Positions 1-39,087 of a stretch of DNA of 39,087 nucleotides are shown here, piece after piece; within the stretch, counting starts at the first letter, position 1, and each line of letters begins with the position of its first letter. The DNA comes from Pleurocapsa sp. CCALA 161 (GTDB lineage Bacteria > Cyanobacteriota > Cyanobacteriia > Cyanobacteriales > Xenococcaceae). A program made the translations under genes and the position numbers. The stretch is taken from assembly GCF_003003995.1 (NCBI RefSeq), contig NZ_PVWF01000048.1:1-39087 (forward strand). Reading direction: 5' to 3'. The notes beneath the pieces were generated by a model. That model was given only the letters and a program-made list of their open reading frames with translations, was not told where the DNA came from and ran no database searches.

Positions 1-384
1 GGTAAATAGGGGACAGGGGAATATTTTTCCGCCAAAGGCGTTTAATGCCCTGGCATAATCACTAAAAGCGGGAGTAATTAAATACGTAAAATTTTGTTGA
101 GCTAGTTCTCTGCCAGCCCAGGTTAATAACTCCGCCGAACCATTGCCTGGCAGGATAAATTGAGGATCGATCTGATGGTGGTTTGCCAGGTGCGATCGCA
201 ATTCGGTATATTCAGGATCGGGATAGGCGCTTAACTGTGAAGTACTGTTAACGATCGCCGCGATCGCACTTGGGGGAGTACCTAAAGGGTTGATACTGGC
301 GGAAAAGTCCGTTAAAGCAGAAACTGGGCAACCAGCAATTCTGGCCGCCCAATTCAAATTTCCACCGTGATGTGGTCGGTTCAA
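1..384 (-). CDS. CobD/HisC-like PLP-dependent decarboxylase/aminotransferase, 5' part only
   Basis: This is the N-terminal 128 codons of a fold-type I PLP enzyme; the gene runs off the left edge of the window. The protein starts LNRPHHGGNLNWAAR and continues with a DFSASINPLG segment, then a YPDPEYTELR and a LPGNGSAELL segment. These are the usual N-terminal landmarks of cyanobacterial threonine-phosphate decarboxylase (CobD) and related histidinol-phosphate aminotransferases. CobD makes the aminopropanol-phosphate arm of cobalamin. The start is set as TTG at 384 because a stop lies three codons upstream in frame and there is no ATG before the conserved HHGGN. It follows the HU gene by 20 nt on the same strand, so the two may be co-transcribed. 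The PLP lysine is outside the window, so CobD versus a HisC paralogue cannot be settled. Confidence 0.8.
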   Translation of the reverse strand, partial: MNRPHHGGNLNWAARIAGCPVSALTDFSASINPLGTPPSAIAAIVNSTSQLSAYPDPEYTELRSHLANHHQIDPQFILPGNGSAELLTWAGRELAQQNFTYLITPAFSDYARALNAFGGKIFPCPLFT

Positions 385-404
385 GCTAAATTAGTTATCT
401 AAAA

Positions 405-689
405 CTACTTCTTACCAGGGGCTACTTTTTCTTTGAATAGCTTACCTGCGGAGAAAGCGGGAACTTTAGTCGCGGGAATGGACATTTTTTCACCAGTTTT
501 GGGGTTACGTCCTTCTCTTTCCTTGCGATCGCGACGTTCAAAAGAACCAAATCCTACTAGGGTTACTTTATCTCCATCAGAGACAGCTTCCATGATAGTT
601 TCGATGGCTGCGGATAATACAGCATCAGCTTGCTTCTTAGTTACAGTCGCTTTTTGTGAAATGCGATCGACTAGTTCTCCTTTGTTCAT
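405..689 (-). CDS. hup: DNA-binding protein HU
   Basis: A 94-residue HU/IHF-family histone-like protein that binds and bends DNA as a dimer in the nucleoid. It has the N-terminal helical dimerisation part (MNKGELVDRISQKATVTKKQ), the GFGSFERRDRKEREGRNPKTG stretch and the arm with the intercalating proline, and the usual family length. Start: ATG at 689 preceded by AGGAAAT at a suitable distance. A plausible sigma70-type promoter lies about 180 nt upstream (871-899). It is followed closely by the CobD-like gene on the same strand. Cyanobacteria normally carry a single HU gene, so this is probably the main one. Confidence 0.97.
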   Translation of the reverse strand: MNKGELVDRISQKATVTKKQADAVLSAAIETIMEAVSDGDKVTLVGFGSFERRDRKEREGRNPKTGEKMSIPATKVPAFSAGKLFKEKVAPGKK

Positions 690-1056
690 GGTAATTTCCT
701 GATTATTATTTACTTATGGTTTGTGTGTTTTGTGTTTTGTTCTCCACGGGAGAGAACTTAGATTTAGAAAATGGATTAACCAAGGTTCACAGGGATTTGC
801 GCCATTAATAACGAAAATAATTTGTGACCAGCCTAATTTATAGCATCAGAGTTCAAAAACCCCACAACATTTTATAGACTTTTCTTTAGTTACAGTCACG
901 GTATGGGTCACTGACCATAGCCAGATTAATCCATAACTGCCTTATTCTAAGCTCTACTTGGCAAATATGGATCGTTGAAAGCATTAATTTATCTAGATTT
1001 CAACAATTTTTCCACTTTTGCCTCCCCAAAACCCGCCGAAAAACCAGTAAAATACT
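690..1056. other. Intergenic region upstream of hup, downstream of pilQ
   Basis: A 367-bp AT-rich gap between the pilQ stop codon and the hup start. No convincing ORF is seen. It contains a possible hup promoter (871-899), an imperfect palindrome next to it (902-919) and a short inverted repeat (GTTCTC...GAGAAC, about 739-757) that would lie in the hup leader RNA. No obvious intrinsic terminator for the pil operon was found. Confidence 0.6.
871..899 (-). promoter_or_regulatory. Putative sigma70-type promoter of hup
   Basis: Reading the minus strand, GTGACT (894-899) and TATAAA (871-876) are separated by exactly 17 nt, giving 4/6 and 5/6 matches to the -35 and -10 consensus. The imperfect palindrome TATGGGTCACTGACCATA (902-919) abuts the -35 box and might be an operator. 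The leader RNA would be about 175 nt. This is pattern matching only. Confidence 0.35.
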
Positions 1057-3405
1057 CTACTTACCAAGCGCTCCAACACCTTGTTTCTGGAGCATTTCAC
1101 GGCTTTCCTTACTAGGCTTAAAGTTACTTGCCAGCCCTGCATCCTCCTCGACGATTTCAGGAGTTAACAAAACTATTACTTCGGCTCTTTCGTTGGTCTT
1201 ATCGGTGCTTCTGAACAAAGAACCAAGTAAAGGAATGTCTCCTAAGATAGGTACTTTAGAAACATTAGTTCGCTCTTGGTCTTGAATGATACCCGAAAGA
1301 ATCAAAGTCTGACCATCTCGTAATCTAATGAGACCAGAGCTAACTTCCCGCTTACTTAACAAATTAAGTGTATTCCTTGCTCCTCCTCCACTCTCAAAGC
1401 TTTGTGTAGCACCGATCGAGCTAACCGATGGACTGACGGTCATTGAAACAAAACCATTATCATCAATTCGGTCTACATTGACGGTTAGTACCAATCCCGC
1501 TTCTCCCAGTACTGGGGTAATAGTTCTTGCTCCCGAATCTCCGTCAAGTTCTGTTTTGACGGTTTCAACGATTTTTTGGACTAAGCGAACAGTTGCTTGC
1601 TGTCCTTCTTGTACCGTTAAAGTTGGATCTGTAAGAACTTTAGCATTGCCACTAGTAATCCTGGATTCTATCAAAGCCAGAAATTTATCTGGTAAGTCGC
1701 TTGGTTTTGGAATCGTGATTGTATCTCGAATTACTGTAGCATCGCCATCTATAATCTGAGTAGTAGTTTTTTCATTTTCAGGTCCAACAGGTCTGAAAGT
1801 AAAATTATCGCGTAATCCAGGATTTTCTCCGCCAAAGTTAAGACTAGCGGAGCCTCCATCTTGGAGGAAGTAGGTGTCATTAACTCCATAAGAAAAGCTG
1901 GAGTTAGCAGTATCTTGATTTAATAAATTAACGTCAATCACCTTGACATTGACTGATACTTGACGACGACGAGCATCTAGTTGAGTTAAAAATGAAGTTG
2001 CTACCTCAACCTTACGGGGTTCACCTACTAAAGTAATTGCGTTCAATCTACCATCGGTGGAAACCTGTAATCCTTTGAGCATTAGTGCTGTAGTACCAGT
2101 TTCGTCTTCACTACCACCATCAAGATCGCTCAGTTCTGGACTAGTCTCTTTTCTTTGAACGACTTTACCAGTTTCAGGGTCGATAATTTCTTCAACTTCA
2201 TTGGTCAGTCTTTTACCTTTTGCACCTTGGCTAGCGAGATACAAAGCTGCGTTTTCTGCTGTGACTTGATTTAACCGAATTGTACGGCTAACTAAATTAC
2301 GAGCTTGAGCAGGTAATTGTTCCCCAACATAGATAATGTTTCCTCGACGGTTCGCGTCTAAGCCTGAAATCAGCAGTACGGAGTTAAATACTTCCTGTAC
2401 AGGTTGATTGTCTAAATCTAGAGAGATAGTTGGGCCTGTTTCTTCATTGCCATTAGCTTGACTGGCTTGATCGCCTGTTTTATCTCCATCTGCATATACC
2501 AGACTTAAATTGGCAGTCTTAGCTAGCATAGATAAAACTTCTCTGACAGGAGCATCACGCAATACTAGGTTAGAAACTAAAGCGCTAGAACCAAGATCTA
2601 CCATATCAGGCATGGTGTTGATATTAGAAACTGCCATATCCCCTACAGGAGGCGCAGCAGCGCGTGGTAGAGTTGCGGGGGCTGTAGAATCATTTAATTC
2701 TGTTTCGCTATCTTGAGCAGTGAAAACCCTTTCTTTGATATCGTTAACACGATTATCGTCGATCACGACTTCAGGATTAGGAATTAAGACATCTGAATCT
2801 GCATCACCTTTGTCAGAGTCTAAACTCGTTTTCTCGTTATCTTTGTCTTTTGACTGACCTAATGCCGACTTATAAGTTTGCTTGAGATTAGTGACAGTTT
2901 TTTGACCAAGCTCTTTGATTTCTTGTTTTAAAGTATCAGCTTTAGTTACTCGATTAAGAGTAAGGATTAAATCATCTCCCTCTTGTTTGAACAAGGATTT
3001 TACAGGAGTATTGGCTTCAGTAGAAATCAGAATTTGGGTATGTTCGTTGTCAATCTGATTAATTTCTAGGGCTTTAACCCCAGCCATAGGATTATCTTGC
3101 TTAAAAGAATTTCCTTCTGGTAAATCTAAACTAGTATTGAGTATATTAGCTTCAATAATATTATCACCACGGAGAGTATAAAAAGAAGCATCAGCCTGAT
3201 TAGTTGCTGATAGTTTCAATTCCAGTTGATGGTTATTTTTAGCAATTTCTAGATCGGTAATTTTATTTTCAGCAGCCATCGAAGGAGCTGCGGTTAGTAT
3301 AACCGTTAGTGCGGTCAAAAAACCAAGGCGATCGGACGCGGAGCGGAGCGGAGTTATATGCGAAGCGGTATCCTTTAGGAATCCTTTAGGGCAATAATTT
3401 TTCAC
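1057..3405 (-). CDS. pilQ: Type IV pilus secretin PilQ
   Basis: A 782-residue outer-membrane secretin through which type IV pili exit, used for motility and DNA uptake. Order of parts: signal peptide (hydrophobic LGFLTALTVILTAAPSMA, about 27-44), AMIN domain (about 47-155), acidic linker (about 185-260), STN/N0 domain (about 280-365), secretin N-domain repeat (about 368-500), and the C-terminal secretin beta-domain ending with VPILGDIPLLGSLF and a VIVLLTPEIV segment. The start is GTG at 3405, supported by GAGGA about 8 nt upstream. Residues about 5-26, before the hydrophobic core, are encoded by an interspersed repeat also found elsewhere in the window. It is the last gene of pilMNOQ, separated from pilO by 84 nt holding a long palindrome. 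No pilP gene is seen, as is usual in cyanobacteria. Confidence 0.96.
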   Translation of the reverse strand: MKNYCPKGFLKDTASHITPLRSASDRLGFLTALTVILTAAPSMAAENKITDLEIAKNNHQLELKLSATNQADASFYTLRGDNIIEANILNTSLDLPEGNSFKQDNPMAGVKALEINQIDNEHTQILISTEANTPVKSLFKQEGDDLILTLNRVTKADTLKQEIKELGQKTVTNLKQTYKSALGQSKDKDNEKTSLDSDKGDADSDVLIPNPEVVIDDNRVNDIKERVFTAQDSETELNDSTAPATLPRAAAPPVGDMAVSNINTMPDMVDLGSSALVSNLVLRDAPVREVLSMLAKTANLSLVYADGDKTGDQASQANGNEETGPTISLDLDNQPVQEVFNSVLLISGLDANRRGNIIYVGEQLPAQARNLVSRTIRLNQVTAENAALYLASQGAKGKRLTNEVEEIIDPETGKVVQRKETSPELSDLDGGSEDETGTTALMLKGLQVSTDGRLNAITLVGEPRKVEVATSFLTQLDARRRQVSVNVKVIDVNLLNQDTANSSFSYGVNDTYFLQDGGSASLNFGGENPGLRDNFTFRPVGPENEKTTTQIIDGDATVIRDTITIPKPSDLPDKFLALIESRITSGNAKVLTDPTLTVQEGQQATVRLVQKIVETVKTELDGDSGARTITPVLGEAGLVLTVNVDRIDDNGFVSMTVSPSVSSIGATQSFESGGGARNTLNLLSKREVSSGLIRLRDGQTLILSGIIQDQERTNVSKVPILGDIPLLGSLFRSTDKTNERAEVIVLLTPEIVEEDAGLASNFKPSKESREMLQKQGVGALGK
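3319..3393 (-). repeat. Interspersed repeat inserted in frame in the 5' end of pilQ (copy 1)
   Basis: The block contains two CCTAAAGGA units and a CCGCTTCGC motif, then GC-rich short repeats (GCGGA units). The 23-nt core at 3370-3392 matches 37007-37029 at 22 of 23 positions, and a shorter version occurs at 34187-34209. Here it is translated, giving PilQ residues of about 5-26 with no disruption of the frame. Outer boundaries are approximate. Confidence 0.7.
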
Positions 3406-3458
3406 TGTTTAATCCTCAACCTATACAGTTAGTAAATAAAATAAATAATATTTGGCTA

Positions 3459-3486
3459 GTAGGGGCGAACGGCCGTTTGCCCCTAC
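3459..3486. repeat. 28-bp palindrome between pilO and pilQ
   Basis: GTAGGGGCGAAC pairs with GTTTGCCCCTAC around a central GGCC, with one G-T wobble. It lies in the 84-bp gap between the pilO stop and the pilQ start. It could form a strong RNA hairpin, acting as a partial terminator or a processing/stability element within the operon, or may simply be a dispersed palindromic repeat. No T-run follows on the minus strand. Confidence 0.7.
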
Positions 3487-3489
3487 TTC

Positions 3490-4293
3490 CTATTCGTTTT
3501 TAGCTTCACTCTCAGTTTTACGTTCACGTCTACCCTTACGTTTATCTGTTTGTTCATTCAACGTTGCTTGCTCATCTGTCTTTTGCGCTTGTTCGAGTTC
3601 TGCCTGACTCATGGGCAAAATAGCATCCAGCTTGATCTGAGTTGTTAACTCAGCCTCTTTCTGTGGAACGATTGAGCTATTGCCACCAGTTAAAATAGCT
3701 GTAGGTTTGTCTTTCACAGTTGAATTAATCGTCTGTACCATAAGTAATGGTTGCAGCCGTTCTAAGCTTTGAAGAATCTCTTTAGTTTCATTAAATGTTC
3801 CTTCAAAAGTCAAAGAAATTCCTTTCTTTTTGAGTTTTCCTTGAAGTTCTGCACCCAAGGAAGCGTCGTTAACAGTCGCAATTTCTTGGTCGGGTTGAAA
3901 CTGAGTTAAATTACCCTGATTTGTAGCAATGAAGCCGTTTAAATCAATAAGTAATGTTTCTAGATCTGCTTCACTAGTGAACATTGCCAAAACGCGAGAT
4001 TTAATCACTTTTTTGGCTGCCAGATCCGACTCCAGTTGAGCTAGCTTTAACTGTAAATCTCCAGTCTTAATACTGTTTAACTGTGCTTGTAAAGTCTCTT
4101 TTTGAGTCAAAGCCTCTTGATAACTTTTTTGAGCAGGCTGGACATATTTAAACAAGCCATATATGGCTAGAGTAATCCCTGCCACGGCGATGGTTACCCC
4201 CATAATTACTGGGGTAAAGGTAATCCCAAAAGCAGTAGGATAGTCTCCCTCCAGTGCCTTTCCTTCTGCGGCAAAATCATCTGCAAAGGTCAT
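3490..4293 (-). CDS. pilO: Type IV pilus inner-membrane assembly protein PilO
   Basis: A 267-residue bitopic protein: short cytoplasmic N-terminus, one membrane helix (about 28-47, TPVIMGVTIAVAGITLAIYG), a coiled-coil stretch (about 52-100) and a periplasmic ferredoxin-like PilO fold, ending with a highly charged tail (KRKGRRERKTESEAKNE). PilO pairs with PilN to link the cytoplasmic PilM ring to the PilQ secretin. Its start overlaps the pilN stop by 4 nt (ATGA), typical of translational coupling. Sequence conservation in this family is weak; the identification rests on position, topology and size. Confidence 0.9.
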   Translation of the reverse strand: MTFADDFAAEGKALEGDYPTAFGITFTPVIMGVTIAVAGITLAIYGLFKYVQPAQKSYQEALTQKETLQAQLNSIKTGDLQLKLAQLESDLAAKKVIKSRVLAMFTSEADLETLLIDLNGFIATNQGNLTQFQPDQEIATVNDASLGAELQGKLKKKGISLTFEGTFNETKEILQSLERLQPLLMVQTINSTVKDKPTAILTGGNSSIVPQKEAELTTQIKLDAILPMSQAELEQAQKTDEQATLNEQTDKRKGRRERKTESEAKNE

Positions 4294-5147
4294 TTTAAAG
4301 TCGCTCCTTTACGTTCTAAGGTGTTTAATCTCGTAGCCAAACCAATTGAGCCTTTTTTCTCGATTTCTTCTTGGAGTTGAGAAGCGGGTGCATTATTTAA
4401 CTGGGCTGAGATCGTAAATTTGATGCCTTCAGGAATTTCTAATGTCGCATTCTTGGGCAGTTGATCTTGATTTTCTATTTCCACAGGAAAACTTGTCAGG
4501 CTAGCTTCATTAAGATGAACCTGTTGACGATTAAAAAATGGCGATCGCTGAAGAAACAACACAAAATCATTGACATCTTCATAGGAACGAGCCACCCCAG
4601 CTAGATTAATGCCCGTAGTATCGGTAGCTGGAGGAGGAGTCGCTTCAGCAGCTTCAGCATCTTCAGCATCTTCAGCATCTTTGTCTTTGGCATCTTTAGC
4701 AGCATTACTGTCACTAGCAGGGGCAACAACCCCACCAGTTTGCTGGATTGATTCAACCAAAACTCCTGGCGGGGTGCGATCGCTTACTTCCTGCATAATT
4801 GCCGCCCAAGGCTTAATTTTTTCAAATACACCAACTAAAGCAGTAGTTTCCTTCTGTACTGTGTCTAGTTCGGCATTAACAGCATCAATTTTTTTATTTT
4901 GATTACCTAAATCAGCAATTTCACTCTCAATTTGTTGAATTTCTGTCTTTACTTCTGCCGTGCTTGCCTGCACATTTTTTAAATACATAAAAGTAATTGC
5001 AGGAGCTAAAATAAAGACAAATGTACCTAGCGCCAGCGGAATTTTGTCAGCTAGACTAGGTTCTTTCTTTGGCACAAAGTCACGATTGAGATCGATAGAT
5101 TGATTTGGTTGTCTATCTCTCAAAAAATTAATATCTAAGTTATACAT
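4290..5147 (-). CDS. pilN: Type IV pilus inner-membrane assembly protein PilN
   Basis: A 285-residue bitopic protein. The N-terminus (MYNLDINFLRDR) carries the PilN peptide known to dock into PilM (family consensus INLLP-type). A membrane helix spans about 37-56, followed by a coiled coil (about 60-110) and the periplasmic PilN fold, interrupted by a low-complexity acidic insert (about 144-176, KDAKDKDAEDAEDAEAAEA). The insert is encoded by a 9-bp tandem repeat (4643-4678). The gene is 94 nt downstream of pilM and overlaps pilO by 4 nt. Confidence 0.92.
   Translation of the reverse strand: MYNLDINFLRDRQPNQSIDLNRDFVPKKEPSLADKIPLALGTFVFILAPAITFMYLKNVQASTAEVKTEIQQIESEIADLGNQNKKIDAVNAELDTVQKETTALVGVFEKIKPWAAIMQEVSDRTPPGVLVESIQQTGGVVAPASDSNAAKDAKDKDAEDAEDAEAAEATPPPATDTTGINLAGVARSYEDVNDFVLFLQRSPFFNRQQVHLNEASLTSFPVEIENQDQLPKNATLEIPEGIKFTISAQLNNAPASQLQEEIEKKGSIGLATRLNTLERKGATLK
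4643..4678. repeat. 9-bp tandem repeat within pilN
   Basis: Four units of CTTCAGCAT on the plus strand, the first imperfect (CTTCAGCAG) and the last three perfect. It encodes a repeated E-D-A motif in a periplasmic loop of PilN. The unit is a multiple of three, so slippage would change the loop length without breaking the frame. Confidence 0.85.
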
Positions 5148-5217
5148 AAAGCCATACGAATTGGAGAAAATAACTAATATATTTACTGGCTATATTACAG
5201 TTCCCTGAGCTACTACT

Positions 5218-5235
5218 AAAGGTAATATTACCTTT
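5218..5235. promoter_or_regulatory. 18-bp perfect palindrome in the pilM-pilN gap
   Basis: AAAGGTAATATTACCTTT is a perfect inverted repeat lying just after the pilM stop and about 70 nt before pilN. It could be a weak hairpin or a dimeric-regulator site for an internal promoter. No function can be assigned from sequence. Confidence 0.5.
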
Positions 5236-5241
5236 GGTTTA

Positions 5242-6342
5242 TTACTCTCTTATGCCTAGTCCTAAAACAATACCCAAACCTGGACGATGCTTTGGAGCTA
5301 TTTCTTGATTAGTATCTAAACCCAAAGCAGCTATGGGGTCTATTTTTATCGTTGGTAAATTAAGTTTTTGCGCAAAAAACTCATCCACTTGATTGATCCC
5401 TGCTCCTGGTCCTGCTAATAATAACTGAGCAATTTCTAGATCTTCACTTTGATTAATATAAAAATTAATTGAACGACTTAACTCTTCAGTTAATTCGCCT
5501 AAAATTTTCAATAATGCTGTTTGTCCAGACTCCATTTGCGCTGCATCTATTTCCCCCGAATCTTGAATATTATCCAACACATCTAAATCTTGCAGTAGTG
5601 CCGAATTCGCGGTCTCAGGAAGATCCATAGCTTCAGATAAAGCAGAGCGCATTTGATGAGTCCCAATCGGCACAGTACGTGAAAATTGAGGCACTCCTTC
5701 AACAACGATCGCAATTTCTGTACTGTCGAATTCTAAATCGACTAAAACTATGGCTTCTTTTGAACCAAACTGACGTAATTGCTCTCTCAGGGTTCTAATT
5801 AAAGCAAAGCTATTAATTTCTAGAACATTAATTTCTAAATCTGCTTGCTCAAAAATTTCTGTATAAAGGTCGGTAATTTCTTTTTTCGTGGCCACTAATA
5901 AAACATTGACTTTTTCAATGCCATCCTCATCCATAAAATATCCTAGTTTGGCGTAGTCTAAATCGACTTCTTCTTTAGGATAAGGAAGATACATTCCTGC
6001 TTCATGCACCAAAACCATCTCTTTTAGTTCGGCTTCGTCTAATTCTGCGGGAACAGGAATTACTCGAATAATAGCCTCCCGCATTGGTACAGCACTGGCA
6101 ACTTTTTTGGCACTAATTTTATTAGCTTTAAGAGTATCTTTAATTAACTCTGATAGAGCTAATGAGTCTACAATTATGCCATCTTCATATATACCATCAG
6201 GAATATCTGCCGACACATTTTTAATCAGCTTATATTGCTGTCCTTGTTTGGCTATTTGAGCAATATTTATCTTGTGACCATTAATTTCAATACCGATGCG
6301 ATCGCCTTTTTTGGCAAATATATTAGTTAGATTTTTCAGCAT
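5242..6342 (-). CDS. pilM: Type IV pilus assembly ATPase-like protein PilM
   Basis: A 366-residue actin/FtsA-like cytoplasmic protein that forms the inner ring of the type IV pilus machine and binds the N-terminus of PilN. Visible marks are the N-terminal phosphate-1-like strand (GIEINGHKINIAQI), the central VLVDLEFDSTEIAIVVEG phosphate-2-like segment, QFSRTVPIG and the C-terminal adenosine-binding LLLAGPGAGI region. Usual family length. First gene of pilMNOQ; the 385-bp region upstream is shared with a divergent binding-protein gene and contains a CRP-type site. Confidence 0.96.
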   Translation of the reverse strand: MLKNLTNIFAKKGDRIGIEINGHKINIAQIAKQGQQYKLIKNVSADIPDGIYEDGIIVDSLALSELIKDTLKANKISAKKVASAVPMREAIIRVIPVPAELDEAELKEMVLVHEAGMYLPYPKEEVDLDYAKLGYFMDEDGIEKVNVLLVATKKEITDLYTEIFEQADLEINVLEINSFALIRTLREQLRQFGSKEAIVLVDLEFDSTEIAIVVEGVPQFSRTVPIGTHQMRSALSEAMDLPETANSALLQDLDVLDNIQDSGEIDAAQMESGQTALLKILGELTEELSRSINFYINQSEDLEIAQLLLAGPGAGINQVDEFFAQKLNLPTIKIDPIAALGLDTNQEIAPKHRPGLGIVLGLGIRE

Positions 6343-6727
6343 ACTCCTTCACCAAGTAGTATTTCAAAATTTATACTCCATCTTAGCTATAACAATCTAA
6401 TTTCTAGAGCTACTAGATTTGGCTTTATCATAATGTCGAAGATTAAATATTGGACAATTTTAATTAGGTCAATAGCTTAAAATTCTTTGATAGATAGTTA
6501 AGCAAATTATTAATCATAAATTGATCGCTATTAATCAATTTGACCGTGATCTTGGTCACATCGGATATTGTAGCTGCTACTAAGAGTTATCTTGATAAGT
6601 AGTAGTACTGAAAAAAACAAATTGATTCTTCAAAGAGTAGTTAAAATTACGCATGAACATTGCCATTTACCTTCATTAGTAATATCTTTTGTTTGATTGG
6701 TAATTAATTGGCTAAGTTAGGAAAATT
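6343..6727. other. Divergent intergenic region pilM / binding-protein gene
   Basis: A 385-bp AT-rich region with the start codons of two divergent genes at its ends, so it should hold promoters for both. The clearest feature is the CRP-type inverted repeat at 6545-6560. A GTA-N8-TAC motif (6637-6650) is also present, but its spacing to any -10 box is poor. No ORF. Confidence 0.6.
6545..6560. promoter_or_regulatory. Putative CRP/SyCRP1-type binding site
   Basis: CGTGATCTTGGTCACA matches the TGTGA-N6-TCACA consensus at 9 of 10 fixed positions. The spacer begins with TCT, as in the published SyCRP1 consensus of Synechocystis. It is about 200 bp upstream of the pilM start and 168 bp upstream of the binding-protein start, so it could serve either or both genes. 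SyCRP1 (cAMP receptor) is known to control motility/pilus-related genes in Synechocystis; its role here is inferred. Confidence 0.55.
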
Positions 6728-8038
6728 ATGAAAATAAATATTTCAATTAAAAGGTTAAGTTTATTTCTCTTGCTAGGGATGATTTTAGGCGCATCAGGCT
6801 GTAATCCTCAAAAAAGAGCTAACTCTAATCAGCTTGAATTTTGGACAATGCAGCTAAAGCCCAACTTCACAAAATATTTCACTGACATCAATCAAACTTT
6901 TGAAGAGCAAAACAAAACAGTTAAGTTACGCTGGATTGATGTTTCTTGGTCAGCTATGGAAAACAAAATTCTGACCTCAATCTCGGCTAAAACAGCACCA
7001 GATGTAGTTAATCTCAATCCTAAATTTGCTTCCCAGTTAGCAACGCGCAACGCTTGGCTAGATCTTGAGCCTCGGGTAACTCCCAAAGTCAAAGCCACCT
7101 ATCTACCTAAAATCTGGCAGGCAAGCACCATTGAAGTTTGTCAAGATCGAGAAAACACTTGTAATCAGCAAACCTTTGGTCTTCCTTGGTATCTCACCAC
7201 TACAATTACTATCTATAATCAAAAACTTTTAACTGCTGCCAACCTAACTCAAGTACCGCAAACCTATTCCGAGTTAGCTCAAGCAGCTAAAGAGATCAAA
7301 GCTAAAACAGGTAAGTATGCCTTTTTCATTTCTTTTGTTCCTAATGATTCAGGAGATGTTTTAGAATCTTTGGTCAAGATGGGCGTAAATTTAATCGATG
7401 AGTCGGGTAAGGCGGCTTTTAATACCCCCGAAGGTAAAGCTGCTTTTCAATATTGGGTCGATTTATATCAACAACAGCTGCTTCCTCCAGATGTCTTAAC
7501 TCAAGGGCATCGTCGAGGAGTTGAGCTATATCAAGCGGGAGAAATTGCCTTGCTATCTTCTGGTGCTGAGTTTATTGACAGCATTAACAACAATGCGCCG
7601 ACTGTAGCTCAAGTTTCTGCTGTTGCACCACAAATCACTGGTGAAAATGAGAAAAAGAGTGTTGCAGTCATGAATTTAGTTATTCCCCGTGATAGTGATA
7701 AATCTGCTGAGGCACTTAAGTATGCTTTATTTGTCACTAATACAAAAAATCAACTAGCTTTTGCTCAAGAGTCGAATGTTCTTCCTTCTACCACTGAAGC
7801 AGTAGAGCAATATATTAAAAATATAGAACAGCAACCCAATAGCTTAAAAGAGCAGGCTAAAAAAGTTAGTGCTAGTCAGCTAGAGAATGCCGAAATTCTC
7901 ATTCCTGTTACCAAGAATATACATATTTTGCAAAAAACAATCTATGAAAACCTACAAGCTGCTATGTTAAAAGAGAAAAGCGTCGATCAAGCAGTTCAAG
8001 ATGCTGCTAAGGAATGGAATAGCCTCAAGGATAAATAG
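6728..8038 (+). CDS. ABC-type sugar-binding lipoprotein (family 1 solute-binding protein)
   Basis: A 436-residue extracytoplasmic binding protein. It has a lipoprotein signal peptide with a lipobox-like GASGC ending at Cys25, then the family 1 (maltose/oligosaccharide) pattern: LEFWTMQL near the mature N-terminus, a hinge-proximal APDVVNLNP, FGLPWYLTTT, and the C-terminal LKYALFVTNTKNQLAFAQ segment. The family delivers sugars or compatible solutes such as glucosylglycerol to an ABC permease. No permease or ATPase genes are adjacent, so it is an orphan here and the ligand is unknown. A Cys pair (VCQDRENTC) may form a small disulfide loop. Confidence 0.88.
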   Translation: MKINISIKRLSLFLLLGMILGASGCNPQKRANSNQLEFWTMQLKPNFTKYFTDINQTFEEQNKTVKLRWIDVSWSAMENKILTSISAKTAPDVVNLNPKFASQLATRNAWLDLEPRVTPKVKATYLPKIWQASTIEVCQDRENTCNQQTFGLPWYLTTTITIYNQKLLTAANLTQVPQTYSELAQAAKEIKAKTGKYAFFISFVPNDSGDVLESLVKMGVNLIDESGKAAFNTPEGKAAFQYWVDLYQQQLLPPDVLTQGHRRGVELYQAGEIALLSSGAEFIDSINNNAPTVAQVSAVAPQITGENEKKSVAVMNLVIPRDSDKSAEALKYALFVTNTKNQLAFAQESNVLPSTTEAVEQYIKNIEQQPNSLKEQAKKVSASQLENAEILIPVTKNIHILQKTIYENLQAAMLKEKSVDQAVQDAAKEWNSLKDK

Positions 8039-8308
8039 ATTTATAAGATTTATATATAATGATCGTAGTGATTAGTTTAAGCGATGAAATATTAAGAAAT
8101 AATACAATGCCAGCCTTGTTTTGATTAGTTCGTCCTAAGTTAATTGAATTTGAAAAGCGATCGCTTTATCGTATCAGTAAGGTTGGCAAGAACTAGCTTG
8201 ACTACATTACTACATTAAGAAAAATATATGTAACTAAACTTTATTGCAAAGCTTGCTTAAAAATCTTATCATTGTCAATAAGCACCAAACAATTGATAAA
8301 AGACTGGT

Positions 8309-8827
8309 ATGGCTCACTACACGGCATCTTCTTTAAAAGCCGAACTTAACTCTAGGGGATGGCGCATGACACCCCAAAGAGAGAAAATTCTGCACGTCTT
8401 CCAAAACTTACCGAAAGGCGATCATTTAAGCGCAGAAGAATTACACGATTTATTAGACCAGCGCGAGGAACCCATCAGTTTATCGACTATTTACCGTAGT
8501 GTAAAGCTAATGGCACGGATGGGTATTCTGCGTGAACTAGAGTTAGCAGAAGGACATAAACACTATGAGTTAAATCAACCTTATCCTCATCATCACCATC
8601 ATGTAGTTTGCATTCAGTGCAATAATACAATCGAGTTTAGAGACGATACAATTCTCAAGCACAGTCTGAAGCAGTGCAAAAAAGAAGGATTTCAGCTAAT
8701 TGATTGTCAGCTTACCGTAATGACCATTTGTCCTGAAGCAATTCGCATGGGTTGGCCGTCTGCCTTACCCACTGATTGGTGCTGTACTCGCATCATCTCA
8801 GAACAAGCTGCGAAGCAGAAAAGATAA
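8309..8827 (+). CDS. fur: Fur-family iron-responsive repressor (FurA type)
   Basis: A 172-residue Fur protein: N-terminal winged helix (about 1-85, GWRMTPQREKIL, SLSTIYRSVKLMARMGIL), the histidine cluster HHHHH at 94-98 and the CIQC motif (101-104) followed by the dimerisation domain. Cys101, Cys104, Cys133 and Cys141 line up with the numbering described for cyanobacterial FurA. The position expected for the second CXXC cysteine (144) is Ala (CPEA), and there is an extra Cys-Cys pair at 158-159. FurA represses iron acquisition genes with Fe(II) and in cyanobacteria also senses redox and haem. The C-terminal tail is slightly longer than usual. The gene is monocistronic, convergent with sufE. 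Confidence 0.93.
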   Translation: MAHYTASSLKAELNSRGWRMTPQREKILHVFQNLPKGDHLSAEELHDLLDQREEPISLSTIYRSVKLMARMGILRELELAEGHKHYELNQPYPHHHHHVVCIQCNNTIEFRDDTILKHSLKQCKKEGFQLIDCQLTVMTICPEAIRMGWPSALPTDWCCTRIISEQAAKQKR

Positions 8828-8859
8828 CAGCACAAAGTTGACAATTGACTTTGTTATCT
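8822..8859. terminator. Possible bidirectional terminator between fur and sufE
   Basis: An inverted repeat (AGATAACA...ACAAAGT / ACTTTGTTATCT, with a small bulge) overlaps the fur stop codon and lies in the convergent fur-sufE gap. No strong T-run follows on either strand, so termination is only a guess. Confidence 0.35.
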
Positions 8860-8905
8860 GTAGATTATTCAACTACTTCTACTCAACTACACAAAGGGAT
8901 TGCTT

Positions 8906-9361
8906 TTAGTTAGAAGTAGGTTTTTTTGCTGTGTCCAAACTCAGGTTTAAAGCTTGTTGCTTCATCATGTGAAAGATATTAAAAAAGCCATTAGCGCGGG
9001 AAGGGGTGAGACTAACCTTTAAACCCGTATCTTCAATAAAACTAGGTTCAATTTGAGCAATTTCTGCTGGCGGTAGATTATTCAAGCCTTCAATCAAAAA
9101 AGCAACTAATCCTTTAACTAACTGAGCGTCAGAATCTCCCTGATATTGAACTTTACCATCTGCTAAAGCAGCGGTGATATATACCTGAGAAACACAACCC
9201 TTGACTTTATTTGCTTCAGTTTTACTGGCTGCGGACATTGGTGGTAATTTTTGTGCATACCACAGCAACTGCTTATATTTTTGTTTAGGGTCACAACGGC
9301 GTTGAAAACGCTCGACAATTTTTGCAAGTTGGGGTGGGAGAGATGTTTCGGTTGAGGACAT
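8906..9361 (-). CDS. sufE: SufE-family cysteine desulfurase activator
   Basis: A 151-residue SufE-like protein that accepts persulfide sulfur from the cysteine desulfurase SufS and passes it to the Suf scaffold for Fe-S cluster assembly. The catalytic cysteine sits in NKVKGCVSQVY (Cys56), matching the family motif, and the N-terminal PPQLAKIVERF and the AFLIEGLNNLPPAEI stretch are typical. No other suf genes are nearby. Start ATG at 9361. Convergent with fur, divergent from glgC across a 270-bp gap. Confidence 0.93.
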   Translation of the reverse strand: MSSTETSLPPQLAKIVERFQRRCDPKQKYKQLLWYAQKLPPMSAASKTEANKVKGCVSQVYITAALADGKVQYQGDSDAQLVKGLVAFLIEGLNNLPPAEIAQIEPSFIEDTGLKVSLTPSRANGFFNIFHMMKQQALNLSLDTAKKPTSN

Positions 9362-9631
9362 TAAATAATAACAGAAGTAATAAAAATGGTTTCAAAACAA
9401 AGCTCTGATGTTACGCATCATAACTAAAAATTTGTGGTTTTAATCAGCCATCAGATCGCGATCTAGCTAAAAAACTAAGCTATCTCCAAGCTAGCCGTAA
9501 AGCATTGCTTATATTACATTCACTTAATACTTTAGCAAAACTGATTCTTTTCCTCCTGATTTTGCTGAATCTGTCCCCCATTCAGATAAACTTTATTTTG
9601 AGAGGCACAGCCATTCACGAGGTTTTAAGAA

Positions 9632-10921
9632 GTGAAAAGAGTATTAGGTATCATTCTAGGAGGCGGTGCAGGTACTCGTTTGTATCCCCTCACTAAGTTA
9701 AGAGCAAAACCAGCAGTCCCCTTAGCTAGCAAATATCGTTTAATCGACATTCCGGTTAGTAACTGTATAAACTCTGAGATTCTCAAAATATACGTTTTGA
9801 CTCAGTTTAATTCTGCTTCTCTCAATCGTCATCTAAATCGCAGTTATATTTTTTCTGGATTTAGAGAAGGTTTCGTAGAGGTACTATCAGCCCAGCAAAC
9901 TAAAGATAACTCTGGTTGGTTTCAGGGAACGGCTGATGCGGTTCGTCAATATATTGACTCCATCAAAGCCTGGGATGTGGATGAAGTTATTATCCTTTCT
10001 GGCGATCATCTTTATCGCATGGACTATAGCAAGTTTATTGAGCATCATCGCCAAAGTAAGGCAGATATTACCTTGTCCGTCGTGCCGATTGACGATAAGA
10101 GAGCTTCTAGCTTTGGTCTAATGAAAATTGATAACCGAGGTAGAATCATCGACTTCGCTGAAAAGCCTAAAGGACAAGAATTAAAGCAAATGCAGGTAGA
10201 CACGACCGTCTTAGGTTTAACCTCAGAACAAGCCCAACAAAGCCCCTATATAGCTTCTATGGGCATCTACGTGTTTAAAAAAGACATTTTAATCAATTTA
10301 TTAGAAAAGAACCCCGATCAAACTGACTTCGGCAACGAAATTATTCCTGGGGCAGCCAAAGATTATAATCTTCAGGCTTATCTATTTAAAGGTTACTGGG
10401 AAGATATTGGTACCATTGAATCATTTTATGAAGCAAATTTGGCACTAACTAAGCAGCCACAGCCTGATTTCAGCTTTTATGATGAAAAAGCTCCCATTTA
10501 TACGCGATCGCGTTATTTACCTCCGACAAAACTGCTTGATTGTCAAGTTAGCGAATCGATGATTGGAGAAGGCTGTATCCTCAAAGATTGTCGCATCACT
10601 CATTCAGTGATTGGTGTAAGGACGCGGATTGAAGGCAACTGCACCATCGAGGACACTCTGATTATGGGAGCGGATTTTTACGAGCCATTTGCCGAAAGGC
10701 AATCTGGACAGCATCATATAGGTGTTCCTGTGGGCATTGGTGAAGGCAGCACAATTCGTCATGCCATTGTCGATAAAAATGCTCGTATTGGTCGTAATGT
10801 CCAAATTCTCAACAAGGATCGAGTGGAAGAGGCCCAAAAAGAAGATGAAGGCTTCTATATTCGTAGTGGTATTGTAGTTGTTTTAAAGAACGCCACCATT
10901 AAAGACGGTGTTGTGATCTAA
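9632..10921 (+). CDS. glgC: Glucose-1-phosphate adenylyltransferase (ADP-glucose pyrophosphorylase)
   Basis: A 429-residue enzyme making ADP-glucose from glucose 1-phosphate and ATP, the controlled step of glycogen synthesis. It carries the nucleotidyl-transferase signature [20 protein letters not shown] near the N-terminus, [12 protein letters not shown], the sugar-phosphate-binding [33 protein letters not shown] and a C-terminal left-handed beta-helix with the regulatory [11 protein letters not shown] end. Length is that of the cyanobacterial enzyme. The start is GTG at 9632, directly before the conserved [15 protein letters not shown], with GAGG about 9 nt upstream. A clear hairpin follows the gene. 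Confidence 0.97.
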
Positions 10922-11016
10922 AGCGTCTAGAAGATATCCACTGGTATCATCAAAATTGATTTATTTAACAGTAGTTGGAGATAGCTTAGGCGAGAATTAA
11001 AATTAAAAATTTTCTG

Positions 11017-11039
11017 GGGATAGTAAACTTTACTATCCC
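11017..11039 (+). terminator. Hairpin terminator downstream of glgC
   Basis: GGGATAGTAAA pairs perfectly with TTTACTATCCC around a single central C, about 95 nt after the glgC stop, followed by a pyrimidine-rich TTCTACTTT. It is the best intrinsic-terminator candidate in the window. The tail is only moderately T-rich. Confidence 0.65.
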
Positions 11040-11220
11040 TTCTACTTTATTAAGTATTGGTATTGGTATTTGAGTGAGGAGTTGAACATTAGCGATCGTG
11101 AATGTTTAAGCAGATTTTAGAGTTAAACTTTAGAAAAGATTACTAGAATTATATTCTGTTATTTTTGTTTACATTATTAAATTGGATTAAAATCAGCTAA
11201 CCTGTTTAGGAAAATTTTGA

Positions 11221-12228
11221 ATGTTTTCTAATGAGTTTCAAGACTACTACGCTATTTTGGGAGTTAAGCAGACAGCAAATACTAGCGAGATCAAACAAAA
11301 ATTTCGCCAACTGGCTCTAAAATATCATCCCGATCGCAATCAGGGCAATAAAGCTGCGGAGAGCAAATTTAAAGAAATTAGCGAAGCCTATGAAGTGTTA
11401 GCGGATGTAGACAGGCGCAAAAAATACGATTACTTTGGTCAATATCAACAAAGCAATTCAAAAACAAAAGATACTACTGCTCAAAGTAGCACTGCTAAAA
11501 GTACTACTAGCCCTAAAGCTGATTTTAATAGTACTGATTTTAGTCAATATGGTAATTTTGAAGAATTTATCGATGAACTTTTAGGTCGCTTTTCTAGTCC
11601 AAGTAGTAGCACCTCGTCATCCGGCTCATCTCAAACTAAGCCTGGTGTCAGTAATGTTCAAGATTTTAGCCAGACTAACACATCTACATCTATTCCTCTT
11701 GATGATGAAGCCAGCATTAATTTAACTTATGCAGAAGCCTTTAGAGGTACAATCAAGCAGCTTAAATTAGAGCAAGAAATAATAGAGGTCAGAATTCCTG
11801 CGGGAGTAAAACCCGATTCTCGGATACGTTTGGCAGGCAAAGGCAAGCCAAGTTTGGCTGGTATACCTAGGGATTTATACCTCAATGTTAAGTTAGAACC
11901 TCATTCCTTCTTCGGTTTTGAAGGTGATGATTTAGTTTGTGAAGTTCCTATCACTTTTGATGAAGCAGTCTTAGGGTCATCAATTAATATTCCTACTCCC
12001 GATGGTATGATCAGCATGAAAATTCCCGCAGGTATAAACTCAGGTCAAGTTTTACGTTTGCGCAGCAAGGGTTGGTCTTCTCCTCAAGGAAAGAGAACAG
12101 ATCAATTAGTTAGAATTGTAGTTGCCACTCCCCAAAACATTAATGCTCACGAAAGAGAATATTACGAAAAAATCCGCGATTTGCCTCGCAAAAATCCTCG
12201 TAGCAGTTTAGAGGGAATTAATCTTTGA
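11221..12228 (+). CDS. J-domain co-chaperone, DnaJ/CbpA-like without zinc finger
   Basis: A 335-residue type II Hsp40. The J domain (about 8-75) holds the HPD motif at 36-38 (KYHPDRN) that stimulates DnaK ATPase. A Ser/Thr/Gly-rich linker follows (about 78-150), then the two C-terminal substrate-binding beta domains (about 165-325) with DLYLNVKLEPHSFFGFEGDD and VPITFDEAVLGSSINIPTPDG. The cysteine-rich zinc-finger repeats of true DnaJ are missing, so this is CbpA/DnaJ-II like. Monocistronic; convergent with the dioxygenase gene 30 bp away. Confidence 0.93.
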   Translation: MFSNEFQDYYAILGVKQTANTSEIKQKFRQLALKYHPDRNQGNKAAESKFKEISEAYEVLADVDRRKKYDYFGQYQQSNSKTKDTTAQSSTAKSTTSPKADFNSTDFSQYGNFEEFIDELLGRFSSPSSSTSSSGSSQTKPGVSNVQDFSQTNTSTSIPLDDEASINLTYAEAFRGTIKQLKLEQEIIEVRIPAGVKPDSRIRLAGKGKPSLAGIPRDLYLNVKLEPHSFFGFEGDDLVCEVPITFDEAVLGSSINIPTPDGMISMKIPAGINSGQVLRLRSKGWSSPQGKRTDQLVRIVVATPQNINAHEREYYEKIRDLPRKNPRSSLEGINL

Positions 12229-12258
12229 ATAACACAGTCATTTTGGCTGCTAATGTCG

Positions 12259-13059
12259 CTATTGGTTGATTTGCGATTTTAATTTGAGTGCTGATTTCCA
12301 GAAAAAGCGATCGCTATCTTTAGTTGCGGTAAAAGATTTACGTCCATGAATCAGGCGATCATCATGAAAGAAAACTGCTTCTCCTGGGTTTAGTTTAATT
12401 GGATAGGTTTTATCTTGAGCAACTACTTTAGTTTGTAAAAACTGGTGCAAACGCTCGACTAATTCTTTGGCAAAGTCGGTTTCGTTGGGATCGACGCAAT
12501 AGTAGTTAAAGTTCAAATTAGCACCATCAGCATCAAAATCAATAATTGGTCGGCACTTGAAGTCTTGATCTTTAGCAAAACAAACGGTAGTTTTACATAA
12601 ATCGTTTAACAAAGTGGGATCTTCTTGCTTTAGTAAATTAATCAGCTCATCTGAATCTAGAAATACCGTTGCGCCACCCTCAGCAGCTTGATTGATGCAG
12701 TAGAAAAAGCTGATATAGGGAGATTCTCCTACATAAGAACCATCAGTATGAAGTGGTTGAGCATTTTTACTATGGCGATAGGCATTTTGAATCCTGCTGT
12801 CATATCTAATTTCAATCCATTTTTGACCGATTCTTTTCCCTGTTACAGAGTCTTCAGATAACAACAGACAATCACCAATAGTATTGGATACTAAATCCCA
12901 AAAATGATCTAGATCTATATTTAGATCTACGCCAATCGTCTGAACAATTTTGGTGGTTTGTAGTTCTGACCAGATTTGATCAGCAAACTGGGAAATAGGC
13001 ATTCCAGGCAAAAATTCAATTTTGCTGTGTAGTTTTTTAAATTTGTTGGCAGTGAACAT
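12259..13059 (-). CDS. TauD/TfdA-family Fe(II)/2-oxoglutarate dioxygenase
   Basis: A 266-residue putative non-haem iron dioxygenase. It has the HTDGSY motif (His104-X-Asp106), a GGATVFLD segment and the distal DDRLIHGRKSF (His238, with Arg240 nearby and DRFFW just after), together making the 2-His-1-carboxylate iron site and 2OG-binding arginine. TauD-type enzymes hydroxylate small molecules, including taurine, amino acids and natural-product intermediates; the substrate is unknown. It is the last gene of the minus-strand polysaccharide locus, 26 nt after a second, unrelated-fold-subfamily dioxygenase, suggesting a shared modification pathway. Confidence 0.82.
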   Translation of the reverse strand: MFTANKFKKLHSKIEFLPGMPISQFADQIWSELQTTKIVQTIGVDLNIDLDHFWDLVSNTIGDCLLLSEDSVTGKRIGQKWIEIRYDSRIQNAYRHSKNAQPLHTDGSYVGESPYISFFYCINQAAEGGATVFLDSDELINLLKQEDPTLLNDLCKTTVCFAKDQDFKCRPIIDFDADGANLNFNYYCVDPNETDFAKELVERLHQFLQTKVVAQDKTYPIKLNPGEAVFFHDDRLIHGRKSFTATKDSDRFFWKSALKLKSQINQ

Positions 13060-13085
13060 TTAGTAAGTTTAATTAATTTTAATAT

Positions 13086-13988
13086 TTATATGCTTGAGCA
13101 AAAAGATTGTTCTTTGGAAGATGCAGACCAAACAACAGGAAATACAAGAGGATCGCTAAAATCAGGGTCGCCATTAGGTAATTTTCGGCACAGTTGCTCA
13201 TCAAACATATGAACTTCTTTTCCTTGCAAGTCCCAGTAAGGACGATAGTGATTTTCTCGATCTTGATAGTGGATAGACATAGCCGTGCGAGTTTGATTGC
13301 TACTGTTGGCATAGCTACCATGAACTGTCCAGCAGTTATGAAAGCTTACCTGCCCTTTTTTTAGCACCATTGGTACTTTTACTACTTCTTTTCCTTGCTG
13401 TATAAATTCGGCTTCTAATTTTTCGAGATTAGAATCATTAAATAGTCGCATATGTTCAAGTCCTCCCCAATGATGACTGCCGTCTATGACGACTAAAGGA
13501 CCAAGAGATTCGTCACAATCAAGCAAAGGAATCCAGGCTGTCAAAAGCTTGTCAGAGCTACAAGTTGCCCAATAAGAACGATCTGTATGCCATCCAATCG
13601 GCGTATTGGTTTTTGGGGGTTTAGAAATTAGCTGATCATCTAATAATCTAATTTCCGAGCTTCTGGTTAATTTTGCTGCAATTGCACCCAAAACTGGATT
13701 TAAGGCTAACTGACGTAGTTCATGTTTCTGCAAAGAGACAAATTCATTGTTTCTCAGACCCTGACTGTTGTGGGGAGTCCAATCGACAAAGCCATCCTTA
13801 GTCTTAAGAATTGCATCGCGCTCTCCACGGTAGAACTTTTCAGCTCCTTCAAGAGCAAGATTGATGACCTCCTCAGGCAGAATAAACGCAGATTTATACC
13901 AACCATGTTGCTCATAAAATTCTATGTCTGACTCAGATGGTAAAAGTTTTGTTTGTTCTAAGGTGAGTTCCCCATTTAAAATTGCCAT
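13086..13988 (-). CDS. Phytanoyl-CoA dioxygenase (PhyH) family protein
   Basis: A 300-residue Fe(II)/2OG dioxygenase of the PhyH family. The iron ligands appear as WHTDRSYW (His134, Asp136) and the distal WTVHGSYANSSNQTRTAMSIHYQ (His223), with Arg234 for 2-oxoglutarate. GPLVVIDGSHHWGG is the conserved strand-turn. Bacterial members act on many small molecules and on ectoine, halogenated or sugar-linked substrates; no substrate can be assigned. It sits between the PglC-like transferase (46 nt upstream) and the TauD-like dioxygenase (26 nt downstream), so it is likely in the same transcript. Confidence 0.85.
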   Translation of the reverse strand: MAILNGELTLEQTKLLPSESDIEFYEQHGWYKSAFILPEEVINLALEGAEKFYRGERDAILKTKDGFVDWTPHNSQGLRNNEFVSLQKHELRQLALNPVLGAIAAKLTRSSEIRLLDDQLISKPPKTNTPIGWHTDRSYWATCSSDKLLTAWIPLLDCDESLGPLVVIDGSHHWGGLEHMRLFNDSNLEKLEAEFIQQGKEVVKVPMVLKKGQVSFHNCWTVHGSYANSSNQTRTAMSIHYQDRENHYRPYWDLQGKEVHMFDEQLCRKLPNGDPDFSDPLVFPVVWSASSKEQSFCSSI

Positions 13989-14034
13989 TTTGATTAAAAA
14001 TATAAATGCATTAAAAAAATGATTAGCAACATGA

Positions 14035-14652
14035 TTACGATTTGGGCTTGTGCGAACCTAAAAATTCTTCACTACCAACATATCCTTGTTGATTAATATC
14101 ATTGTTATTAATAACTTTAAGTATGGTTTGGATTAAGATTTTAAAATCCAGCCAAAGACTCCAATGGTCAATATACCAAAGGTCTAGCTCAAACTTTTCT
14201 TCCCAGCTAAGGGAATTACGACCATTAATCTGCGCCCAGCCTGTAATACCAGGAGCAACTACGTGACGACGCGCTTGTTCTGGTGTATAACGTTCGAGAT
14301 AAGCTGCCACAAAAGGACGTGGCCCGATCAGGCTCATATCTCCCCGCAGCACATTCCAGAGTTGAGGTAGTTCATCGAGGCTGCTTTGACGCAGAAATTT
14401 ACCCAAAGGAGTTAGACGCTGCTCATCAGAAAGTAGTTTACCATCACGATCGCGCTGGTCAGTCATGGTACGAAATTTATAAAAGGTAAAGATGCTGTTA
14501 TTTTTACCACCTCTGGGTTGAGAAAAAACAACTGGACTACCCATCTTGAAATAAATAGCGATCGCCAAAATAACAATCAACGGCGACAAAAAAATCAAAG
14601 CGATCGCTGCTGACAATTTGTCCACTAAAGATTTGATGAGTCTACTAAGCAT
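14035..14652 (-). CDS. PglC-like monotopic phosphoglycosyl transferase (sugar transferase) A
   Basis: A 205-residue bacterial sugar transferase that moves a sugar phosphate from a UDP-sugar to undecaprenyl phosphate, starting polysaccharide repeat-unit assembly on the inner membrane. It has the N-terminal re-entrant hydrophobic helix (about 14-35, IALIFLSPLIVILAIAIY), FYKFRTMT, the catalytic Asp93-Glu94 in SLDELPQLWNVLRGDMSLIG, PRP, and GITGWAQINGR. Its small size is that of the stand-alone PglC class rather than the large WbaP/WcaJ class. It is a close paralogue of the next gene upstream (14749-15363), 96 nt away. Confidence 0.94.
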   Translation of the reverse strand: MLSRLIKSLVDKLSAAIALIFLSPLIVILAIAIYFKMGSPVVFSQPRGGKNNSIFTFYKFRTMTDQRDRDGKLLSDEQRLTPLGKFLRQSSLDELPQLWNVLRGDMSLIGPRPFVAAYLERYTPEQARRHVVAPGITGWAQINGRNSLSWEEKFELDLWYIDHWSLWLDFKILIQTILKVINNNDINQQGYVGSEEFLGSHKPKS

Positions 14653-14748
14653 CAGGAAACTTGATTTTTCAACAGAAATTTTGGCTGAATATGCTGAATA
14701 TTTTTAAACCATTTAATAGTATGGTGACTCAATAGTTATTCAGCAAGT

Positions 14749-15363
14749 TTAGCGATCGTTACCTAAAAACTCACCGCCACCAGTGGTATAGCCTTCTTGA
14801 TCAATATCTTTTTGGGCAACCACCGCCACTATTGTCAGCCAAATAATTTTGAGATCTAGCCACAGACTCCAATTATCTACATACCAAACATCTAGTTCGA
14901 ACTTTTTGATAAAGTCCCCATCTAAATTACGCCGACCATTAACCTGCGCCCAACCTGTAATTCCTGGTAATACATGATGACGACGAACTTGTTCTTGGTT
15001 ATATAGCTTTAAATATTTTACCAGTAAAGGTCTAGGCCCCACTATGCTCATTTCACCTTTCAGCACATGCCATAGTTGTGGTAGTTCATCTAAACTAGTT
15101 TTGCGAAGTAGTTTGCCAATCGCGCTCAGGCGCTGCTCATCAGGTAATAATTCCCCGTTACTATTTTTCGCGTCGGTCATAGTCCGAAATTTACAAAATT
15201 GAAACACGCGACCATCTTTACCTGGGCGATCTTGGGTAAATAAAATAGGCGTACCCATTTGGAGTCGAACGGCGATCGCCACTACTAAAATTAAGGGAGA
15301 AAGAATTAATAAAGCCAAGGCTGCCACGAGGCGATCGGCAAGAATTTTGATTATTTTAGCCAT
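14749..15363 (-). CDS. PglC-like monotopic phosphoglycosyl transferase (sugar transferase) B
   Basis: A 204-residue paralogue of the downstream transferase, with the same layout: re-entrant hydrophobic helix (about 12-33, VAALALLILSPLILVVAIAV), FCKFRTMTD, catalytic Asp92-Glu93 in SLDELPQLWHVLKGEMSIVG, PRP, GITGWAQVNGRR, and an EFLG C-terminus. Both copies keep all visible catalytic residues, so both are probably active, perhaps with different UDP-sugars. It lies 13 nt after a GT4 gene. Confidence 0.94.
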   Translation of the reverse strand: MAKIIKILADRLVAALALLILSPLILVVAIAVRLQMGTPILFTQDRPGKDGRVFQFCKFRTMTDAKNSNGELLPDEQRLSAIGKLLRKTSLDELPQLWHVLKGEMSIVGPRPLLVKYLKLYNQEQVRRHHVLPGITGWAQVNGRRNLDGDFIKKFELDVWYVDNWSLWLDLKIIWLTIVAVVAQKDIDQEGYTTGGGEFLGNDR

Positions 15364-15376
15364 CTTAAATTAAAAA

Positions 15377-16540
15377 TTAATTGCTAGTTGTAGAAGTCTG
15401 TCTTGCTAATGCTTGATGATAAATTTGAGTGTATTGCTCAATAATATTATGAACATCGTAAGTTTCAACTTTCTGGCGACCATTTGCACCCATTTGTCCT
15501 GCCTGCTGGGGATGATCGATCATTTGCGCGATCGCTTGACTTAACGCCTCAATATTTCCTACCTCAACTAGTAAACCGCAGTCGTCTGTCAATAGATCCT
15601 GAATACCGCGAATTTTAGTGCCAATTACGGGAGTAGCAGCACAAAAAGCCTCCATGATACTTCTAGGCAAACCTTCTCGTCCCGATGTTAGCAAGAGGGC
15701 TGTACTAGAGCAAATTAAAGCGGGTATATCATGGCGAAAACCCAAAAAATGAACCTGCTGCTGTAGATCTAACTTTTGGGCTAGCTGCTCTATTTCAGGT
15801 CGGGTGTCGCCATCTCCTGCGCAAGCTAAGTGTATTTCAGGACGATTAAGCTGCTTCAAAGCCAATAGCTGATCGCGATGACGCTTGTTAGGAGTAAATT
15901 CGGCAACGGTCAAGAGTAAGACATCTTTGGGCTTGAGCTTTAATTCTTGGCGAATTGCTTCAGTTTGTTCTGAACTAACCCGATCAAGATCGTATTTATC
16001 AAGTTCTAGTCCAATGCCAGGAGTATAAAAAATCCTGGCATCAGGCAAAAGATGATGTTTCCTGGCAGCAGCTTCATCTTCACGATTAATCGTAATCAGA
16101 TAGTCAGTCCATCGTCCCGCTAGCCGTTCAAGATTTAAAAAGAGCAAATTAGTGAGGGGATTTCCTTGCTGATGAAAATGAAAACCGTGAGCCGTATAAA
16201 TAACCTGGGGTTTTTGCTTGATTTCTAGTTGAGCGATCGCATAACGAGTCACAAAAGCTGCTACAGGTGTATGAACATGAACCAAGTTGTAATCCCCCTG
16301 AATCACAATTTTTTGAATGCGGGGGACGGCATTAACAAAGTTGCGCGGATCTAAGGGGTTGCGCGACCACGGGACATCCCAGACAGAGTTCAATGCTGCC
16401 ACACAGGCTGGGTTACTAGTAATGTCTACGGCGATTCCATCCACCTGCCAACCTAAATGGCGATAGTGATCGATAAAAGGTAAAATGAAATCTTCAATCG
16501 CCCCCGCAATGGTTGCGACAATTAACATTTTGCAGGTCAT
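15377..16540 (-). CDS. GT4-family glycosyltransferase
   Basis: A 387-residue GT-B fold retaining glycosyltransferase. It has an N-terminal LIVATIAGAIEDF strand, HVHTPVAAFV, a HGFHFH segment, the linker TVAEFTPNKRHRD, and the C-terminal donor-binding GREGLPRSIMEAFCAATPVIG with the E-x7-E motif. It resembles PglA/EpsD-type enzymes, which often act straight after a PglC-like starter; that fits its place immediately upstream of the two PglC paralogues. ATG at 16540 used; an internal ATG at 16528 is possible. Sugar specificity cannot be read from sequence. Divergent from galE. Confidence 0.9.
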   Translation of the reverse strand: MTCKMLIVATIAGAIEDFILPFIDHYRHLGWQVDGIAVDITSNPACVAALNSVWDVPWSRNPLDPRNFVNAVPRIQKIVIQGDYNLVHVHTPVAAFVTRYAIAQLEIKQKPQVIYTAHGFHFHQQGNPLTNLLFLNLERLAGRWTDYLITINREDEAAARKHHLLPDARIFYTPGIGLELDKYDLDRVSSEQTEAIRQELKLKPKDVLLLTVAEFTPNKRHRDQLLALKQLNRPEIHLACAGDGDTRPEIEQLAQKLDLQQQVHFLGFRHDIPALICSSTALLLTSGREGLPRSIMEAFCAATPVIGTKIRGIQDLLTDDCGLLVEVGNIEALSQAIAQMIDHPQQAGQMGANGRQKVETYDVHNIIEQYTQIYHQALARQTSTTSN

Positions 16541-16720
16541 TGTTTTGAAAAATATATGATTAGCTATGGCTTGCTAAAATTATGTCACATGTTACAAAAC
16601 TACTTCTATTTTTTAGCAAAGTGTCGAAAAAAACAATCTACTATTTAAGTTATCTTTAAAAGTTTAATTTACTGATATATTTAGCTTTGTAATATAGTAA
16701 ATTTGAGCAACTTAATTAGA

Positions 16721-17704
16721 ATGGCTATTCTAGTCACAGGCGGAGCAGGATATATCGGTTCTCATTCAGTATTGACCCTACAAAAAGCTGGCTATGAAGT
16801 AATTGTCTTGGATAACCTTGTTTATGGTCATCAAGACTTGGTCGAGAAGGTTTTAAAAGTTAAATTAATTGTCGGTAGCACTGGCGATCGCGCTTTACTG
16901 CGAGAAATATTTGCCAACCATCAAATTGATGCTGTGATGCATTTTGCTGCCTATGCCTATGTAGGAGAATCTGTTACCCAGCCAGCCAAATATTATCAAA
17001 ACAACGTGGTTGGCACGCTAACTCTTTTAGAAGCCATGTTAGAAGCAGACATCAATAAATTTGTCTTCTCTTCCACTTGTGCCACTTATGGCGTACCTGA
17101 TGCTGTACCTATTACCGAAGATCAATCACAAAATCCGATTAATCCTTATGGTGCGACTAAGTTAATGGTGGAAAGAATTCTCCAAGACTTTAATCAAGCC
17201 TATGATTTTCGTTCAGTATGTCTGCGTTATTTTAATGCTGCGGGGGCAGATCCTGAAGGGAATCTTGGTGAAGATCACAATCCCGAAACTCATTTGATTC
17301 CCCTAGTGCTTCAGACTGCTTTAGGTCATCGTGAGTCTGTTTCCATCTTTGGTACAGACTATGACACACCAGACGGCAGCTGTATCCGCGACTATATTCA
17401 TGTTCTCGATATTGCCCAGGCTCATATTCTCGCCTTAAAATATTTGATTGATAATGGCGCAACAGATGTCTTTAATCTGGGTAATGGTAGCGGTTTTTCC
17501 GTCAAAGAAGTAATTGCAACAGCTCGTAAAATTACAGGTAAAGAAATCAAAGCTGAACTAAGCGATCGCCGTCCAGGAGATCCTCCGACCCTAGTAGGCA
17601 GTGGTGCTAAAGCCAAAAAAATTCTCGGCTGGCAGCCTGCCTTCTTCAATCTAGATGACATTATCTCCCATGCCTGGCAATGGCATCAAAAGCGACATCA
17701 ATAA
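16721..17704 (+). CDS. galE: UDP-glucose 4-epimerase
   Basis: A 327-residue extended SDR enzyme interconverting UDP-glucose and UDP-galactose, and in some members the N-acetyl forms. It begins with the NAD-binding TGGAGYIGSH, then FAAYAYVGESV, the SSTCATYG serine segment, NPYGATKLMVE (YxxxK), CLRYFNAAGAD, DYIHVLDIAQAH and DRRPGDPP. ATG at 16721 is preferred because it places the Rossmann strand right at the N-terminus; a TTG at 16703 adds only six residues. It is the only plus-strand gene inside the polysaccharide locus and supplies galacto-configured donors for it. Confidence 0.96.
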   Translation: MAILVTGGAGYIGSHSVLTLQKAGYEVIVLDNLVYGHQDLVEKVLKVKLIVGSTGDRALLREIFANHQIDAVMHFAAYAYVGESVTQPAKYYQNNVVGTLTLLEAMLEADINKFVFSSTCATYGVPDAVPITEDQSQNPINPYGATKLMVERILQDFNQAYDFRSVCLRYFNAAGADPEGNLGEDHNPETHLIPLVLQTALGHRESVSIFGTDYDTPDGSCIRDYIHVLDIAQAHILALKYLIDNGATDVFNLGNGSGFSVKEVIATARKITGKEIKAELSDRRPGDPPTLVGSGAKAKKILGWQPAFFNLDDIISHAWQWHQKRHQ

Positions 17705-17784
17705 ACAGAAATTTATCGGCGGAGTAAAATTCTCAATTGCCTAATGGTGGGGTTGTGTTGATAATATTCGCTACATAAATGCAG

Positions 17785-18984
17785 CTAATTTTGCAGAGCA
17801 ATTACGCTTTGATAAAGATGTTCGTATTGAGCGACTATTGAGGCTAAAGAGAACTTATCGATAATTCTACGGCGAGCAAGTTTACCTAAATCTGCTTTGG
17901 CAGATGTATCCATCTTAATTACTTCCTGCCAAGCTTGAGCAAGAGCAGTAGGATTTTTTGGAGGTACAACTTTACCCGTGTCACCGACAATCCAAGCAGA
18001 ATCACCAATGTCTGTAACTACACAGGGTACTTCACAAGACATTGCTTCACCAAGTACTAAAGGAAAAGCTTCTCCATAAGCTGATGAAGAAGTTAATATG
18101 TCCAAAGCAGGTGTGATTTGAGGAATATCACTACGTTGTCCTAAAAGATATACGTTCTTACCAATGCCTAATGAGTCGATCAAGCTGGTTAAAGCTTGGT
18201 TTTCATAATCAACGTTTGTTCCGACCATCACAAATTTAGTTTCAGGATGTTCTGCCAAAATTAGGTGAGCCGCACGCAGAAAGTTATCATGATCTTTCAT
18301 CGCATGATATCGAGCAACAGAGCCAATCAGAAAAATGTGATCGGCAATATCTAATTCTTGACGAAATTTTTGCCTAATCTCAGCTGAAGGTTTATATTCA
18401 GAGGTATCAAAACCATTAGGAATGACGCAGCTGTTAGCTTTGGGATAACCAACTTGTTGATGTTGAGCTTGGCTTTTTTCCGAAACAAAAGCAACTTTAT
18501 CCACATATTTAGAAGACCAAGCACCAAAACGAATTATTGCTTGGGTGAGTAGTTTTTCCGAAGCTATGGCATGGAGAGAATGATGAATACTCCATAGTAC
18601 AGGCGTTTTTCCCTTGATGAAAAAATTGAAAAATTGCGCAGCTAAATTAGCATGATACATCCAACCCTGAATCAAGTCTGGCTTAACTTGTTTAATTAAT
18701 TCAGTCATACGTCGAATTGAGCTTATTGTCGGTTTTCCCGCTAACATTTCTACACAGTACACAGGAATTTCCAGCTGCTCAATTTTTTCTCCATATATTC
18801 CCTTATCCATTAAGGAAATCACTGTTGGTTCAAAGCGATCGCGATTGATACTGGATAATAGACTAAGAAGCATCACCTGTGCTCCCCCAGATGTCAAACT
18901 AGTAATAATAAATAATATTTTAAGTTTGCTAATTTTTTGCTCTACAGCATTGTCAATTGCTGTTTGATTTGAATCTACTTTCAT
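17785..18984 (-). CDS. GT4-family glycosyltransferase
   Basis: A 399-residue GT-B enzyme. It shows LFIITSLTSGGAQVMLLSL (nucleotide-sugar acceptor-side glycine loop), ADHIFLIGSVARYHAMKDHDNFL, and the C-terminal AYGEAFPLVLGEAMSCEVP (E-x7-E) followed by VVTDIGDSAWIVGDTGKVV. ATG at 18984 is chosen over an upstream TTG at 19023, because the extra residues are hydrophobic and not typical. It follows the first DUF4091 gene and is convergent with galE. Substrate unknown. Confidence 0.92.
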   Translation of the reverse strand: MKVDSNQTAIDNAVEQKISKLKILFIITSLTSGGAQVMLLSLLSSINRDRFEPTVISLMDKGIYGEKIEQLEIPVYCVEMLAGKPTISSIRRMTELIKQVKPDLIQGWMYHANLAAQFFNFFIKGKTPVLWSIHHSLHAIASEKLLTQAIIRFGAWSSKYVDKVAFVSEKSQAQHQQVGYPKANSCVIPNGFDTSEYKPSAEIRQKFRQELDIADHIFLIGSVARYHAMKDHDNFLRAAHLILAEHPETKFVMVGTNVDYENQALTSLIDSLGIGKNVYLLGQRSDIPQITPALDILTSSSAYGEAFPLVLGEAMSCEVPCVVTDIGDSAWIVGDTGKVVPPKNPTALAQAWQEVIKMDTSAKADLGKLARRRIIDKFSLASIVAQYEHLYQSVIALQN

Positions 18985-19071
18985 ATAGTTAATTACTCTC
19001 AAAATTATTTTAAAAATAAACAAAAAAAGTTTGTTTTATAATTCTGATTTTAATATCTTAGATGCTCACAT

Positions 19072-20664
19072 TCACTGAGAGAGTTGATGAATTTTTGCAC
19101 CTAATTTTAACCGAACAGAATTTAAAACTGCTGGGTCTTGATTCCAATTATGCATATCTTTAGCTACCTCGTTTACAGCTTTCATTGCCCACTCTTGATA
19201 ACCTGCTCTTTTTAAAATCTCAATGTATTCATAGTCTTCCACTCCTTCTCTAATCCATTTAAGCCTCATTGAAGGAACAGATCCACTAATACCAACCTGT
19301 TTACCTGGATAAATGAGCATTCCCTCCCCTGGATAATGTGTTGGCTTCTCCGAATAAACATCTATAAAATCTACATTGTTCCAAGGATCGTCTGTCCAAG
19401 TATCGACTCGTGAATAAAGCAATCCTGTTAAACCCAAACTTTGATTAATAAAACCTTGGGCTATTCTATAGTTGATTGGTTCAAAGTTAATTAGCCAAAT
19501 AGGTGAGTTATCCTGTGGAGCAAAAAAAGTATAAAACCAGACTTCTTTTCCCAGTCTCAATACTTCATTTATTTTCTCTCCTGCTGCATTATATCGTTCA
19601 GGATTTACGGCCCAGATATCTACTTGCTCATAGAATTCTGGCACAGGAGCCATTACAGCTAAATGTTTGATCCCTGCTTGATGTATATTTGTTGACCATT
19701 CTTGGAACGGTTTTTTTAAGTCCTGGCAATTATCAATTTCATCTGTAGCATAAGTGTAAATCATCAGATCTAATTGATGTTTAAGACCCTCTTGACGAAT
19801 TGTAGAAGCTGGTGGAGGAGAATCCATCGAACAAGTTTGGTAATTAGCTCCACTCCAAAAAGGAAGACGAACAGAAGTTAATCCCCATCGATCAATCAAC
19901 TCCCTTTCATCTTCTGGATTAATCGCAGCTACTGGCATAACTCGATGCTTGAGTAGTTCGATCAAGGTATTTTTATCATGCTGTTCCCATGACAGAAATG
20001 CCGATTGTAAAAATGGTTTTAACGGTAGCTCAAAATCCCAAACTGTCAGCAGAATCTTACCAGTTATTTTTCCGCGATCGCTAATAACAGTATATGTTCC
20101 TTGATAATCACTAGCTGGAGTATCTCTCGGAACAAAAATATCTACCCAAATAGTTTGATTAGTTCCTTGTTTAAGCTGAAGGGGAATTGCATCTAATTCG
20201 GCATTAGCTAAATCAGCACCTGTCTGTGGATCGACAAACGGAATTAAACCGTCAGGATACCAACCTTTACCCGAGGATTTAACTTTATTTGTGATCGATA
20301 AAGGGCTAAGTTTGGTCACATTGACATAATGCTCACGGTAAAGAGTAATATTGTCTTGGGCAATTAAACGATTTTCCTTCCCATTTAAGTCTGACACTTG
20401 AACATCAGTAACCACAGCATCATGTTGATTGGCGTTGATGGCAATCTGGAAAGATTCATACTCTCCACGAGCTGCATATAAATGGATATCGCGGACATTT
20501 TCAGCAGGATCGTGGAGCATTACTCGTTCCATGCTACTTTTTACCCATACCTGAGGAGAAACAGAAGATGAGTTTGAGTATTCAGTTTTCAGAAAAATCA
20601 ACAACATGGTTAAACCAAAAGGAATTAATAATCCGAAAAAATATTTTAAAATCGATTTAAACAC
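19072..20664 (-). CDS. DUF4091 / GH123-like secreted or membrane-anchored protein A
   Basis: A 530-residue protein with an N-terminal signal-anchor (about 8-26, YFFGLLIPFGLTMLLIFL), an N-terminal beta-domain (about 37-215, ARGEYESFQIAINA, TLYREHYV, PFVDPQTG, IWVDIFVPRD), a TIM-barrel-like middle and a C-terminal DUF4091 segment (RLKWIREGVEDYEYIEILKRAG, about 467-488). A tandem Asp308-Glu309 (YATDEIDN) sits where GH123 beta-N-acetylgalactosaminidases carry their catalytic Asp-Glu pair, so hydrolase activity is plausible but not shown. GTG start; no earlier Met. It is paired with the Wzy-like gene just upstream and is a clear paralogue of 22551-24167. Confidence 0.82.
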   Translation of the reverse strand: MFKSILKYFFGLLIPFGLTMLLIFLKTEYSNSSSVSPQVWVKSSMERVMLHDPAENVRDIHLYAARGEYESFQIAINANQHDAVVTDVQVSDLNGKENRLIAQDNITLYREHYVNVTKLSPLSITNKVKSSGKGWYPDGLIPFVDPQTGADLANAELDAIPLQLKQGTNQTIWVDIFVPRDTPASDYQGTYTVISDRGKITGKILLTVWDFELPLKPFLQSAFLSWEQHDKNTLIELLKHRVMPVAAINPEDERELIDRWGLTSVRLPFWSGANYQTCSMDSPPPASTIRQEGLKHQLDLMIYTYATDEIDNCQDLKKPFQEWSTNIHQAGIKHLAVMAPVPEFYEQVDIWAVNPERYNAAGEKINEVLRLGKEVWFYTFFAPQDNSPIWLINFEPINYRIAQGFINQSLGLTGLLYSRVDTWTDDPWNNVDFIDVYSEKPTHYPGEGMLIYPGKQVGISGSVPSMRLKWIREGVEDYEYIEILKRAGYQEWAMKAVNEVAKDMHNWNQDPAVLNSVRLKLGAKIHQLSQ

Positions 20665-20881
20665 TTGCTACCACAATGATTTTGTCTAAATGTTAAAGTG
20701 TTGAAGTAAAAAAAATTGGTTTGATTTTAGACATTGTTACTAAGTGTAGTATAAATTTGCATTTAACGCGTTTGATCTCAACAGATTAATACATCATGGC
20801 TTTAAGTATTCACTGGTGCAAGCTTGGTCTATCCTAGCAAAATATAAATCAACAATTAATAAAAGTAATAAAAGTGAAAAG

Positions 20882-22144
20882 TTATCTAACATTTTCAACT
20901 TCTTTTTCAACTTCAGCAATTTGACTTTGGGAATTAATTTGGCAACTTAATTGACCCTCTGCTAATCCCAACATCAGCGCAAAAATAATTATTTCTTTGG
21001 GTGGAAAGATAGTATAGTCCATTGCCTGAGCTAAGGTAAAAAAGGCAAAGATAAAAAATGCGGGAGAGCAATTGCGCTGGAAAGCCTGCCAGATTTTGCT
21101 AATCAAATAGAAAAATATCACAAAAGCAAAAATTCCCAGGCTCAAAATATACTCAATCACTATACTGTGATAATGAGGGGGGACACTGTAACCAACACCA
21201 TCAGAACTAGGAAATTTGAGGTTGCTTTCCCGAATTAGTGAAGGTGACATATCAAAGCCAACGCCAGTCAGAGGAATCTGCCCACCTTTTAACAGTTCTA
21301 TAGCATTAGTCCAAATATCAGTTCTACCGTTTAAATGGGAAACTTCCTCGGTACTGAAGCGTGATTTCAATACCACTTGAGTTTCTTGACCGCCATACTT
21401 CTGTAAAGCCGTGATTCCCACTATGGTTAAAAGCACAAAAATAACCACGTATTTGATTAAGTTTAAAGGAATTAATCGCCGATTTTGAACGACAATGAGA
21501 ATTAAAAACAAGAGCAAGGAAGTCCTTGAAAAACTTAGAAAAAGAAAGATGAAACTAAAAAACAAAGCTAGATAGTACTTTCTTGTATAGAAAACTAAAC
21601 ACATAATTCCTGAAACTTGACCAAAGCTAGCAGGGGTCATTGCCGAAGCAGCCATCCTATTCTGAACAGCGCCAAATTGGAGGCTATACCACAAAATTGC
21701 ACTAGCAGCTACAATAGCATAAACAAATATCAAGATACTTTCAGCAGTTTGGTAACCTAATTTACGAACAAATGCTTTTGCAAATACAAAAACTAAAAGA
21801 AACCGAAAAAAGCATACTAGTCCAGCTAGAATAAACATCCGATCTTCTTGATATGAGCTGATCCAGCTTGTGGAAATTATAAATAAACCAATTATTCCAA
21901 ACAAAAAATCTTTTAGTTCTAGTTTTAGGCCGCCAGTTGCAAAACTAAAAATAATTGCATATCCTAATACGAAATCATACCAACCCATATAGGCAGGATG
22001 ATAAACCCCGTTGAATTCGTGGACACCTCCTGGAATAATGGTTGTACTTTTTAGCCCCATATAAATTATGAGGGAAATTATTGGCAATGGGGCAACTTTC
22101 AAGCATTTTTGGAAGTCTTGAAAAATTATTTTAAATTGGTTCAA
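20882..22144 (-). CDS. Wzy/O-antigen-ligase-like polysaccharide polymerase A
   Basis: A 420-residue integral membrane protein with about ten hydrophobic segments. It carries the marks of the O-antigen ligase/polymerase superfamily: FLSFSRTSLLLFLI, then a large periplasmic loop with SHLNGRTDIWTNAIELLKGG and PLTGVGFD, HYHSIVIEYILSLGIFAFVI. Such proteins join lipid-linked repeat units (Wzy) or move glycans to lipid A or protein (WaaL/PglL). The start is TTG at 22144, backed by GGAGG four bases upstream. A DUF4091 gene follows 217 nt downstream. Confidence 0.88.
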   Translation of the reverse strand: MNQFKIIFQDFQKCLKVAPLPIISLIIYMGLKSTTIIPGGVHEFNGVYHPAYMGWYDFVLGYAIIFSFATGGLKLELKDFLFGIIGLFIISTSWISSYQEDRMFILAGLVCFFRFLLVFVFAKAFVRKLGYQTAESILIFVYAIVAASAILWYSLQFGAVQNRMAASAMTPASFGQVSGIMCLVFYTRKYYLALFFSFIFLFLSFSRTSLLLFLILIVVQNRRLIPLNLIKYVVIFVLLTIVGITALQKYGGQETQVVLKSRFSTEEVSHLNGRTDIWTNAIELLKGGQIPLTGVGFDMSPSLIRESNLKFPSSDGVGYSVPPHYHSIVIEYILSLGIFAFVIFFYLISKIWQAFQRNCSPAFFIFAFFTLAQAMDYTIFPPKEIIIFALMLGLAEGQLSCQINSQSQIAEVEKEVENVR

Positions 22145-22550
22145 AGTACCTCCACATTGGACAATACCGACAAATTTAAGCTATGGCCTCTCAAAACTCA
22201 TCTAACATTAATGAATCTTCAAGATAAATAGCTCAAACCCCGCCTATATTCAAAACAGAAGTTTGAATGAAAACTTGCATAGGTTAAATCTCAACTCGTT
22301 ACTCGCTACTTAAAACAATAGAGTTCTTGCGAAAGTGTCTGGTTTTAATATTATCCACAGATAAACACAGATAAAGCGAAACAGTTCGTTGCGGAGGGAA
22401 CCTCCGTTAAAGAAACTGTTTCAAGAACACAGATAAAATTCATCATGAATTTACTTTTGCAAGAGATCTAATTAACTGAAAAACTACAGATTTACAACTA
22501 GATAAGGTTTATGTGCCTCTAACCTAAATAAAAGAACGCTCTTTTTTCCT
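22145..22550. other. Intergenic region between the two Wzy/DUF4091 modules
   Basis: 406 bp without a credible ORF. It holds a palindromic insert flanked by 12-bp direct repeats (22364-22437) and an adjacent TTATCCACA (22351-22359) that matches a DnaA box but stands alone. It may contain the promoter for the downstream Wzy A module. The preceding region is otherwise featureless AT-rich DNA. Confidence 0.5.
22364..22437. repeat. Palindromic insert flanked by 12-bp direct repeats
   Basis: AACACAGATAAA occurs at 22364-22375 and again at 22426-22437. Between them is a 50-bp segment folding as GAAACAGTT (22378-22386) with AACTGTTTC (22414-22422), plus an inner CGGAGG/CCTCCG stem around GAA. This is the shape of a small palindromic repeat inserted with duplication of the target, or an imperfect repeat block in which the flanks were already repeated. 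Confidence 0.65.
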
Positions 22551-24167
22551 TTAGCCTTTTCCCTGTTCTCTTTTGTAGGAAACTTGATGAATTTTTTCGC
22601 CTAATTTTTGTCTAGCATAATCTAATGTATTAATATCTTTTGTCCAATCTTGCCAGTTTTTTCCCACATTTTGAACAATTGTCATTGCCCAATTTTGATA
22701 TCCAAGCTTTTTTAAGATCTCTATGTATTCATAATCTTCCATTCCTTCTCTAAGTCTTTTAAGCCTGATCGAAGGAACAACCTGATTTAGACCTACTTTG
22801 TCTCCTGGATAGAAAAACATCTCTATGCCAGGATAATCTGTATCTCCCTGCACATAAATCGGTACTTCTGACCAAGGATTTTCTGTCCAAGTATCTGCTC
22901 GTGCGATTAGAACACCTTTCAAATCTAAACTTTGAGCAATCCATCCTTGGGCAATCCGAAAATTAATCGGTGAGGAATCAAGATGCCAGAGGGGAGAATA
23001 ATCGGTACTATACCCTGTATAAAACCAAATATCATCTCCTTGGCTCTTTACCTCGCTAATTTCGGATCTTGCTTCTGCATACATCAAAGGATTTACGACC
23101 CAAATATCTACATCGCCATATAAATTTGGTTTAGGCTTCATCACGGCAAGATGTTTTAGTCCCGCTTGATGAATATTTTGTCCCCATTGTTTTACAGGTT
23201 CTGCCAAATTTTGACACTGATCGATTTCATCTACCGAAAATACATATTTTAATAAGTCGGATGGATATTGAGCAGCAGCTTGTTTTAGTTCGGTTACTGA
23301 AGGAGCAGGATTCATCTTGCAGGTTTGATAGTTAGCTCCACTCCAAAAAGGCAAACGAACCGATTTAACCCCCAGTCTGGCAAATGCTGCTTGCTGATCT
23401 GGATACTTAATTCTCTGGCTAGACATTAATCTGTGTTTGAGAAGTAATGTCTGGGCTTCAATTCCTCTATTTTCCCAAATATCAAAGAAAGAATCCATTG
23501 ATGGCTGAACAGGTAAAGTAAAATTCCAGACTGTTAAATCGATTTTACCTTCGGCAACACCGCGATCGCTTTCAATGGTAAACTTGCCTTGATATTCCCC
23601 AGCAGCAGTAGATTGAGGCACGAAGATATCTACCCAAATAGGCTGATTTGCTCCTGCTGCTAAGTCAAAAGGCACAGCATCCAATTCTGCATTTTGAATA
23701 TCTTTGCCTGTATCTGGATCAACAAAAGGAATTAGCGCATCTGCATACCATCCCTTACCTCGAGTTGGATTAGCCGCCCATCCAGGATGACTTGGGCGAT
23801 CGAGTTTAATATAGTGTTCGCGATATAAAGTAATATTACTTTTATCAATCGCTGAACCATTAGAATTTTGTAGATTGGACACAGTAACGTTGATGTTGCG
23901 AAGATTTCCTGGTGGGGCTTGAACCACAATTTGGAAAGCTTCGTATTCTCCTTTAGCTGCACTTAATTTTACCTTCCTTAGTTGCTCAAAATCATCTATA
24001 ACTGGAGCAGGTTGATGAATTTGGATGGCTTCCATGGCTGAAGCTATCCAAAACAGAGGTTTAGTTTCGACCTGACTTTCGCTAATTGTAGATGTACTAA
24101 ATACGGCAATCATGGTTAAAATTGCCCAAATAATAGCTGTAATAGTTTTGTTAAGGAAACTAATCAT
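22551..24167 (-). CDS. DUF4091 / GH123-like secreted or membrane-anchored protein B
   Basis: A 538-residue paralogue of the protein at 19072-20664, with the same order: N-terminal hydrophobic segment (ITAIIWAILTMIAVF), AAKGEYEAFQIVVQ, TLYREHYIKLDR, PFVDPDTG, PIWVDIFVPQS, VRLPFWSGANYQTCKM, and the C-terminal RLKRLREGMEDYEYIEILKKLG of DUF4091. The tandem Asp-Glu is kept (FSVDEIDQ, Asp313-Glu314). ATG at 24167 is preferred to a TTG at 24188, which would only add a non-conserved lead and almost abut the preceding stop. The 20-odd nucleotide spacing to the preceding Wzy-like gene points to co-expression. Substrate unknown; a role in trimming or binding the secreted glycan is inferred from context. 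Confidence 0.82.
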   Translation of the reverse strand: MISFLNKTITAIIWAILTMIAVFSTSTISESQVETKPLFWIASAMEAIQIHQPAPVIDDFEQLRKVKLSAAKGEYEAFQIVVQAPPGNLRNINVTVSNLQNSNGSAIDKSNITLYREHYIKLDRPSHPGWAANPTRGKGWYADALIPFVDPDTGKDIQNAELDAVPFDLAAGANQPIWVDIFVPQSTAAGEYQGKFTIESDRGVAEGKIDLTVWNFTLPVQPSMDSFFDIWENRGIEAQTLLLKHRLMSSQRIKYPDQQAAFARLGVKSVRLPFWSGANYQTCKMNPAPSVTELKQAAAQYPSDLLKYVFSVDEIDQCQNLAEPVKQWGQNIHQAGLKHLAVMKPKPNLYGDVDIWVVNPLMYAEARSEISEVKSQGDDIWFYTGYSTDYSPLWHLDSSPINFRIAQGWIAQSLDLKGVLIARADTWTENPWSEVPIYVQGDTDYPGIEMFFYPGDKVGLNQVVPSIRLKRLREGMEDYEYIEILKKLGYQNWAMTIVQNVGKNWQDWTKDINTLDYARQKLGEKIHQVSYKREQGKG

Positions 24168-24189
24168 AGTAAAATAGCGCCAATTCAAT

Positions 24190-25491
24190 TTATGTTTCTA
24201 AATCATGGAAGTATAGTTTATCTAAAAATTCATCCGTCTCTATGTTTTGTGCTTTGCTTACACTGCTATGTTTAGCTAAGTTTGCCATCATGGCATAAAA
24301 GATTAATGAGCAAAATTCATTCATCAGGGTATGACTAAAAAATCCCTGCAGTGAGAGAAAAATAACAAAAGCTGCTCCTTGGTTTTTCAATTCTCCTTCT
24401 GCTTGCCAAATAGATACCAAAAGTAGGGAAGGAAAGAATAAAACTCCCAAAAAGCCAAATTCTACCATTTGATCTAAATAAGTATTGTGACATCTTTGTG
24501 CTACTCCTGTGCTAGAAAGGGTAGCGACATTTTCTCCTGAACCCAAGCCGTTACCAATAAAAGGATGTCTGACAAATTTTCCCCAAGCGACTTTTACATG
24601 CTCTTCACGAGCGGCTTTAGAATTGTCTTTTTGCGCTAAAGGGTTGATCAAAAATTCCACTCTAGCAAGAGAATCCTTGTTTAATAAAGGCTTTCCATGA
24701 AGGTCTTTTAAGTATTTTAAATGACCAATTTGGGTCGACAAAATAGAAATCATCACCATAAAAAATACTACTAACAGTGGCATTTGGTAGCGAGGAACGA
24801 TTTTCTTAACTATTAAAAAAACCATAACTAAAACCCAACCAGCAATAGACCCTCGGGAAAAAGTTGGCGCAATGCCGACAAATATTAATAGAGCATAAAA
24901 TAAACGGTATTTGGGTTTAATAATATCGATAGTGAGAATCATTCCCACAACTAAAGCAATGCTAGCTGCGTTTGAATCTTCATAGAATCCTGCGGATCTT
25001 CCAGGAGCGCGCTGTTCTAAATAGAAAGCTGAAGGATTTAAAAACTCATAAATAAACATACCCACATTAATAAAGGTTACAGACATAATTGTCAGCTTAA
25101 CCCACTTTGTTACTAAAGGATGATAGGCAAAAATTCCTAACATTAAAAGTAGAAAGATTATGGTGCGATATTGATTTTCTAAATATTGCTGATTGGGAGA
25201 TATTGGTTGTACCAATATTGAAATAAAGGACACGGCAATATAAATACCAGACCAAATCAATAGAGGTTTTGAGAAATTGTCTAGCCGATACAGCAATGAC
25301 AAAAATAAAGGGAAAGATGCTAGCAAAAAACCCAACATCCAATATAAGGGAATAATAAACCCGTGATTATTAGCCAAATAGATATCTAGCCTGGTAAAAA
25401 ATACTAAGATAGCTGTGACTGCTAAAAATCCTTGATAATAAGTTATAAAAGTAACTTTTGTCGAATTTTTAGACTCAATTAAACTTATCAT
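24190..25491 (-). CDS. Wzy/O-antigen-ligase-like polysaccharide polymerase B
   Basis: A 433-residue membrane protein with about ten to eleven hydrophobic segments. Superfamily marks are IAPTFSRGSIAGWVLVMVF, the periplasmic loop EEHVKVAWGKFVRHPFIGNGLGSGE and CHNTYLDQMVEFGFLGVLFFP, with the conserved histidine of the ligase loop. It is diverged from the other Wzy-like protein of the locus but plays the same positional role, just upstream of a DUF4091 gene. Whether it polymerises or ligates cannot be told. Confidence 0.88.
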   Translation of the reverse strand: MISLIESKNSTKVTFITYYQGFLAVTAILVFFTRLDIYLANNHGFIIPLYWMLGFLLASFPLFLSLLYRLDNFSKPLLIWSGIYIAVSFISILVQPISPNQQYLENQYRTIIFLLLMLGIFAYHPLVTKWVKLTIMSVTFINVGMFIYEFLNPSAFYLEQRAPGRSAGFYEDSNAASIALVVGMILTIDIIKPKYRLFYALLIFVGIAPTFSRGSIAGWVLVMVFLIVKKIVPRYQMPLLVVFFMVMISILSTQIGHLKYLKDLHGKPLLNKDSLARVEFLINPLAQKDNSKAAREEHVKVAWGKFVRHPFIGNGLGSGENVATLSSTGVAQRCHNTYLDQMVEFGFLGVLFFPSLLLVSIWQAEGELKNQGAAFVIFLSLQGFFSHTLMNEFCSLIFYAMMANLAKHSSVSKAQNIETDEFLDKLYFHDLET

Positions 25492-25688
25492 TTATTCTTG
25501 ATAACTTGATTACAAATAAAAAAGTGGTTAAAATTTAAATTTTTGTAGTGTTTGAGTAATTAAACGATTTTAAAATTTAAATAGCTAGTAATTTAAGTTA
25601 TGACTAAAAATTGTTATGATTTTGAAAACCATTTATTAGTTCCTTGACTGAGCTATTACTAAACTTAATAAAAATTGTGCATTTAAAG

Positions 25689-26792
25689 TTAAAGTTCATG
25701 GAGCAAAGATAAATATGCCTTGACTACTTTTTCGGTAGAATATTCATTGGCACGCTGCATCAACAGTTTTTGTTCGGGAGGATTTTTTAAAGTTGCGAGC
25801 ATTGCTTCGCCTAAAGCTGCAGAATTCTGAATGGGAACTAAAAGACCATAAGTTCCGCGATCAAGAATTTCTTCAGGTCCACTAGGACAATCTGTTGACA
25901 CAACGGGACAACCACAAGCCATGGCTTCAATCAATACTGTGGGTAATCCCTCCTGCCTGGAAGATAAAACAAAGCAATTAGCGTGTTTCATATATACATA
26001 AGGATTTTTCACAAAGCCAGGTAATAAAACATCTTTGCCAATACCTAAATTATGTATAGTAGCCTCTAATGCTGGACGCTCTTCCCCTTCTCCTAAAATA
26101 ATCAGACGGGCTTCTTGTTGCTTGCGAACTTGAGCAAAAGCATTTAATAAATTAAGAAAGTCTTTTTGCGGGTTTAATCTACCCACCGCCAAAAAAACAG
26201 GTGGCGTGTTAACTGCGAACCAAGGGTGATCTAAACTAGCTTGGCTGTGAGTGATTAGATCTTCATTGACCACGGGATTATTAAGCACCTTAACTGTTTC
26301 ATTTTTAAGTCCTAACCGTTCCTCTAAATCTCGAGCTACACCTGCCGAAACTCCTGCAACTGCATCAGCATGAGGATATAACCATTTCATCAATAGTTCG
26401 ACTAGTTTAGCCCGCTTAAGCTTGCTTTGATTGCCCGACACGGTATTTTGCTCGACTAAAACTAATTTAGTTTTGATTCTAGACAATTTGATGGCCATTA
26501 AGGCTACCACATTGACATGACCCATGTTACCAATCAGTGCCCAAGGACGATTTTTTTTGAGATAGCTCATTAAAGGTAAAGTAGCCTTTACTGCTCGACC
26601 CATATTCAGGTCAACAATTCGTACTTCTGGAGGTACTAAATCTAAATAAGGACCTTCTTTAGTAGCTAGAACTAGATCCAGGTCAAATTCATTTCGTTGA
26701 GCCAAACCTTTGAGCAAATTAACTACGGCCTTTTCTGCACCACCGCCATGAAGGGCATCTAGAAAAAAAGTAATGCGTTTTCTTTGGGTCAT
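25689..26792 (-). CDS. GT4-family glycosyltransferase
   Basis: A 367-residue GT-B enzyme. N-terminal LDALHGGGAEKAVVNLLKGL, then FLAVGRLNPQKDFLNLLNAF and the C-terminal SSRQEGLPTVLIEAMACGCP (E-x7-E) followed by VSTDCPSGPEEIL. The PSGPxE ending is typical of GT4 enzymes that add GalNAc/GlcNAc-like sugars (PglJ/PglH group), but this is only suggestive. Its ATG is 5 nt after the preceding gene's stop, with GGAGG inside that gene's end, indicating translational coupling. Confidence 0.93.
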   Translation of the reverse strand: MTQRKRITFFLDALHGGGAEKAVVNLLKGLAQRNEFDLDLVLATKEGPYLDLVPPEVRIVDLNMGRAVKATLPLMSYLKKNRPWALIGNMGHVNVVALMAIKLSRIKTKLVLVEQNTVSGNQSKLKRAKLVELLMKWLYPHADAVAGVSAGVARDLEERLGLKNETVKVLNNPVVNEDLITHSQASLDHPWFAVNTPPVFLAVGRLNPQKDFLNLLNAFAQVRKQQEARLIILGEGEERPALEATIHNLGIGKDVLLPGFVKNPYVYMKHANCFVLSSRQEGLPTVLIEAMACGCPVVSTDCPSGPEEILDRGTYGLLVPIQNSAALGEAMLATLKNPPEQKLLMQRANEYSTEKVVKAYLSLLHEL

Positions 26793-26797
26793 TTAAC

Positions 26798-27913
26798 TTA
26801 TGCCTCCAATAATTTATTTATTAAAACTTCCCACTCTGTTACTATGGCATCTAAACCAAATCTTTCCAGTACTTCAGCGGCTTGAGCCGCCAGTTTTTGC
26901 CTTTGAGCTTCATTAGACATTAAGCTTTCCATTGCTGCGGACAAGGCTGCTACGTTTTGATTAGGAACTAAAATACCATCTCTATCTTGACGAACCATTT
27001 CACTCGGACCACTTGGACAATCAGTACAAACGACTGGTAATCCGCAGGCCAAAGCTTCTCCATGAGCCATAGGAAAACCTTCGCTTCTTGAAGCCATGAC
27101 AAACAGTTTTGCTTGTTTTAATACTGCAAAAGGATTATTTAAAGCCCCCGTAAACACAACTTGACCTGACAAGCCTAAATCGTCTCTTGTTTGCAATAAT
27201 TGTTCTCGTAACTCTCCTCTACCTAAGATGAGTAACTGCCAGTCTGGATATTTGGCGGCAATTTTAGCAAAAGCCGCTAACAAAAGATCGAATCCTTTTT
27301 GCTGTTCCAATCTACCCATACTGACTAGCCAATTTTTTTGTAGATTAACTTCTTTAGGTAGTTCATCAGTCTGTCCATCGTCTTTGACCATAATCGGATT
27401 ATAGATTACAGCTCTTTTATTTTTTGGCAGGGACGCAAAACCCAAATCAACTCCTTGACTAACGCTGACCAAGCAAGAGCAAAAAGGATAGGTCAAACGT
27501 CTTAAAGTTTCCCATAGCATCCCGTAGGAAAAGACTTTGGGATCGTTATGTTCGGTCACTATCAAAGGATACTTTGTACCCAAAAGTGCAAGTATAGCGG
27601 TAATGTTGGTGATGCGTAGGAATGAAATTACGACATCTGGAGTGCTGGACTGAACAGCCCTTCGCAGCACCCTTATACGTTTGAGATTGCTTTTAATCGC
27701 TTCAAGTGGTTCTGCCGATTGACTTAAGACTCCTAGCGCAAGACGAGAACATCCAGCGGGCAATTCATAAAATTCATAAAAATCGTCGTTTTTTCCAGAC
27801 AAGGTGACAACGGTTACTTCATGCCTACGTTGAATTAGCCCTTGTGCCATTGAGACTAAAACGCGTTCTGCGCCTCCACAACTAAGGCTAGATATCACTA
27901 AAGTTATTTTCAT
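26798..27913 (-). CDS. GT4-family glycosyltransferase
   Basis: A 371-residue GT-B enzyme related to the next one downstream: LVISSLSCGGAERVLVSMA at the N-terminus, VSMGRLEQQKGFDLLLAAF, and SRSEGFPMAHGEALACGLPV (E-x7-E) plus VCTDCPSGPSEMV. The two probably add related sugars in succession. It follows the flippase gene by 9 nt. Specificity unknown. Confidence 0.93.
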   Translation of the reverse strand: MKITLVISSLSCGGAERVLVSMAQGLIQRRHEVTVVTLSGKNDDFYEFYELPAGCSRLALGVLSQSAEPLEAIKSNLKRIRVLRRAVQSSTPDVVISFLRITNITAILALLGTKYPLIVTEHNDPKVFSYGMLWETLRRLTYPFCSCLVSVSQGVDLGFASLPKNKRAVIYNPIMVKDDGQTDELPKEVNLQKNWLVSMGRLEQQKGFDLLLAAFAKIAAKYPDWQLLILGRGELREQLLQTRDDLGLSGQVVFTGALNNPFAVLKQAKLFVMASRSEGFPMAHGEALACGLPVVCTDCPSGPSEMVRQDRDGILVPNQNVAALSAAMESLMSNEAQRQKLAAQAAEVLERFGLDAIVTEWEVLINKLLEA

Positions 27914-27922
27914 GTAGTAAAT

Positions 27923-29299
27923 TTAGCTATTTTCTAATGATATTTTTTGGAGATGTTTCTTAGTTAAAATGTACAAAAAAACAAAGGAAATTAAATACAC
28001 GCAGCTAGTTGATAATGCTATACCAGCGACGCCAATCCACTGTACAAATATATAATTACCAATGATATTTGCCACTAAATTAATCGCTGACCCCCAAGCC
28101 AAAAAGTGATTGATACTTAAAGAATTAATCAATTTAACCACAAAAATTGCTGAAATATAAAAAGGAATTTGTAATGCATAAAATACTTGAATTTGTGATA
28201 CTACTTGAGTATCTTCAGCATTGAACGATCCTCGCTCAAAAAGAAGCTGAACAATTAATTTAGAAGCTAAAATAAAAAATATGGTTAAAGGAATTGTTGT
28301 CATAAAAATTAGTCTTAAATAATAATTAAAAGTGTGACTAATCTTGCGCCAATCTCGTTTGGCAATAGTCTGGGAAAAGTAAGGAACTACTGCTGTTCCC
28401 AAAGCCAAGGTAACTAAGGTCAAAGGTAAAGCAATTACTCGGTTTGCGTAGCCTAACGCTGCGACACTTCCAGGGGATAGCATAGCCGCCATAGACTGAT
28501 CTACTAAACCAGTGCTACACATTAAGAAAGCACCAATTATTACTGGAAAATATTGTTTTATTACTAGATTTAAATTGGCATCCTGTTTTGACCACTGAGG
28601 TCGTACGCTAACTCCTTGTTGAAGTAACCCAATCCCTAAAATAATCATCTCGATCAAAGAGCCACAAATTAAGCCTCCAACTAAAGCATAAATTCCCCAA
28701 CTGGGAAAAGCGAGCAACATAGCTGCGGTCGTTAGAGGAGTTATGATAGGAGAAACCGCAGCCAGAGCGAACTTTTCTCCTGCGTTCAATACTCCACCCC
28801 AAATATTGATAATTCCAGACAGTAAAATTGAAGGGGAAAGTGACCATAAAAGACGAGTAGTCAAGTCCAGTTTTTCTGAAGAAAATCCTGATGCCAGCAG
28901 CGGTAGATAGATCGGAGCAGTAATGGCGATCGCGATCGCTGTAACGATTAGTAACCCTATTGCTCTAGTCATAATGCCAGAGAATAATTGTTGTGCTGCC
29001 TTTTGACCCTGCTGTTCCCGCACTTTAATATATGTAGGAATTAAAGCTGAGCTAAAAGAACCTGCCACGACGCTGATGACGAAAGAGGGAACGACCATTG
29101 CCATGACAAAAGAATCTAGCTCGTCTCCCGTTCCGAAACGCCAAGCAACTATTAATTCTTTGCCAACCGAAGCAAATTTGCTTAACCCAGTCAATAAACC
29201 AATAAGGATAGTTGCGGTAAAAATTTGACGATTGATTGAACCTTTAGTCCACTTTCGCCAGGAAGTGATGTTGCCCAGAATTTTCTGTATGATTTCCAT
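27923..29299 (-). CDS. MurJ/MviN-like lipid-linked oligosaccharide flippase
   Basis: A 458-residue polytopic protein of the MOP superfamily with about 12-14 membrane segments. It has the N-terminal MurJ-type GLLTGLSKFASVGKELIVAWRFG, DSFVMAMVVPSFV, ALIPTYIKVREQQGQ, and ALGYANRVIALPLTLVTLALGTAVVPYFSQ, all typical of MviN/MurJ. Within this locus it most likely plays the Wzx role of flipping the undecaprenyl-linked repeat, and is unlikely to be the housekeeping MurJ. ATG at 29299 is preferred; an upstream start at 29395 would overlap the neighbouring GT gene by 55 nt and adds a non-conserved lead. Confidence 0.87.
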   Translation of the reverse strand: MEIIQKILGNITSWRKWTKGSINRQIFTATILIGLLTGLSKFASVGKELIVAWRFGTGDELDSFVMAMVVPSFVISVVAGSFSSALIPTYIKVREQQGQKAAQQLFSGIMTRAIGLLIVTAIAIAITAPIYLPLLASGFSSEKLDLTTRLLWSLSPSILLSGIINIWGGVLNAGEKFALAAVSPIITPLTTAAMLLAFPSWGIYALVGGLICGSLIEMIILGIGLLQQGVSVRPQWSKQDANLNLVIKQYFPVIIGAFLMCSTGLVDQSMAAMLSPGSVAALGYANRVIALPLTLVTLALGTAVVPYFSQTIAKRDWRKISHTFNYYLRLIFMTTIPLTIFFILASKLIVQLLFERGSFNAEDTQVVSQIQVFYALQIPFYISAIFVVKLINSLSINHFLAWGSAINLVANIIGNYIFVQWIGVAGIALSTSCVYLISFVFLYILTKKHLQKISLENS

Positions 29300-29340
29300 G
29301 TGTTTGTTATTTTTTCTTTGGGAAAGAGAATCAATAGAGT

Positions 29341-30459
29341 TTAGGTTAAAAATTGCTCCATATGTTGACGCATTCTCAGACCAGTTTTTTCCCATGTATA
29401 TCTGTTCCAGAATAATTTATGCCCACATTCGCCAAAGATTTTACATTTTTCTGGGTGGCTAATTAATTCAATAATTTTCTGAGCAAGCTGCTGCGGATTA
29501 TTTGGTTCTACCCGATATCCGTTTTGCCCTTCGATGATAAACTCAGGTATCGCACCAAGATCAGAACCAATTACAGGAAGTTTATGAGCCATCGCTTCAA
29601 GAAAGACTATTCCAAAGGGTTCTAATGTTGTAGGAAGACAGAAAATAGAAGCTTGTTGATAAAATTGTTTAACATCTTGTATTGGAACTCGACCAACAAT
29701 ATTACAGTTAGGAATGCTTAATTTAGGTTTACATCCAACAATAGTCAGAGTTGCATTAGGGTAAGTTTCTAATACTTTTTTAAATGCTTCTACTAATACT
29801 GGCCCTCCCTTTCTTTCCCATTCGACACCAACAAACAAAATATTCTGTTTTGAGAATCTATGGTCGTCAAATATTTCGTCTCGTTTTGCTTGCACGTTGG
29901 CACCGCAATAAACACACGCAATTTTTTCTGGATCACAGGAATAGCTCTCAATCAATGATTGAGATATATTTGAACTCATCGTAAAGTTAAAAGTGGCATT
30001 TTGATAAATACTTTTTTCATATTCGAGCCAAGTTTGAGAAGGCAAATTTTGGGAATCGAAGCCTGGGTATTGTAAATATGCCAGATAGGTATGGTCGGTA
30101 TAGACAAAGTGAGGAATTCCTGGTACGCTAGCATCAAAAAGAGATTGGGTTTGAAATGTGCAAATATACCTCTGGTCGGCTAGTCTTTTTCTAACTTTTT
30201 CTTTAATTTTATTAAAAGTATAGGGTAATTTAAGATAAGTTGCAGTATTGATTTGTTTCTTTTGTAACAGTATATCTACCCCAAATTCTTTAAGGCAGTA
30301 GACAAGAGACATTAGATCTTTCTTACTTAAAAGATCTGTATAAATGTCTATTATTTCAATTGGAAAATTGGCAAAATTTGTCTGTAAAATATTTATTAAT
30401 TCAGGGTTAATATAAGAAAAATCTCCATGTTTAATAAGGGCTATTTTTCGCTTATCCAT
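29341..30459 (-). CDS. GT4-family glycosyltransferase
   Basis: A 372-residue GT-B enzyme: KIALIKHGDFSYINPELI at the N-terminus, an HFVYTDHTYLAYL segment, the NILFVGVEWERKGGPVLVEAF linker, and LEPFGIVFLEAMAHKLPVIGSD (E-x7-E). The start is ATG at 30459; the TTG at 30507 would almost overlap the dehydratase-EAL gene's stop (30513) and adds an unusual leader. It is second in the minus-strand polysaccharide locus. Substrate unknown. Confidence 0.9.
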   Translation of the reverse strand: MDKRKIALIKHGDFSYINPELINILQTNFANFPIEIIDIYTDLLSKKDLMSLVYCLKEFGVDILLQKKQINTATYLKLPYTFNKIKEKVRKRLADQRYICTFQTQSLFDASVPGIPHFVYTDHTYLAYLQYPGFDSQNLPSQTWLEYEKSIYQNATFNFTMSSNISQSLIESYSCDPEKIACVYCGANVQAKRDEIFDDHRFSKQNILFVGVEWERKGGPVLVEAFKKVLETYPNATLTIVGCKPKLSIPNCNIVGRVPIQDVKQFYQQASIFCLPTTLEPFGIVFLEAMAHKLPVIGSDLGAIPEFIIEGQNGYRVEPNNPQQLAQKIIELISHPEKCKIFGECGHKLFWNRYTWEKTGLRMRQHMEQFLT

Positions 30460-30512
30460 AAGTTTATTCTTATTAATATTTTTTACGTTTGAATACTGTA
30501 CAATCAAAAAAA

Positions 30513-33419
30513 TTAGTTCAAGTTACTTTTATTGAATACAGTATGGTTGCTAGTTATCAGATTTGTGGCTTCGGCAGAGCTTAATGGCTGGGATAAGAGA
30601 TTACCTTGACCATAATCTTCTGCAATTTCTTTTACTTTATTCAACTGAGATAAGTTTTCAATACCAGTGATGGTTACACTAAAGCTCTGTTTTTTGAGTT
30701 CGAGAACGATTTTTCTCAACATATCCCAAGCTTGCCGATCTCGCTCAATTAAGCCAACTAGATAGCGATCAATTTTTACTTGTTTAAACTCTTGATAGAG
30801 CGAATTAGGTTTAACATGTCCATAAATTGAGGCAACTCTGCCAAAATTATCGAGCTGTAACCGAATTCCCAACTGTTTTAACTGAGATAAAATCGCGATC
30901 GCTGGTTGAGGATTCTCAGCAATTAAATACTCCGATATTTCCCAAGTAATCAAATGAGGTGAAATCTGATATTTATCTAAATTGAGTCTGAGATATTTGA
31001 CTAAACTTGTTTGCAACAGCTGAAGACTAGGGACATTAATGCTGACCCCTATCTTATTATCAAAATTAGGATCTTGCTGCCAACGCTTTAGCTGGGAACA
31101 GACAGCCTCGATAATCCATCTTTGCAAAGGAATAATTAAACCCGATTCTTCTGCCACAGGCATAAATTTCTGAGGAGAAATTAGCCCTAAATGGGGATGA
31201 TGCCAGCGCAATAAAGCCTCAAACTCGCGAATCACTCCTGTAGTTAAGCTCATTACTGGCTGATAGTAAAGACTAAACTCTTCGTTCTCTAAAGCCTGTT
31301 TGATTCCGCGTCGCAGTTCAATAGGTGTCAGGCGAGTTACATAGTTAAAGCTTGGTAGGCTAGAACGCGGTATGAATTCTGGCTGTAGACTAAGTGTGAC
31401 CGAATTAAGCTCATGAGTTTGGCTAATGATTTGTTCGAGACTATCTTGGGCTTGTTCAATATTTATCTGTTGATATTTGCTGGTATAGCCGACTACAAGA
31501 CGATCAAGCAAAAAGATAATTAGATTAATATCATTACGTTTTGCTGCTTGACATAAAATATTAATGGTTGTATTCAAATTGGGCGGGATAATACGACTGG
31601 CATTTTTAACTACTAATATTTTTTCATGGGCAGTAGATTCATATTCTTCTCCTTCTACTAATAGTTCTTCGTATAGTTTTTCTCCTGGTCGTAATCCAGT
31701 AAAGACAATATCAATGTCTTTACCAACCTCATAGCCAGACAAACTGATTAGATCTCGAGCTAAATCGACAATCTTAATTGGTTGACCCATATTAAGCATA
31801 AAAATTTGACCCTGGCTGTTTTGGCTACTTAAGACAGCAGCCTGAAGAACTAGCTGAACCGCCTCAGGAATAGTCATAAAGTAGCGAGTAATATCAGGGT
31901 GAGTAATGGTAACTGGTCCACCTTTAGCAATCTGTTGTTTGAAGGTCGGCACCACACTACCACGGCTACCCAAAACATTGCCAAAACGGACTACTGTGTA
32001 TGGTTTTCCACTAGTTCTAGCTGCTTTTAACACCAGCATTTCTGCCGTGCGCTTACTCGCTCCCATCACATTAGTCGGTTTAACTGCCTTGTCAGTTGAA
32101 ATCATGACAAAATTGCCGACATCGTAGGAAATTGCTAAGTCTAACAAGTTTTTAGTTCCCAAGACATTATTAGTAATTGCCTCAGGAGGATTCAACTCCA
32201 TTAATGGTACATGCTTATGAGCAGCAGCATGAAACACCACGTCAGGTTGATAAACGCTAAAAGCATCTTCTAATCTTGGTTTTATTCTTAAATCAGCAAT
32301 GTAGGGAACAAGCTGAGTCAGCTGTCGATCTGAGTCTTCCTGCTGAAGAATATGCAATACCTGTTGCAGTTCCTCTTGAATGTTAAATACAGAGTTTTCA
32401 CCATGCCCCAATAAAATCATTTTGGCGGGACGGCAGCGAAAAATCTGACGACATAGTTCACTCCCAATCGAACCCCCAGCACCAGTTATCAATACAACCT
32501 TTCCTGTTAGAAGTTGAGCAACTCCCTGGGCATCGGTTTGAATTGGCTCTCGCCGTAAGAGGTCTTCTATTTTGACTTCTCTAAGGGTAGGGATTCGATT
32601 TCCTTGGTCGAGTATTTCATTGGCTGAGGGGAGAGTATTAACTGGCACTCCAATTGCTTGACACACATCAACAATCTCGCGAATGGTTTTGCCAGCAGTG
32701 GTAGGCATAGCGATAACCACCTGTCGGATATTGTGCGCGGAAATAATTTCAGGAATACGGTAACGGTTGCCCACTACAGGTAATCCTTGGATATTTAATC
32801 CCAGCTTTTTGGGATCATCATCGACAAATGCAACTGGATTTAAGCCTAGTTTGAGATTACGGCGCATTTCTTGCATAATTGATACTCCAGCATCTCCCGC
32901 TCCTACGATTAAAACGCGATCGCGTTTGTAAAAGTTTTTGCGCTGCTGATTTTTTCGTTCTGTGGCTCGAACACTAAAGCGAACTCCGCCAATTAAGATA
33001 AAGGAGAGAATGCCATCAAGTAAGGGTAGAGAACGAGGTACTAAATAATGTTCAGTCTCAGTGCCAATTATGTACTGCAAAATACTCAACAAGATAATCT
33101 CAATTACCACAGCAGTGGTTGTCAAAGCAGCAATCTCAATTAACTCATCAATACTGGCATATTTCCAGTAGCGCTTATAAAATCCACCAATGATAAAAGT
33201 GAATAACTTGACTATAGAAAAGATAATGGTTGCAATAAACAAGCCTTTATAATATTCTTGTAGCGCTTCTATGTGATCTAGACGCAAGATCATCGCCAGT
33301 ACAGGTGTTAGACAGAAAACGAACCCATCTAGGATAAAAAAGTGTCGATTATTGAGATTAAGCAATTTTTTGTTTTTGCCAATAGTTATTCGTTCCCAAC
33401 TCAACTTTTTCAATCTCAT
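30513..33419 (-). CDS. WbpM/FlaA1-type nucleotide-sugar 4,6-dehydratase fused to a degenerate EAL domain
   Basis: A 968-residue fusion, versus roughly 600-650 for the stand-alone family. Residues 28-150: about four membrane helices. Residues 168-290: first Rossmann domain (VLIVGAGDAGVSIMQ). Residues 305-600: SDR dehydratase domain with ITGAGGSIGSELCRQ and STDKAVKPTNVMGASKR, where Met452-x3-Lys456 replaces the classic YxxxK, as in WbpM/PglF-type UDP-GlcNAc 4,6-dehydratases. Residues 610-690: linker. Residues 700-960: EAL phosphodiesterase fold with EALLRW (734-739), Asn795, Glu827, Lys882 and Gln938 present. The DDFGTG loop reads LDNFGRV (Asp857-Asn858) and the AEGVE motif reads ITGIE (Thr918 for the first Glu). 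Hydrolysis of c-di-GMP is therefore unlikely, binding is possible. ATG at 33419. First gene of the locus. Confidence 0.9.
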   Translation of the reverse strand: MRLKKLSWERITIGKNKKLLNLNNRHFFILDGFVFCLTPVLAMILRLDHIEALQEYYKGLFIATIIFSIVKLFTFIIGGFYKRYWKYASIDELIEIAALTTTAVVIEIILLSILQYIIGTETEHYLVPRSLPLLDGILSFILIGGVRFSVRATERKNQQRKNFYKRDRVLIVGAGDAGVSIMQEMRRNLKLGLNPVAFVDDDPKKLGLNIQGLPVVGNRYRIPEIISAHNIRQVVIAMPTTAGKTIREIVDVCQAIGVPVNTLPSANEILDQGNRIPTLREVKIEDLLRREPIQTDAQGVAQLLTGKVVLITGAGGSIGSELCRQIFRCRPAKMILLGHGENSVFNIQEELQQVLHILQQEDSDRQLTQLVPYIADLRIKPRLEDAFSVYQPDVVFHAAAHKHVPLMELNPPEAITNNVLGTKNLLDLAISYDVGNFVMISTDKAVKPTNVMGASKRTAEMLVLKAARTSGKPYTVVRFGNVLGSRGSVVPTFKQQIAKGGPVTITHPDITRYFMTIPEAVQLVLQAAVLSSQNSQGQIFMLNMGQPIKIVDLARDLISLSGYEVGKDIDIVFTGLRPGEKLYEELLVEGEEYESTAHEKILVVKNASRIIPPNLNTTINILCQAAKRNDINLIIFLLDRLVVGYTSKYQQINIEQAQDSLEQIISQTHELNSVTLSLQPEFIPRSSLPSFNYVTRLTPIELRRGIKQALENEEFSLYYQPVMSLTTGVIREFEALLRWHHPHLGLISPQKFMPVAEESGLIIPLQRWIIEAVCSQLKRWQQDPNFDNKIGVSINVPSLQLLQTSLVKYLRLNLDKYQISPHLITWEISEYLIAENPQPAIAILSQLKQLGIRLQLDNFGRVASIYGHVKPNSLYQEFKQVKIDRYLVGLIERDRQAWDMLRKIVLELKKQSFSVTITGIENLSQLNKVKEIAEDYGQGNLLSQPLSSAEATNLITSNHTVFNKSNLN

Positions 33420-34250
33420 TGTTAAATCCTAATTAAACTTTTCAGCGTTTTTAAAGTGAGTAAACTAAATTCTAGAATTCAATTAATATAAGTATTTACT
33501 ACGCCAAACAGAGGTTCAAAGCAAAAAGCAAGAATGATATTTAGATAACTTGTTTTAGAAAAATTTCTTATAAAACATAAGTAGATATCATCAATGAGCT
33601 TAAATAGTTAACTTATCGCTGCTAGTAAAAAAACAGATTAAGAGAAATCTTGTTATATTTATAAGCTATTATTTTATGTCACAATGGACTCTAATCTGAA
33701 GCATTTTACTTGAAATGTTTTGATCAATACTTAAATTTTAAAGGTGTCTATGGTTACAAATTAAGACAATTATAATCATAATACTTCTTAGCAATTTATA
33801 TAAGATACCTGGGGATAAATCATAGATGTGACTGCTAATTTTACTATCAATTAAAAATATTAAGGTGATTCTGGCTTAGTTTAAGTGCTGTCTGCATAGC
33901 TTTTGGGGCTTGATGTTGCAAGAATTTAAATCAATTTAATAAGGTTAAATAAACAGGTTAAATTAATATTTAAACTAAATTATGAAATGTTAGTGAACTT
34001 ACTGAGTGAATTATGAAATTTAGATGAACAAGTAAACACAAGCAAATTGTGCTGGCTTCATTAGTTTTGCGAGTTTTGATTTTACTGCGCTTTTTAAATG
34101 AATAGACTACATTAATAAAATTATCAAAAAGCTGATAGCTGACTACGTTGTCGAAGCAGGATAGCTACAACAAGCTAATTGAAAGTGAAGCCCTAAAGGA
34201 TACCGCTTCAAGAAAACGGAGTCTATTCAACTGAAAATGTCTGTAGGCTT
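33420..34250. other. 831-bp intergenic region upstream of the dehydratase-EAL gene
   Basis: An unusually long AT-rich gap with no ORF of protein-like composition. It must contain the promoter of the polysaccharide locus, and it may hold long leader or regulatory RNA. Only a repeat copy (34187-34209) near the right end is recognisable; nothing else convincing was seen. The right end also serves as the 3' end of the AarF gene. Confidence 0.55.
34187..34209. repeat. Short interspersed repeat (copy 2)
   Basis: GAAGCCCTAAAGGATACCGC and TTC, with terminal GAAGC/GCTTC complementarity, share the CCTAAAGG-ATACCGCTTC core with copy 1 in pilQ and copy 3 near pip. It lies downstream of the AarF stop. 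Confidence 0.6.
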
Positions 34251-35900
34251 CTATTTGAGTTTTCCAGAGCGCAAAATACTCAAAATTAGCCATAAACCCA
34301 AAAGGCTAGCAGCGGCAAATAAGACATTACTGAGGACAGAAACTTGAGCAGTAGCCGAGCCAGTGGAAATAATTGCTGCACCCATAATGAGAGAGCCAAC
34401 TAGAATACTAAAGGAAAGACGGTTGGCTGAATCTTCCAAGCTCACCGCTAGAACATCTAGACGAAGGATATTGACGTTCCACTTGAGAGTTTCCGAGGTA
34501 ACACGGTCTAACAGTAGCTCGACTAAACGGGGCGATCGCAAAGACAGACTTTTAAAGTCTAAACCAATTCGTAACAATGTTTCTGTGGGTCTTTCCCCTA
34601 ATAGTTGGCGGCGAAATACATCAGCCATCAGAGGACGGATCTCATCTAGTAAATTAACCTGGGGATAAAAACCTCTGGTGACTCCTTCTAAGTTAGCGAG
34701 AGTTTTCGCATATAGCCCCATGTTGCTTGGCAGTCTAATTTTATTGTTGCGAGATACCTGTAATACTTCATAGATAACCTCGCTAAAATTAATCTGGGAA
34801 ATACTGCGATTATAATATTTGCGCAGCATAATGTCGTAGTCACTAGTCAATTGATTGAGGTTTACTTGCTGACCGCCTTCAGCTAATTCGAGGGTCAACT
34901 GGCTACAGCGACGACCATCAAGATCGACAATAGCTAATAACATCTCGGTCAAAATTTGCTGGGTGCGCGGATCGAGACGACCCACCATCCCGCAGTCTAG
35001 TAATGCGATCCGACCATCCTGGAGATAAAAAATATTACCTGGATGAGGATCGGCATGAAAAAAGCCATCAATATAAACCTGTTTAAAAAAAGCCCGAAAC
35101 AAAACAGTAGTGATCTCACTACGCTGAGTTGCCTCATCTTTGTTGGCTCTCATTTGAGGTAGTTTTGCCTGTAAAATTGGCACACCATCAAGCCATTCAA
35201 TTGTTAAAAGCTTTTTCGTCGTTAAATCATTAAATATTTGCGGAATAACTAACTGCTGAGTGTCGAATAAATCCGTATTAGTTAGGTTTTGTCTAAGTTG
35301 TTCGGTATATTGCGCCTCGCTGGTGAAGTCTAATTCTGCCACGATAGCGTTACTAAATTCTTCTGCCAAACCCACAATGTCAAAGTTCTTGCCAAATTCA
35401 GTACGGGACACTAACTCTGCCAAGCTTTTAATTAAAGAGATATCTCGATCCACCACGATATCAATTCCTGGACGTTGAACTTTTAAGGCTACTTGCTGCC
35501 CACTGACTAAAACAGCACTGTATACCTGACCGATAGAACCAGCAGCGATCGCATTACGGTCAATTTCGCTAAATACGGCTTCTATGGGCTGACCCAATTC
35601 TTGTTGAATCAATGACTCTACTTGTCCCCAGGGTACGGGGGGAACATTGGTCTGAAGGTCGGTAAGAGTTTCTACATAGCGAGCAGACAAGAGATCGGGA
35701 CGAGTAGATAATAGCTGACCCAGCTTGACGTACACAGGACCAAGCTCAATCAAAATATTGCGCAGAACTTCAGGAGAAGGAAGGCGGGGTTCATCAGCCT
35801 TATCCCCAGTTAACAACCCCCGAGCATAATCCCAACCGTTACGAAATACTACTTCAGCGATTTCTCTCTGGCGAGAAGTGTTTTTGGTTAAAGCAAACAT
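34251..35900 (-). CDS. AarF/ABC1/UbiB family protein-kinase-like protein
   Basis: A 549-residue protein of the ABC1 atypical kinase family, which in cyanobacteria and plastids works on isoprenoid quinone and tocopherol metabolism and membrane protein turnover. It shows the N-terminal LGPVYVKLGQLLSTRPDL (KxGQ motif), the Ala-rich loop AAGSIGQVYSAVL, VALKVQRPGI, HADPHPGNIFYLQDGRIALLDCGMVG and a C-terminal tail with two hydrophobic segments (about 505-545). The kinase residues appear complete. It is 33 nt from the pip stop, and both genes are on the minus strand with pip first. Confidence 0.95.
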   Translation of the reverse strand: MFALTKNTSRQREIAEVVFRNGWDYARGLLTGDKADEPRLPSPEVLRNILIELGPVYVKLGQLLSTRPDLLSARYVETLTDLQTNVPPVPWGQVESLIQQELGQPIEAVFSEIDRNAIAAGSIGQVYSAVLVSGQQVALKVQRPGIDIVVDRDISLIKSLAELVSRTEFGKNFDIVGLAEEFSNAIVAELDFTSEAQYTEQLRQNLTNTDLFDTQQLVIPQIFNDLTTKKLLTIEWLDGVPILQAKLPQMRANKDEATQRSEITTVLFRAFFKQVYIDGFFHADPHPGNIFYLQDGRIALLDCGMVGRLDPRTQQILTEMLLAIVDLDGRRCSQLTLELAEGGQQVNLNQLTSDYDIMLRKYYNRSISQINFSEVIYEVLQVSRNNKIRLPSNMGLYAKTLANLEGVTRGFYPQVNLLDEIRPLMADVFRRQLLGERPTETLLRIGLDFKSLSLRSPRLVELLLDRVTSETLKWNVNILRLDVLAVSLEDSANRLSFSILVGSLIMGAAIISTGSATAQVSVLSNVLFAAASLLGLWLILSILRSGKLK

Positions 35901-35933
35901 TTAGGTATAAAAATAGACAGTCTATTTTCTTAG

Positions 35934-36881
35934 TTATAACGCAGCAAAACGATCGCTAGCTCGGATGAGAGCATCTTTAATTCCTGGCTCGGAGACTGAA
36001 TGCCCAGCATCATTAATCACAATAAATTCTGCCGACTGCCAAGCCTGATGTAGTTCCCAGGCGCTAATCATGGGACACACTACATCATATCTACCCTGAA
36101 CGATTACGCCTGGTAAATGGCGAATCCGCTTGATATTTTGTAATAGCTGATTGTCTTGGGTAAAAAATCCCCGATTGACAAAGTAGTGACATTCAATCCG
36201 AGCGAAGGCTTCAGCAAATTCCTCTCTAGCAAAACTCTGTTGGCTAATGGTGGAAGGAATTAACTTACTGGTGCTAGCTTCCCATACTGACCAGGCGCGG
36301 GCTGCCTCCAAGCGGACTTGGCGATCTTCACTGGTTAATCTTTTATAAAAAGCCCCCAGTAAATCATCTCTTTCCTCCAGAGGAATCGGCCTAAGATATG
36401 CTTGCCAAGCATCTGGATAAATATAGTTTGCCCCTTCTTGATAAAACCAACGAATTTCTGAAGGACGCAGCATAAAAATGCCTCTTAGAATCAACCCCTT
36501 ACAGCGCTCGGGATGAGTTTGTGCATAGGCTAAAGCCAGGGTGCTACCCCAACTGCCACCAAATACAACCCATTTATCAATTTTAAACTGCTGCCGTAGC
36601 TGCTCGATATCCTGAACTAAATCCCAAGTGGTATTTTCCCGTAGTTCTGCATAGGGAGTACTCTGTCCACAGCCCCGCTGGTCGAAAATTATAATCCGCC
36701 ACTGTTGGGGATCAAAATACTGACGATATATGGGGGATATTCCACCACCAGGCCCCCCGTGAAGAAAAATGACTGGCTTTCCTTGAGGATTTCCTGACTC
36801 TTCATAATGAATGGTGTGTAACGCAGAAACTTTTAACTTGCCTTGATTGTAGGGTTCAATAGCTGGATATAAATCTCTCAT
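35934..36881 (-). CDS. pip: Proline iminopeptidase (prolyl aminopeptidase)
   Basis: A 315-residue alpha/beta hydrolase that removes N-terminal proline from peptides. The oxyanion HGGPGGG motif (41-47), the DQRGCGQSTP segment and the nucleophile elbow GGSWGS (Ser110) are plain, and the catalytic Asp and His fall in GRYDVVCP and DAGHSVSE near the C-terminus. ATG at 36881 is used since MRDLYPAIEPYNQGKL is the normal family N-terminus; an upstream start at 36917 adds a 12-residue lead. It is transcribed toward AarF. Confidence 0.96.
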   Translation of the reverse strand: MRDLYPAIEPYNQGKLKVSALHTIHYEESGNPQGKPVIFLHGGPGGGISPIYRQYFDPQQWRIIIFDQRGCGQSTPYAELRENTTWDLVQDIEQLRQQFKIDKWVVFGGSWGSTLALAYAQTHPERCKGLILRGIFMLRPSEIRWFYQEGANYIYPDAWQAYLRPIPLEERDDLLGAFYKRLTSEDRQVRLEAARAWSVWEASTSKLIPSTISQQSFAREEFAEAFARIECHYFVNRGFFTQDNQLLQNIKRIRHLPGVIVQGRYDVVCPMISAWELHQAWQSAEFIVINDAGHSVSEPGIKDALIRASDRFAAL

Positions 36882-36974
36882 CTTAATGTTAGCAAGTAAT
36901 TTAAGTATACCAATCAAGCATAATAGCTTTAAGCTTTAAGTCTGCTCGATCAATTGCGATCGCTCATGGTGCTT

Positions 36975-37030
36975 GTACCGCTTCGCTGCGAAAGACGCGC
37001 TGTCTAATCCTTTAGGAGTCCTTTAGGGCT
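36975..37030. repeat. Interspersed repeat (copy 3) between pip and def
   Basis: Contains ATCCTTTAGGA followed by GTCCTTTAGGGC (37007-37029), 22 of 23 identical to the repeat core in pilQ, and an ACCGCTTCGC motif (36977-36986) with an adjacent GCGAAAGACGCGC. It sits in the divergent pip/def promoter region. Boundaries are approximate. Confidence 0.65.
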
Positions 37031-37130
37031 TTTCCCACTGTACGTCATAGCCGATAGCGAAGAAAACGATAAAATAATATAGTAATCACAAATCAAATTT
37101 TTAAAGACGCTATTAGATTAGATTAGATAT

Positions 37131-37697
37131 ATGACCACGGCGACAGCAGTAGAAAAGAAAAAGCTTGAGCAACCACCCTTAAATATTCATTTTCTGGGCG
37201 ATCGCGTTTTACGTCAACCTGCCAAACGAGTAGCCAAAGTTGACGATCAGTTGCGCAACACGATCAAAGAAATGCTGCAAACGATGTACAGTGCCGAAGG
37301 GATTGGTCTGGCAGCACCCCAAGTAGGTATCCATAAGCAGATAATTGTCATTGACATTGCCCTCGATCAACCTGACGAACCTCCTCTAGTTTTAATTAAT
37401 CCGAAAATTACTAAGTCAGGAATTAAGCTGTGTAGCTCAGAAGAAGGCTGTTTGAGTATTCCTGGAGTTTATTTGGAAGTCACTCGTCCTGAGCAAATCG
37501 AAGTGACATATAAAAATGAGCAAGGCAAACCCTGTAAACTAGAGGCTACTGGTTTGCTAGCCCGCGCTATTCAGCACGAAATGGATCACCTTAACGGAGT
37601 GATGTTTGTTGATCGAGTGGAGAACAATCTTGCCCTTAATGAAGAATTAAAGAAAAGAGGTTTTGCTACTAGTACAGTTAAGCCAGTCAGAAAATAA
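37131..37697 (+). CDS. def: Peptide deformylase
   Basis: A 188-residue Fe/Zn metalloprotease that takes the formyl group from new N-terminal methionines. All three motifs are present: GIGLAAPQ (57-64), EEGCLS (Cys107 metal ligand) and HEMDH (His149 and His153 ligands, Glu150 catalytic). Length and N-terminal extension match bacterial/cyanobacterial PDF type 1. ATG at 37131. Divergent from pip. The small membrane-protein gene follows 21 nt downstream and may share its transcript. Confidence 0.97.
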   Translation: MTTATAVEKKKLEQPPLNIHFLGDRVLRQPAKRVAKVDDQLRNTIKEMLQTMYSAEGIGLAAPQVGIHKQIIVIDIALDQPDEPPLVLINPKITKSGIKLCSSEEGCLSIPGVYLEVTRPEQIEVTYKNEQGKPCKLEATGLLARAIQHEMDHLNGVMFVDRVENNLALNEELKKRGFATSTVKPVRK

Positions 37698-37718
37698 TCA
37701 ATTAAGGAGTTAATAATT

Positions 37719-37925
37719 ATGATTTCCATGACCCCAAAAAGCGGGATTTGCCTGCTGCTGTGTTGTATTACGGCGATCGCTGCTGTGGGTTCTGTCTTTG
37801 AACTATCTTCTGGTACTCCTGAATTAGGTAGCACGGTAACAGGCTTAATTCTGGCTGCGAGTATCCCCCTGACGGCAATTTTATTTTGGGTAGCGGTACA
37901 GGACACTAAAGCAAACCAAAGTTAG
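37719..37925 (+). CDS. Small two-helix membrane protein, function unknown
   Basis: A 68-residue hydrophobic protein with two likely membrane helices (about 8-28 and 41-60) joined by a short ELSSGTPELGST loop, and a polar C-terminal tail. It is supported by a strong AAGGAG ribosome site at a proper distance before the ATG at 37719 and close coupling to def (21 nt). I do not recognise a family. Confidence 0.65.
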   Translation: MISMTPKSGICLLLCCITAIAAVGSVFELSSGTPELGSTVTGLILAASIPLTAILFWVAVQDTKANQS

Positions 37926-37991
37926 GTTTGAGGCAGCTTAAGCTATAAAAAAAGAGGTTGTGTCGCCAAAACAAACTAGGGTAGAAAATAA

Positions 37992-38057
37992 AAAAATGAT
38001 TCTTGGCGAGTTGATGAAACTTACGTGAAGGTCAAGAAACAATGGCAGTATTTGTGA
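37992..38057 (+). pseudogene. IS6-family transposase fragment
   Basis: A short in-frame stretch reads NDSWRVDETYVKVKKQWQYL then a stop. This corresponds to the motif around the first catalytic Asp of IS6/IS240 DDE transposases (WRVDETYxKVKGxW). Nothing of the rest of the gene is left on either side; the frame ends exactly at the border of the adjacent hairpin. It is a dead remnant. Confidence 0.7.
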
Positions 38058-38094
38058 GCCCACGGGTGGCGAGGTTACCTTGCCACCCGTGGGC
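38058..38094. repeat. Long near-perfect hairpin
   Basis: GCCCACGGGTGGC (38058-38070) and GCCACCCGTGGGC (38082-38094) are exact reverse complements; the 11-nt centre also has AGGT/ACCT complementarity, making nearly the full 37 bp palindromic. It lies directly after the transposase relic and could be a dispersed palindromic (REP-like) repeat inserted into it. Confidence 0.75.
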
Positions 38095-38102
38095 TGTTGC
38101 AG

Positions 38103-38285
38103 TAGCTAACCTGAGTTCGGGATTAGCTCAAATCCTTATTTTGAAGGTATTTAAAAAATACTATTTTCCGTTCTTCTTTCATAGTAGAGTTGCATCCAAA
38201 CTATCTCAAAAGCTATTAGCTTAGAGCTTACAGCTTACAGCTATCTCCACCAATTAATCTGCTTAACCCGAACTCAGGTTAGCTA
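38103..38285. mobile_element. MITE-like element with 13-bp terminal inverted repeats
   Basis: ACCTGAGTTCGGG (38109-38121) and CCCGAACTCAGGT (38267-38279) bound a 171-bp segment with no coding capacity. The segment is flanked on both sides by TAGCTA (38103-38108 and 38280-38285), a likely 6-bp target duplication, though TAGCTA is itself palindromic and so might be part of the inverted repeat. The size, ends and lack of ORF fit a non-autonomous transposon. The element family is not identified. Confidence 0.65.
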
Positions 38286-38431
38286 GCCAAATCTCTTCTT
38301 TCTTTGAGGAAATATTCTCGTCCTGCAAACTTATTTGCGACACAACCAAAATTAGGCATGGGTAAGAAAGATATAATTATCTGAATTGATTCAGCGCTTA
38401 ACAAGTAGTTTTTAATCGCCCCTACCTTTAT

Positions 38432-39087
38432 ATGTCATCATCTAATTTAAAAACCTCTGTTGAAGAAGATTATCTTAATGAGCTTCCTGGTGAAGTGGAG
38501 ATGTCACTCTTCGATCATTTAGAAGAGCTACGGCTACGAATATTTTATGCTTTAATTGCCGTGGCGATCGCTGCTGTGGGCTGTTTTATTTTTGTCAGAC
38601 CATTAGTTCGCACTTTAGAATTACCCGCCCAAGGAGTTAAATTTCTTCAGCTAGCTCCAGGAGAGTTTTTCTTTGTTTCAATTAAGGTAGCTGGCTATAG
38701 TGGCATGGTATTGGCAAGCCCTTTTATTTTGTACCAAATTGTTCAATTTGTCCTGCCAGGATTAACCAGAAAAGAACGTCGATTACTTGCTCCCGTAATT
38801 TTTGGCTCTAGCATTTTGTTTTTTGTGGGCTTGTTTTTTGCTTATATTGCCTTAATTCCTGCTGCCCTTAATTTCTTTATTAACTATGGTAGCGATGTAG
38901 TTGAGCAGTCTTGGTCAATCGATAAGTATTTTGAATTCGTTTTGCTGTTGCTGTTTAGTACTGGGTTAGCGTTTCAGATCCCGATCGTGCAGCTTATTTT
39001 AGGCTTTCTCGGTATTGTTAATTCGGCACAGATGTTTGCAGGTTGGCGTTATGTGGTGCTAGGTTCGGTTATTTTGGGTGCAGTGCT
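38432..39087 (+). CDS. tatC: Sec-independent protein translocase TatC, 5' part
   Basis: At least 218 residues of TatC, running off the right edge. TatC is the core receptor of the twin-arginine pathway for folded proteins. It has the conserved N-terminal [55 protein letters not shown] (first periplasmic loop and helix), [25 protein letters not shown] and [18 protein letters not shown]. An acidic lead (about 1-23) precedes the domain. ATG at 38432. No tatA or tatB gene is adjacent on the left. Confidence 0.95.

Follow-up and report, generated by a model that had tools for sequence, protein, structure and literature searches.

What might an EAL domain do at the C terminus of a sugar-nucleotide dehydratase? 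This question is raised by one gene in the window, i.e., the whole 39,087-nucleotide stretch of Pleurocapsa sp. CCALA 161 DNA that we analysed. The gene (30513..33419; like all features given below, on the minus strand) reads as a single 968-aa frame with an ATG start and no internal stops, and its Pfam domains, together with 39 further distinct intact fused proteins found elsewhere, bear out the dehydratase-EAL fusion proposed in the initial annotation.

Domain architecture of the fused protein

From the N to the C terminus, Pfam matches and our reading of the frame place a putative membrane anchor, a CoA_binding_3 domain (PF13727; residues 85 to 261; 32637..33167; 57.3 bits against a cut-off of 25), a WbpM/PglF-type dehydratase (Polysacc_synt_2, PF02719; residues 309 to 605; 31605..32495; 386.8 bits against a cut-off of 20.2), a linker that is variable by dN/dS (residues ~640 to 700; 31320..31502) and a full-length EAL domain (PF00563; residues 706 to 945; 30585..31304; 181.8 bits against a cut-off of 31.3); no GGDEF match was found by Pfam in this protein. 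The anchor (residues 26 to 122; 33054..33344) is presumed from hydrophobic segments with Kyte-Doolittle values above 1.6 in 19-residue windows (residues 26 to 50, 57 to 81, and 92 to 122), the structure model of this region being unreliable.

The dehydratase half matches PF02719 over its whole length (profile positions 1 to 292 of 293), and the solved structures closest to it are five entries for WlaL, i.e., PglF (5bju to 5bjy; E values 2e-84 to 8e-83). It carries the catalytic motif TDK-x7-M-x3-K (residues 442 to 456; 32052..32096), whose T442, D443, K444, M452, and K456 are present in 40/40 fused proteins, and the same motif recurs in all 35 other rows compared (33 non-fused, 2 truncated) except for one T442S replacement. 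As TDKxnMx3K, in which Met replaces Tyr, is the fingerprint of WbpM/PglF (PMC8987622), we assign the dehydratase to the WbpM/PglF type rather than to the FlaA1 type, so that only the WbpM part of the earlier "WbpM/FlaA1-type" label is retained. By this likeness, the half is predicted to be a UDP-GlcNAc 4,6-dehydratase. PF02719 and the fingerprint are common to WbpM/PglF and the window protein, as would be the presumed N-terminal anchor; in contrast, WbpM as described (PMC8987622) has anchor and dehydratase regions with no mention of the C-terminal EAL domain that the window protein carries.

For the EAL domain, the best of five structure models reached a pLDDT of 81.9 (the others, 53.4 to 77.2), and a Foldseek search with the model matched EAL-c-di-GMP complexes, e.g., 3n3t (TMq 0.79), 4rnh, and 5m1t, with E values down to 9e-20. 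The model of the full-length protein was poor (pLDDT 52.4) and too weak to indicate interdomain contacts.

Residues kept and lost in the fused EAL domains

All eight residues named in the initial annotation (E734, N795, E827, D857, K882, Q938, N858, and T918) were found in the sequence as reported. An Asp at position 858, the second Asp of DDFG, occurs in 0/40 fused EALs versus 40/42 non-fused cyanobacterial EAL genes, and the Glu of EGVE at position 918 in 0/40 versus 41/42; L083 and L084, both counted in the fused set, have identical EALs, and the non-fused set, i.e., 23 rows representing 22 genes from the window's family (L001 and L071 being the same gene) plus 20 from elsewhere, comprises top matches and hence is not a random sample. 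D857-N858 stands in place of the DD of DDFGTG in the window (30846..30851), with loss of the Asp that is the metal-2 ligand, and T918 replaces the catalytic-base Glu (30666..30668). Across the 40 fused EALs, position 918 is T in 35, A in 3, S in 1, and V in 1, and replacements at the metal-2 and base positions are mostly Asn/His and Thr. Conversely, E734, N795, E827, D857, R738 (the EAL Arg), and Q938 (the GQG Gln) are present in 40/40, D884 in 38/40, and K882 in 37/40.

Of the 61 columns conserved in canonical EALs (in 22 or all 23 of the rows), 5 are lost in the fused proteins, namely, 829, 858, 861, 887, and 918. Loop 6, which active EALs use for both dimerisation and catalysis, reads GRVASIYGHV in the window versus GTGYSSLSYL in canonical relatives, and the fused set retains Thr at 861 in 0/40, Gly at 862 in 10/40, and Tyr at 868 in 7/40. 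Loss of both the second Asp and the base is not unique to the fusion, because L143, a non-fused EAL with a 1028-aa frame that lies outside the fused clade, likewise has Asn and Thr at these positions.

The metal-1 ligands of PA3825 are Glu39, Asn98, Asp130, and Asp160; its metal 2, if Mg, is bound by Asp161 and Asp183, and if Ca, is contacted by Asp160 and Glu217 (PMC5301497). We matched these ligands, by motif and spacing only, to E734 (within the intact EALLRW motif, residues 734 to 739; 31203..31220), N795 (31035..31037), E827 (30939..30941), and D857, and to N858, D884, and T918, respectively; PA3825 differs in having an Asp where the window EAL has E827 (PMC5301497). By this correspondence, metal site 1 appears to be kept, and site 2 would lack the equivalents of Asp161 and Glu217 but keep that of Asp183 (D884) in 38/40 proteins. 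The retention of site 1 is only mildly unusual (4/4 columns kept, while 23/61 conserved columns are kept in at least 38/39; ~0.017), because those columns are conserved across all EALs.

Among features of an active phosphodiesterase, the window EAL therefore has the metal-1 ligands and lacks the EGVE base, the second Asp, and the canonical loop 6. An absent EGVE Glu has been used as a predictor of EAL inactivity (PMC12900916), a rule under which the earlier claim that loss of the base and of a second-metal ligand should abolish hydrolysis stands. With neither the Asp of the second metal nor the Glu of the catalytic base in place, we infer that the domain is unable to hydrolyse c-di-GMP.

Distribution and ancestry of the fusion

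Our search for the fusion covered Cyanobacteriota genomes and plasmid records. Within one cyanobacterial order, 388 genomes were searched, with only matches at E 1e-200 reported and with genomes of the order and the phylum sampled evenly; 79 had a strong dehydratase match, and 39 of these, the window's genome among them, encode an intact fusion, giving 39 distinct fused proteins, the window's included. One more intact fusion lies on a Pseudanabaena plasmid whose record is marked complete, bringing the fused set to 40; the plasmid search (E 1e-60) returned 410 matching records, of which the best 20 were viewed and 1 had at least 80% query cover. These intact copies in other genomes reject a sequencing frameshift or chimera, the error that the initial annotation had named as a possible refutation, and show that the fusion recurs, its absence from other genomes having been part of the second refutation named there.

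Several lineages have lost the EAL domain or keep a truncated one, with 37 non-fused and 2 truncated cases among the 79 matches, the non-fused calls resting on read proteins in 26 cases and on frame length only in 11. In L101 (796 aa), the EAL remnant spans profile positions 53 to 156 (49.1 bits), and L102 (801 aa) is similar. Moreover, 13 of the 27 genomes of the window's family, and 6 of the 13 of its genus, have no such dehydratase. Given these EAL losses and the genomes without such a dehydratase, the fusion gene is neither core nor EAL-dependent. We also considered C-terminal domains other than EAL: 14 long-frame loci with only a dehydratase match, fetched with three more, resolved into 10 EAL fusions, 2 truncated EALs, and 2 loci without EAL (G458 and G661; listed with frames of 1198 and 1169 aa but read as 695- and 681-aa proteins). 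The distant dehydratase G370, with a reported frame of 1210 aa, proved upon translation to be an ordinary dehydratase without EAL.

When compared with the non-fused set, the fused EALs group in a single clade (support 100/99), which persists without the active-site and loop-6 columns (94/97, and in 94% of bootstrap trees). A single clade of the fused dehydratases was rejected (AU p 5e-48) on a quick tree covering fetched loci only. As the fused EALs form one clade and the fused dehydratases do not, we infer one capture of the EAL domain followed by several losses; convergent fusions are not favoured, since the fused EALs group together. Long branches (L123, L037, and L038) leave the number of losses and the position of the Pseudanabaena copy unsure. 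The EAL domain is under purifying selection, with dN/dS from 0.04 to 0.45 (median 0.15, 15 pairs), and the linker has values from 0.05 to 1.07 (median 0.46, 14 of the 15 pairs having a value). Pairwise EAL identity in the 39-protein set has a median of 0.46 and a minimum of 0.31.

Gene neighbourhood and c-di-GMP network

Pfam matches of the downstream genes agree with the earlier statement that the fusion gene heads a polysaccharide locus. A glycosyltransferase family 4 (GT4) gene follows 5 bases past the fusion stop (29341..30507; TTG start mechanically assigned), and beyond it (17785..29395) lie genes for a MurJ/MatE-type flippase, two GT4 proteins, Wzy_C, a GH123-like protein, Wzy_C, a GH123-like protein, and GT4. 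The fusion gene precedes polysaccharide genes in the window and in five other scanned loci, the neighbours over the scanned loci being flippases, GT4, Wzy, and Wzc-like kinase; polysaccharide genes do not follow the Pseudanabaena copy. In the 831-base gap upstream of the gene and its surroundings, predicted promoters were at chance level (5 found versus 5.5 expected), and no riboswitch was detected in the window by Rfam at the gathering threshold. The window's genome contains 21 GGDEF matches, 15 EAL matches (some partial), and 1 PilZ match.

Candidate function of the EAL domain

We lean towards the reading that the EAL domain is a non-hydrolytic, one-metal c-di-GMP receptor that would allosterically control the dehydratase and hence precursor synthesis. 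The nucleotide would be held in the EAL barrel, with probably a single metal, at site 1; the four ligands of this site correspond to conserved residues. Upon binding, the EAL domains would shift in position or association and thereby turn dehydratase activity up or down, and an early step in making the nucleotide sugars of a Wzx/Wzy-type polysaccharide would thus be linked to the sessility signal. Complexes of c-di-GMP with metal 1 only are known for MorA, YkuI, and one BlrP1 chain (PMC5301497), which is the state predicted for the fused EAL; unlike the window protein, none of these is known to be fused to a sugar-nucleotide enzyme. Because loop 6 is altered, c-di-GMP binding could itself be altered.

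The same change in loop 6, which belongs to the dimerisation machinery of active EALs, would also suit a nucleotide-free EAL acting as a module for oligomerisation or docking that organises the dehydratase with partner enzymes, and a precedent for action by protein contact exists in BluF, a degenerate EAL protein that lacks phosphodiesterase activity and antagonises a repressor (PMC3509220). We consider this unlikely, however, as none of the 40 proteins departs at the metal-1-aligned residues, the EAL Arg, or the GQG Gln despite the median identity of 0.46, which would be unexpected for an unused pocket. That invariance, together with the low dN/dS of the domain, also argues against a functionless, decaying remnant of an old fusion, an improbable reading even though the repeated losses among the 79 dehydratase matches (37 without the EAL, 2 with it truncated) and the partial EALs of L101 and L102 speak for it. 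A pocket for another ligand, e.g., pGpG or a nucleotide sugar through which the dehydratase would receive product feedback, is suggested by the location of the domain in a nucleotide-sugar enzyme and by the Asn/His and Thr replacements, which would allow a changed specificity; it seems quite improbable to us, given that the domain shares its conserved motifs with EALs that bind c-di-GMP and that its predicted fold resembles such EALs in complex with the nucleotide. Hydrolysis of c-di-GMP by an altered mechanism, making the protein a bifunctional enzyme, is hardly credible: the site-1 residues are kept, and K882 in 37/40, but the EGVE Glu and the second Asp are each missing in 40/40.

As a putative receptor of c-di-GMP, the fused EAL resembles LapD, whose EAL fold is catalytically incompetent and binds c-di-GMP (PMC3032553), and FimX, a non-catalytic EAL with c-di-GMP complexes (PMC5301497). 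Its residue pattern is nevertheless not that of these receptors. LapD has KVL for EAL, and hence has lost the metal-1 Glu, and carries a degenerate GGDEF domain, whereas the fused EAL of the window keeps EALLRW and its protein has no GGDEF match; FimX is without DDFGTG, whereas the fused EALs keep the first Asp and lose the second Asp and the base, the EAL-motif Glu and the first Asp being present in 40/40.

BcsA-PilZ, Alg44, and PelD are polysaccharide proteins or complexes with their own c-di-GMP receptor and act at polymerisation or export; to our knowledge, all polysaccharide machines under c-di-GMP control are regulated at the synthase or during export. NfrB, a glycosyltransferase controlled by MshEN, is likewise a polysaccharide-synthesis protein with its own receptor and acts at polymerisation or export (PMC8669469), in contrast to the fusion, the target of which would be precursor synthesis and the receptor an EAL domain. 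In agreement with the initial annotation, which knew of no such report, our full-text searches of open-licence literature listed no description of a dehydratase-EAL fusion.

If the receptor reading is true, c-di-GMP control would reach the precursor supply step, and not only the synthase or exporter. We rate at even odds the broader proposal of an ancient cyanobacterial enzyme family whose synthesis of nucleotide-sugar precursors is gated by c-di-GMP, directly and allosterically, the receptor being a degenerate EAL of a distinct class (site 1 kept; base and most of site 2 lost); this division between retained and missing residues offers a simple sequence test for such a receptor group. Through a fused receptor, c-di-GMP would act directly on extracellular polysaccharide in these cyanobacteria; the genome of the window has one PilZ match against 21 GGDEF matches. 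As its cutting residues are lost but much of its pocket is kept, the fused EAL of many cyanobacteria is probably a sensor of the biofilm signal c-di-GMP that directly adjusts the supply of sugar.

Distribution of the dehydratase-EAL fusion

The gene at 30513-33419 (minus strand) encodes 968 residues in an uninterrupted frame, within which three Pfam domains score above cut-off, namely, CoA_binding_3 (residues 85-261), Polysacc_synt_2 (residues 309-605), and EAL (residues 706-945); hydrophobic stretches lie at residues 26-50, 57-81, and 92-122. The dehydratase carries T442-D443-K444, M452, and K456, i.e., the TDKxnMx3K fingerprint described for WbpM and PglF, both of which are without the usual Tyr (PMC8987622), and its closest solved structures are five WlaL entries. 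Modelled alone, the EAL part reached a pLDDT of 81.9 in the best of five models from four input sequences (the other four, 53.4 to 77.2), and Foldseek matched the predicted structure to EAL structures including the c-di-GMP complexes 3n3t, 4rnh, and 5m1t; the full-length model was unusable (pLDDT 52.4).

A contig scan found five relatives. The fusion is intact in Pleurocapsa MO_192.B19, Waterburya agarophytonicola, and Xenococcus MO_188.B8, the Xenococcus PCC 7305 protein is non-fused, and the copy in one MAG is broken. Within the order, 79 of 388 genomes searched matched the dehydratase at E <= 1e-200 and 309 did not. Intact fusions of 905-968 aa occur in 39 of the 79 (the genome under study and the three named above included), spread over six numbered families, the remainder comprising 1 broken copy, 2 truncated EALs, and 37 non-fused forms (26 called by reading the sequence, 11 from frame length). 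The window's own family is patchy: of its 27 genomes, 13 show no such dehydratase at the limit used, and the others divide into 11 with an intact fusion, 2 with a non-fused form, and 1 with a broken copy. Pseudanabaena sp. ABRG5-3 also carries a fused protein, on plasmid ABRG53f, annotated solely as 'polysaccharide biosynthesis protein'. The fusion is real and old, and the one-frame architecture proposed in the initial annotation is genuine, since the frame is uninterrupted and intact fusions exist in other genomes.

The two truncated proteins (loci L101, 4481-6871, and L102, family f58; 796 and 801 aa) keep a shortened EAL remnant, confined in L101 to profile positions 53-156, and look like cases in which the EAL domain is being lost.

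Lost and kept residues of the EAL pocket

We compared 40 fused EALs (the 39 from the order and the Pseudanabaena one, two of them sharing the same EAL sequence) with a non-random set of non-fused cyanobacterial EALs. Asp at position 858 was present in 0/40 fused EALs (N 25, H 11, R 2, Q 1, K 1), as was Glu at position 918 (T 35, A 3, S 1, V 1), versus 41 and 42, respectively, of 43 non-fused rows; as that set holds one gene twice, the values per gene are 40/42 and 41/42. The loss of these metal and base residues, noted initially as N858 and T918, extends to the entire fused set. Conversely, E734, R738, N795, E827, D857, E921, and Q938 were each retained in 40/40, and D884 in 38; of the residues initially listed as kept, only K882 falls short of invariance across the set (37/40). 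Canonical EALs conserve 61 columns in 22 or more of 23 rows. In the fused EALs, 23 of these columns persist in 38 or more of 39 rows, 33 are intermediate, and 5 are lost (829, 858, 861, 887, and 918), among them the metal-2 Asp (858), the base (918), and the Thr of DFGT (861). Loop 6 was altered to an unequal extent (Thr 861 in 0/40, Gly 862 in 10, Ser 864 in 25, Tyr 868 in 7, and Leu 869 in 24).

In PA3825, metal 1 is bound by Glu39, Asn98, Asp130, and Asp160, whereas metal 2 involves Asp161 and Asp183 with Mg, and contacts Asp160 and Glu217 with Ca (PMC5301497). Judged by motif and spacing, the metal-1 ligands would correspond to E734, N795, E827, and D857, and Asp161, Asp183, and Glu217 to N858, D884, and T918. 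By this placement, site 1 is complete in the fused EALs, and of the further ligands of site 2, Asp161 and Glu217 are lost and Asp183 is mostly kept. Complexes of c-di-GMP with metal 1 only are on record (PMC5301497, Table 2), and a 2026 study classes an EAL as inactive when the EGVE base is unconserved (PMC12900916).

A non-fused EAL outside the fused clade (L143, at G131:C11; 1028-aa frame) likewise has Asn and Thr for the second Asp of DDFG and the Glu of EGVE, possibly an independent loss.

Gene neighborhood and genomic context

The next gene starts 5 bases after the fusion stop, and the minus-strand genes that follow encode, in order, GT4, a MurJ/MatE-type flippase, two GT4, Wzy_C, GH123-like, Wzy_C, GH123-like, and GT4 proteins. 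Polysaccharide genes also lie downstream in all five other fused loci scanned, i.e., a Polysacc_synt flippase and sulfotransferases (L010); DUF4832/DUF4874, MurJ, and GT4 (L090); DUF4832/DUF4874 and MurJ (L091); flippase, GT4, and Wzy (L096); and GT4 and flippase (L011), so that the proposed position ahead of a polysaccharide locus is borne out beyond the window. The DUF4832/DUF4874 protein, whose gene immediately follows the fusion at L090 (4089-5540) and L091 (3456-4937), loci from two separate families of the order, may belong to the same pathway. A divergent Wzc-like kinase gene adjoins both L091 and the Pseudanabaena copy (L123, 11962-14814); beyond the latter come polyketide and peptide synthase genes, encoded on the opposite strand.

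Upstream of the fusion, an ABC1-type kinase gene is 831 bases distant. The intervening A+T-rich gap (33420-34250) matched no Rfam family, and its promoter signals did not exceed chance; it may contain regulation of the cluster. The two GH123-like proteins (19072-20664 and 22551-24188), each beside a Wzy_C, form a repeated pair inside the cluster, and type IV pilus genes (secretin, PilN, PilM) occupy 1057-6342. Genome-wide, there are 22 PF02719 matches, one of them strong (390.5 bits; next, 69.3). GGDEF domains are matched 21 times and EAL domains 15 times, some of the latter partially, and PilZ once (28.8 bits; cut-off, 22.5).

Selection and history

Across 15 pairs of fused genes, EAL dN/dS ranged from 0.04 to 0.45 (median 0.15), and medians were 0.05 for the dehydratase and 0.46 for the linker (14 pairs each, one value being undefined in each), with one pair having dS > 1 throughout and another reaching 1.0. 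In the EAL tree, the fused members group together as a single clade apart from the non-fused set (support 100/99; 94/97 without active-site and loop-6 columns). A single clade of fused dehydratases was rejected (AU p 5e-48), and the dehydratase tree of 75 rows needs 8 label changes, at least 6 on well-supported branches. The simplest reading is one EAL capture followed by repeated later losses. Gene transfer between lineages may also have contributed. The Pseudanabaena copy lies on a plasmid, so the gene can occupy an extrachromosomal replicon.

Possible function

The fused EALs differ in their lost residues from the known degenerate receptors LapD and FimX: LapD has lost the Glu of its EAL motif (KVL; PMC3032553), whereas the fusion keeps E734, and FimX has lost the DDFGTG motif (PMC5301497). 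Turnover domains are commonly degenerate in at least some cyanobacteria, with more than 30% per species in Arthrospira (PMC10607523). No EAL on a sugar-nucleotide dehydratase was described among the matches listed in open-licence full-text literature, a scope that makes this absence weak evidence.

BcsA, Alg44, and PelD are polysaccharide proteins with built-in c-di-GMP receptors that act at the synthase step. NfrB is a further such protein, also at the synthase step (PMC8669469). In the fusion, the EAL barrel would bind c-di-GMP without cutting it, perhaps accompanied by one metal, and the bound state would change the dehydratase by shifting how the domains are positioned or associate; activation at high c-di-GMP would be the direction fitting the usual link to sessility.
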